IMG/VR virus record: IMGVR_UViG_3300046697_000019 | Coordinates: 1 to 38,707 of that record | DNA from: a virus | Length of the DNA: 38,707 bases | Direction: 5' to 3' (one strand) | Shown: piece after piece, positions 1-38,707 of the stretch | How the letters are laid out: every line of letters begins with the position of its first letter | How positions within the stretch are numbered: position 1 is the stretch's first letter | Position numbers and translations under genes: made by a program | Notes under the pieces: generated by a model | Database searches by the model: none | What the model saw: the letters and a program-made list of their open reading frames with translations, nothing else | What the model was told of the DNA's origin: nothing

Positions 1-6
1 ATCAAT

Positions 7-124
7 TTGAATTTCCTACCCGTTTGCGCCAGACAATTTCAAATTGATTGCCACACTTTTCACACGTCAGTATGTCCACCTGTTCATATCGTGGCCTGTC
101 AATTATTGATCGTGGCGCGGTCAT
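7..124 (-). CDS. partial zinc-ribbon gene (copy of 38499-38699)
   Basis: The first 39 codons of the small zinc protein, reading off the left edge of the window. It lies entirely inside the terminal repeat and is complete at 38499-38699. It starts one base after the stop of the 126-317 gene, which shows that the operon of small genes at the left end continues across the join into the genes at the right end. Confidence 0.8.
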
Positions 125-132
125 TTTATCTA
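7..132. repeat. left copy of 126-bp terminal direct repeat
   Basis: Bases 7-132 are identical to 38582-38707. This is the usual sign of a circular or circularly permuted genome written out as a linear contig, with an overlap about the size of an assembly k-mer. A natural short terminal repeat is possible but cannot be told apart here. The first six bases of the window do not match the sequence that precedes the right copy. Confidence 0.95.
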
Positions 133-317
133 GCCTGTGATAGAAAATCAGGACATCCAGCACCCATTGCGTTCACCATCAATGGCGCGCCTTCATCGTC
201 ATACAAATAATTGCACTGCCTAAATATCGTGCCGTCAGTCTGGATAAAAACAAACATACCGTTTGCGCGCGCACAGAATTCACACACAACTGGCGTTCTA
301 CTGTTTGCAGTGTTCAT
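126..317 (-). CDS. small CxxC protein, 63 aa
   Basis: Unknown small protein with a CEFC motif near the N-terminus (residues 12-15) and two further cysteines (35 and 55), suggesting one bound zinc. Its ATG overlaps the stop of the upstream 58-aa gene as ATGA, so translation is probably coupled. It ends one base before the next start at 124, which supports both genes. No domain is recognised. It belongs to the set of small cysteine-pair proteins spread through this genome. Confidence 0.6.
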   Translation of the reverse strand: MNTANSRTPVVCEFCARANGMFVFIQTDGTIFRQCNYLYDDEGAPLMVNAMGAGCPDFLSQAR

Positions 318-490
318 TCTTTCACATCAGCACAAGAATCACAAGTGTTTCCTGGTTGGTCAATCCATTTGGGTTTTCCACACAAAGAACAGTTCTTTAA
401 TATTTGCCACTTATAATCTGGCGCTGCTTCATCACTCACGGCAGTCCTGCGCAACCGATCAGCCTTATTATGCTCTGCGCCTGGAATCAT
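314..490 (-). CDS. small zinc-ribbon protein, 58 aa
   Basis: Read directly from the minus strand. The 58-codon frame starts with ATG at 490 and ends with TGA at 314. Two cysteine pairs (CSLC at residues 34-37 and CDSC at 50-53) form a typical short zinc ribbon; the N-terminal half is charged. A GGCGG element lies 6-7 bases before the ATG. Its stop overlaps the next start (ATGA). It follows the glycosidase-like gene by 18 bases and is probably cotranscribed with it. The DNA- or protein-binding role is inferred only from the zinc ribbon. Confidence 0.6.
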   Translation of the reverse strand: MIPGAEHNKADRLRRTAVSDEAAPDYKWQILKNCSLCGKPKWIDQPGNTCDSCADVKE

Positions 491-508
491 CGTTTACCGC
501 CAAGCATT

Positions 509-1750
509 TCACGCTAGTTTTGCTATATACGACGTCCAACCAGACCAGGCGGTTCCACCCCAAGTGTTGGTGTATTCAGAACCATTGGTTCCTAGAACAT
601 ACACAACCAGATTATTCATTGCATATGCCACCGCTTCCAGGCTAGAACCTTTAGGTGTCAACCCACCCAGGTTTTTCCAATCTGCCGACCACACACCGGC
701 TGCAGTCATCGCTTTTTCAAACACAGACGTGGTGGTTCCTATCACATACACACGAAGGCTGCCATCTGGAAGCGCGACTGCCTTTGGCGCAGCAATGCAC
801 TTTCCACCCAAAGATGTGAATGCAGATGCCTTTCCGGTTGTGTCTATCGTTCTATACCAACATGCCTGATCCGATCCCGTTATAAATTCATATCTCATTT
901 TGTTCACCAACGTTATTTCAGAAATACAACTTGCAGGCGTTATTGTTGACACAGGTGCTGGTCCTGTTCCACGTGGTGGATATTTTGCCTGCATAGCCGC
1001 AACAATGCCTTCAAAACCCAGCGCCTTATATTGGCTCAACATATTATCATTAATGCCTGCCCAAATAGCAAAATGATCCAGGCCACCATTTGCAGCCATC
1101 CAATCTGCCATCGCCATATAGGTCAGGCCAGTTCCTGCCTGGCTGTTGGATAAAATAGGATTGCCATATGTCCAGCAGCCTGCTAATATTCCATTCTTCT
1201 TTCCCGCGCGGCAGCCCTGTTGGATATACTGCCATTCGCTGTCGTAATAACTTTCCCAGGAATTCCACACAGTGAATGGATGGCTGTAAAAGTCTTTCCA
1301 AAGGCCACACTGGTCACAGTTATAATTCATATAACCTTTGAAATACTGCTTTAAAATATCCAGGTCGCCTGATCTGCCGCCTTCACTGCTGACGTATTCC
1401 ACGCCAGCATTCTTCAGCATCTGGAAGTAGCCAGCAAAGTTGGACAGTGGTGCTGTTACCTGACCACCTGCCCATATCACCTGCTCAATGTCAACAACCA
1501 CAGCAAAGCCTGCCGCCTTCAGTGCGTTAATAGCTGCTGCTGGATTGCTCTGGTCTGAAACCACAAGTTGCGCGGTGTCAAAATGGTGCGCCTTAAAATA
1601 GTTCACCGTGTTGCCGTCAAAAACAGCATTCGGCGTTATTGAGAATTGGTAACTTATTTGCACGTTAATCATCTGTCTTTTTTCTATATATAAACTTCTG
1701 TTATTTTGATATGCTTTTCGTGCTTCTTTATGCCTCTGGTAATATGTCAC
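509..1750 (-). CDS. glycoside-hydrolase-like protein with C-terminal lectin-like propeller
   Basis: A 413-aa protein from GTG at 1750, or 387 aa from ATG at 1672. Residues about 30-265 look like a TIM-barrel glycosidase-type domain: alternating strands and helices, with acidic residues at strand ends (VVVDIEQVIW and YVSSEGG). Residues about 285-410 hold repeated W...LGG and V..VLGT units like a sialic-acid or fucose lectin propeller (PLL-like). The GTG has a good Shine-Dalgarno site (AGGAAGGTG) and a TATA element about 40 bp upstream. The first 26 residues are basic and unlike the rest, so the ATG start remains possible. There is no signal peptide. It probably acts on or binds a surface glycan, in the particle or at lysis. 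Specificity is unknown. Confidence 0.6.
   Translation of the reverse strand: MTYYQRHKEARKAYQNNRSLYIEKRQMINVQISYQFSITPNAVFDGNTVNYFKAHHFDTAQLVVSDQSNPAAAINALKAAGFAVVVDIEQVIWAGGQVTAPLSNFAGYFQMLKNAGVEYVSSEGGRSGDLDILKQYFKGYMNYNCDQCGLWKDFYSHPFTVWNSWESYYDSEWQYIQQGCRAGKKNGILAGCWTYGNPILSNSQAGTGLTYMAMADWMAANGGLDHFAIWAGINDNMLSQYKALGFEGIVAAMQAKYPPRGTGPAPVSTITPASCISEITLVNKMRYEFITGSDQACWYRTIDTTGKASAFTSLGGKCIAAPKAVALPDGSLRVYVIGTTTSVFEKAMTAAGVWSADWKNLGGLTPKGSSLEAVAYAMNNLVVYVLGTNGSEYTNTWGGTAWSGWTSYIAKLA
1682..1696 (-). promoter_or_regulatory. second copy of the TATA 15-mer
   Basis: An exact second copy of the 15-mer at 1786-1800, 104 bp downstream, lying inside the first codons of the 413-aa reading frame and about 18 bp before an in-frame ATG. 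It is too close to that ATG for an ordinary leaderless start. It may be a second promoter, a duplicated regulator site, or part of the coding sequence. Confidence 0.35.
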
Positions 1751-1785
1751 AATTAAAGCACCTTCCTGTTTAATATCTGTTTCGA

Positions 1786-1800
1786 TTCTATATATAAACT
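1786..1800 (-). promoter_or_regulatory. archaeal-type TATA box upstream of glycosidase-like gene
   Basis: On the minus strand this reads AGTTTATATATAGAA, a close match to the archaeal TTTATATA box. The expected start site about 25 bp downstream falls just before the AGGAAGGTG ribosome site of the gene starting at 1750, giving a leader of about 20 nt. The same 15-mer recurs at 1682-1696. Confidence 0.6.
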
Positions 1801-1847
1801 GTCACCACTAATCACAAACCGTTCCCCCATAGTAGATTTTATGCATG

Positions 1848-1864
1848 TAAAGAAAAAATATAAG
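1848..1864 (-). terminator. T-rich terminator candidate
   Basis: After the 77-aa gene ends at 1888, the minus strand runs into CTTATATTTTTTCTTT with no strong hairpin. Archaeal transcription commonly stops at such U-tracts. Its place between the replication operon and a new TATA box supports a terminator. Confidence 0.4.
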
Positions 1865-1887
1865 AATGCACATATTACTTTAGGTTA

Positions 1888-2121
1888 TTACAGGGGAACG
1901 ATTTCTGGCGTGCCATCTGCAGCCACACAGGTCATAAATTCGGGCGTGCCATCGTCACTGTAAAACACATCAATTTCGTCTGTCTTTGGTCTGCGTGCAA
2001 TCTTCTTTCCTAATTCGGTAACAAAATATTTTCCGTCTTTTCCGCACGCAACCAATCCGTGTTCAACACATTCGTTCAGCGTTTTTTGAAATTCGTTTCG
2101 CATTATTAATTTATCAATCAT
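1888..2121 (-). CDS. small winged-helix-like protein, 77 aa
   Basis: The N-terminal half (EFQKTLNECVEHGLVACGKD, then KYFVTELGKKI) has the helix, turn and wing pattern of a winged-helix DNA-binding domain. The C-terminal half is acidic and contains two similar segments ending in DDGTPEF and ADGTPEI. A strong GGAGTGAT ribosome site overlaps the stop of the upstream primase gene and sits at good spacing to the ATG. It is the last gene of the replication operon. A regulatory role is inferred; no named family is recognised. Confidence 0.6.
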   Translation of the reverse strand: MIDKLIMRNEFQKTLNECVEHGLVACGKDGKYFVTELGKKIARRPKTDEIDVFYSDDGTPEFMTCVAADGTPEIVPL

Positions 2122-2129
2122 TTTTTATA

Positions 2130-4274
2130 TCACTCCATATCAAATTTTGTCATAACACTTTCAGGCACATATTCTTCTATTAGTGGCACAAGTGTGCGCA
2201 CAGCACCGACATATTCTTTTTTTATTGCCCACGCGTCTGCATTCTTCCTGCCTTCAAAGTCTGCGTCTTTTTCTGCTTCACCAGCAACTTTTTCAATCAA
2301 TCCGAGAGCGTGTAAATCTTCAAGTGTGCGCCTGGTGTATGTGGTTGACATTCCTGTGAACTGCGCCACCATCGTTGTTGAACGCAACGTTTCTTTCATT
2401 CGTTCCAGCACTTTCACTTTGGCCAGTGGTATGTTATCTTTAATAATCCTGTAAGCAAAATCCCTGTCATCATCGTTTGCTTCACGCTGATGAATGAATG
2501 CATGCACGCGTGCCATGCTGCAGATTGCCTTAAAAAGTCTGGTTGGATATTCTGCTTCAGGCAGCGCGTCAATATTCTTCTGCCAATCACGCGAAACATG
2601 CGCACGCACTTTTGCCAGAAATGCACACAGGTTCAATATGTCTGCTTCCATCGCATTTGGAAGTTCTGGCAATTCTTCACGTTGAAGGCGCTGATGCTGA
2701 TGATCAATGAATGCCATCGTTGCTTCATGCAGTTCCTGGCGCATTTCTGTTTCCTTTCCCATGTTTTCAATTGACTTTAAACTGGCTTTTATTGGATCGC
2801 CTTTTGGTCTAAAGAACATTAAGCGTGTTCCAAGTGTCGAATTAAACCCTGAAAATTGTTCAATCGCATTTGTGCTTGCAAACAGAATGCTGCTGTTAAT
2901 ATCCCAATAAAATTTGTCAACCCCCCGTCCCCATGGTTTATGGTAAAATCCATCTGACAGTTCACGGAATTGTGCAAACACCAGGTTGCGTTCATCCTCT
3001 TTTGCAGACAACAATGTTGTCAAATCCTTAATCACAATCATTCTGTGTTGCAATTGTGGAATGACATCTTCATTTGCTTTCCACCCAGAAATCAAACTGC
3101 TTTGTGTTAATGTGCTGAATGGATAAACAAATTGGTTGTCACGTTCACCAAACACGCGCATCATTTCCGTTTTCATACTTCCAGAAGGGCCAACAATGCC
3201 AAAATATGTTGGCTCGTAATTGCAGAAGTTCAGGACTGCCGCGCAAATTGGCGCTATGATGTTATATGGTTCAATAAAGAATGCCCACTTATGAAATATT
3301 TCCAGCAGTGCATCAACTGTGTTGCATTCCATTGTGATTGCCTCAATTGGAATAATCACATCACGGTTTGGAACCTGTTTGCCATCGAATTTGACAATTG
3401 CTTTAATCTGATCGCCAGGTATTGTCATCGAACCAGCAGTGCCTGGCGTTCCAAGTGGCGCAGTGTCAATGTGATTTGACGTGACAAAATCAATTCCCTT
3501 TTGTATATCGCGTTCCAGGGTGCGTTCTTTAATCGGCAGTTTGCTGCGATGCAGTATTTCTGCAATCACATCAGGATCTTCTGTGAACGGCACGCACCTG
3601 GAAATCAATGATTCGCGCCCTTCTGATGCAGACCAATCAGGGTTCATTGATTTATAATCGCCATAAAACAATGTTGTGAATTCTGCACCCTTCTTTGATG
3701 CCTTTGCTTTTGCTATAACATAATCAGCTTCGTCTGCATAATCAGCCTTTGATAGTGGCTTTTCAAATCGCTGTTTGGTTGAACCAAAAACTTCATCGTA
3801 AATTTCTTTCAATTCAGTTTCACGTGATTCGATTGTTGCAGGAAATTCTGGCCACATATTTCCTGTAAAAGTCATAAACCTATTTTCAGACCAGAATTCA
3901 ATGTTGCCCTTTTTATTATGTTCACCAGGTGCAGGTGAACGCACCCACACGTGGAAGCCTTCACCAGATGGCGAAATTTCTGTGTAAGAATTCAGCTTTT
4001 TAATCCTGTCTGTTGCAACACTGTCAATCATTCCACCATCAATGCAATGATCCAGGTCAACAGCAGAATAAGGATCATTGGCAGACAGCACGAACCCCAC
4101 GCCATCATAACGATCAAGCGCATCAACGCATTCATCAAACGTGGACCACGTGCTGCTGTCTGTGCTGCTGGCGCGTTTATCTGTGCGTGGGTTCATTGGG
4201 ATTTTATCTTTTGTGTTAAAATTAACCCACTGGCGCAAATCGCGCAGTTCAATAGGAATGTTTTGGATATTCAT
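2130..4274 (-). CDS. primase-polymerase / superfamily 3-like helicase fusion
   Basis: A 714-aa replication protein. Residues 1-165 resemble phage NrS-1-type primase-polymerases: the catalytic pair D73/D75 in AVDLDHCID, SPSGEGFHVW with H108, and FWSENRFMTFTGN. A helical linker (about 212-265) matches the segment that follows PrimPol domains. Residues about 320-500 form a helicase ATPase with Walker A GPSGSMKT (362-369), Walker B RMIVIKD (411-417), an ASTN sensor (466-469) and a GTR arginine finger (482-484). A winged helix follows at about 630-663. It probably primes, unwinds and perhaps synthesises viral DNA. It has no ribosome site and starts just after a terminator-like hairpin, so it may be leaderless or expressed by read-through. 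Confidence 0.88.
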   Translation of the reverse strand: MNIQNIPIELRDLRQWVNFNTKDKIPMNPRTDKRASSTDSSTWSTFDECVDALDRYDGVGFVLSANDPYSAVDLDHCIDGGMIDSVATDRIKKLNSYTEISPSGEGFHVWVRSPAPGEHNKKGNIEFWSENRFMTFTGNMWPEFPATIESRETELKEIYDEVFGSTKQRFEKPLSKADYADEADYVIAKAKASKKGAEFTTLFYGDYKSMNPDWSASEGRESLISRCVPFTEDPDVIAEILHRSKLPIKERTLERDIQKGIDFVTSNHIDTAPLGTPGTAGSMTIPGDQIKAIVKFDGKQVPNRDVIIPIEAITMECNTVDALLEIFHKWAFFIEPYNIIAPICAAVLNFCNYEPTYFGIVGPSGSMKTEMMRVFGERDNQFVYPFSTLTQSSLISGWKANEDVIPQLQHRMIVIKDLTTLLSAKEDERNLVFAQFRELSDGFYHKPWGRGVDKFYWDINSSILFASTNAIEQFSGFNSTLGTRLMFFRPKGDPIKASLKSIENMGKETEMRQELHEATMAFIDHQHQRLQREELPELPNAMEADILNLCAFLAKVRAHVSRDWQKNIDALPEAEYPTRLFKAICSMARVHAFIHQREANDDDRDFAYRIIKDNIPLAKVKVLERMKETLRSTTMVAQFTGMSTTYTRRTLEDLHALGLIEKVAGEAEKDADFEGRKNADAWAIKKEYVGAVRTLVPLIEEYVPESVMTKFDME

Positions 4275-4278
4275 GATA

Positions 4279-4316
4279 AGAAAGAAAAAAGAAAAAGGTT
4301 GCGTTTATGCAACCTT
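4279..4316 (-). terminator. hairpin and T-run terminator before the primase gene
   Basis: On the minus strand AAGGTTGC and GCAACCTT form a perfect 8-bp stem with a 6-nt loop (4295-4316) that contains the stop codon of the 93-aa gene. It is followed by a T-rich run down to 4279. This is a textbook intrinsic terminator shape. It would cut primase transcription unless bypassed, which suggests attenuation of the replication gene. Confidence 0.65.
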
Positions 4317-4586
4317 AATTCTTAACAGCACTTCGGGCGCGTTGTAGTGTGCATAAACAGCATACACAATTGGAATTACAAACGAAATCCCAAATGTGAA
4401 CACTGCCAGGATTAGTGCCACAACGATTGACACAATCCAACCTGCTGCAGATCCCCAAGATTTCTTTTTCAGCAACACAGTGCTGCTGCCTTCTTCTTTC
4501 ACAGTGAATCCCTGCGTCATGAAGTCGTCAACCACACGATCCATTTCTGCCTTATCGGCAACTTCCCTTATTCGTGGACTTACCAT
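4305..4586 (-). CDS. archaeal-type two-helix membrane protein, 93 aa
   Basis: The N-terminal soluble part (residues 1-42) reads REVADKAEMDRVVDDFMTQG, then a charged stretch and KKKSWGSAAGW. Two hydrophobic helices follow at about 48-66 and 68-84, with a short tail. The combination of D..VDDF.TQGF.V, SWGS and a YAVYAHY...EV tail matches a small uncharacterised family I know chiefly from haloarchaea and other archaea; this is recall, not a search. A GGTGAT ribosome site lies 6 bases before the ATG. Its function is unknown. It is one of the better pointers to an archaeal host. Confidence 0.7.
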   Translation of the reverse strand: MVSPRIREVADKAEMDRVVDDFMTQGFTVKEEGSSTVLLKKKSWGSAAGWIVSIVVALILAVFTFGISFVIPIVYAVYAHYNAPEVLLRIKVA

Positions 4587-4628
4587 ATTTTATCACCTAC
4601 TGGTTCCTTATGTATTCGTCTGCTGTTT

Positions 4629-4742
4629 CTAATCTACAAGCCAGAAGTTCATTTCATCTGTTCCAATACATTTTGCGCGCACCCAACCTGCAACAAAATT
4701 TAATGCAACAAGTGCGTCTGTCTTTTTCACGCTGTCTGCCAT
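4629..4742 (-). CDS. small protein, 37 aa
   Basis: A longer frame is open up to 4868, but it would run deep into the HNH gene. The ATG at 4742 has an excellent GGAGTG ribosome site and lies 5 bases after the HNH stop, so I take this start. The product is 37 residues and mixed in character, with the segment ALVALNFVAGWVRAKCIG. No family is recognised. Confidence 0.5.
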   Translation of the reverse strand: MADSVKKTDALVALNFVAGWVRAKCIGTDEMNFWLVD

Positions 4743-4746
4743 TCTT

Positions 4747-5151
4747 TCACTCCGTGTTGTGTGGGCAATAACCATAAAACCCATATGACAGATTGCAGTT
4801 GTGACACAAAACCCTAAAACCTTCTGGAAAATCATTTCTGATAATCCATAGATAGAATCCTGCGCCACATCCTACTTTCTGCCTGTGTTTATGCCCACCA
4901 CCATTTATGTGGTCAATACATAGAAATTCTGATGCAGTTTCGCCACAGCATTCACATTTTGGATTGCCATTTGAATAATGCAATAGAACTTCTTTTCTTT
5001 TCTTCTGCGTGTATTCCTTTACATATGCAGCACGTTTTTCTATGCGTTCAGGAAATAATCCATATTTGCGTTTTGGTGCGCAGTCCGCGCAATATCGCTG
5101 TCTGCCATATGCTTCAATTTCCGTTCCACAAAACGTGCAGTTTTTCTTCAT
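4747..5151 (-). CDS. HNH endonuclease, 134 aa
   Basis: An N-terminal zinc ribbon (C5, C8, C21, C24) is followed by a basic linker and an HNH nuclease core: CECC, then the IDHINGGGHKHR catalytic strand-loop, then PEGFRVLCHNCN supplying the second cysteine pair. The order C-C / DHIN / H / C-C is the standard zinc-stabilised HNH layout. Its ATG overlaps the stop of the 140-aa gene (ATGA). The protein at 33736-34128 shares the DHIN and PEG..VLC.NCN core, so the genome has two copies of this nuclease type. It may be a free-standing homing nuclease or a recombination nuclease. Confidence 0.85.
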   Translation of the reverse strand: MKKNCTFCGTEIEAYGRQRYCADCAPKRKYGLFPERIEKRAAYVKEYTQKKRKEVLLHYSNGNPKCECCGETASEFLCIDHINGGGHKHRQKVGCGAGFYLWIIRNDFPEGFRVLCHNCNLSYGFYGYCPHNTE

Positions 5152-5570
5152 CGTATTGTTGATTGTTTCTTTGTTGGAACCCTGATTTTATCCACGTTGT
5201 TGTAAAGCCCATTGCTCGTCTTTGACACCAATATTTCACACGTAGTGCCGCGCAGTTCCTTCAGGCGCATTGGGAATGGTTCATTCACATCTTTTCCCAA
5301 CATTTGTGCAACAACAGCTTTCAAACCACTGCGCGCACCCCAACTGCGATTGACACGCGTGGCCAGAAACACATCTTCATCAGTTTCAGCGTCTTTGGCG
5401 CTGACTTTAAACCACAGCATTATTTTATCAATGCCTTCTGCGTGCCATTGGTCAACAACTTTGGGCAGCACCTGGTAGTTTTCAAACGTGGCCAAATACC
5501 AATCGTCATCCAACAACACACGTGGACCATCCTGAAATTCAATTTCTTCCGGTTCTTCAAATTGTTTCAT
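5148..5570 (-). CDS. candidate single-stranded-DNA-binding protein, 140 aa
   Basis: A 140-aa acidic protein dominated by predicted beta strands (WYLATFENYQV, KIMLWFKVS, VFLATRVNRSW, TCEILVSKT) with a basic C-terminal tail. The strand spacing and its place beside replication and nuclease genes fit an OB-fold ssDNA-binding protein of the kind seen in phage replication cassettes. No diagnostic motif is present, so this is inference from fold pattern and context. The ribosome site GGAGTAATAAT precedes the ATG, and the stop overlaps the HNH start. Confidence 0.5.
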   Translation of the reverse strand: MKQFEEPEEIEFQDGPRVLLDDDWYLATFENYQVLPKVVDQWHAEGIDKIMLWFKVSAKDAETDEDVFLATRVNRSWGARSGLKAVVAQMLGKDVNEPFPMRLKELRGTTCEILVSKTSNGLYNNVDKIRVPTKKQSTIR

Positions 5571-5574
5571 ATTA

Positions 5575-5703
5575 TTACTCCGTTAATGCAGCCTGCACTG
5601 TTGCCAGTGCTTCTGTTACAACTTCCCTGTCCATTGCACGAACAGACATATACAAATAACCTTCTAGAAACCGAAGGCTGTTTATTGCTTCTTGGTTTTC
5701 CAT
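5575..5703 (-). CDS. small helical protein, 42 aa
   Basis: Read directly from the minus strand: ATG at 5703, TAA at 5575. It has a strong AAGGAGTGAACAA ribosome site and ends 4 bases before the 140-aa gene, whose own site overlaps this stop. The product is predicted mostly helical (NSLRFLEGYLYM, then VVTEALATVQAALTE). No family is recognised. The spacing and ribosome site make it a credible gene. Confidence 0.6.
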   Translation of the reverse strand: MENQEAINSLRFLEGYLYMSVRAMDREVVTEALATVQAALTE

Positions 5704-5721
5704 TTGTTCACTCCTTTCTGT

Positions 5722-5889
5722 TTATTCATTCACGTCTGATTCTGTTCCGCTGCAGATCAACATAGTGAAATCACATGCCGGTCCGCTATAATCAGGCGTG
5801 TATGACTTTGTATATAACTTGTCACAATGTTTGCAGTCAGTCTGCCATGCCACTGGCCTGTTCTTTAGTCTGCAAAACACGTGCGTCAT
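5722..5889 (-). CDS. small CxxC protein, 55 aa
   Basis: Read directly from the minus strand: ATG at 5889, TAA at 5722. It starts one base after the previous gene stops. Cysteines at 6, 19, 22, 39 and 46, with the pair DCKHC, suggest a small zinc-binding fold. The AT-rich string near 5811-5822 that resembles a TATA box encodes residues inside this protein, so it is probably not a promoter. Confidence 0.55.
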   Translation of the reverse strand: MTHVFCRLKNRPVAWQTDCKHCDKLYTKSYTPDYSGPACDFTMLICSGTESDVNE

Positions 5890-5890
5890 T

Positions 5891-6214
5891 TCAACATTCC
5901 ACCACGTTCTGTGCAGCCAACGCTGTTGCTTCTTTCATCGCCGCGTTCAACCGTGTGATTTCATCAGCCATTTCTTTCATTCGCACTGCTGCTTCCTGAT
6001 TGATTTCCAAATAACGTTCACGCTCGCTGCTGCACGTGTTAAGTTTTGACATCAATTCCGCATTCTTTGTTGACAACTGTTTGACCAGGTTGCATTCTGC
6101 GCACTTTTGGTTCTGTGCAATCGTCAGCGCGTCAACTTCTGCTTCCAGTTCTGCGATTGTGTTTGCCGCAGCGTCTGGATCAGTCATATGTTCAATGCTT
6201 TCTTCATTAATCAT
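5891..6214 (-). CDS. coiled-coil protein with CxxC, 107 aa
   Basis: A predominantly helical protein. Residues about 15-35 and 50-100 have heptad-like leucine/alanine spacing, with a CAEC pair at 38-41 between the two helices and another cysteine at the C-terminus. The pattern is two coiled-coil segments joined by a cysteine hinge, perhaps a zinc hook-like or disulphide-linked dimer. It overlaps the upstream zinc-ribbon gene by 8 bases. Function unknown. Confidence 0.6.
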   Translation of the reverse strand: MINEESIEHMTDPDAAANTIAELEAEVDALTIAQNQKCAECNLVKQLSTKNAELMSKLNTCSSERERYLEINQEAAVRMKEMADEITRLNAAMKEATALAAQNVVEC

Positions 6215-6374
6215 TTTTCACCAACTTCAAATCATCAGTGTGCTTCGATTCGTTATATATTCGCCTGCGTTTCTTGATGCAGGAAGTGCAGATTGCAACG
6301 TGCCATTTGTTCAACAGCACGCCACAGTCTGCGCATCGTCTTTCGCCATCGCACAATGTTTGTTCAACCACCAT
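6207..6374 (-). CDS. small zinc-ribbon protein, 55 aa
   Basis: The start at 6374 is chosen because AGGTGG lies 5 bases upstream; a longer frame to 6401 would overlap the preceding gene further. Two cysteine pairs (CADC and CTSC, about 15 residues apart) are followed by a very basic KKRRR stretch, a typical nucleic-acid-binding zinc ribbon. It overlaps the genes on both sides by 8-11 bases, as expected inside a compact operon. Confidence 0.65.
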   Translation of the reverse strand: MVVEQTLCDGERRCADCGVLLNKWHVAICTSCIKKRRRIYNESKHTDDLKLVKND

Positions 6375-6582
6375 TTGTCCACCTGCGCAGCCGGTTTTCA
6401 ATCATAAGCAGCAGACCAAGCGCCAGTGCTGCTTCAATGAAGATGGCCATATCTGTCAATTCTGTGATATGATCGCGCTGCTGGTCTGCAACACGACTTT
6501 CCAGGTTGCTCGTTGTGACACAAATGCTGGCCAGTTCTGTTGAAATCAACAATTTATTTTCGCTTTTTTCGCTGCTTTGCAA
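6364..6582 (-). CDS. small single-pass membrane protein, 72 aa
   Basis: It begins with TTG, preceded at proper spacing by GGTGAT. Residues 1-43 are polar and helical. A hydrophobic helix (MAIFIEAALALGLLLMIE, about 45-62) is followed by a basic tail RLRRW. One transmembrane helix with a basic end suggests an inner-membrane anchor protein with the N-terminus outside; a holin-like or spanin-like role cannot be shown. It overlaps both neighbours. Confidence 0.5.
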   Translation of the reverse strand: MQSSEKSENKLLISTELASICVTTSNLESRVADQQRDHITELTDMAIFIEAALALGLLLMIENRLRRWTNGG

Positions 6583-6760
6583 CTAAATCACCACCATTGT
6601 GGCAAATGGCTGCCTTCCCTGCGTGTGTCATTTCGTCATATGTGCGCAGTTCTGCTGGCCCAACTTCGCGTTTGCATTCATCACATTCATAAGAATTTTT
6701 TGGATCGCGCGATTTAAACCCACAATACGGGCAATACAGGGAATACTTGGTTGCTGCCAT
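6554..6760 (-). CDS. zinc-ribbon protein, 68 aa
   Basis: The pairs CPYC (residues 10-13) and CDEC (26-29) form a rubredoxin- or zinc-ribbon-like knuckle. Another region (THAGKAAICHNGGD) follows, then a strongly basic tail QRKKRK. The start has a GGTGCGAT ribosome site. The basic tail suggests DNA or RNA binding. No named family. Confidence 0.65.
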   Translation of the reverse strand: MAATKYSLYCPYCGFKSRDPKNSYECDECKREVGPAELRTYDEMTHAGKAAICHNGGDLVAKQRKKRK

Positions 6761-6762
6761 TG

Positions 6763-6948
6763 TTATCGCACCTTCTTTGTCACAATGCCATGAAGGTCAA
6801 CTTCTGTTTTTTGTTTATAGAACGGTATTGTAGTGCCTGTGTCTGTGCGCAGTGATGTTTCCACCAGTGTGTTGTCAACAGTCAACGTTTTTATCTGCAG
6901 TTCATATGTGGTTTCGTGGCCATCGTGCAACACCAGGGTGGCTGTCAT
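6763..6948 (-). CDS. small beta-rich protein, 61 aa
   Basis: A short protein of alternating hydrophobic/polar residues consistent with five beta strands (TATLVLHD, TYELQIKTL, LVETSLRTD, TTIPFYKQ, EVDLHGIVT). No cysteines and no motif recognised. It abuts the next gene at 6948 and is 2 bases from the one at 6760, so it sits within the operon. Function unknown. Confidence 0.5.
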   Translation of the reverse strand: MTATLVLHDGHETTYELQIKTLTVDNTLVETSLRTDTGTTIPFYKQKTEVDLHGIVTKKVR

Positions 6949-7229
6949 CAGTCATCCCGATATTGCTTCAACTCTTTGCGTGCTGCGTCCAGACCAGCTT
7001 CTGCTGCCGCCAGCTTCTGTTCTAGAACATATACCTTTTCAGCATTTGCGCCAGATTCTTTAAAGTGTGGACAGTTATAGGACATTTCTGGCCAAACCCA
7101 CACAAAGTTGTTCGTCTGTTTGCTCTGTTTATTCCAGTATGCGCACTGGAAGCTGTTCATCTGTTCGTCAGTGTCAAATTCAAAATCTAACACTTCTGTG
7201 CAAAATCTACAGTTTTTATTACTTACCAT
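6948..7229 (-). CDS. CxxC protein with C-terminal coiled coil, 93 aa
   Basis: The N-terminal half carries CRFC (7-10) and two later cysteines (29 and 53, the latter in YNCPHF), compatible with a zinc site made of two cysteines plus further cysteine or histidine. Residues about 63-92 form a charged coiled coil (VLEQKLAAAEAGLDAARKEL). It overlaps the upstream gene by 11 bases. Function unknown; the tail suggests dimerisation. Confidence 0.55.
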   Translation of the reverse strand: MVSNKNCRFCTEVLDFEFDTDEQMNSFQCAYWNKQSKQTNNFVWVWPEMSYNCPHFKESGANAEKVYVLEQKLAAAEAGLDAARKELKQYRDD

Positions 7230-7644
7230 TTTTGTTCACTCCTTTTAAATCTACAGTCCACGGTTCAATCACTTTTAAGTTCTTTGTAAATGCAATCAAG
7301 TGGTCTGCTAGTTTCTGGTTTGCAGTCACTGTATGGTTGCCGAGATCAATTAATTCTGTTTTTTCGTTCCACGAATTCTTATATAACAGTGGATATTTGT
7401 GTTTAGGTTTCATGCGCTTATATCCAACACTGACGGGGTTGCGCTGTGGCTTCTGCCGTTTTGGCGATGCCATAATTGGTGCTGTTTCCTTTTCATTCTT
7501 CCACATATCATCAAGTATGCCTTCAAACTTCATGCTGTTGCATCTGTCAATGCCTGAACGGATGTCGAAACTATTTATCAGCACCTTATACGTCATATTT
7601 TCCAGATGCACTATTGCATACCAGTTCTGTGGAAGTGCAGTCAC
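7219..7644 (-). CDS. conserved-looking hypothetical protein, 141 aa
   Basis: Starts with GTG that overlaps the upstream stop as GTGA, so translation is coupled. The first 45 residues look like a small alpha/beta unit (WYAIVHLENMTYKVLINSF). A basic, proline-rich middle (SPKRQKPQRNPVSVGYKRMK) follows and then a helical tail. The basic stretch suggests nucleic-acid contact. I do not recognise the family. Confidence 0.5.
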   Translation of the reverse strand: MTALPQNWYAIVHLENMTYKVLINSFDIRSGIDRCNSMKFEGILDDMWKNEKETAPIMASPKRQKPQRNPVSVGYKRMKPKHKYPLLYKNSWNEKTELIDLGNHTVTANQKLADHLIAFTKNLKVIEPWTVDLKGVNKNGK

Positions 7645-7775
7645 ACTAGCACCGTTTTAAAAAGCACAATGTCCGCAGCCAGGATTAACAAAATAAGCTG
7701 CGCCAATGCCAACACAACCAGGATTTGTCCAAGCTGTGTGTTCTGAAAAAACTGCTTCACGCTCTTTGGTTTCAT
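7641..7775 (-). CDS. small single-pass membrane protein, 44 aa
   Basis: Read directly from the minus strand: ATG at 7775 with AGGAGTGA 9 bases upstream, TGA at 7641 overlapping the next GTG. A basic N-terminus (KPKSVKQFF) is followed by a long hydrophobic helix (about 18-37). An in-frame ATG at 7808 would add 11 residues but has no ribosome site. Small viral membrane protein of unknown role. Confidence 0.55.
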   Translation of the reverse strand: MKPKSVKQFFQNTQLGQILVVLALAQLILLILAADIVLFKTVLV

Positions 7776-7921
7776 TTTTCTGTTCACTCCTGCCGTTCCA
7801 AACAGCATCAGCAGCCAGGTGGCGGAGATGAAAAGACCAACCCTGGCTGTTGCCAGATACCGAACGACACCATACAGATGAGCCTTAGACTATTTATAAT
7901 TGCTGTTTGAAAGCGGGATTG
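7776..7921 (-). promoter_or_regulatory. intergenic region with TATA box at 7891-7900
   Basis: The minus strand has ATTATAAATA at 7891-7900. An ATG lies 25 nt downstream (7873), exactly where a leaderless transcript would begin; it opens a 21-codon frame whose TGA overlaps the ATG at 7808. An 8-bp inverted repeat (CAGCCAGG / CCTGGCTG, about 22 nt apart) lies between. I read this as a promoter for the membrane-protein gene and those after it; the mini-frame is uncertain. Confidence 0.45.
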
Positions 7922-8287
7922 CTAAACTTCATCAATCAGTGGCAGCGTGGATTCTTTTGGCTTCAGCTCGTCACTAACTTTGAAGTGAAACATCTTAAAC
8001 AACACAGCCCTGCGTGCGTGGATGTCATTCATCACTTCACGGTGCAGTTCTAATGACCACACGCCGTGTGCAATAAATTCTGTGTCCTGTAAAAGTGAAA
8101 GGATGTGGCCAAATGCAGCATACTGGTGGCTGTCGTGAACGTCATAAACACGTTCAACATAATCCTGTTTTTCTTTGTCCCAAACACGAATTCCGGCAAA
8201 TTTCAGACAGTGCAGTTCTTTGTCAATCCTGCGCAGCTTCATTTGACAGCGTTGGAAAGGAACAGTATCATGTGCATCTGGTTGCAT
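7922..8287 (-). CDS. hypothetical protein, 121 aa
   Basis: A soluble, mixed alpha/beta protein rich in histidine, with features such as VYDVHDSHQYAAFGHILSLL and a C-terminal acidic end. An internal ATG at 8239 would give a product beginning MKLRRIDKEL, which looks like a natural N-terminus, and neither start has a clear ribosome site. No family recognised. Histidine spacing hints at metal binding, but this is weak. Confidence 0.5.
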   Translation of the reverse strand: MQPDAHDTVPFQRCQMKLRRIDKELHCLKFAGIRVWDKEKQDYVERVYDVHDSHQYAAFGHILSLLQDTEFIAHGVWSLELHREVMNDIHARRAVLFKMFHFKVSDELKPKESTLPLIDEV

Positions 8288-8420
8288 TTAGGCATCCAAA
8301 TGTGTTGCACTGTTGCCGGTTATACTTTGCGCGTGCGCAACATATAAGAAGCAAAAAAAGAAAGGAAAGGATTGGATTTGAAGGCCACAAAAACAGAAAA
8401 ATTTGTTCACTCCTTCCCAT
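8268..8420 (-). CDS. possible small membrane or secreted protein, 50 aa
   Basis: An open frame read from the minus strand: ATG at 8420, TGA at 8268. Residues about 7-28 are strongly hydrophobic (FLFLWPSNPILSFLFLLLIC) and followed by CARAKYNRQQ and four more cysteines, like a signal peptide with a short cysteine-rich tail. A ribosome-site-like AAGGAGTGAACAA lies inside the frame and leads to ATT rather than ATG. It overlaps the next gene by 20 bases. Low confidence. Confidence 0.25.
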   Translation of the reverse strand: MGRSEQIFLFLWPSNPILSFLFLLLICCARAKYNRQQCNTFGCLNATRCT

Positions 8421-8448
8421 ATTCGTCTGCGTTTTGCTAGTGGCCTTC
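8380..8448 (-). promoter_or_regulatory. long-range inverted repeat flanking a ribosome-site-like element
   Basis: GAAGGCCAC at 8380-8388 and its exact complement GTGGCCTTC at 8440-8448 could pair across 51 nt. The loop contains AAGGAGTGAACAA, identical to the ribosome site of the 42-aa gene at 5575-5703, but followed by ATT. This could be an RNA structure controlling the following gene, or the relic of a lost gene start. Confidence 0.35.
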
Positions 8449-8461
8449 GTTCCTTTTTAAT

Positions 8462-8542
8462 TTATTTCTCTGGCGTGAATTTGTTGTTTTCAATCGTCAC
8501 CATTGGATCATATGCGCCAGTGCTGGCTTTTGGTGATGACAT
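8462..8542 (-). CDS. possible very small protein, 26 aa
   Basis: ATG at 8542 lies one base after the stop of the previous gene and follows GGCGGCATT, a possible ribosome site; TAA at 8462. The 26-residue product is polar, with no hydrophobic segment. It is supported only by spacing and may be chance. Confidence 0.3.
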   Translation of the reverse strand: MSSPKASTGAYDPMVTIENNKFTPEK

Positions 8543-8543
8543 T

Positions 8544-8786
8544 TCAATGCCGCCAACTACTTCTGTAGAAAGTCACACTGCCGTTTTTGACATCAGCACG
8601 CGTGACCAACAGACACAGTGGATCAGCACCCTGTATAACCCAATATTCGCCATCAGGGACCATCCAGAAAAATGTTTCACTATCCCGCCAACCGTGTTCA
8701 AAATTCAGCGTGACATCAGCACCATCCATCTTACACAGACGGATTGGTGGCGCAATTGCCTGGACACATAGTTTTGTTACATTCAT
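8544..8786 (-). CDS. HGW/VPDG-YWVIQG family protein, 80 aa (copy 1)
   Basis: A start at 8786 is preferred because GGTGA lies 6 bases upstream. The core, EHGW.DS..F.W.VPDG.YWVIQG (residues about 31-55), is shared almost residue for residue with the 118-aa protein at 32792-33148 in the head operon. It looks like a compact beta-rich domain. I do not recognise the family. Two copies in distant operons of one small genome suggest duplication and a useful function. Confidence 0.65.
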   Translation of the reverse strand: MNVTKLCVQAIAPPIRLCKMDGADVTLNFEHGWRDSETFFWMVPDGEYWVIQGADPLCLLVTRADVKNGSVTFYRSSWRH

Positions 8787-8797
8787 TTGTTTCACCT

Positions 8798-8926
8798 TCA
8801 GTTTTCGTTATCCATCAGATAAACCAGCAGTTCATCCACAGATTTGCAGCCACGTCTGTATTTCAAATCCATAGTGCGCAGCCAGGTTTCCCTATTCACG
8901 CGCAGTGTCTTTGTTTTCGCTGTCAT
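8798..8926 (-). CDS. ribbon-helix-helix DNA-binding protein, 42 aa
   Basis: Read directly from the minus strand: ATG at 8926, TGA at 8798, overlapping the end of the 127-aa gene in another frame. The protein has one strand (KTKTLRVN), helix 1 (RETWLRTMDLKYR), a G-C-K turn, and helix 2 (SVDELLVYLMDN). This is the standard minimal ribbon-helix-helix fold, and the KSVDELLVYLMD end is like archaeal CopG-type repressors. It would bind DNA as a dimer through the strand. It is a good candidate for the regulator of the palindromic sites in this genome. GAGG lies 11 bases upstream. Confidence 0.6.
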   Translation of the reverse strand: MTAKTKTLRVNRETWLRTMDLKYRRGCKSVDELLVYLMDNEN

Positions 8927-9275
8927 TTACTGCTGTCCTCACCATGTCAACATACATTTCATGGATGAAATGTGTTGCTTCTTTGATTGTCTTATTCGCT
9001 TCTGCTGCAGTCATTCCAACCTTCAGCCGTCTGCCAATTTCCACGCCACAATCTGCAGCTTCACCATATGCCAGCAGATCTTCTGTGGTTTTATCACGAA
9101 ATGGATTTGGCAACATTTCATCGTCTGCTGCGTGCAGCTCGATCAGCGCCAGGGCAACATTGCTGATCAATTTGGCGTGCGCATTGTATTGTTCAATCAT
9201 CGCTTCATCCAACACAACGTCTGTCATGCTGTCCAGCAGTTCATCAACCATTTTTGACATTTCTTCATCTGACAT
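8892..9275 (-). CDS. helical acidic protein, 127 aa
   Basis: Almost entirely helical and acidic (MSDEEMSKMVDELLDSMTDV, then VALALIELHAADDEM and TAAEANKTIKEATHFIHEMY). No cysteine pairs or catalytic motif. It follows the 59-aa gene by 5 bases and overlaps the ribbon-helix-helix gene in another frame at its 3' end. Function unknown; the acidic helical character would suit an inhibitor or DNA mimic, but nothing shows this. Confidence 0.55.
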   Translation of the reverse strand: MSDEEMSKMVDELLDSMTDVVLDEAMIEQYNAHAKLISNVALALIELHAADDEMLPNPFRDKTTEDLLAYGEAADCGVEIGRRLKVGMTAAEANKTIKEATHFIHEMYVDMVRTAVNDSENKDTARE

Positions 9276-9280
9276 TGTTT

Positions 9281-9460
9281 TTAATCACTTCCTTCGATGG
9301 CAACTGCCATCACTGCAACTTTTTCAAGTTTGTCAGCAATTCGCTTCAACTGCCAAGCCAGTTCCATTTTCAGGAACTGGTCAACGGTTGTAAGTTCACA
9401 CGCGCCCAAAAAATCAAAGTATTCGTTGCGTGCTGCGTGGTATTTTTCATCATTCGACAT
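9281..9460 (-). CDS. small helical protein, 59 aa
   Basis: The ATG at 9460 is chosen because GGAG lies 9 bases upstream, although an in-frame ATG at 9478 exists. The product is helical, with the segment VDQFLKMELAWQLKRIADKLEKVAVMAVAIEG forming an amphipathic helix with leucine spacing. It overlaps the cysteine-rich gene by 11 bases. No family recognised. Confidence 0.5.
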   Translation of the reverse strand: MSNDEKYHAARNEYFDFLGACELTTVDQFLKMELAWQLKRIADKLEKVAVMAVAIEGSD

Positions 9461-9626
9461 TTTCACATACTCCATCAATACACTTCACTGACAGTTTTTC
9501 ACAGTCCAGGCAATAATGATTCGTCTGGAAGAAATCATAGGTTTCACATGGGTGCATACAATCACGGCATGGAATTGACTGTGGATAGTTTGCACACGGC
9601 ATGGGGATTTCACATTCTGTTGCCAT
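9450..9626 (-). CDS. cysteine-rich small protein, 58 aa
   Basis: ATG at 9626 follows GGTGA at 5 bases, so I prefer it to the longer frame from 9644. There are ten cysteines in 58 residues, including CRDC, CLDC and further spaced cysteines, enough for two zinc knuckles or disulphides. It sits between other zinc proteins in the early-type operon. Role unknown. Confidence 0.55.
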   Translation of the reverse strand: MATECEIPMPCANYPQSIPCRDCMHPCETYDFFQTNHYCLDCEKLSVKCIDGVCENVE

Positions 9627-9650
9627 TTTTTCACCTGCTTCCATCTGAAA

Positions 9651-9860
9651 TCACGCACCCAACTTTAGCCACTTGGTTTCTGCACCAAAAGTGTTCAGCC
9701 ACTGCAGTTCTTTGCGTTCCTGTCGTGACAGCTTCGATTTCGTGAACGTGCGCTTGGTGTAAAAACGGTTTGCTTCAACGCGCTGTTCACAGTTCATACA
9801 AGCAGGCGATTCAACAGAAAATTCCACGCCTGCACATCGTGCCTTATTTAGTCTGCACAT
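9651..9860 (-). CDS. CxxC protein with basic tail, 69 aa
   Basis: The start at 9860 is chosen because it follows GGAAGTGAACAA and leaves room for the TATA elements at 9913-9936, which lie right before an alternative ATG at 9911. Residues include CMNC and two earlier cysteines, then a basic helical region (FTKSKLSRQERKELQWL). A nucleic-acid-binding protein is likely. This is the first gene of the small-gene operon. Confidence 0.55.
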   Translation of the reverse strand: MCRLNKARCAGVEFSVESPACMNCEQRVEANRFYTKRTFTKSKLSRQERKELQWLNTFGAETKWLKLGA

Positions 9861-9911
9861 TGTTTGTTCACTTCCAGCACATTCCTGTGCTGCACGCCTG
9901 AACGCAGACAT

Positions 9912-9937
9912 TTGATATAAAGTTGTCTATTTATCCA
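9912..9937 (-). promoter_or_regulatory. TATA elements of the small-gene operon
   Basis: On the minus strand the region reads GGATAAATAGACAACTTTAT followed by ATC. It contains two overlapping TATA-like boxes about 55-75 bp before the preferred start at 9860. It lies just downstream of an inverted repeat, the usual arrangement for a repressed or activated archaeal promoter. Confidence 0.45.
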
Positions 9938-9939
9938 CT

Positions 9940-9970
9940 TGTTTATTCGCATTCCGCGTGAGAATAAACA
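9940..9970. promoter_or_regulatory. 31-bp inverted repeat, operator candidate
   Basis: TGTTTATTC (9940-9948) and GAATAAACA (9962-9970) are perfect 9-bp arms around a 13-bp centre. The element sits directly upstream of the TATA boxes, suggesting a dimeric regulator site. Confidence 0.5.
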
Positions 9971-9978
9971 GCAGGCAA

Positions 9979-9988
9979 TGACGCGTCA
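9979..9988. promoter_or_regulatory. 10-bp perfect palindrome TGACGCGTCA
   Basis: A perfect, uninterrupted palindrome 8 bp from the 31-bp inverted repeat in the same non-coding region. It could be a second regulator site; ten bases could also occur by chance. Confidence 0.3.
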
Positions 9989-10016
9989 CAACTCACATAT
10001 GGGTGCGTGTTTTAGT

Positions 10017-10029
10017 TAAAAGAAAAGAG
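10017..10029 (-). terminator. T-rich terminator candidate
   Basis: About 45 bases after the nuclease gene stops, the minus strand reads CTCTTTTCTTTTA after a GC-rich GGCCGC patch. A U-tract like this can end archaeal transcription, separating the nuclease gene from the next promoter. There is no strong hairpin. Confidence 0.35.
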
Positions 10030-10073
10030 CTGCGGCCTTCTTTTTCAGACCACTTTCAAATACCCCACCATGT

Positions 10074-10586
10074 TTAGAAAACCCATTCATGAACACCATA
10101 AAGAGCCAGTATTCGTTTATGTTCAGGATGAAGCTTTCTGCGTGTTGCGATGAACAGCTTTGATGCTGGAAATGACTGAGAATAAAACAATAATTGCCCA
10201 AGCGCCTGCTTAAGATACATCCCATTGTTGCCACCTTTGACTTCTATTATTTGTGGTGGCGCACCATCAACATAAATATCTACAATTCCGTTGTCACATA
10301 TAAATTGCGGGGTGCATAATATTCCACGCGACTCAAATTCTCGCAACAATTCATTTGTATATCGTTTTTCTGCACCAGTTGGTTTTGCACCCATTTCTGC
10401 ATCGCAAATGAGCTGTGCTATTGTTTCATCATTCTTTATTCCAAATGGCGATAATTCGTCATTCAGATACGTTGATGAAACATATTTTGGGATTTCTTTA
10501 TAATAACAATTCGTGCAGACAAAATTGTTTACATCTTCAACCTTAAAAGAAAAATCACATTTGTTGCAAGAAATTTCAGATAGCAT
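10074..10586 (-). CDS. PD-(D/E)XK nuclease with N-terminal zinc ribbon, 170 aa
   Basis: Residues 7-27 hold a zinc ribbon (CNKC and CTNC). The C-terminal half has the PD-(D/E)XK signature: GIVDIYVDG (D107 region), then IIEVKGG as the E-x-K strand, then a helix with ALGQLLFYSQ, the Q/Y motif common in RecB-like and Cas4-like nucleases. A last strand and helix (KLFIATRRK...HKRILALYGVHEW) complete the fold. It may take part in DNA repair, recombination or host DNA attack. Its start codon lies inside a large hairpin (10579-10621) and it has no clear ribosome site, so it is probably separately controlled. Confidence 0.72.
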   Translation of the reverse strand: MLSEISCNKCDFSFKVEDVNNFVCTNCYYKEIPKYVSSTYLNDELSPFGIKNDETIAQLICDAEMGAKPTGAEKRYTNELLREFESRGILCTPQFICDNGIVDIYVDGAPPQIIEVKGGNNGMYLKQALGQLLFYSQSFPASKLFIATRRKLHPEHKRILALYGVHEWVF

Positions 10587-10621
10587 AATGTGGCATTCTC
10601 ATACCACATCATAATGCTATC
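10579..10621 (-). promoter_or_regulatory. 43-bp near-palindrome covering a start codon
   Basis: Arms GATAGCATAATGTGG (10579-10593) and CCACATCATAATGCTATC (10604-10621) are complementary except for a 3-nt bulge and one mismatch, with a 10-nt loop. The ATG of the nuclease gene (10584-10586) lies inside the left arm. In the transcript the hairpin would hide this start; as DNA it could be a repressor site. It also follows the holin-like gene and could act as a transcript end. Confidence 0.6.
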
Positions 10622-10628
10622 GGTTTAT

Positions 10629-10823
10629 TTATGCAGTTTCGCCACTGAACACTTTAAGTGCAAGTGTCAAAAGTGCGCCTGCAAGCAAAAGATAGCCAGC
10701 TTCTGCACTTGTCACAGTCACATACTGTGGTATGAGAGCCAGCGCACCTATAATGAATACTGCGATCAGCACCCATGACTGTGGATTGCTTATGAATCCA
10801 GACCAAGAAAATGTTAATGCCAT
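10629..10823 (-). CDS. two-helix membrane protein, holin candidate, 64 aa
   Basis: The ATG at 10823 has a strong GGTGGTGAT ribosome site. The protein has two transmembrane helices (about 16-34 and 41-58) joined by a short turn, and a short charged C-terminus, the topology of class II holins. It follows the tail genes and a coiled-coil membrane protein, where lysis genes often lie. Archaeal virus holins are poorly known, so the function is tentative. Confidence 0.5.
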   Translation of the reverse strand: MALTFSWSGFISNPQSWVLIAVFIIGALALIPQYVTVTSAEAGYLLLAGALLTLALKVFSGETA

Positions 10824-10836
10824 TTTTATCACCACC

Positions 10837-11403
10837 TTAAAGAAGTCGTATTGAAACCACGGTTAAAAATAAACCACCAATAATAGTGCCCATTAATCCT
10901 ATAAGCCACCTTTGCAATTTATCCCTGTCTGCAGCCTGCTGTTTTACTGTGGCAATTGCCAGGGATTCCAATTTATCCCTGTCTGCAGCCTGCTGTTTTA
11001 ATGTGGCAATTGCCATGGATTCCAACCGATGATCATATTCTTCACAGATTTTTGCCATGTCCTTGTCGTGTTCATCTTCTATTCTGTTTATTTCTTTATT
11101 TACCGCCTCACGCAGAGTAGAAATTTGGCTGGTAATTCCATCAAGTTTGTCGTTTAGTGTTGTTGATACATTATTAAATGAATTCACCATTGATGCAATG
11201 TCACCATTCTGCCGCCTCTGCCAATCAGTTATTCCTGCAATCCGTTCACCAATTGCAGCAACGTCTGTGTGTGCATTTTGCGCAACCTGCCGTATTTCTT
11301 TTGCAACATCTTCCAATGCTGAAAGACGCAACCCGGCTTCCAGGGTTGCGTGGTCTGCATGTGCGTCGTCACGTCTTTTTCGTGCTGGTTCGTTTTCTGG
11401 CAT
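10837..11403 (-). CDS. coiled-coil tail-anchored membrane protein, 188 aa
   Basis: An N-terminal charged region is followed by a long coiled coil (about 20-160), then a C-terminal transmembrane helix (about 165-186) with a tiny basic tail. Residues 127-144 and 145-162 are a near-perfect tandem repeat of 18 residues containing AIAT.KQQAADRDKLES, from a 54-bp duplication at about 10918-11025. The topology recalls a spanin or a long rod anchored in the membrane. It overlaps the upstream coiled-coil gene by 35 bases. Confidence 0.6.
   Translation of the reverse strand: MPENEPARKRRDDAHADHATLEAGLRLSALEDVAKEIRQVAQNAHTDVAAIGERIAGITDWQRRQNGDIASMVNSFNNVSTTLNDKLDGITSQISTLREAVNKEINRIEDEHDKDMAKICEEYDHRLESMAIATLKQQAADRDKLESLAIATVKQQAADRDKLQRWLIGLMGTIIGGLFLTVVSIRLL
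10918..11025. repeat. 54-bp tandem duplication (2 copies)
   Basis: Two adjacent 54-bp copies, 10918-10971 and 10972-11025, differ at only a few bases. They encode the duplicated 18-residue coiled-coil segment of the membrane protein. The near identity indicates a recent slippage or unequal recombination event that keeps the heptad phase roughly intact. Confidence 0.85.
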
Positions 11404-11590
11404 TTGTCTGTTTCACATTCAGTGTTTTTTCGTGCTGTGCCACTGTCTTTTCAAGTTTTGCCAAGCGCTGTTCAACCGTGTCGGCCTGACGCACATTTAT
11501 CACGGTTGGCGGCGCTGGTGGTTCTTGTGTTGATGCAAGCAGCGCGTCAACATCTTCCTGTGTTATCCCTGGATATTTCTGTTTAATCAT
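11369..11590 (-). CDS. small coiled-coil protein with basic tail, 73 aa
   Basis: Begins with a UBA- or LysM-like helical start (YPGITQEDVDALLAS), then a proline-rich linker (EPPAPPTV), then a coiled coil (VEQRLAKLEKTVAQHEKTL) and a very basic tail (ARKRTSTKKT). It probably partners the coiled-coil membrane protein encoded by the overlapping next gene. Function unknown; placed between tail and lysis-like genes. Confidence 0.55.
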   Translation of the reverse strand: MIKQKYPGITQEDVDALLASTQEPPAPPTVINVRQADTVEQRLAKLEKTVAQHEKTLNVKQTNARKRTSTKKT

Positions 11591-11601
11591 CAGCGTCCTG
11601 C

Positions 11602-13032
11602 CTAATAATGATAAAAGCTAGTATCACGAAGGAAATATGGTGTTAGCATTATTCGTGAACCAACATCAGCGCCTGTGTCTGAAAATCCTAATATTGTATT
11701 CATCGCCCAAATTCCACCCTCTGTTCCATTTGTATATGATCCGCCAACAATCAAAAATCGTTCTGCTGCTGTGGATCCAGTAGTGTATGTGCCACACCAG
11801 TATGTGTTGGCAGAACCTGTAACAGTAGCTGGCCAAAATGGCATCCATTCTGTTTCGTGATAGCCTGCATCATATGACATCGCGTTGACATAGCCTGTGG
11901 ATGCAAGCGTGCCCAAACCCGTCACCTGGAACTGCGTGTTCACGCCTGTATTTAGTAGTTGCGCTGTGGTATAGTCAGCCAGCGGCGTTGCTGCACCACC
12001 GGCACCAATTCCCTGTTGGTTATAGCGCACCCACAAATTCCTGTTTGTGTCAATTTCGTGCGCATCCAGCATTGTCCACGTATTGCCCCAAAGGTTTTCA
12101 ACACCACGATACGACATTGCATATATAGGGCCAGCAGCAACCTGCACCTGTCCAGACGCGTTGCCCAAATCAATATTGTGATAGCTGCCATTTGTCATCG
12201 TGTATGATGAAGTCCAACCAGTGTATTGTCTGTTTGCGCCAGTGTTTATTCCAGCAGACAGCCCACCACGCGCTGTTGATCCTGATGGTGTTTGGCAGTT
12301 CAGGTTCGCATATTCAATAAGATAAAGCCACTGCAGCGCACTCCACGCCTGAAGATCAAGCAATTCGTATCGCTGCACTGTGCCGCCACCCTGTGCGGCA
12401 CCCATCAGGTTTGCACCATTCCTGCAGTCAGCACGTGCCGTTGATATTGTTGGTGCGTTGTTTGCGCCAGAATACAGAACACCGTTTGACAGCCATCCTT
12501 CATATGCGCCAATCATAATGTAGTCAATCGGATTCTGAGCGCGCAGAAACGCAGGGTGCAGCCGGTAACCCTGCATTGGATATGGAGAAATCCAGTGGTA
12601 TCTGTAGTTTCCTGACACATAGAATTTATACCAGAACTTCGGCACGTAAACAAAAATTTTTCCCATTCCGCTGCTGTCTGTGTATGTTAAATTTCCATAA
12701 TCGTCAATTTCGCCATAAAATGAATCAATGTCGCTGGTAATATTAACCATCGCGCGCTTCATTCCGCACCAGGGCATCAGCCCATCGCCACCTGTTGGCG
12801 CGTTTGCATCTTCATCAAACGTGTCAAATGATGAAACATAAGGACTTGATGCAGTATTTACGTGAAATATTGCATCCACGGCTGCGCCTTCAAGATAGTT
12901 TCCAAATTTGTCATTCATCACGCGTGTGATGGAAGCGCCAGGATCAGGATTTGTTATGTCAATTTTAACGCCAACTGCAACTGGTGGTCGTTTGCTGTCA
13001 TATGAAACATATCGTGTTGATTGATTCGCCAT
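11602..13032 (-). CDS. C-type-lectin-fold tail protein, receptor-binding candidate, 476 aa
   Basis: The ATG at 13032 overlaps the upstream stop (TAATG). The C-terminal 330 residues have hallmarks of the formylglycine-enzyme/C-type-lectin fold used by phage receptor-binding proteins: HPAFLRA..., YIMIGAYEGW, the helix LLDLQAWSALQWLYLIEYANL, and the core motif SYRGVENLWGN. The end, GSRIMLTPYFLRD, is also typical. It is the most distal tail gene before the lysis-like genes, the usual place for host recognition. The 24405-25640 protein shares the same core. No reverse transcriptase is present, so it is not part of a complete diversity-generating retroelement. Confidence 0.72.
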   Translation of the reverse strand: MANQSTRYVSYDSKRPPVAVGVKIDITNPDPGASITRVMNDKFGNYLEGAAVDAIFHVNTASSPYVSSFDTFDEDANAPTGGDGLMPWCGMKRAMVNITSDIDSFYGEIDDYGNLTYTDSSGMGKIFVYVPKFWYKFYVSGNYRYHWISPYPMQGYRLHPAFLRAQNPIDYIMIGAYEGWLSNGVLYSGANNAPTISTARADCRNGANLMGAAQGGGTVQRYELLDLQAWSALQWLYLIEYANLNCQTPSGSTARGGLSAGINTGANRQYTGWTSSYTMTNGSYHNIDLGNASGQVQVAAGPIYAMSYRGVENLWGNTWTMLDAHEIDTNRNLWVRYNQQGIGAGGAATPLADYTTAQLLNTGVNTQFQVTGLGTLASTGYVNAMSYDAGYHETEWMPFWPATVTGSANTYWCGTYTTGSTAAERFLIVGGSYTNGTEGGIWAMNTILGFSDTGADVGSRIMLTPYFLRDTSFYHY

Positions 13033-14402
13033 TATTTCCAATTCCTGCCAATTTCACCAAGTTGCCACCTGTTTTCTGTTGCAAATGGCATTGGTCGTGT
13101 CCAGTTAAATTTGAACGCATCGCACACAATTGGCGTGATCACTTCACCATCAGGCGTGAAGTCCAACTTCACTTCACGAATTAAATCTGTCAACGTCATA
13201 TTATTAAGCTGCACACTAACTTTGCACCCCAATCTGAATTCACCACTTAGGTTTGCCAGCGTGCCAAATATTGCCATTTCTGACGGTTCCAGGTTAATCG
13301 TTGCAGTCGCATTATATTGTTTCAGTTTCAATTCTGCATTGCTTTTATCGCGCATCCACGCAACAATCTGTGCCTTTGTAGGATTTCCACCAGCAACTGC
13401 TTCTGTCTGCACGCTGCCTGTATCAAAGAATTCTTCCATCCTGCCAACAGATGCGATTTGATGATTCGCAGCACCACCATATAAGTCATAAATCGTGTCG
13501 TTTTGTGTTGTGTGATATAGTCTATATCCAAGTTCACTGCTGACTGCGCCACTTGATGGATCAATGTCAGGCCCACCACCAATGACCACTGTGGCATCCG
13601 GTTTCTTTTCTTGGTATGTGAAATCACGCACAGTGCCAAGATCAGTTCCAAACGTAACCCTATCAGTCATATCCGTGGCCATATACATAAAAAACCAATA
13701 TCTGTATGCGCCAGTTTGGGCCAGATATTGGACATCAAAGCCCAAATCTGCATCCAAATAATTATATGCAGCAGTCCCTGTTGACATCTGACTAGCCTTT
13801 TTGGCCATTTCATATGCGGTTTCCCATCGCGCCCAATATTCTATATTTTGGCCATATGATGGACTGTGGCCAATTCCAGAATTGAAATATGGTATTTTTC
13901 GCCACGCCGTTGGCTGTCCATCGCCAAAGTAATAATACAACATTCCTTCCACGAATTGTTCAACTGGTTGGCCATCATATCCACAGTATCTGGCATATCC
14001 GCTGTAATAGCCGTCCTGCGAAAAGTAATGCTGCCAATCTGGTTCCATCACGCGCGCCTGCAACAACCAAAGGTCTGACATCCCTGTTAATTCCAGCATG
14101 TCATCGCCACCTTTCCAGGTGCGTGTGGCTTCTGTGATAGGGCCAGCGATCAGTGGGTTTATCTCGCTGTTTCTATACGCAGCAATGGAAAACTTTGTTA
14201 TTGGATCTGTGGGTGCTGGTTTAAAAACGCTGTTGAATTCTGCATATGGCATCGTCAGTGACCAGGTGGACATATCAGCCCATTTTTGATCAACATGAAA
14301 TTCTGTCCATTTTTCGATATAATCAAAAAGCGTGCCGTCCTGCTGGTTGCGCCCCCAAATCTGAATGCTCATATCAGAATTTGCTGTTGGTTCTTGAATC
14401 AT
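13032..14402 (-). CDS. tail-tip protein, ReqiPepy6 Gp37-like, 456 aa
   Basis: It starts ATGA, overlapping the upstream stop. The N-terminal part (IQIWGRNQQDGTLFDYIEKW..., then SLTMPYAEF and AGPITEATRTW) looks like the Gp37-like family of siphovirus tail proteins that follow the distal tail protein. The C-terminal half has the strand-rich L..G..V.V domain of tail hub proteins. It probably forms part of the tail hub or baseplate between Dit and the receptor-binding protein. No peptidase motif is visible. Confidence 0.65.
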   Translation of the reverse strand: MIQEPTANSDMSIQIWGRNQQDGTLFDYIEKWTEFHVDQKWADMSTWSLTMPYAEFNSVFKPAPTDPITKFSIAAYRNSEINPLIAGPITEATRTWKGGDDMLELTGMSDLWLLQARVMEPDWQHYFSQDGYYSGYARYCGYDGQPVEQFVEGMLYYYFGDGQPTAWRKIPYFNSGIGHSPSYGQNIEYWARWETAYEMAKKASQMSTGTAAYNYLDADLGFDVQYLAQTGAYRYWFFMYMATDMTDRVTFGTDLGTVRDFTYQEKKPDATVVIGGGPDIDPSSGAVSSELGYRLYHTTQNDTIYDLYGGAANHQIASVGRMEEFFDTGSVQTEAVAGGNPTKAQIVAWMRDKSNAELKLKQYNATATINLEPSEMAIFGTLANLSGEFRLGCKVSVQLNNMTLTDLIREVKLDFTPDGEVITPIVCDAFKFNWTRPMPFATENRWQLGEIGRNWK

Positions 14403-15298
14403 ATTCCATTATACCTGTTGATCCATCTGAATGATGCCCACGCAGAATCATCGCGCGCGTTCTGTATTATTCCAAATGAAATTCTGTTTTCTCCAGGAAC
14501 CAAATTAAAGTTGATGTTGCTGGTTGTCCACAGGTCACAATATGTGTTTCCATAGCTGCGCGGCAGTGCGTTTGTTGAATAAATCCAGTGCAGGACGCAG
14601 CAGCTTCTATATCCTGGCCTGCAGTCAATATACAACCGCGCGTTTAGGTTAAGATAACTTGTGTCGGGGTTTCCATATTTTATTTGTTTTCCAGTTGTTT
14701 CGTTGTTTATTGTAATTTGATTAATATAATTGGCGCTACCTGTCGCAACTGTGATTATTGGCCACGTGTCAACATCACCATCATTATATACAACCTGTGG
14801 TCGCAACAGCGCGCCATTTGGATTTGTCCATTTCTCTTCAGTTTCAACTGGATCATACCAATATGGAGAATGGCAAATAAATGTGATGACAAACAGCCTG
14901 GTTTTATAATTTCCCGTTTCGCCACTTTCCATAAATGACATTCCGGTTTCGAAGTGGCAATTTATCAGCCTGGTCAATGGCACAGTATCAGAAGTGACAA
15001 CTTTTATTTTTCCTTCGCCGCGCATTGGATCAATCGAATATTCTAGCATTCGCACACTGTCACGAAAATCATCTGCCGTGTCACCTTTAACCGTAATAGG
15101 CAGCGTGATTTCACGTGGACTTGTATTAATATTTTGGACAATTTCACCTGGATATGTGTAAACTTTTGTCGTGCTGTAATCAAATGGTGGCATATGCCTG
15201 CCGTCAATGCCCTGGCGCACTTCATAGTTCACGCCGTCTGTGAGATCGAGCGTGCCGCCTTCAGGTGTTATAAAGTAAATCTTTTCATCATTAACCAT
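14399..15298 (-). CDS. distal tail protein (Dit-like), 299 aa
   Basis: The ATG at 15298 is preferred over GTG at 15307 because GGTG lies 6 bases upstream. The N-terminal domain (residues about 1-140) follows the siphovirus tail-family pattern: ITLPITVKGDTADDFRDSVRMLEYSIDP, then GEGKIKVVTSDT and the YKTRLFVITFICHSPYWYDP strand pair. A galectin-like C-terminal domain follows. It would cap the tail tube and connect to the hub. It lies directly after the tape measure, as in most siphoviruses. Confidence 0.78.
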   Translation of the reverse strand: MVNDEKIYFITPEGGTLDLTDGVNYEVRQGIDGRHMPPFDYSTTKVYTYPGEIVQNINTSPREITLPITVKGDTADDFRDSVRMLEYSIDPMRGEGKIKVVTSDTVPLTRLINCHFETGMSFMESGETGNYKTRLFVITFICHSPYWYDPVETEEKWTNPNGALLRPQVVYNDGDVDTWPIITVATGSANYINQITINNETTGKQIKYGNPDTSYLNLNARLYIDCRPGYRSCCVLHWIYSTNALPRSYGNTYCDLWTTSNINFNLVPGENRISFGIIQNARDDSAWASFRWINRYNGI

Positions 15299-18014
15299 AT
15301 TGCGCACCGTTCATTGCTTCTGCTCGTTTCAGCAGTTTCACAATTTCTTCTTCTGTTATTGGCTGCGTGATTAAGCCAGACAAATTGATGTGATAACTGT
15401 TGCCGCCACTACCAATTCCACGCGTGTCAATTGGCGTGCCGCCATTCTTCAAATCGTGTTCTGGAATGACATATTCACGTTCACCTGCTTCACCAACCAA
15501 CACTGGCGTGCCGCCAGGGCGTGGTTCGATGACTGCACCGTGTGCTAGATGTGGAAGCAGGCTTCCCCAATCTGGCATCGCTGGAATTAGGCCAGACCAA
15601 TTTGGCATTGCAGGGAATAATCCACCCCAATCTGGCATTGATGGCATTAATCCACCCCATGATGGCAATGCTGGTAATAATCCACCCCATGATGGCAATG
15701 CTGGTAATAATCCACCCCATGATGGCAACGCTGGTAATAATCCACCCCATGATGGTAGCGCAGGAAGTAAGCCACCCCATGATGGCAGTGCTGGTAGCAA
15801 TCCACCCCAAGATGGAAGTGCTGGCAGTAGTCCCCCCCATGATGGCAACGATGGTAATAATGAACCCCAAGATGGAAGTGAAGGAAGCAATGCACCCCAA
15901 TTTGGCATTGCTGGTAATAACGCACCCCAGTTTGGCATAGGTGGCAACAGTGCGGCCCAGTTGGGCATAGCTGGTAGTGGTAAATGTGTGAAGAATCCAG
16001 AAATTTGCCCCCCTATGCCGCTCAATGCGCCCAAAATTGTGCCACCCGCACCAGCGAGTTGACCGGCTATTCCACTTAATGCACCCATTATCACGCCGCC
16101 AGCACCAGCGAGTTGACCGGCTATTGAAGAAAAAGCGCCCATTATGACGCCGCCCGCACCACTCAATGCAGAAGCAATTCCACTGACCGCGCCACTTAAT
16201 GCGCTGCTTATTCCTGCGCCAATGCCGCCAAGTGAACCCCCAATCCCACCAAGTGCGCCAGAAATCAGGCCACCAAGTCCAGACAGCGCACCATTTATTG
16301 CATTCAACAGGCCAGTTCCAACAGCACCCCAATCAATACCCGCCAGTAATGCTGGAATTGCCAAAAATGCAACACCAAATGCCGTTAATAATGCCCTTCC
16401 AACAGAACCCCAATCAACGTTTGCCAGGAATGTGCCAATTCCCTTCAAAGCATTGCCGATTGCAGTTAAAACGGCAACGCCAACCGCGCCCCAATCAACG
16501 CTGGCTAGACTATGCGCCATTGATGAACCTGACGAACTCATTCCCGAGACCAATGCACCGCCAATTTTTGCTGCAATGGAACCCCAATCAATCTTTTCCA
16601 ATACTGATAATAATGCGCCTCCAATTTTGTCGATAAGCGGCAACACTTTGGTAATTGCGCCGCCTATTAGTGCTTCAAGTTTTCCTGCAATGTCTGGTCC
16701 TGCAATGCTTTTGCTTATTGCGCCACCAACGTCACCCTTTCCACCAGGTGAAAAGATGCTGTCAAATACTGAACCTATCGCATTAACAATTCCCTGAAAC
16801 GCGCCTGCCCAATCAATGCCCATCAGAAAACTAAAGATTTTATCCTGGATGCCCTGCAGGGAATCAAGCAACCCCGCAAACGCGCCACCATAATCAAAGC
16901 TTTTCAATCCGTTTAAAATATCGCCACCTATTGCAGAAGCGCCGGATGCAACGGTTTTTAACCCATTCAATATTGATTGCCCGATGGAACCCCAATCAAC
17001 TGCTTTTAGAAAATTAACGGCTTCATTGCCAGCATTTTGTATGCCCGTAAGCATTTCTGTGCCAATTTTGCTAAAGATTGACCCCCAATCCATAGCTCGC
17101 AGTGAATTGTATGCTCCCCCAAATCCGGTTTTGATTTCATTGATTGCGCCAGTAATGTTGCCACTCGTTAGATCACTAAATGCTGTGGATAAATGGCCAC
17201 CTAACGTTTGAACAATTGGAACAATCTGGCCTATCGTATCTCTAAACGTGCCAGACGCCAGCGATGCCACAATCAACCCACCACCAATCAATGCAATCCC
17301 TGCCACTATAGGAATTGCTGCGGGTCCTACACCTGCCAAAACCTGACCTAACATTGTTGACTGCACAGCGGCCACGCCTGCTATTGATCCAACACTTTTA
17401 AGCGGCGCAACCAGTTCTTTTGAAATCCCCGAACCACTGCCTGTCAGTGCGGTGATGGCAGTGCGCAATGACGTGGTTTCCTTTTTAGCATCCATCATCC
17501 CCATTTTAAGGTCTTTCGTGCCAGCTGTGGCATCGAGCGCATCAGTTGCAAGTCCCCCGCCTGTTCCCAGGCTGGTTTTTGATACTCCTTTAAGGTCGTT
17601 AAGTTCAGCTTTTGATGCTGCCAGCTCTGTGCGAAGCTCGGTCATGCCTGATGAATCAACGCTCACGTTAATTGTTGATCCGTCAAGTGAACTTATTTCA
17701 CTCTGGACATTATCAAGTGCAGAAGTATCAACATCTGTGGTAACATCAATCGTTGACGTTCCTAGATCAGCAATAGTGGATTGTGCAGCATCAAGGGCGC
17801 TGGTGTCAACGTCTGTTGTTACGTTAAGCGTTGAATCCTGCAGGGAATTGATAGTGCTTTCTGCGTCTGTTATTGGCGCGGTGTCAACATTGGTGGAAAT
17901 ATCAACGGTTTTGTCCGCCATTGAATCAATAGCCGATTGCAAATTGGTTATTGCACTATCATCAACATCATTGATGCTTAATTGAACCGCCAAATCAGCT
18001 ATGACATCGGACAT
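15291..18014 (-). CDS. tail tape measure protein, 907 aa
   Basis: The longest gene, between the chaperones and Dit. Residues about 30-125 contain four degenerate repeats of about 28 residues (V..DVDTSAL...QS.I..L..ST). A hydrophobic stretch lies at about 220-256. Residues 280-580 repeat VDWGS(I/V)G...L.. units. Next come glycine/alanine-rich repeats (GAGGVIMGALSGIAGQLA), then 14 tandem 10-residue units with consensus LLPALPSWGG (about 686-825). Tape measures often carry short repeats with fixed aromatic residues. At about 1.5 angstrom per residue the tail would be near 135 nm. Its start follows the chaperone stop by 3 bases. Confidence 0.88.
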   Translation of the reverse strand: MSDVIADLAVQLSINDVDDSAITNLQSAIDSMADKTVDISTNVDTAPITDAESTINSLQDSTLNVTTDVDTSALDAAQSTIADLGTSTIDVTTDVDTSALDNVQSEISSLDGSTINVSVDSSGMTELRTELAASKAELNDLKGVSKTSLGTGGGLATDALDATAGTKDLKMGMMDAKKETTSLRTAITALTGSGSGISKELVAPLKSVGSIAGVAAVQSTMLGQVLAGVGPAAIPIVAGIALIGGGLIVASLASGTFRDTIGQIVPIVQTLGGHLSTAFSDLTSGNITGAINEIKTGFGGAYNSLRAMDWGSIFSKIGTEMLTGIQNAGNEAVNFLKAVDWGSIGQSILNGLKTVASGASAIGGDILNGLKSFDYGGAFAGLLDSLQGIQDKIFSFLMGIDWAGAFQGIVNAIGSVFDSIFSPGGKGDVGGAISKSIAGPDIAGKLEALIGGAITKVLPLIDKIGGALLSVLEKIDWGSIAAKIGGALVSGMSSSGSSMAHSLASVDWGAVGVAVLTAIGNALKGIGTFLANVDWGSVGRALLTAFGVAFLAIPALLAGIDWGAVGTGLLNAINGALSGLGGLISGALGGIGGSLGGIGAGISSALSGAVSGIASALSGAGGVIMGAFSSIAGQLAGAGGVIMGALSGIAGQLAGAGGTILGALSGIGGQISGFFTHLPLPAMPNWAALLPPMPNWGALLPAMPNWGALLPSLPSWGSLLPSLPSWGGLLPALPSWGGLLPALPSWGGLLPALPSWGGLLPALPSWGGLLPALPSWGGLLPALPSWGGLMPSMPDWGGLFPAMPNWSGLIPAMPDWGSLLPHLAHGAVIEPRPGGTPVLVGEAGEREYVIPEHDLKNGGTPIDTRGIGSGGNSYHINLSGLITQPITEEEIVKLLKRAEAMNGAQYG
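15541..15960. repeat. 14 tandem 30-bp units in the tape measure gene
   Basis: Fourteen consecutive 30-bp units, best conserved at about 15631-15780, encode the 10-residue proline/tryptophan units of the tape measure. Each unit keeps the frame, so copy number can change tail length without breaking the gene. Outer units are more diverged than central ones, which points to recent expansion in the middle. Confidence 0.9.
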
Positions 18015-18017
18015 TTT

Positions 18018-18260
18018 TTACTGTTCAGGTATGTCAAAAATCGAAAATTTCTGCGGCGATCCGCCAGTTCCACCGGTTCCAGATTTTGCACTGGCTTCAT
18101 TGCGCTTTCTTTCCCGTTCCTGGGCCTCGGATTTTATTTTAAAATAAGCAATCCATTGTGTGATTTCATAACTGCTTGTATTTGCGCATAGCTGTGTGAC
18201 CGTCATGTGCAGTTTTTCTGCCAAAAGAAAAAGAAAACGAAGCTCATGCTGAGCTTTCAG
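18018..18260 (-). CDS. tail assembly chaperone, frameshifted C-terminal part (T)
   Basis: Open in the -1 frame from the slippery site at 18260-18266 to a stop at 18018, adding 80 residues to the 124-residue upstream chaperone for a fusion of about 204. The added part has a helical domain (ELRFLFLLAEKLHMTVTQLC, then EITQWIAYFKIK) and a basic, glycine-rich tail. A stand-alone start at TTG 18224 is possible but has no good ribosome site. Its position before the tape measure and the frame relation match the lambda G/GT arrangement. It recruits tail-tube subunits to the tape measure. Confidence 0.75.
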   Translation of the reverse strand: MKAQHELRFLFLLAEKLHMTVTQLCANTSSYEITQWIAYFKIKSEAQERERKRNEASAKSGTGGTGGSPQKFSIFDIPEQ

Positions 18261-18631
18261 TTTTTTTCTGCGTCATCAACTCCGTCCTGATCCAAACCAG
18301 AAAGTTTCTGAATCACAGTCGCCAGGCGTTCCAACGGTTTGCTGTTTTTCATCAGCAATCCAGCTTTCTGTGATTGCGAGAAAACACGATCACCAGTGTC
18401 TGGATTATAAGCACCCAAAATAACAATGTCTGCTGTGGTGCTTTTGGTTTTCACTTTGTTGGTTTTGCCGTCAACTTCCAGCATGCCACTTAGAACAGCA
18501 CGATCCGCGCCAGACAGGTTTTTGCATAATATCTTAATATTGTTCCATTCCGGCACAGTCACAAGTTCCGTTCTTTCATCATTTATGTTCAGAATTTCTT
18601 CTGCCAAATTGCGTGTTGCTTTTTCTACCAA
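18257..18631 (-). CDS. tail assembly chaperone (G-like), 124 aa
   Basis: Starts with TTG after GGTGAT at good spacing. A mixed alpha/beta protein with a central TTADIVILGAYNPDTGDRVFS and a helical C-terminal half (KPLERLATVIQKLSGL), like the first of the two tail assembly chaperones in siphoviruses. It ends just after the A-rich slippery heptamer that lets part of the ribosomes continue into the T part. Confidence 0.7.
   Translation of the reverse strand: MVEKATRNLAEEILNINDERTELVTVPEWNNIKILCKNLSGADRAVLSGMLEVDGKTNKVKTKSTTADIVILGAYNPDTGDRVFSQSQKAGLLMKNSKPLERLATVIQKLSGLDQDGVDDAEKN
18260..18266 (-). other. programmed -1 ribosomal frameshift site
   Basis: On the minus strand the seven bases are A AAA AAC in the reading phase GAA AAA AAC TGA, the canonical X XXY YYZ form. 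The stop of the first chaperone follows at once, and the -1 frame is open for 80 codons into the second chaperone. Confidence 0.75.
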
Positions 18632-18668
18632 AGTATATCACCATATGCGCAGTGCGCTAGATTGCTAT

Positions 18669-19301
18669 TTATAATCTGCTTACTATGTGGCCATCTGCGT
18701 CAGAATCGCCAGACCACGATATTGTTTGTTCCAAAACGCCATCCACAGCATCCTTCAATTCTTCACTGTCCATCAAAGCCCACGCCAGCAAACTGTAGTT
18801 TGCAGACATATAAAAGTTGATTGCAATCGTTGCATCTGCCAGCATTTCTGTGTTCCAATATGGTGCGATGGATAGGGTTGCAACTTCTGTTGGATCATAG
18901 AACGTTCCAATTGTGCCGTTCACATCATTCAATGAACGCGTCACCGTCTGATAGTTCTGGCCAAATGGCGTGATGTCTGTGATCTTTGGTTTAATGCTCA
19001 GACTGAAATCTTTCGCATAAAGAAGCTGTCCCATTGGCAGATATTCGCCGCTAACAGTTATCGGTTCGTTTAGTGTCTGGTCTGCTGCAAACGTCAGCGT
19101 TCCCGTTAAACGGTTGACTGTGAAATTTCCAGTGCCGTTGGTTGTAACTGCATATGTCGGACTTAAAACTTGTTTTGTCGCTGCAGTGATCTGATATACT
19201 TTGTGGATGCTCAGATTTGTGCAGGCTTCATTTGTCAGCACTGCTGCCGTTCCTGAAGCATAAACAATTGCGTGGTGGCCTGCAGTAATTGTTGCTGCCA
19301 T
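18669..19301 (-). CDS. tail tube or tail structural protein, 210 aa
   Basis: The ATG follows GGTGGC. A beta-rich structural protein with an N-terminal adhesin-like part (AVTTNGTGNFTVNRLTGTLTF) and a later portion (LSIKPKITDITPFGQNYQTVTRSLNDVNGTIGTFYD) that looks like the tail-tube fold, where a loop describing a deviation or modification is followed by strands. It is the third in a row of tail-tube-like genes. It may be the main tube subunit with an added domain, or a minor tube protein. Confidence 0.55.
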   Translation of the reverse strand: MAATITAGHHAIVYASGTAAVLTNEACTNLSIHKVYQITAATKQVLSPTYAVTTNGTGNFTVNRLTGTLTFAADQTLNEPITVSGEYLPMGQLLYAKDFSLSIKPKITDITPFGQNYQTVTRSLNDVNGTIGTFYDPTEVATLSIAPYWNTEMLADATIAINFYMSANYSLLAWALMDSEELKDAVDGVLEQTISWSGDSDADGHIVSRL

Positions 19302-19317
19302 ATTGTGCCACCACTGT

Positions 19318-19731
19318 TTAAGTTATTACAACTGCAGAACTGGAAGCGTTGCTTACTGAATAAGTAACTTCAACGTAGCCATCTGGCGCGTCTTTTATCT
19401 CTATACTGTCAACCACTGCTTTGAATTCCACGGCAGGCGTTGTTGCTGTCAACAGAACTTTCACATACAAATCCGTATCTGAAACCATGTTGGCCCAAAA
19501 ATATGCCTGGCCAGTTGCTGCTTTTTCCAAAAATCCTGCAATCGTTGCAGTCACGTCTTTTATTCCCGGTGCGCGCGCAACATACACAGGCGCGCTTGCA
19601 GCAAATTCTGTTACGTCAACGCTTTTGCCGTCAAACTTCAAATCAACGTTGTTGATGTGTTCAACAACCTGTGTTGGCGTTGCTGCACTATTTGCCTTAA
19701 CTGTTGGCAGATTCCCTTTAGTTATTGCCAT
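19318..19731 (-). CDS. tail tube protein, 137 aa
   Basis: A compact beta-rich protein: NVDLKFDGKSVDVTEF, ATIAGFLEKAATGQAYFWANMV, VKVLLTATTPAVEFKAVVDSIEIKDAPDGYVEVTYSVS. The pattern D....V...G......G...F.A.V.S.EI...PDG.V.V.YS is shared with the next protein and typical of siphovirus tail-tube proteins. It is probably the main subunit polymerised around the tape measure. Confidence 0.65.
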   Translation of the reverse strand: MAITKGNLPTVKANSAATPTQVVEHINNVDLKFDGKSVDVTEFAASAPVYVARAPGIKDVTATIAGFLEKAATGQAYFWANMVSDTDLYVKVLLTATTPAVEFKAVVDSIEIKDAPDGYVEVTYSVSNASSSAVVIT

Positions 19732-19744
19732 TTCTTAATTCACC

Positions 19745-20167
19745 TTATCCATTCGTTATAGGGCCAGTGGACTGCGCTGAAAATGAAACGTCAATCGTTC
19801 CATCTGGCGTTGTTTTTATGTCAATACCATCAACCATCACCTGTGATTTGATGAATTTTGTTCCATCATACAGGTATTTAAACCACAGTTCAGCGCCATT
19901 CACAGCGTTGTCAACTATGATTGTCTGGCCTGTAGTATCGCCATAATCGTCAAAAAATCCATCTGCAGTGTATTCAACGTGCTGCATTCCAGTGATTCTG
20001 GCCACATATTCCTGCGCAGAACACGTGAACACGGTGCTGTCAATATTCTTCATCATAAACTTTGCACCCAATGCGTTCATTTGTGCAACTGCGTTGTATG
20101 CACCAGCACCACCTGCAACATTTGAAGCCTGCAGGCAGCCCAAAATTCCTTTCGTTATTCCTGCCAT
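19745..20167 (-). CDS. tail tube protein paralogue, 140 aa
   Basis: Resembles the 137-aa protein next to it: the same start pattern (M.(G)ITKG), a VEY.ADGFFDDYGDTTGQ segment in the deviation-loop position, and the closing strand pair VMVDGIDIKTTPDGTIDVSFSAQS. A tandem duplication is the simplest reading. It might form part of the tube or a specialised ring. Confidence 0.6.
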   Translation of the reverse strand: MAGITKGILGCLQASNVAGGAGAYNAVAQMNALGAKFMMKNIDSTVFTCSAQEYVARITGMQHVEYTADGFFDDYGDTTGQTIIVDNAVNGAELWFKYLYDGTKFIKSQVMVDGIDIKTTPDGTIDVSFSAQSTGPITNG

Positions 20168-20180
20168 TTTCTTTTTCCTT

Positions 20181-20597
20181 TTAAGATTGCGTCACATTCA
20201 CTGCCACAAAAACAATTCCGTGATAATGAATCATGTCAGAATCACGCAATATGTTTGCAAAATCAATATTTGTGTTGACGTGGGCATATCCTGTGATTGT
20301 CAATGGCTGATTGTCCAGCAGTTCTTTAATATGCGTGATAATATCCGCGCATTCTTTCCTGCCACGATAAACAGACCAGACATGCAATGTATATGTTACG
20401 CGCTGTCCATATTCGTCACCTAAACAATCCCACGGTGTTTCAGTCGGATTGTCTAAATGAATATAAGGTTCCAGCGTGCCTTCTGGAACGAAATCATATG
20501 ACGTGCAACCGTGGACTGTCACAATATCGCTGCCGTTTAGCGTGTCCAGGATTTCCTGGCCAGCTTCCAGAATTGCAGATTCGCGTGTTTTCGTCAT
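20181..20597 (-). CDS. tail terminator / completion protein, 138 aa
   Basis: The pattern is that of the DUF3168-like tail completion proteins: an N-terminal helix (ESAILEAGQEILDTL), a strand with EPYIHLDNPTETPWD, the strand TYTLHVWSVYRG, and a helix ADIITHIKELLDN leading to a final beta hairpin. It lies between the gp10-like protein and the tail tube, the usual order. It would cap the tail and join it to the head. Confidence 0.7.
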   Translation of the reverse strand: MTKTRESAILEAGQEILDTLNGSDIVTVHGCTSYDFVPEGTLEPYIHLDNPTETPWDCLGDEYGQRVTYTLHVWSVYRGRKECADIITHIKELLDNQPLTITGYAHVNTNIDFANILRDSDMIHYHGIVFVAVNVTQS

Positions 20598-20953
20598 GAT
20601 TCTGTCAGCATGTTTCTGATATATTCGCCAACCTGGTCACGTGATGCTTCAGTTCCATTTTTCATATAGAAAACGCCAGGCACAAAACTGCCACTGCGCG
20701 TGTGATGTCCGACTTCCACATAATATGCATAATCCGTATGCGGCGCAACCTGCACTTCGGTGTCACTGACCTGTTCAACTTCGATGCTGCTGCGCAGTAG
20801 TCCCGTATCAACAGGGCAGTTTTCCTTGCAGGCGGTGGCAATCAACTCACCGCCCTGATACAGCGCCGTTGCTGCATTTGCCTTTATTTCATCAACCTTC
20901 GCTTGAACTGCTGCTCCAACGTCTGATTTGTCAATAGTGACTTTTATTTGCAT
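20594..20953 (-). CDS. HK97 gp10-like head-tail protein, 119 aa
   Basis: The first ATG at 20953 lies just after the upstream stop. The central signature, ATACKENCPVDTGLLRSSI followed by TDYAYYVEVG and then a C-terminal helix, is the classic HK97 gp10 family motif (CPVDTG.L..S, Y..YVE.G). Such proteins take part in head-tail joining. The 3' end overlaps the tail terminator gene by 4 bases. Confidence 0.85.
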   Translation of the reverse strand: MQIKVTIDKSDVGAAVQAKVDEIKANAATALYQGGELIATACKENCPVDTGLLRSSIEVEQVSDTEVQVAPHTDYAYYVEVGHHTRSGSFVPGVFYMKNGTEASRDQVGEYIRNMLTES

Positions 20954-20954
20954 T

Positions 20955-21353
20955 TTATCGTGCAGGTTCCACCTGTTCAACGCAAAACAATATCATAAAC
21001 AAGTTTTTGTTTTCAACATTGTTGATGTTCAAAATGTTCATCATTCGTGTGCCGTGTTTAATCCAATGTTTCAACGTCACATCTGAATTATACCAGGTCG
21101 TGATTTTCCAATATGCATATGCTTCAGTTGCACTTGATGTGTATGTTTCACCACCAATTGCAGCAGGTTTTGATGATGGTGTTTCAATCGAAGCCCACGC
21201 ATCAGCAATTGTTGTGTCAATTGGTGCTGCAATGCCACCATATCCATCACTGGTTTCGCTTCGTGAAATGAAACTTATCCGTTCATCAAACGCCTGAAAT
21301 GGTGGCACAGAAGGTTGCATTGGCTTCTGCGCTGGTGGCTGCGCAATCGTCAT
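20955..21353 (-). CDS. head closure / head-tail adaptor protein, 132 aa
   Basis: After a proline-rich start, the sequence RISFISRSETSDGYGGIAAP, then IADAWASIETPSS and a final beta barrel (ITTWYNSDVTLKHWIKHGTRMMNIL), is the phage head-tail adaptor pattern (SPP1 gp16-like). It would plug the connector after packaging. It overlaps the upstream connector gene by 4 bases. Confidence 0.75.
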   Translation of the reverse strand: MTIAQPPAQKPMQPSVPPFQAFDERISFISRSETSDGYGGIAAPIDTTIADAWASIETPSSKPAAIGGETYTSSATEAYAYWKITTWYNSDVTLKHWIKHGTRMMNILNINNVENKNLFMILFCVEQVEPAR

Positions 21354-21907
21354 AAGTAAATCCTATATGGCTGCAGTTTCGTTATCACATCAGGCGGCAG
21401 CACGCCGGTTGTCCCCTGCGTGAAGAAATACGCAGCAGCTTCCATGATGGCATCCTGGATGTCCTGTGGAACTTTATCTGCAGTATCACCATATCCACAG
21501 ACGTATTCAACAACCATTCCGTTGCGCATTCGCGTGTAGTTCCAAGTATATCCAGTTTTTAAAACTGCCCTGCCTGGCTCGCTGAATGTGTCAGCAAAAT
21601 AACTGGTGTCATTTTGTGCAATTGAAGTTCCAACGTCATTATATGTCGTGATGTTTGCAATCGATTGCAATGGTGGACGTGGCAGCACAATATAGTCATA
21701 ATTTTTGAACACGTCTTTGTAGTCTAACATCAACTGCCACGTCTGTGTGATGAATGCGCGCCTGGTGTAGTTTTCTGCCATTATGCGTGCAGATGTGGCA
21801 AACTGCTGCAATCTGTCGTTATAATCGTCACTATCCAGGCGCAGGAACGTCTGCACGTCTGTGCCATCAACCAGTTCAACTGCTGGTGGCGTAACAATCT
21901 GAATCAT
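21350..21907 (-). CDS. head-tail connector (gp6/gp15-like), 185 aa
   Basis: Helical connector protein. The N-terminal part (QTFLRLDSDDYNDRLQQFATSARIMAENYTRR) matches the phage connector family in which a short helix bundle starts with VK.hLr.d...D..L..hi.aA......t.R. A beta insertion PRPPLQSIANITTYN and C-terminal helix (IQDAIMEAAAYFFTQ) follow. It sits between head surface genes and the adaptor gene. Confidence 0.75.
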   Translation of the reverse strand: MIQIVTPPAVELVDGTDVQTFLRLDSDDYNDRLQQFATSARIMAENYTRRAFITQTWQLMLDYKDVFKNYDYIVLPRPPLQSIANITTYNDVGTSIAQNDTSYFADTFSEPGRAVLKTGYTWNYTRMRNGMVVEYVCGYGDTADKVPQDIQDAIMEAAAYFFTQGTTGVLPPDVITKLQPYRIYL

Positions 21908-21908
21908 G

Positions 21909-22295
21909 TTATGCTTCCCCCCATGTTCCAGTTGGCAACAGCTTTATTGATCCTCTCATGTTTTCTGGAACTTCCTGTGTGCCGTCAACAAAATAAACCC
22001 TGGTTTCGTGCTTATATTGCTTCACCTTTGTTGCTGATCCAATTCCTGGAACCACTGCATCATCTGGCGCTGTGTCGAGTGCAAGCAGTGGGATAAGAAC
22101 TTCTCCGAGAGATGCATCAATCATGACAATTTCGCCTGCAACCAATGATTTCTTTTTGACTATCGTTCTTCCGCTCAGGATTGCCCACACGATGTTGGTT
22201 GCTAATGTAAGATCAATCACGTTTCCATCTATGTCAACAAATGAGATGTCGTAAAGCCTGTCGCTGCCAGAAGTCAGACTTAAATCCGTGGTCAT
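21909..22295 (-). CDS. BppU-N-like structural protein, 128 aa
   Basis: A beta-rich protein with the pattern LTSGSDRLYDISFVDIDGNVIDLTLATNIVW..., G(E/T)IVMIDASLGEVLIPL, Y.HETRVYFVDGT and a closing strand. This matches the small immunoglobulin-like domain at the N-terminus of baseplate/upper-tail proteins (BppU type), often used to hang fibres. Here it lies between fibre-like head genes and the connector, so it may attach the adjacent surface proteins to the virion. Confidence 0.45.
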   Translation of the reverse strand: MTTDLSLTSGSDRLYDISFVDIDGNVIDLTLATNIVWAILSGRTIVKKKSLVAGEIVMIDASLGEVLIPLLALDTAPDDAVVPGIGSATKVKQYKHETRVYFVDGTQEVPENMRGSIKLLPTGTWGEA

Positions 22296-22807
22296 GTCAA
22301 TTTCATATCCTTTTCAATAACCGCCGTTAACTTTTGTCTATATACTGTCAGCATTGGTGGCGTTCCATAGATCCTGCTGCAACTATACGGCAGCCAATCC
22401 ATCCAGGTTCCCGCGAGCGCAGTCATACGATTTTGAACAGTCAACGCTCTGGCGCAACCGTCATACAGTGGTGCATCGCCAGGGAGCGCAGTCATGACTA
22501 CCGGAATCCAAAACAGAAATGCGCAGCCGTTTATATCACGGTTTCCTGCAACCGCAGTTAACCTTACTGTTACTGTTGGATTTAAATAAACCGGAATTCC
22601 ACAACTGATTTGCATAGTTCCAGAAACCGTTGCACCCATCGTTTTTTCCAACAACATGGGTGCTGGCGTGCAACCACCTAACATTGGATACAATGCAGCA
22701 TTTCCTGCGGTCATCGTGTGCGTTATGGTTATGGTGGCAAGTGCCGTGTTGCAGCCTACTTCATATGTTCCGTTTGCCGCTATGGCGTGAAATGTCCAAT
22801 CCGTCAT
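22292..22807 (-). CDS. virion surface protein, unknown, 171 aa
   Basis: A beta-rich protein with many small residues and six cysteines, placed between two surface-protein genes and overlapping the next gene by 4 bases. No enzyme motif. The pattern of short strands (ATITITHTMT, ATVSGTMQISC, TVTVRLTAV) suggests a jelly-roll or immunoglobulin-like decoration or fibre protein. Family not recognised. Confidence 0.5.
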   Translation of the reverse strand: MTDWTFHAIAANGTYEVGCNTALATITITHTMTAGNAALYPMLGGCTPAPMLLEKTMGATVSGTMQISCGIPVYLNPTVTVRLTAVAGNRDINGCAFLFWIPVVMTALPGDAPLYDGCARALTVQNRMTALAGTWMDWLPYSCSRIYGTPPMLTVYRQKLTAVIEKDMKLT

Positions 22808-22809
22808 TT

Positions 22810-23568
22810 TTATGACATATATCCTTTAAACAGTCCAAGTTGGTCAAAGTAAATTATGCACTTGTCTGCACTAGCAGTGTTGCATTGCAGAATCCAGGGC
22901 GTTGATGAATACGTGTGTGCAAGATTTGTGGTCATAGTTAACGTTGTGGTCCCTGCGCCTGATGCAATAACGTTGGTTTCACTGGCGTTTGCATCCGCAA
23001 TATAGACCGATTGCCCATTGACAAATCCAGCGCCAGATGTCAGTCCAACGGTTTTTTGTCCAGACGTGTTCAACGGACCAGCACCTGTAAGCACTGTGTT
23101 GATCGCGCCGCCGGACAAATCAAGATAGCCGACTAATGGCCAGGTTGTGTTTGCGCCTGCAGTCTTTTTATAAATAATCGCGCCAACCATCGCGGAATAC
23201 GTCATGTTGGTAAGCATGATCCCGTTCGTGGTGCTATATGCTGTAGGCGCTTGAATACTGGCGTGACTTGCAGTAATGACATTATAATAAAACGGCGATG
23301 CCGTGGTTGAATCGGTGTAAGGTGCGAGTGTCACCAGTTGCATTCCGTTTGCCGCATAAGTTCCGGTTGCGCCTATATCAAAATTAAGCACATCCGACCA
23401 GTATTTTTTTGTCTTATCCTGCACATATGGCGCGCCACCGTAAACTCCAACCAGCGCCATCATGATTGTGTCGTTGGTCCAATCAAATGCCGTATCTGAT
23501 CCGACGGCACCGGCAAACAAGTTTCCTGCATAGTAATACAGATGGCCTGTTAAGTTTGTAAGTGTCAT
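22810..23568 (-). CDS. virion structural protein, 252 aa
   Basis: Starts with LTGHLYYYAGNLFAGAVGSDTAFDWTNDTIMMALVGV, a pattern I associate with phage structural proteins that begin by stating the tiny increase of a measured quantity across a particle. Two beta-rich regions follow, ending with NTASADKCIIYFDQLG. It lies between the SGNH hydrolase and the 171-aa protein in the block between capsid and connector genes. The role is inferred only from position: a head-attached or fibre protein. Confidence 0.5.
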   Translation of the reverse strand: MTLTNLTGHLYYYAGNLFAGAVGSDTAFDWTNDTIMMALVGVYGGAPYVQDKTKKYWSDVLNFDIGATGTYAANGMQLVTLAPYTDSTTASPFYYNVITASHASIQAPTAYSTTNGIMLTNMTYSAMVGAIIYKKTAGANTTWPLVGYLDLSGGAINTVLTGAGPLNTSGQKTVGLTSGAGFVNGQSVYIADANASETNVIASGAGTTTLTMTTNLAHTYSSTPWILQCNTASADKCIIYFDQLGLFKGYMS

Positions 23569-23589
23569 GTTAGGTTTTCCTTCTAGTTT

Positions 23590-24396
23590 TTAAACATTTA
23601 ATGCGGTATATCCAACCGGAATGCTGAACGATTGTTTGATTTCGCAAATTGCCGTTATGTGTTCGATTACAAAATCGGTTTCAAAGAAATCCAGATTAAT
23701 AGAATTGCCCATTGCTGAATACCCTGCAACATTTGGATGCGCTATACCGTCAGATGATAATGCCGGATTCACGCGCCCTGGATTGTTTGGATCGTCTAGC
23801 ACATCATAAAAGTCAATCAGATTGAAACCATTGGCTTCTGTATAGTCTGCCACCCACGCATTGATGTTGTTAACAGCATCAATATACATCTGCACGCATC
23901 CATCATAACCCCAATCTTCAACAAATGGCGTAACTGTGCAACACACTGGAATTATATCATTTGCAACTGCCGCGTCACACACAGTTTCAACGTTTCCCGT
24001 CACGAAAGCAACTGGATCACCAATTGCTGGCGATTGCCTATAAAAATGATTAATGTCGTTTACGCCACCCATAAAAACCACGTAGTCTGGTTGATAATAC
24101 ATTTGTCCAGATGAAAGTGTAGGTAGTGTGCCGTTAAGATATGCCGCAAATTCACTTAGAACATCACGCGGGACGCCGTGGCTAGGTGGGCTTCCTATTG
24201 AACCGCTGGTGTTACCACTTACGCCAATGTTTAAAACGATCCATCCTGGCAACCGCGTGTGGAGAATATATGGCCACGGAGCAGCCGGTTGTTCAATTAA
24301 TGGAGCCCACGGCAGAAAGGTAAATGGTTCATTGTATGGATAACCCGCAGTGATTGAATCTCCAATGCAGAGTATTGTCGGTGCTGCGTGTTTCAT
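23590..24396 (-). CDS. SGNH/GDSL hydrolase, 268 aa
   Basis: The start at 24396 fits the family; an upstream frame would overlap the lectin gene. Block I GDSITAG with catalytic S14 is at residues 12-18, block II NIGVSGN near 57, block III GGVNDI (N113), and block V DGIAHPN supplies D216 and H220. All four family blocks and the catalytic triad are present. Such enzymes remove acetyl or acyl groups from sugars. Located among surface proteins, it probably trims a host envelope or exopolysaccharide. No signal peptide, as expected for a virion protein. Confidence 0.85.
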   Translation of the reverse strand: MKHAAPTILCIGDSITAGYPYNEPFTFLPWAPLIEQPAAPWPYILHTRLPGWIVLNIGVSGNTSGSIGSPPSHGVPRDVLSEFAAYLNGTLPTLSSGQMYYQPDYVVFMGGVNDINHFYRQSPAIGDPVAFVTGNVETVCDAAVANDIIPVCCTVTPFVEDWGYDGCVQMYIDAVNNINAWVADYTEANGFNLIDFYDVLDDPNNPGRVNPALSSDGIAHPNVAGYSAMGNSINLDFFETDFVIEHITAICEIKQSFSIPVGYTALNV

Positions 24397-24404
24397 GCTT
24401 ATGC

Positions 24405-25640
24405 TTATTGCGGGATGTATTGCAGCCGTGACCCAATTGCTGCGCCTAAGTTTGACCCGCCCCCCATAGCAGTATTTTGAGTGACATACTCTTGCGTAGC
24501 CATACCACCACCCCCAGAGTATCCAGAAGTGTAACACGATATCACATATGCGTTGCTTGACGGCCTGGCGATGCCGACGCTGCAAAGCCACGCTGTTGTG
24601 TAGGCCGCGCCGGTGATTGCCATTGGGAACATCGCCCACGCATATGCCCCCGTTGTATTAATTGCGGAAACGTTACCGCCACCCGTTATCGTAAGGGTCA
24701 CGCCTGTGCTGGTGTATGGCGGCGAAACAGATGACATAGACGAGCCGGACGGACATGGGACAAAGCCATGATCTGCTATCCAGGGGGTGTATGATCCATC
24801 AATAAATATACCGTCGAGGTATTCCGCAATGTTGCCCCATAGGTTTTCCCACCCGCGGTATGATACCGCATTCGTTGTAGTCCCAGAACTATATGTTGCA
24901 CCGTTGTCGAGTGTAGAATAAACGACGTTGCCTGACGCGTTATTTAAACTTGCAGTGTGACCCGTGTTCTGAGCGCTTTTCGCGGACCACAAATACGTAA
25001 GATTATTAATCCCCGTGCCGACTGCACCACCAACATACCATGTAGCACATTCGACTACTGCCATTAATCGGATAGCTTCTAATGCTTGTATTTGTATAAG
25101 GCCCCATCCGCTGCCCCGTGCAGCAGCATACCCGCGCAGCGTGTCCATGATTTGTGACCCGCTCGTCATGGTCGTCGGTTGGACGCCGACCTTTGATTCA
25201 TATTTGCCGGTTGCCGCGTTGTAATATCCCTCAAACGCGCCTACTAAAACATATGGCAATCTTCTACCATTTGAAATAAACGCAGGGTGTAAATCTGAGG
25301 CAACAATCGTGTGTGTTGTAGTTCCGTCTTGATTACTAATAACATCGCCTAGCGCGTTTGAAATCCAAAATGCTACCTTATTCGTCGTGCCTGCATCTAT
25401 ATAGTAATAAAACGATTTTAGGACACCCACAGTTTGTCCATTAGCTCCAGATGCATCATAACCACATCCGCCACAATGCGCAGTCGGTGTGCCATTGTCG
25501 AGTATATTCCAGCGTCCGCACGCTGCCCATGGCTGCACGCTGTTAAACGCCGCGCCGGCGGTCATGCCGACGTTCGCACCTAAACGGATTAATGTTGGCG
25601 ATGAGTTGTTAGAAGTCCACAATACGCCGTATGCTGTCAT
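24405..25640 (-). CDS. C-type-lectin-fold surface protein, 411 aa
   Basis: The C-terminal two thirds have the lectin-like fold seen in phage receptor-binding proteins and in the 11602-13032 protein: LHPAFISN..., YVLVGAFEGYYN, helix IQIQALEAIRLMAVVE, and VSYRGWENLWGNIAEYLDG. Near the N-terminus a pair of cysteines (CGGCG) is present. Codon and base use look more GC-rich than the neighbours, suggesting later acquisition. It lies between capsid and connector genes, so it may sit on the head rather than the tail tip. Confidence 0.68.
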   Translation of the reverse strand: MTAYGVLWTSNNSSPTLIRLGANVGMTAGAAFNSVQPWAACGRWNILDNGTPTAHCGGCGYDASGANGQTVGVLKSFYYYIDAGTTNKVAFWISNALGDVISNQDGTTTHTIVASDLHPAFISNGRRLPYVLVGAFEGYYNAATGKYESKVGVQPTTMTSGSQIMDTLRGYAAARGSGWGLIQIQALEAIRLMAVVECATWYVGGAVGTGINNLTYLWSAKSAQNTGHTASLNNASGNVVYSTLDNGATYSSGTTTNAVSYRGWENLWGNIAEYLDGIFIDGSYTPWIADHGFVPCPSGSSMSSVSPPYTSTGVTLTITGGGNVSAINTTGAYAWAMFPMAITGAAYTTAWLCSVGIARPSSNAYVISCYTSGYSGGGGMATQEYVTQNTAMGGGSNLGAAIGSRLQYIPQ

Positions 25641-25643
25641 TTC

Positions 25644-26000
25644 TCACCTTTGAAACACAAAATTAATTATTCTGTCTGCGCCCTGCGAAACTGGCGATCC
25701 AGACGTTCCACTGCGCACTTTGAACCATCGAAATGGCGACAAAAGTGGGCCAGACGTATCAAGTGAAAATGCTGCACCTGCAGCAACTGCAGCAGAAGGA
25801 TTCACAGCGGTTCCTGCTTCGTTTGTCAATTCGTCAAACGTTCCACCAGATGAACCGGCTACTTGAAAAGACAAACTTGCAGCAGTCCACGCAGCTGGCA
25901 TTATAACGCCAATGCGCGTTGCGCCGCCAAGAAAATCAACAACTGAACTTAATGATGTGCCATTTGTAATAGTAACCGGCACAATCCATTTATATGGCAT
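25644..26000 (-). CDS. capsid decoration-like protein, 118 aa
   Basis: A small beta protein with low-charge strands (RIGVIMPAAWTAASLSFQVA, then GTFDELTNEAGTAV, then SPFRWFKVRSG) that resembles the jelly-roll or discoidin-like C-terminal domain of phage structural proteins. No cysteine or enzyme motif. It follows the terminator hairpin at 26030-26061, so its level may be lower than that of the capsid genes. Confidence 0.5.
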   Translation of the reverse strand: MPYKWIVPVTITNGTSLSSVVDFLGGATRIGVIMPAAWTAASLSFQVAGSSGGTFDELTNEAGTAVNPSAAVAAGAAFSLDTSGPLLSPFRWFKVRSGTSGSPVSQGADRIINFVFQR

Positions 26001-26029
26001 TTTTTATTTCCCCTCAGTTAAGATATAGG

Positions 26030-26061
26030 AAAAAAATAAAAGAAGTGGGCAAATGCCCACT
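26030..26061 (-). terminator. intrinsic terminator after the capsid genes
   Basis: On the minus strand AGTGGGCA and TGCCCACT form a perfect 8-bp stem with a 2-nt centre (26044-26061), followed by TTCTTTTATTTTTTT. It lies between the abundant head genes and the surface-protein genes, so it probably reduces read-through, giving the usual excess of capsid over minor proteins. Confidence 0.75.
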
Positions 26062-26069
26062 GTGTTGTT

Positions 26070-26540
26070 CTATGCTACAACCGTCGTGTAGTAAGGTCCG
26101 TGACGTAGGTTTGACTGAATCAGTGTTACATCAAACGAAACCGTGACTGAACCAGTTGCAGCATTAAGCCTGAACCAACGCTTGTTTCCTAGATATTCAA
26201 AGATATACGTGTGGCCATTGTCTGCCGCAGCGGTCATCGTAAGAACGCCTGCGGAAATCTTTGTGTTGCTGTTGTCATCACGCACAGCCAGTGTGTTCGC
26301 GGTTGGCGTAACTGCCGCGCCAGCGTCAGTTGCTGATACATCAGTCTCATACAACGTGAAAACGTAGTTTGAAACAGACGCGCTTGTAGTTGCGTGAAGC
26401 ACAAGCATATTGGTTTCAAAACCCTGCGTGTCAACGTTCGTGGTAGTGAACGCTGAGTTGAATGCAGCGGCGTTTGCGCACGAAGTGGCTTCAAAAAGCA
26501 CTTTGAGCTGCAGCCGGTGCAGCAAATCTTTCATTGACAT
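26070..26540 (-). CDS. capsid-associated structural protein, 156 aa
   Basis: A beta-rich protein with an N-terminal helix (MKDLLHRLQLKVLFEATS) and strands such as NYVFTLYETD, HTYIFEYLG and SVTVSFDVTLI. It comes three genes after the major capsid protein and just before a strong terminator, a place often held by head decoration or tower proteins. It overlaps the upstream helical gene by 10 bases. Family not certain. Confidence 0.5.
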   Translation of the reverse strand: MSMKDLLHRLQLKVLFEATSCANAAAFNSAFTTTNVDTQGFETNMLVLHATTSASVSNYVFTLYETDVSATDAGAAVTPTANTLAVRDDNSNTKISAGVLTMTAAADNGHTYIFEYLGNKRWFRLNAATGSVTVSFDVTLIQSNLRHGPYYTTVVA

Positions 26541-26689
26541 TTTTCTTTATCCTCATTTTCCATTTCGTTAATGGCATTTTGCAGCGCCTGGATTGCACCA
26601 ACAGCGGCATTGGCATTAGCCAACGCCACCTGCCGGTTGTTTTCATAAACAGCAATCATTTCCTGCAATTTTTCTTTGGTCAATTCCAT
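26531..26689 (-). CDS. small coiled-coil protein, 52 aa
   Basis: The ATG at 26689 is chosen since it is 4 bases after the upstream stop; a longer frame would enter that gene. Nearly all helical: LTKEKLQEMIAVYENNRQVA, then AIQALQNAINEMENEDKEKC. Short proteins with this pattern are common beside head genes of uncultured siphoviruses. Role unknown, perhaps trimeric stalk or assembly helper. Confidence 0.55.
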   Translation of the reverse strand: MELTKEKLQEMIAVYENNRQVALANANAAVGAIQALQNAINEMENEDKEKCQ

Positions 26690-26693
26690 TTGA

Positions 26694-27203
26694 TTAACCG
26701 TCCGTCCACACCGGAATCCTGTATATCGAAGCGCCAATGTAGATTCTAAGCGCCAATTGGTTTGCACAGAAAGCAGGCGTGCTTGTTCCATATGCAGATC
26801 CTGCGGTTGTGTCGCACGATGATCCCGCGCCGGTTACTTTAAATGCAGGATTTGTTGCGCCGCCATCAAGCGTGATCAGTCCAGTTGCTGCAGTGATCAC
26901 ACATTTTGACGTGCCAATAGTAACATCACCAGTTAATTGTGATGTGGTGTCAACTGTCAGTGCGCCCTTCGTCTGAATGTTTCCACTAGCAGCTGTGATC
27001 AATGCGCCGGTTCCCGCATATCCAGTTCCAATCGTCACATTGCCAGTTAATTGACTTGTGGTCGTTACCGACAATGACGTTCCTGCAGTGATTGAACCAG
27101 ATGGGCTGAAGTTTCCTGTGTATGCTACAGAGCCAATGGCAGAAACCACTAAACGGTTTCCACCCTGGTCAATGTAAACACCAGTTGTTTTTGTCACAAT
27201 CAA
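26694..27203 (-). CDS. beta-repeat head fibre-like protein, 169 aa
   Basis: Contains repeated blocks such as SLSVTTTSQLTGNVTIGTG and LTVDTTSQLTGDVTIGTS, each about 30 residues, typical of trimeric beta-helix fibre shafts. The C-terminal end (NQLALRIYIGASIYRIPVW) resembles the cap found in tail- or head-fibre proteins. It lies directly after the major capsid gene, where head fibres are found in several phages. Confidence 0.6.
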   Translation of the reverse strand: MIVTKTTGVYIDQGGNRLVVSAIGSVAYTGNFSPSGSITAGTSLSVTTTSQLTGNVTIGTGYAGTGALITAASGNIQTKGALTVDTTSQLTGDVTIGTSKCVITAATGLITLDGGATNPAFKVTGAGSSCDTTAGSAYGTSTPAFCANQLALRIYIGASIYRIPVWTDG

Positions 27204-27211
27204 TCACCAGA

Positions 27212-28435
27212 TTATGTTTGACAGGTCAATACTGTATATGCAAGTTCATTCACTGCACCGCCACCAACGCCCAGGCGCTCTGTGAATAGTGAAACAGCGC
27301 CTTTGGTCGTGATTTCATCACGGATGGTGTAGATTCCAGGGTTGTCAACAATCGTATATGCTTCCGTGAAATCACCATATGCAATCGGATATGTGGATGA
27401 ACCAATGTTTGGCATTGACGGAGAATAGAGAATGGGTTTTCCAAACAACATATCGCGCGACGGTCCAGGAAGTTCTGACGACAATCCGTATTGCTGCTGA
27501 ACGTTATCTTCTATCATATAACGTCCCATTCCGTCCTGGAATTTTCGCAGATATGCCTTCGTGCTTCTGTTCATAATCCAACAGGCGTTTTGCTGATATA
27601 CTTCAGGCAGTGCTTCCTGCATAGTTATCAGCACATCAAAGTCATTGATTGCTGCAGACGTGCCGGTGTGCGTGTTGGTCACGGAAGTTCCAGATTCTGT
27701 GGCAGCGGTCATAATGCCTTCAGGCTGTCCAGAACCAGTTCCATTGATAAATGCCGCGCCTTCAAGTTGCGCCATATAACGCGAAACCCGCTGCGTCATC
27801 CATCCTTCCACATCGAAAGCACCAATGCGTGCCATCTTCTGCGTCATTATCGGCATCGCATACATTGGATGCGTTGGAATGCGCATTTCATTAAGGGTCA
27901 TGTTGGCAGTTGCGCTGCGTGATCCTCTTTCAGAAGTCCATCCAGCAGGCATCGTGCCAGCTTCGCCAAGCATCACCAGTTCATCACCAGCGCGCAGCGT
28001 TTCAACTGACGCAATTCCACGAATTGGCGACACAAGTATAATAGCTTCAATTATTCGCGCGCTAACTTGTGGCGTGAGCCAGTAACCACCAGAAATCAAA
28101 TCGTTGGAGGCAACCGTTTTGTAGAATTCTGGAATTTCGGATTTGGAATGTGTTGCAACGTATTCTTTGACATAATCAAGCTGGTTGAAATCCTTCTTAG
28201 TCCACAGATATTTTTCAAAATCCGAGTTCCATTTAATTTCAATGTCGTCGTCTTTGTCCTTTCCGACAACGCCAGGTGCTTTGTTAAGCTTGGTTTCGAT
28301 GGCATCAATTCTGTCATTGAAAGTCTTTTGGCCAGCTTTGAATTCATCAAAATCTGTTGACATCTTACTGTTGTAGTCTGTCATTCCAGTTTGAAGTTCA
28401 TTCAAAAGCTGTTCCACGCTTTTTGTTTCTGCCAT
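27212..28435 (-). CDS. major capsid protein, HK97 fold, 407 aa
   Basis: Residues 1-100 are helical and charged, the typical delta (scaffold-like) domain to be removed by the protease. The mature part starts around 105 and shows classic HK97 features: SGGYWLTPQVSARIIEAI, the spine helix and E-loop region, INGTGSGQPEGI, then CWIMNRSTKAYLRKFQD, and LFGKPILYSPSMP. It follows the prohead protease gene by 3 bases. It forms the icosahedral shell. Confidence 0.93.
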   Translation of the reverse strand: MAETKSVEQLLNELQTGMTDYNSKMSTDFDEFKAGQKTFNDRIDAIETKLNKAPGVVGKDKDDDIEIKWNSDFEKYLWTKKDFNQLDYVKEYVATHSKSEIPEFYKTVASNDLISGGYWLTPQVSARIIEAIILVSPIRGIASVETLRAGDELVMLGEAGTMPAGWTSERGSRSATANMTLNEMRIPTHPMYAMPIMTQKMARIGAFDVEGWMTQRVSRYMAQLEGAAFINGTGSGQPEGIMTAATESGTSVTNTHTGTSAAINDFDVLITMQEALPEVYQQNACWIMNRSTKAYLRKFQDGMGRYMIEDNVQQQYGLSSELPGPSRDMLFGKPILYSPSMPNIGSSTYPIAYGDFTEAYTIVDNPGIYTIRDEITTKGAVSLFTERLGVGGGAVNELAYTVLTCQT

Positions 28436-28438
28436 AAT

Positions 28439-29521
28439 TTATATCCTCAATAGTTTATTCAATTCAGTTAATTTCAGTCGTATCTGTTCATCATTGTCAG
28501 ATTTGCCAGGCGCTGCAGCAGGTGCTGCAGCAGCACCAGTTGTTGGTTTTTCGCCGGGCTCGTTGTAGTCTGTGCCTGTCACTTGTGTTAATACGCCTTC
28601 GATTAAATCACCAGCTTGATCAAGCAAATCGTTTGCTTTTGTCAAGTCTGCTTCATTTTTAGTTGAAAGCACCCTACCGGCTTTTGTTTCCATAGTATTA
28701 CCATCAGCCTTTCCACCACCGGCCTTTGCATCTTCACGCTCTTTGATTCTGTCTGTGACTGCGCTGATGTGCGCACATTTGAATTCAAATTGCATGCTGT
28801 CTGCCTTCCATTCCAGTGGCGATTTGTCAGCACAATCATTGCCGTTTGCTTTGTTGATTTTACACATCGCAGCTTCAACAGCACTGTGCAGCCAATTCAT
28901 ATCAGATTGTGAAAAGCCAGTTAGCAGGTTGCCCTGCGCAGCCCATTGGTGCAATCGCCTGTGATAACTTGTTAAGTCCTGCAGGTTTTCCTTATTGATG
29001 CCTGCCAGCAAATCAGTTTTGTCCTGCGCTGTGATTGTTTTGGTGCGCATCACGTCTTTCACATCAGTGTTGACAGCTTCAGTGTTGCTTGGAAACGTCA
29101 CGTTGGAAATTTCCATCAGGCCAACATCCTGCAGATGGTTCACGCCTTCATCATCTTTGAAAGCCTTTCCATTATGCATAGTATAGCCAATACTGTTGCC
29201 GTCAATGTCACCATTCACTGCAGCTTCATATGCATCCTTTCCCCAAGAAGTTTTCAGATTGTATCGTGCCTGATATTTCAGACCATAATCATCTTCCCAC
29301 AGTTTCACAATTCGCCCTATAGGGCGCTTATAATCGTGCTGCCATAGGAACTTTAATTTTTTAGGATCAGCCAGTGCTTTCACAAACGCGCCACGATCAA
29401 CAACTTCTTTCTGGCTGTCAACAACGCCATAAACTGAAGCATAACCTTCAACAAATCCTTTTTCATCTGGAACTTCAAGTGGCAAAGAATTGTCTTTATA
29501 TCTCATTTCTGAATCTGTCAT
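28439..29521 (-). CDS. prohead protease, HK97 (S78) family, 360 aa
   Basis: The N-terminal 160 residues hold the protease: GYASVYGVVDSQKEVVDRGAF, catalytic H62 in LWQHDY, S110 in GNSIGY, and a conserved acidic residue in the GLMEISNVTFPSN strand. The remaining 200 residues are an unusual helical and cysteine-containing extension (including WLHSAVEAAMCKINKAN and an alanine/proline-rich linker), longer than in a simple protease and possibly an internal scaffold. It precedes the capsid gene. Confidence 0.88.
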   Translation of the reverse strand: MTDSEMRYKDNSLPLEVPDEKGFVEGYASVYGVVDSQKEVVDRGAFVKALADPKKLKFLWQHDYKRPIGRIVKLWEDDYGLKYQARYNLKTSWGKDAYEAAVNGDIDGNSIGYTMHNGKAFKDDEGVNHLQDVGLMEISNVTFPSNTEAVNTDVKDVMRTKTITAQDKTDLLAGINKENLQDLTSYHRRLHQWAAQGNLLTGFSQSDMNWLHSAVEAAMCKINKANGNDCADKSPLEWKADSMQFEFKCAHISAVTDRIKEREDAKAGGGKADGNTMETKAGRVLSTKNEADLTKANDLLDQAGDLIEGVLTQVTGTDYNEPGEKPTTGAAAAPAAAPGKSDNDEQIRLKLTELNKLLRI

Positions 29522-29618
29522 TTGATATAGCCACCACTATCTTTTAAAAATAAGTGAAATAAAAATTAGTGTCACGCATTCTATGTGTGAATTGCACACA
29601 TATGCACTATATAATTTA
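29522..29618 (-). promoter_or_regulatory. promoter region of the capsid operon with inverted repeat
   Basis: Minus-strand TAAATTATATAG at 29607-29618 is a TATA-like box that overlaps the stop of the resolvase-like gene. Downstream, TATGTGTG (29582-29589) and CACACATA (29595-29602) are perfect 8-bp arms around AATTG, where a repressor bound after the TATA box would block initiation. The protease ATG is at 29521. An AT-rich leader of about 60 bases follows. Confidence 0.5.
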
Positions 29619-30143
29619 TTGGAAAAATGGCGTTAAATCGTAGAAACCAGCATGTCTGGTGGTAACTATATACTTTTCAATTATATCCTTACACCACATG
29701 CCATTGTGGCCTTCCATCACGTGCATCATAAATTCGAACCAGGGAATGAACGCGCAACGATTGTGCGCACCTTTGCTTTTGATTTCGACAACCAAGTATG
29801 CGTTCCTGCCGCTGCGCGTGAAATAATCATCTAAAGCAAAAATCTGGTGCGTGCCGTCTGCAGTGTAGTGAAAATTTGATGTCCAGTAAATTTTCTTGGC
29901 GCTGGTTGATTTGCATTCAAACCCAAAGTGGCCAATTGGACTGTCAATAATTACATCACACGGCTGCTTATAGTATCGCTGTTGTGGCCAGCGTCTGACA
30001 TCTGCAGGAATGTCTTTAATGCGAAAATAGTTTTCAAACGATTTGACAATGCTGCGTTCAAAGTTCATTTTGGATAGCGCGAAACGTTGTCTGCGGCTCT
30101 TGAAATGTCTTTTAATTTCATCTATGGTTATTGATTGCTCCAT
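29616..30143 (-). CDS. Holliday-junction-resolvase-like nuclease, 175 aa
   Basis: The start at 30143 gives a product beginning MEQSITIDEIKRHF; a start at 30167 is possible. Pattern FERSIVKSFENYFR, then PCDVIIDSPIGHFGFECKST, where D and the E-x-K pair (FECKST) form a PD-(D/E)XK active site, then HQIFALDDYFTRSGRNAYLVVEIK, the Q-helix and strand typical of archaeal Hjc and RecU resolvases. A recombination or packaging-preparation role is likely: branch removal before packaging. It lies between head genes. Confidence 0.7.
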   Translation of the reverse strand: MEQSITIDEIKRHFKSRRQRFALSKMNFERSIVKSFENYFRIKDIPADVRRWPQQRYYKQPCDVIIDSPIGHFGFECKSTSAKKIYWTSNFHYTADGTHQIFALDDYFTRSGRNAYLVVEIKSKGAHNRCAFIPWFEFMMHVMEGHNGMWCKDIIEKYIVTTRHAGFYDLTPFFQ

Positions 30144-30159
30144 TAAAACATATAGTTTC

Positions 30160-30915
30160 CTATTCTGCATCTGTGCTTTCTTGCTGCTTCTCCGGTGCTG
30201 CAAATCCTAGACAGCAACGACAGTTAATGGCCATTCCGGGCATTGTAGTGCCATCTTCACAATCAAATTCCGATCCTGCTGGAACTGTCACGCCATCCAT
30301 AGCGGCATGGGCCGGTCTGGTTCTATCGTCGTCGGTAGCGCACCAAAGTAGATCTAAGGTGCTTCCTGCGTCTTTGCTTTGTTGTAAGGTAGCGGTATTA
30401 TACGCCGAAACTGTCTCGCTTCTAGCTATCCTAGTCGCACGCCAGGTTTCCATATCGTCACCAAAGCAGTCCTTCACGCGCGCCGTGGTTTTGTCCATTG
30501 ATTCACCTTCTTCAGCGCCGCCAAAGATTGCATTCTTCAACATATCTTTTGTTTCGTCAGCAATTCCTTTGATTTTATCGCCAGTGTGGTCTGCCATATA
30601 GTGGGCCACGTAGGTCAGCCAGGCGTTGGCCTTCTGTTCGTGGCCACCAAAATTTTCTGTCGCAAAAGTGTATGCGCTGCTGCCTGCGCTTTCCCAAATG
30701 CGCCTGATCATTAAGCGCATCAGTGGATCGAAAGAATCAACTACGTTGTTGACTTCTTCAATTCCTTTTGGAACTGCTGCCATCACTGGCTGCTGCATCT
30801 GGTGGAATGCGTTCTGCACTATCTTTTCAGAAAAAGGAAAAAAACGATCGCGCCTTTTGGACAGCGCCCTGTAGTATCTCCGTTGCTGTTCCTTAACGCG
30901 CAGATCATATGCCAT
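30160..30915 (-). CDS. MuF-like head morphogenesis protein, 251 aa
   Basis: The N-terminal two thirds are helical. The C-terminal part has the phage MuF signature: ATRIARSETVSAYNTA, then DDDRTRPAHAAMDG, then PGMAINCRCCLGF, where the cysteine-containing motif is standard. MuF proteins are minor head proteins packaged inside the capsid, near the portal gene as here. The product ends in an acidic tail. Confidence 0.88.
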   Translation of the reverse strand: MAYDLRVKEQQRRYYRALSKRRDRFFPFSEKIVQNAFHQMQQPVMAAVPKGIEEVNNVVDSFDPLMRLMIRRIWESAGSSAYTFATENFGGHEQKANAWLTYVAHYMADHTGDKIKGIADETKDMLKNAIFGGAEEGESMDKTTARVKDCFGDDMETWRATRIARSETVSAYNTATLQQSKDAGSTLDLLWCATDDDRTRPAHAAMDGVTVPAGSEFDCEDGTTMPGMAINCRCCLGFAAPEKQQESTDAE

Positions 30916-30958
30916 CGTAATACCCTTTTAACACAGGTAGGCCCTGGCGGCCGGCCCG

Positions 30959-31129
30959 TTATTTTAACCGTTTTGTATAACCATTCCAATGCTTCAGTTC
31001 GGGGTTGTTTTCCACATAAATAAAAGGAAGCGCGTTTGGCGTGCTGCACCAGGGACATAGTGCAACAAAATCCACGCACGCTATTTTAAAAGGTTTGTCG
31101 CACGTCGAGCAGTGAACAATTGGCAGCAC
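30959..31129 (-). CDS. small zinc-ribbon protein, 56 aa
   Basis: Read directly from the minus strand: GTG at 31129, 2 bases after the portal stop, and TAA at 30959. The pairs CSTC (7-10) and CPWC (25-28) are separated by a beta strand (FKIACVDFVAL), a clean zinc-ribbon pattern, followed by PNALPFIYVE and a charged helix. No ribosome site, so translation is probably coupled to portal. It fills what would otherwise be a gap of about 215 bp. Such com-like ribbons near portal are found in some tailed phages. Confidence 0.6.
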   Translation of the reverse strand: MLPIVHCSTCDKPFKIACVDFVALCPWCSTPNALPFIYVENNPELKHWNGYTKRLK

Positions 31130-31131
31130 GT

Positions 31132-32601
31132 CTAGCTGCTGGACATCTTTGCTTTGATTTCAGCAATTGTTTGCATCAGTGCTGCTGCCGGTTCTGGCGC
31201 TGCAGGTGGCGTGTTGCCATTCCCTGGCGGAGAGCCAACGCCAGGTGGTTTTTCTGCTGGCGGAGTAACAGCAGGCGTGGCTTCAGCGCCACCTTTTCCG
31301 GTGTCAACAGTTAAAAGTACAGTGGGTTCCAGGAACACTTCACAATCTGGCCTGGCTTCAAAGCCCACATCTTCACGCATTTCATTCACAGTGATGATTC
31401 TGTTTTTAACTAAATCAGCGAGCCATGCAGCTTTCGTGGCCAGGTCATCCTGCAGAACTGTGATATTTTCCAGATCTAGTTCAAATTTATAATCTGTTCC
31501 ATAGTCTGGCGCTAGAAAGTGATTAAGACCATCAATAACTTTTCCCATTAGCGGCAGAATGCTGCGCGTGTAAACCTGCCGCATTGCCTGGTCCTGATTT
31601 TCATAAGTGGCCTGGCCAAACAGCAGTTCCTTTGGTATTCCGAGAGCCATACAGATTTCGTGCGCAGACAGGTCCATGACTGTTGCCCAATCCATGTCTT
31701 TGGGACTGCCAGAAAGTTCCTGGAAATCACGAACGCCATCAAGCAATGCATATCTGCCAGCACTGGAAGCGCCAGCGTGCTGTAGAACGTTATCTTCAAT
31801 TTCTTCCTGCTGGTTTTCTGTCAATGGTGCTTCACCAAAGAATACGCCACCCAAACCAACAGTGTTTTCAAGCTTTGCCTTATTCCATTCACGTGCAACG
31901 TTGTTAAGAAAGATGCTGCTGGTTGCTGCCTCTGCTGGCGAAACGCCATCAAGATTGTTGACAGGATCAACCAGTGTGCTGTGCAGGACTTCTTCAGGTT
32001 GATAGGTTATTGTGTCCTGCGTGGTTTCGTTTGGAATATATTCATAGTGGTCAACGCCACCAGTGTCATTTGGATAAACCTTAACTTTATCAGGGCGCAG
32101 CACCTGCAATTGGTTGTTTGGTTTCGCTTTGTGAACAAACGCGTTGCCAGTAAGTATCAAATGCAGCAACCAGGTTTCCTGGAAGTCATGCCAGTTCTGT
32201 TCGTCAGATGGCCAATCCAAAATCTGATTCATTGGGTGGCCTTCCACATCTGTCCAGGTGGTTTTTGTTTCACCTTCATTTGATGGATCTGGAACCATTG
32301 TTTTCTTAACAACGCCAATATCAATATCACTGGCGCTGTCAATCAACAGTCTGCACCCTCTGTAAAAAATAGGGTTCGTGCTGTAACCTTCAATGGCCAT
32401 TGCCATGAAGTCCCTGCTGATCTGGATTGGTTGGCCAGGCGTGACGGTTATAATGCGCTGCTGGAAGTTGCCGCCACCAATTCCACCACCACCATATTGC
32501 TGATTAATCAGCGAGCCAAGAATATCTTTCACTCTAGAAGGAAAGCTTTTCTTTGGCGTTATGATTTTATACGTCTGTGTTTTATTAACTCGTTGTGCCA
32601 T
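31132..32601 (-). CDS. portal protein, HK97-type, 489 aa
   Basis: The order of segments matches phage portals: MAIEGYSTNPIFYRGCRLL, ILDWPSDEQNWHDFQETWLLHLILTGNAFVH, the LRPDKVKVYP strand, YQPEEVLHSTLVDPVNNLDGVSP, then GSPKDMDWATVMDLSAHEICMALGIPKELLFG, which is the standard portal crown motif, and QAMRQVYTRSILPLMGKVI. The last 60 residues are proline- and glycine-rich. It forms the ring through which DNA is packaged. It overlaps the upstream CxxCH gene by 17 bases. Confidence 0.93.
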   Translation of the reverse strand: MAQRVNKTQTYKIITPKKSFPSRVKDILGSLINQQYGGGGIGGGNFQQRIITVTPGQPIQISRDFMAMAIEGYSTNPIFYRGCRLLIDSASDIDIGVVKKTMVPDPSNEGETKTTWTDVEGHPMNQILDWPSDEQNWHDFQETWLLHLILTGNAFVHKAKPNNQLQVLRPDKVKVYPNDTGGVDHYEYIPNETTQDTITYQPEEVLHSTLVDPVNNLDGVSPAEAATSSIFLNNVAREWNKAKLENTVGLGGVFFGEAPLTENQQEEIEDNVLQHAGASSAGRYALLDGVRDFQELSGSPKDMDWATVMDLSAHEICMALGIPKELLFGQATYENQDQAMRQVYTRSILPLMGKVIDGLNHFLAPDYGTDYKFELDLENITVLQDDLATKAAWLADLVKNRIITVNEMREDVGFEARPDCEVFLEPTVLLTVDTGKGGAEATPAVTPPAEKPPGVGSPPGNGNTPPAAPEPAAALMQTIAEIKAKMSSS

Positions 32602-32773
32602 TTGAAATCATCACTGTGTTGTTAAGATGAACGTGGCAGGCAGCGCAGGTTGTTGTTGCGTCAAAATATGTTTTCCACACAAAGAACCCAACCACTGCGA
32701 AAGAAAAGGAAATAGCCAGAATAAGAAGCGCCATCACTAAGGTCCACTGCCACCTTTTAACCAAAATCGGCAT
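32585..32773 (-). CDS. membrane-anchored CxxCH protein, 62 aa
   Basis: A basic N-terminus (KRW) is followed by one hydrophobic helix (about residues 11-33), then a short outside tail containing TTTCAACHVHLNN. The C-A-A-C-H sequence (43-47) is a c-type haem attachment motif, placed soon after the membrane helix as in NapC/NrfH-type cytochromes; the HVHL that follows could provide ligands. It might instead bind zinc. The gene lies just before portal and overlaps its start by 17 bases. AGGA lies about 12 bases before its ATG. Function unproven. Confidence 0.5.
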   Translation of the reverse strand: MPILVKRWQWTLVMALLILAISFSFAVVGFFVWKTYFDATTTCAACHVHLNNTVMISNGTTS

Positions 32774-32791
32774 ATGTGTTTATTCCTGTCG

Positions 32792-33148
32792 TTATGCACT
32801 ATTTGGTTTGCGCATATGCATTATGTCAGCCACATCTTCCTTTTGTGCATCGCGCCATTTCTGCAGGTCAAAGTCTTTCATTTCTTTATATACGCATTTG
32901 CCATTCTTTGCAACCACGATGCATATATGATGTTCGCCTGGCTCGCCCTGAATAACCCAATACCTGCCGTCTGGCACAAACCATCTGAAATGGTCGCTGT
33001 CAATCCATCCGTGTTCATACACTGTGGACATATCAACATCTTGTGCAAACCCACGTTCGTCTGTAGATTTTTTTACCACTCTAAACAGCACAAGTGGCGC
33101 TGCCTTCACGTGTATAATCAGTTCTGCAAACTTCTTTTCTTTCGTCAT
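32792..33148 (-). CDS. HGW/VPDG-YWVIQG family protein, 118 aa (copy 2)
   Basis: The ATG at 33148 follows GGTGGTGAT. The core matches the 80-aa protein at 8544-8786: EHGW.DS..F.W.VPDG.YWVIQG (residues about 44-68), with a longer N-terminus and a C-terminal helix (LQKWRDAQKEDVADIMHM). It looks like a small beta sandwich or barrel. I do not recognise the family. A copy in the head operon and one in the early-type operon points to gene duplication. Confidence 0.65.
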   Translation of the reverse strand: MTKEKKFAELIIHVKAAPLVLFRVVKKSTDERGFAQDVDMSTVYEHGWIDSDHFRWFVPDGRYWVIQGEPGEHHICIVVAKNGKCVYKEMKDFDLQKWRDAQKEDVADIMHMRKPNSA

Positions 33149-33168
33149 CAATTATCACCACCACCTAA

Positions 33169-33564
33169 TCATTCAATCAGCCACCTGGCTTTCTGCCAAT
33201 CATCTTCTGCATACTTGTTTATAGTTTCCTGTCTGCATTTAGCGTGAACAACCCATATGTTTGTGTATGCAATCTTATCCGAGCCTTCCACGAACGGGGA
33301 TTTGAAAAATGGCGCACGATATTCACCTGCAGGAATGACTTGATTGCAGATGCTGCAAATGAATTCAGGCTTCAGTATGATGTTCTGGATCACTGCAGAA
33401 TGGTCACGAACGTATTTATCAAAGTGATGGTTGCCTTCTGTCGCGCTGCGTTCCATTTCCCACGCAATGCGCAGCAGGTCTGTCAGTTCTGTGTATGTGT
33501 CATGGCCATCATTTTTCCCTGGTGATTTATCACCAAGTTTGCAGTCATCACATTCGTGCATCAT
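33169..33564 (-). CDS. zinc-binding protein, 131 aa
   Basis: An N-terminal pair CDDC (5-8) and a later site FICSICNQVIPAGEYR...HAKC give a treble-clef-like pattern: C-x2-C, then H-x2-C about 35 residues later, as in proteins that bind one zinc. A helical centre (YTELTDLLRIAWEMERSA) separates the two. It overlaps the winged-helix gene by 4 bases. Role unknown; possibly a HNH-like or regulatory protein without its catalytic residues. Confidence 0.55.
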   Translation of the reverse strand: MMHECDDCKLGDKSPGKNDGHDTYTELTDLLRIAWEMERSATEGNHHFDKYVRDHSAVIQNIILKPEFICSICNQVIPAGEYRAPFFKSPFVEGSDKIAYTNIWVVHAKCRQETINKYAEDDWQKARWLIE

Positions 33565-33749
33565 TCGTTTATCCTAAATTTTTTGGCACCGTTATGATTG
33601 CGCACTGTAACGGTGCGCCATTTGTTTAAGTCCTGCAGATTCTTTGCTGCCGTCCTGTAGTTTTGATTTGTTGCTGCCGCCACTTCTTTAATTGACAACT
33701 CCCCGCCACGCTGTGCGCGCAATACACGTTCGACATCATCTTGTGCCAT
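33561..33749 (-). CDS. winged-helix DNA-binding protein, 62 aa
   Basis: ERVLRAQRGGELSIKEVAAATNQNYRTAAKNLQDLNKWRTVTVRNHN is a standard winged helix-turn-helix: three helices with the second and third forming the DNA reader (SIKEVAAATNQNYRTAAKNL), then a strand pair with K/R residues. It would bind DNA as a small regulator, perhaps of the late promoters. The first bases overlap the end of the HNH gene. Confidence 0.75.
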   Translation of the reverse strand: MAQDDVERVLRAQRGGELSIKEVAAATNQNYRTAAKNLQDLNKWRTVTVRNHNGAKKFRINE

Positions 33750-34128
33750 TTCTTTGATATTCCAAATGCTTTTTCCAATTGCAATTGAAACACAAAACCT
33801 GATAGCCTTCTGGATAATTATTATTTTTTAGCCACTGGTAAAAATACCATCCAGGGTTTGCAAGTCTATGTGCATATCCGTCATTGTTTATGTGGTCAAT
33901 TGCCAAAACGTCAACATCAGATTCGCCGCAATTATTACAACAAATGCTGTCGGAATATGATTCAAGTGCAGAAATTTTTAATTCAAATCTTCTGTTGCGT
34001 TCTTTTTCTGCGCGTTCGTCTTTGTGTGCAGCATTCCATTTGTTGTTTCTGGCACGTATTTTATCTTGATTCATTAAGCGATATTGCTTATCATATTCCG
34101 CCTGCAGTTCTTTTGTTGGATACGCCAT
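33736..34128 (-). CDS. HNH endonuclease, 130 aa (near terminase)
   Basis: A basic N-terminal helical region (AEYDKQYRLMNQDKIRARNNKW) precedes the core: CCNNCGES, then LAIDHINNDGYAHR, then YQWLKNNNYPEGYQVLCFNCNWKK. The same DHIN, PEG..VLC.NCN order is found in the HNH protein at 4747-5151. HNH nucleases next to terminase genes often help in DNA cutting for packaging in cos-type phages; a homing nuclease is the alternative. Confidence 0.85.
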   Translation of the reverse strand: MAYPTKELQAEYDKQYRLMNQDKIRARNNKWNAAHKDERAEKERNRRFELKISALESYSDSICCNNCGESDVDVLAIDHINNDGYAHRLANPGWYFYQWLKNNNYPEGYQVLCFNCNWKKHLEYQRNGTR

Positions 34129-34130
34129 GA

Positions 34131-34847
34131 TTATTTGTTGTTACTCCATTTCCACAAATCGAGCACCTTTAGAAATATTTCAAATTCCTGTGCTATTTCG
34201 TGATAATGCATATGCAATTTAGGAATAAAACCATATGCTGGTGTTATGTGAATGACAAAGCACAAATCAGGACGTGTGCCATGTGTTTCCTGGTAGGCCA
34301 TCGCATACGCTGCCATCTGAAGGCGGTGGTTTTTGTAAATTGATTTCCCTGATTTAAAGTCTATAAGCGCAGTTATCGGTTCACCACCTTCCACATGATT
34401 TTTCATTTTACAAACCAAATCAGCAGTTCCAGCATAACCATATTTATCGCTGTATAGTGTGATTTCCGTTTGTTCATCAGAAATTTCATTGTCAACAAAC
34501 CACGCACCAGCGTTCTTGATAAGTTTCGTCATATCAGGATCATTTGCCAGCATTGGTTTTATATCATCGCCTTTAATCCAGCGTTCCAGGACGTTATGAA
34601 TATATGTGCCGCGTGCGCCTGCAGCATCGCGCGTGATGTCTGGCTGTTTTTTGGCTTTTAACAACAGCAGGTCAATGTCAACATCACGACCAGTGGCTTC
34701 TAAATCATTATAATCGTGCGCAATACAGCGCGCCATTTCATTCATCTTCCAGGTTGCCAGAAAAGGTTTGTCTAATACGCCAAGAATCCACGTAACACGT
34801 GGTAGGTCTTTGCCATCTTTTTGATAATGTGTGCCATCAAATCCCAT
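34131..34847 (-). CDS. PD-(D/E)XK exonuclease, Cas4/RecB-like, 238 aa
   Basis: A strong AAGGAGTGA ribosome site precedes the ATG. Motifs: an early helix with LPRVTWILGVLDKPFLATWK, RGTYIHNVLERW supplying the conserved H, YGYAGTADLVCKM (active-site D), ITALIDFKSGKS (D-x-K), and HRLQMAAYAMAYQ (Q/Y motif). Their order is that of RecB-type PD-(D/E)XK nucleases. There is no clear four-cysteine iron-sulphur cluster, so it is not a full Cas4. It probably resects DNA for recombination in replication. Confidence 0.85.
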   Translation of the reverse strand: MGFDGTHYQKDGKDLPRVTWILGVLDKPFLATWKMNEMARCIAHDYNDLEATGRDVDIDLLLLKAKKQPDITRDAAGARGTYIHNVLERWIKGDDIKPMLANDPDMTKLIKNAGAWFVDNEISDEQTEITLYSDKYGYAGTADLVCKMKNHVEGGEPITALIDFKSGKSIYKNHRLQMAAYAMAYQETHGTRPDLCFVIHITPAYGFIPKLHMHYHEIAQEFEIFLKVLDLWKWSNNK

Positions 34848-34858
34848 TTAATCACTCC

Positions 34859-36232
34859 TTATTTACGAATACCGCCAAACCATTTAATTCTAGTTCTGCC
34901 GCGTGCTGCCTGCAGCATTCCGATTGCGCCAGCAACTGCATCAAGTTGATCATCGTGCGCGCCATCTGGATATAATTCTGCTTCATCTAAGAAGTCAGAA
35001 ATCCACGCGCCACTGATAAGTTTAAGATTTCCTGCTTCCGCGTGGCTGCTGACAATGGCGATTCGTGATTGTTTGGGACCGGTTGGCCTGTATGCTTTCA
35101 GGTTGCGATCCTGCAGCACGTTGCGCCTGTAGTAGTCCAGCACCTGGATGCCGGAAGCGCCAGGTTCCTGTTCCATCACAATCGCTGTGCCTGGTCCGTC
35201 TGCGTCTGCTGTTCGTCGTATCAGTGATTCGACATCGTGCGCAGTGGACTGCGTTTTAACTATATTAACCAGGTAGTAAACACCGTCCTTAATTGCAACC
35301 AACGCGCCTGCAGTCCAATCAGGATCACGCCCTGATGCAGACTTTGGCGTTGCTGCGATGTCCCAAAATCTCACACGTGTGCTGCCTGCTGGAATTGTGG
35401 GAAGGGTTTCAAACCACTGGCGCAGGAAGAAGCCACCAGTTGCCACCTGATCCCAATTGCCATCAAGCAACTGTGCGCGTGTGACAGGATCAAGATTTTG
35501 CAGGCTCTTTTCATATTCAACACTGTCCAGATATGGATTGTCACGCGCCCACGCGCGAATTACTGTGCGCCCTTTGGTTTCGCCTTCAACCAGGAAGCGC
35601 TGTTTAACCCAATTGTGTCCCCTGCCGCCAGGATTGCTGGTGGACCAGATACGCAGTGGAATGGGATCATCTTTGGTTGTCCGGTTTCTGCTGAATAGGT
35701 ATAGATAATGTGGTTCGATAAACTGTGTCAATTCATCAAAGCCAACAAACTGCCACTGCGCACCCTGGTATTGGTCCAGGTCTTTCTGTGTTGCTAAATA
35801 TCCAAAGGTTATTGTTGCACCAGAAGGGAATGTCCATTGCTTTTCAACAGCATCCCAATGTGCTGTTTCGCCATTCACGCTGATGCCATCAAGCCATTGG
35901 TGGCTAACATCCATCAGTGCGCCAGGTAGTGCCAGATCCTTATAGGTTCTGCGCAGTATTAACGCGTTGTATTGTGGCTCGGTCACGTATTGCAGGGCAG
36001 CCATCATCAATGACCAGGATTTGCCTGGTCCTGCTGCACCACCAAATAAGCATTCACGCGTGGAACAGCGCAGGAAACGTGCCTGTTTGCCATATGGATC
36101 TAGCCAATCATCATTCGGCAGTTTGATGCTAGAGATCCAGGGATTCAGATAGACTGTTTCCAACAGTCGCAAATCATCTTCTGTTGGATTTACATCCTGA
36201 ACTTTCTGCAGTGTTGTTTTGTCTGTGATCAT
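34859..36232 (-). CDS. terL: terminase large subunit, 457 aa
   Basis: Walker A GGAAGPGKSW (residues 64-73) and Walker B FVGFDELT (162-169) make the packaging ATPase, followed by the coupling motif STSNPGG. The nuclease domain has the metal-binding D291 in RFWDIAATPKS, then MEQEPGASG and the final HDDQLDA (426-432). All key residues of the family are present. The ATG at 36232 lacks a ribosome site but overlaps the stop of an 11-aa leader peptide with one, so translation is probably coupled. It pumps DNA into the prohead and cuts it. Confidence 0.95.
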   Translation of the reverse strand: MITDKTTLQKVQDVNPTEDDLRLLETVYLNPWISSIKLPNDDWLDPYGKQARFLRCSTRECLFGGAAGPGKSWSLMMAALQYVTEPQYNALILRRTYKDLALPGALMDVSHQWLDGISVNGETAHWDAVEKQWTFPSGATITFGYLATQKDLDQYQGAQWQFVGFDELTQFIEPHYLYLFSRNRTTKDDPIPLRIWSTSNPGGRGHNWVKQRFLVEGETKGRTVIRAWARDNPYLDSVEYEKSLQNLDPVTRAQLLDGNWDQVATGGFFLRQWFETLPTIPAGSTRVRFWDIAATPKSASGRDPDWTAGALVAIKDGVYYLVNIVKTQSTAHDVESLIRRTADADGPGTAIVMEQEPGASGIQVLDYYRRNVLQDRNLKAYRPTGPKQSRIAIVSSHAEAGNLKLISGAWISDFLDEAELYPDGAHDDQLDAVAGAIGMLQAARGRTRIKWFGGIRK

Positions 36233-36264
36233 CTTAATATCAACAACCAATTGATTGTGTCCAT
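36229..36264 (-). CDS. terL leader peptide, 11 aa
   Basis: ATG at 36264 follows AGGTAG at good spacing; the 11-codon frame (MDTINWLLILR) ends with a TGA that overlaps the terL ATG as ATGA. terL has no ribosome site of its own. The arrangement suggests that ribosomes ending the peptide restart on terL. The alternative is a longer terL start at TTG 36250, with no ribosome site. Confidence 0.4.
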   Translation of the reverse strand: MDTINWLLILR

Positions 36265-36378
36265 TTATCTACCTGCGATATTTAGAGAAAAATTTTGTAT
36301 CAACTTAAACAGCGACCACCAGCGACCTGAATTTTCCCAGGATCAAAAGCCAAACCATGTTAATCATTAGCAAAATTG

Positions 36379-36398
36379 AACAAAATATATCTTTTGTT
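36379..36398. promoter_or_regulatory. operator palindrome 1
   Basis: AACAAAA and TTTTGTT are perfect 7-bp arms around TATATC. The core is ACAAAA-N6-TTTTGT, the same as in the second site, and the AT-rich centre could also serve as a TATA box. Confidence 0.6.
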
Positions 36399-36436
36399 TA
36401 ATGACAAACGCCAAATTGGAAATGGATTGCAAAGAA

Positions 36437-36460
36437 GATACAAAAGATATGTTTTGTATC
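36437..36460. promoter_or_regulatory. operator palindrome 2
   Basis: GATACAAAA and TTTTGTATC are perfect 9-bp arms around GATATG. It shares the ACAAAA-N6-TTTTGT core with the site 60 bp away (centre to centre), close to six helical turns, so one regulator could bind both on the same face. Confidence 0.65.
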
Positions 36461-36520
36461 GTTTTGTTTCGCATTTTGCCTTCCGTTGGTTGCCTGTTAG
36501 TATATCCACAACAACCTGCA

Positions 36521-36964
36521 TCATTCTTTGGAAACATCTATGACTTGTTGTTTCCATTTGTCTATACGTTCATTGATTGGTTGTGTGTCTATACTGCCAC
36601 TGTGTTTGATTTCCTGCGTGCTGTGCGTTCCGTATTCATCCTTCCACCTGTGTTCTGCCAACCATTCCATTGCCTTTCTGTCACCTTCTGTTGCCTTCTT
36701 CTTTATGCCAGACAGAACATTGCGTTGAAGTTGCGCCTCGGCGTTAAGTATTTGTTCGCGAAACTTATGATACTTTGCATTATAATCTGGATCATCAGGA
36801 CCAGGTTCGCCTTCTTTCATCCAACGGTTGAACGTGCCATAAGATACACCACACGCATCACACGCCTTATTATAATACATCGCATCACTAATACAACCAA
36901 TAAGATTCTTGGTTAATGCACGCGTCAGTTTGCTTGGCCTTCCACCCTGCCTTCCTTTAACCAT
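36521..36964 (-). CDS. terS: terminase small subunit, 147 aa
   Basis: The start, VKGRQGGRPSKLTRALTKNLIGCI, followed by ACDACGVSYGTFNRWMKEGEP is a helix-turn-helix typical of small terminases (GRPSKLT..., then a recognition helix with W). A long helical oligomerisation part (NAEAQLQRNVLSGIKKKATEGDRKAMEWLAEHRWKDEYG) is also standard. It recognises viral DNA for packaging. It lies 270-290 bp upstream of terL, with a promoter-like region between. Confidence 0.85.
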   Translation of the reverse strand: MVKGRQGGRPSKLTRALTKNLIGCISDAMYYNKACDACGVSYGTFNRWMKEGEPGPDDPDYNAKYHKFREQILNAEAQLQRNVLSGIKKKATEGDRKAMEWLAEHRWKDEYGTHSTQEIKHSGSIDTQPINERIDKWKQQVIDVSKE

Positions 36965-37249
36965 TCAATCACATCCTGCAAAGTCTGCATCATAACACGT
37001 CAATGATGGATCATCACTGGACACATCACGCGGCCAGGTATGTGCCACCATTATCTTCTTTATGCGTTGCACTGTATGCATCATCATTGCTGAATATGGA
37101 TGTGCCACATCAATGTGGCATTCATAGAATGGATATAACAACCGCCCTTCATATGGCTTCAACAGTTCATATGATGGTTCAATATCAGGCGTTGCATCCC
37201 TATCATAAACCACACGATACAGTTCATCTGATGCAAAATGTGCAGGCAT
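36965..37249 (-). CDS. hypothetical protein, 94 aa
   Basis: Rich in tyrosine and aspartate, with PSYELLKPYEGRLLYPFYECHI and a helix MMMHTVQRIKKIMVAH. It sits exactly between the peptidase and terS genes, with 0-3 bases on each side. No domain or catalytic motif is recognised. Confidence 0.55.
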   Translation of the reverse strand: MPAHFASDELYRVVYDRDATPDIEPSYELLKPYEGRLLYPFYECHIDVAHPYSAMMMHTVQRIKKIMVAHTWPRDVSSDDPSLTCYDADFAGCD

Positions 37250-37251
37250 TG

Positions 37252-38091
37252 TTAGACGTTCACCACACTGATCACTGATGCAGGCGTGACACCTGTTGGC
37301 GTTGGTCCTATTTCTGATTCAGCAATTATGGTCCAGAAGTCAGACGCGATTGCGTTGGTTATATACGCATTGGGCAATCTGCCAAATCCATTATAACCCC
37401 AACTTGTATTCCAACTATTCACAAGCCACAGATTGCTTGCATCATAGCCACAGAACAGCATACAATGCCCACCTGCAACCGGATCACTGCCACTTGGATA
37501 TGGAATAATTGGCAATGCATTTGCACTTCCACCAGCAACATTAAAGATGCTCTCATAAACAGTGGTTCCAAACGTCACACAAAAGCCAGATGCCAATGCA
37601 GTCTTTATATTAAGAAGGGTTTGCGCACTTCCTGCAGTTGAATCAAGTGCATAATAGTTTGTGCTTTTATTCTTAACTGCGTCAGTTGCACAGGAAGCAG
37701 GCGGCGTTGCATCAATGTTCGTGTCAAATGGCCACAATGATTCGTGGCAAATGCCATATTGATCAGTTGCCTTCACACCTGCACGCACGTCTGCGCCATT
37801 ATCACCTGGAAATGTGCCTGATAATATTCGCGCATTTCTATATTCATATTTAATATTGCCAGGAAAACACTTTCCAGTAAGACGCACCTGGCACGATTCA
37901 AACAACTTGGTCACGCCTTCAGAAACACAACAACCAATGCCATCCTGGTCATTGACAGTTAAAATTTGGCTTCGTAAATCAACAGTTGTTGGCAATTTGA
38001 CTGCCTTTTTTAATGTCAAATCTTCAAACTTATAATCCCTGTGATCTGGCTGCTGTCTGAGCCATCCGCCCTTAAATTGTTCTTTATCCAT
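37252..38091 (-). CDS. papain-like (C1) cysteine peptidase, 279 aa
   Basis: Strong GGTGA ribosome site. All four papain landmarks are visible: oxyanion Q49 and nucleophile C55 (NDQDGIGCCVSEG), H209 (VAGGHCMLFCGYD) and N225 followed by SW (WLVNSWNTSWG). The N-terminal GWLRQQPDHRDY is typical of prokaryotic C1 peptidases that lack a large propeptide. No signal peptide. It may cut a host cell-wall or S-layer protein for lysis or entry, or process viral proteins. No murein hydrolase is seen in the genome, which makes an archaeal lysis role attractive. Confidence 0.88.
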   Translation of the reverse strand: MDKEQFKGGWLRQQPDHRDYKFEDLTLKKAVKLPTTVDLRSQILTVNDQDGIGCCVSEGVTKLFESCQVRLTGKCFPGNIKYEYRNARILSGTFPGDNGADVRAGVKATDQYGICHESLWPFDTNIDATPPASCATDAVKNKSTNYYALDSTAGSAQTLLNIKTALASGFCVTFGTTVYESIFNVAGGSANALPIIPYPSGSDPVAGGHCMLFCGYDASNLWLVNSWNTSWGYNGFGRLPNAYITNAIASDFWTIIAESEIGPTPTGVTPASVISVVNV

Positions 38092-38094
38092 TTT

Positions 38095-38280
38095 CTATTC
38101 ACCCATATCGCGCACTTCAATTCTAGTGCGCCCTTCTGCCTGCATTCTAGTAACTGCTTTTGCAGATGCCTGTTTCATAAACGCTGTCATCCACGTTTCA
38201 AAGTCAACAAGTGCAGCATCTGAAACGTGTGTTGCGCCTGCTGAAATTAATTCGTGTCTTAATTGGTTTTTGCTTATCAT
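38095..38280 (-). CDS. archaeal histone-like protein, 61 aa
   Basis: Aligns gap-free with archaeal histones of the HMf type. Residues 14-51 (AGATHVSDAALVDFETW... to AEGR) match HMf AGAERVSDDA...AGR over exactly 38 residues, including A-G-A, V-S-D, the spacing of hydrophobic helix positions, and G-R-x-x-I. R51 and D58 fit the conserved R-D pair of the histone fold. Helix alpha3 is missing: the protein stops at RDMGE where HMf continues for about nine residues. It could coat viral DNA or disturb host histone polymers. It lies just before the peptidase gene. Confidence 0.78.
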   Translation of the reverse strand: MISKNQLRHELISAGATHVSDAALVDFETWMTAFMKQASAKAVTRMQAEGRTRIEVRDMGE

Positions 38281-38281
38281 T

Positions 38282-38542
38282 TTAAATCAATCCCTTTGGT
38301 TCATCAATAAATCCAATACAATCTTCCTGGCGCGTTTTCTCATTAATCACACAGTTGTCATACACGCGCACATAGATTTTGCCATCACCATCTGTTCTTG
38401 GAAAAACACGAAAAAACAATGACGTGCATTTGAAGCATTTTTTAAACACTTGTTCCAATCCATCATCATCATCAAATTTGACATTAAACACGATGCTTTT
38501 ATTTGCTTCGTGTTCGTGTGTTGTTGCTCTTTGAACAATCAT
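38282..38542 (-). CDS. hypothetical protein, 86 aa
   Basis: The ATG at 38542 has AGGA upstream; a TTG at 38581 is an alternative. An acidic DDDDG stretch, a CFKC pair, then alternating strands (SLFFRVFPRTDGDGKIYVRVYDNCVI). The gene overlaps the upstream zinc-ribbon gene by 44 bases, which is large, so the true start could be later. No family recognised. Confidence 0.5.
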   Translation of the reverse strand: MIVQRATTHEHEANKSIVFNVKFDDDDGLEQVFKKCFKCTSLFFRVFPRTDGDGKIYVRVYDNCVINEKTRQEDCIGFIDEPKGLI

Positions 38543-38699
38543 TGCAGAATTTCCTTTTACGTGTGCCTGCCAGTTTGACAATTGAATTTCCTACCCGTTT
38601 GCGCCAGACAATTTCAAATTGATTGCCACACTTTTCACACGTCAGTATGTCCACCTGTTCATATCGTGGCCTGTCAATTATTGATCGTGGCGCGGTCAT
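38499..38699 (-). CDS. zinc-ribbon protein, 66 aa
   Basis: The pairs CEKC (21-24) and CNDC (52-55) are separated by a strand-rich, basic stretch (FEIVWRKRVGN...KLAGTRKRK), a clear zinc ribbon, followed by a basic tail NNTRTRSK. The first 39 codons lie in the terminal repeat and appear again at 7-124. Its ATG comes 1 base after the stop of the gene at 126-317, read across the circular join. Confidence 0.7.
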   Translation of the reverse strand: MTAPRSIIDRPRYEQVDILTCEKCGNQFEIVWRKRVGNSIVKLAGTRKRKFCNDCSKSNNTRTRSK

Positions 38700-38707
38700 T
38701 TTATCTA
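38582..38707. repeat. right copy of 126-bp terminal direct repeat
   Basis: Exact match to 7-132. It contains the first 39 codons of the minus-strand zinc-ribbon gene at 38499-38699, so the intact copy of that gene is the one at this end and the left end carries only a fragment. Confidence 0.95.

Follow-up and report, generated by a model that had tools for sequence, protein, structure and literature searches.

A candidate exchangeable adhesion cassette with a lectin and an SGNH hydrolase beside the connector genes of a virus genome

What would a virus do with a lectin and an esterase encoded between its capsid and connector genes? A sequence-only reading of the window (the whole stretch analysed, a complete genome of 38,707 nt) had taken the block at 21909–25640 for a capsid-mounted glycan-binding and deacylating device, separate from the tail tip. 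We found the block to be real, with all genes intact and on the minus strand, between the genes for an HK97-type major capsid protein (MCP) and the connector Ad1 (Table 1). Its gene content was as described in that reading: a lectin-fold protein, an SGNH hydrolase, a BppU-like protein and two other proteins. Since the lectin, SGNH, phrog_644-type and BppU-like proteins are all conserved in one relative (L011) at 32–41% identity, these are real genes. The annotation also brought up several accessory genes between the MCP gene and the block (25644–27203) and, at the tail tip, another member of the lectin family, both omitted before.

Table 1. Genes of the block, its surroundings and the tail-tip lectin, in window positions
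Feature	Position	Strand	Evidence or remark
C-type-lectin-fold protein, 411 aa, family of DGR variable proteins	24405..25640	-	phrog_5302 E 5e-29; family profile to PDB 5vf4
SGNH/GDSL hydrolase, 268 aa, C-terminal plug tail ~residues 232-268	23590..24396	-	PF13472 E 6.5e-21
phrog_644-family cassette protein, 252 aa	22810..23568	-	homologues L011, L009, L012; family assigned through relatives
Orphan, 171 aa	22292..22807	-	near-identical relatives only
BppU/LtfC-like collar protein, 128 aa, last cassette gene, probable anchor	21909..22295	-	AlphaFold model pLDDT 82
Beta-sandwich protein, 118 aa, abuts lectin	25644..26000	-	found with or without lectin cassette
Accessory protein, 156 aa	26070..26540	-	phrog_5707 E 3.5e-4; kept in relatives whatever the cassette content
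Repeat protein, 169 aa, adjoins MCP	26694..27203	-	weak bactofilin match; nonsynonymous excess
Major capsid protein (MCP), upstream context	27212..28435	-	PF05065 E 4.5e-55
Ad1 head-tail adaptor, downstream context, 3′ edge of exchange unit	21350..21907	-	phrog_442 E 4e-23
Second lectin, same family, tail tip, following Dit (14399..15307) and Gp37-like genes	11602..13041	-	phrog_5302 E 4e-52

Comparison with relatives revealed where the block begins and ends as a unit. One close relative (L005) is 97.6% identical over 25638–28474; the identity ends precisely at the start codon of the lectin, beyond which L005 carries a different cassette with a ConA-like fibre. At the other edge, homology to L009 resumes at 21892, within the Ad1 gene, at 81% identity. 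These breaks agree with the boundaries drawn in the sequence-only reading, which had proposed synteny as a check, and the block does travel as a module. Most relatives carry the cassette between the capsid accessory genes and Ad1, and homologous cassettes were found between Ad1 and Ne1 (L049), between Ne1 and the tail terminator (L027), before the portal (L031), between the portal and protease genes (L163, L164) and immediately behind the tape measure (L035). Judged by the sharp edge breaks between close relatives and by these other genome positions, the block is a genuine exchangeable gene cassette. The protein that follows the lectin changes as well, being an SGNH hydrolase in this genome and L011, BNR/sialidase-like in L031, GH43-like in L107, a beta-helix in L035 and an uncharacterised domain in L019, L024, L030, L032, L059 and L070. 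By the families of its own proteins, the block is the glycan-binding and deacylating module that had been proposed.

The capsid mounting is not supported. It had been argued from the position between MCP and connector genes, where head decoration is normally encoded. Because homologous cassettes sit at neck, portal, protease and post-tape-measure sites, the inference from position fails, and we discarded gene position as evidence of a capsid mount; lying between capsid and connector genes is not enough to mark a gene as head decoration. Lectin and esterase might nevertheless form turrets or head fibres that rest on the capsid lattice through the 25644–26000 protein or a neighbour, and serve first reversible contact and glycan trimming. 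The cassette position in most relatives agrees with this, and that protein abuts the lectin in this genome and in L019, L024, L029 and L107. The matches of its predicted structure, among them phage capsid proteins (7-7-1, GP4 and KHP40), do not rise above background (Z 7.3 or less), and we therefore dropped its fold as proof of head decoration. There are also precedents in the turrets of HFTV1, with carbohydrate-binding and deacetylase-like domains (PMC12494034), and in the head spikes of RcGTA (PMC10218006). However, the five other kinds of position, one of them behind the tape measure, the neck- or tail-type anchor fold and dock fusions described below, and the place of one set of tail-tip lectins inside the block-type lectins of the tree all speak against a capsid site, which we consider rather unlikely. 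It is likewise unlikely, by a shade more, that the block specifies an exchangeable turret for glycan binding and deacylation on the capsid of a long-tailed phage, physically separate from the tail-tip lectin of the same family. If it did, one virion would read and edit host glycans at two places and swap its head device as a cassette.

The probable anchor is the product of 21909–22295, whose homologues form the last cassette gene in every relative that carries one. A Pfam search with this protein gave no match. Its AlphaFold model matched a DT57C baseplate chain (the LtfC-type collar of T5/DT57C; Z 10.0) and the BppU proteins of TP901-1 (Z 9.6) and Douge (Z 8.9), 1–2 Z above generic Ig domains, for which the background lies near 8. 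The predicted fold is thus that of a BppU or LtfC-type collar, moderately above the Ig background, and the protein looks like an appendage collar of the kind of T5-type LtfC, BppU or neck whiskers. This agrees with the BppU-like domain noticed before, whereas together with the dock fusions it points to the neck or tail and away from the capsid. The narrow distance from generic Ig domains does count against a neck or tail site, as does the majority position of the cassette next to capsid genes. The phrog_644-family protein showed a weak match to the ‘tail wing arm’ of PDB 9d93 (E 0.0012), suggestive at most.

Unrelated domains in the cassettes of relatives have a C-terminal plug of ∼105 aa in common. 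A shorter C-terminal tail is common to the SGNH hydrolase of L011 and the BNR protein of L031 (best of 1723 C-termini, 1/5000 shuffles), and two plug types exist. The SGNH hydrolase of this genome has its tail in common with that of L011; taken alone, this tail is not significantly similar to that of L031. The dock domain, the partner of the plug, is fused to a BppU-like domain in L030, to tail-tube-like domains in L163 and L164 and to an 837-aa protein in L035, although these fusions to tail-type proteins belong to relatives with the plug type that this genome does not have. The 837-aa protein was considered as a hub and rejected, its YqbQ match being weak (E 0.04) and a PDB search giving no match; on these grounds, and because its relative in virus vir515 directly follows the tape measure, we call it just a post-TMP tail protein. 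A search for solved structures of the uncharacterised domain (∼300 aa) and of the plug found none. As to possible hosts, the MCP profile matched no prophage in genome contigs, the plug search matched a single Anaerolineae MAG contig (L168) and the L035 protein search matched a Methanosarcinales virus.

Its PF13472 match together with Ser14 (24355–24357), Gly58, Asn113 and His220 (23737–23739), the residues of blocks I, II, III and V, places the enzyme in the SGNH/GDSL hydrolase family on sequence grounds. The claim that all catalytic blocks are present holds for these four residues but not for the block V Asp, which is displaced by one (DGIAH, one residue more than the canonical DxxH spacing) and which the L011 homologue lacks (GTGYPH). 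The displaced Asp is a point against the reading that we favour below. The gene most likely starts at ATG 24396, which fits; the start called by the ORF finder at 24639 was rejected for its 235-nt overlap with the lectin gene. Such an enzyme could also act away from the virion or inside the cell, as a soluble esterase freed at lysis or as a modifier of host glycans that blocks superinfection. SGNH hydrolases are rare in the cassette slot, occurring in only two lineages, and the best PHROGs match is a lipase of the category ‘moron, auxiliary metabolic gene’, both of which fit this idea. Yet the C-terminal tail is conserved, the gene is tightly packed among structural genes, and in relatives the same slot is taken by other enzymes bearing plugs, making an off-virion role improbable.

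For the lectin, the family profile A1 matched PDB 5vf4 (E 2e-10), a variable protein of a DGR, and this homology assigns it to the C-type lectin fold (FGE/DGR subtype), as had been proposed. Closely related genomes vary in the block region almost only at amino-acid-changing sites, and all 11 differences from the lectin of L004 are nonsynonymous. Could DGR-type mutagenesis from elsewhere make the lectin hypervariable? The family is homologous to TaqVP, a reverse transcriptase is encoded just downstream of 34 lectin genes in relatives, and 10 of the 11 sites have A or are of the both-changed type (A in one allele at 9 of 11). Against this, no reverse transcriptase match was found anywhere in the complete genome, nor was a template repeat, the sole direct repeats of at least 40 nt being the TMP, terminal and 10.9-kb repeats, so that an active DGR in this genome was rejected. 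Moreover, the changes are spread over codons 250–394 instead of an expected C-terminal region of ∼40 codons, and the gene at 26694–27203 shows such a nonsynonymous excess too. We regard mutagenesis from elsewhere as very improbable. In a tree, the second lectin clusters with tail-tip lectins (support 99), and another set of lectins from the tail tip branches inside the block-type group. Cassette lectins appear to move to the tail tip. With a lectin of its own at the tail tip, the genome is consistent with the earlier view of the block as a distinct device.

On balance, we favour reading the block as one allele of an exchangeable adhesion cassette with a BppU/LtfC-like neck or tail anchor, a glycan-binding lectin and a plug-fastened, deacylating SGNH hydrolase. 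We infer that the proteins would be part of the virion and act in the following order. The last cassette gene would encode the anchor, a ring or whisker of the BppU/LtfC kind through which the assembly sits on the neck or tail. A glycan on the host surface would be bound by the lectin, and the SGNH hydrolase, fastened through its C-terminal plug tail, would strip acyl groups off this glycan. Deacylation may then allow the particle to hold on, to move along the surface or to get to the receptor that the other lectin, at the tail tip, recognises. Recombination at the edges would replace the whole unit, and the catalytic domain could be replaced with the plug kept. The genes and their families, the boundaries of the module, the swaps of the enzyme and the plugs in common come directly from the sequence comparisons.

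Such a cassette suggests a plug-and-socket logic for phage adhesion, in which a lectin and one of several unrelated domains, mostly glycan-active-looking, form one exchange unit beside the neck genes, and a different catalytic part can be fitted to an unchanged docking end. Searching with the plug offers a concrete route to depolymerase-type enzymes of uncultivated viruses, and the cassette provides a setting for two unnamed families, phrog_644 and phrog_1084.

Several known systems resemble parts of this arrangement. To our knowledge, no enzyme swap is known for the head spikes of RcGTA, which we liken to the block by description, not sequence, as a head-borne glycan binder beside a tail binder. 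Those spikes bind capsular polysaccharide, as does the tail fibre (PMC10218006). The HFTV1 capsid turret gp30/gp31, for which carbohydrate-binding and glycan-deacetylase-like activities were proposed, also unites glycan binding and deacylation in a device apart from the tail-end binding protein (PMC12494034). However, it is a single fusion of galactose-binding and polysaccharide-deacetylase-like domains, whereas here lectin and SGNH hydrolase are separate genes. The genes for the whiskers of Sf14 lie among those of the head, and the whiskers are attached to the adaptor (PMC11821841); the whiskers of Sf14 and Bas63 share an Ig-like fold match with the predicted collar (Z 8.3–8.5, barely above the Ig background), but no lectin or enzyme has been described for them. 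DGR variable proteins such as TaqVP and Mtd are likened to the block through the homology of the lectin family and differ in having the mutagenesis system that this genome lacks. The LtfC collar of T5/DT57C and the BppU of TP901-1 and Douge, which form baseplate rings for holding appendages, share the predicted fold of 21909–22295 and serve binding modules. Here, by contrast, the protein stands alone (110–140 aa), beside a neck adaptor gene and in an exchangeable cassette with an enzyme. Finally, as in phage tailspikes and depolymerases, a glycan-active domain is swapped and the attachment end retained; in the cassette, the retained end is C-terminal, comes in two plug types and is located beside Ad1.

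Every gene of the block between MCP and Ad1 is intact, and the observation made in the sequence-only reading was confirmed; the block encodes lectin-fold, SGNH hydrolase, phrog_644-family, orphan and BppU-like proteins. Four of these genes (lectin, SGNH, phrog_644-type and BppU-like) recur in unchanged order, 32–41% identical, in the related virus locus L011 despite an MCP that is just 66% identical, indicating that they are real. The record (38,707 bases) carries a 126-base repeat at both ends, which suggests a complete genome. One profile matches all three consecutive tail-tube-family paralogues, a set also present in relatives, and the peptidase-like protein near TerL (phrog_16701, E 4e-7) has a same-family relative in locus L031. 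Another related locus, L007, is about 98.6–99% identical to the window from TerL through portal but just 76% in MCP, a drop that marks a recombination breakpoint close to where protease and MCP meet.

Late genes of the window in their order, followed by features within or near them
Feature	Position	Strand
TerL, portal, Mu-F-like, protease		−
MCP	27212–28435	−
Several small accessory genes		−
Block	21909–25640	−
Block: lectin	24405–25640	−
Block: SGNH hydrolase	23590–24396	−
Block: phrog_644-family	22810–23568	−
Block: orphan	22292–22807	−
Block: BppU-like	21909–22295	−
Ad1	21350–21907	−
Hc1, Ne1, tail terminator, tail-tube-like proteins		−
Tape measure (from size and position), Dit, Gp37-like, second lectin		−
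Repeat protein adjoining MCP	26694–27203
Further gene	26070–26540
25644-family protein, adjoining lectin	25644–26000
Three tail-tube-family paralogues	18669–20167
30-base tandem repeat (eleven overlapping registers) in the presumed tape measure gene	15505–15984
Peptidase-like protein	37252–38091

The proposal that the block travels as a module was strengthened. Locus L005 and the window share 97.6% identity across 25638–28474. From the lectin start codon onward they diverge, L005 having a protein of 103 aa and a ConA-like fibre in place of the cassette. In L009 and L010 (MCP 76%) and L012 (MCP 65%), the cassette instead comprises a phrog_644 protein, a giant LamG-like protein (labelled by similarity to proteins carrying PF13385 matches; that of L012 has a weak PHP match in addition) and a BppU-like protein, and DNA homology between L009 and the window picks up again at 21892 (81%). 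The exchangeable unit thus agrees almost to the base with the block.

Within the cassette, the second protein after the lectin varies: it is BNR sialidase-like in L031 (PF13088, E 1.5e-11), GH43-like in L107 (E 8e-5, under the curated cut-off), a right-handed beta-helix in L035 and an uncharacterised ∼300-aa domain in L019, L024, L030, L032, L059 and L070. The last three types share a C-terminal domain of about 105 aa (the plug; mostly 50–75% identical), while their N-terminal domains are unrelated to each other. A second, shorter tail (…VEEITAT…GW) is common to the L011 SGNH and L031 BNR proteins, a similarity that was the best among 1723 C-termini and was equalled in 1/5000 shuffles. The tail of the window SGNH shows a clear relationship to the L011 tail; compared alone with the L031 tail, it showed no significant similarity. 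L031 and the window phages have a BppU-like protein of the same type (40% identity).

The block lectin belongs to a family labelled 'tail protein' in PHROGs, and a profile from five family members matches PDB 5vf4, a DGR variable protein of Thermus aquaticus that adopts a C-type lectin fold (PMC6328139). Many viral DGR targets are annotated as tail proteins in a published catalogue (PMC8144416). In relatives, a reverse transcriptase lies immediately downstream of 34 lectin genes; searching the window revealed neither a reverse transcriptase nor a template repeat, so that, judged by sequence, the block lectin is a DGR-family lectin without a DGR. DGR versions of the 25644-family and lectin gene pair, followed by a reverse transcriptase, occur in a head-gene context right after portal in L029 (9585–12498) and downstream of TerL in L061 (6956–10217). 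A quick tree built from 92 lectins placed the tail-tip lectin of the window with tail-tip lectins of other phages (support 99). The block lectins fell into a 20-member group (support 81) with neck, pre-portal, post-tape-measure and one set of tail-tip lectins, so lectins of this type move from place to place. Four loci (L020, L023, L034, L040) have two tandem family lectins at the tail tip, after the Dit and Gp37-like genes.

Mounting of the block on the capsid, as originally proposed, was not supported. A capsid-borne glycan device is nevertheless a serious rival: in most lineages the cassette occupies the MCP–Ad1 slot, the 25644-family protein adjoining the lectin (model pLDDT 90) has matches, at background level only, some of them to capsid proteins from other phages, and such devices exist, as proven by the turrets of HFTV1, which bear carbohydrate-binding and deacetylase-like domains (PMC12494034), and the RcGTA head spikes (PMC10218006). 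Three lines of evidence, however, lead away from the capsid. First, the cassette also lies between Ad1 and Ne1 (L049), between Ne1 and the tail terminator (L027), before portal (L031), between portal and protease (L102/L163 and L164) and immediately after the tape measure (L035). Second, the dock, the presumed partner encoded after a plug enzyme, occurs in fusions: with a BppU-like domain (L030), with a domain of the tail-tube family (L163 and L164; E about 1e-23 and 5e-21 for an own-family profile, and 1.3e-4 for phrog_1407 major tail protein in L164) and, in L035, with a protein that has a relative directly following the tape measure gene of virus vir515. Stand-alone plug-family proteins are encoded between Ne1 and the tail-tube genes in several loci, one of them matching phrog_16194 tail protein (E 8e-14). 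Third, the structure model of the BppU-like protein (pLDDT 82) resembles the baseplate collar chain of DT57C (Z 10.0), the T5 tail tip (9.9), BppU of TP901-1 (9.6) and Douge (8.9), and the neck proteins of Bas63 (8.5) and Sf14 (8.3), scores that lie above a background near 8 from other Ig domains. A neck or tail collar, taken jointly, therefore looks likelier than the capsid.

Between the window and L004, a close comparison locus, the lectin, the SGNH gene and three genes between lectin and MCP (26694–27203, 26070–26540 and 25644–26000) show 24 nonsynonymous changes and 1 synonymous; the corresponding counts for the remaining genes in the comparison are 93.5 and 149.5 (Fisher 9.5e-9), although the five were picked after the counts were seen and much of the synonymous signal elsewhere stems from recombined tail genes; against neutral expectation, the excess reached just p = 0.017. 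All 11 lectin changes are nonsynonymous and lie within codons 250–394. This suggests diversifying selection on exposed surfaces, wherever in the particle these sit. The repeat protein adjoining MCP, weakly bactofilin-like, shows 9 nonsynonymous changes and 1 synonymous relative to L004; in MCP, most nonsynonymous differences from L004 and L005 fall in codons 22–59, near the N-terminus.

Judged by its protein families, binding and editing glycans is a plausible function for the block. LtfC (PMC10713586) and BppU (PMC13033339) form appendage-holding rings at the tail tip. The whiskers of Sf14, whose genes lie among those for the head, are seated on the neck adaptor (PMC11821841). The BppU-like gene of the window adjoins Ad1, which makes a neck collar mount attractive, though the evidence fits the tail tip as well. 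This kind of device is already known; the cassette design, with its plug-conserving swaps beside the adaptor gene, makes this variant a new one.
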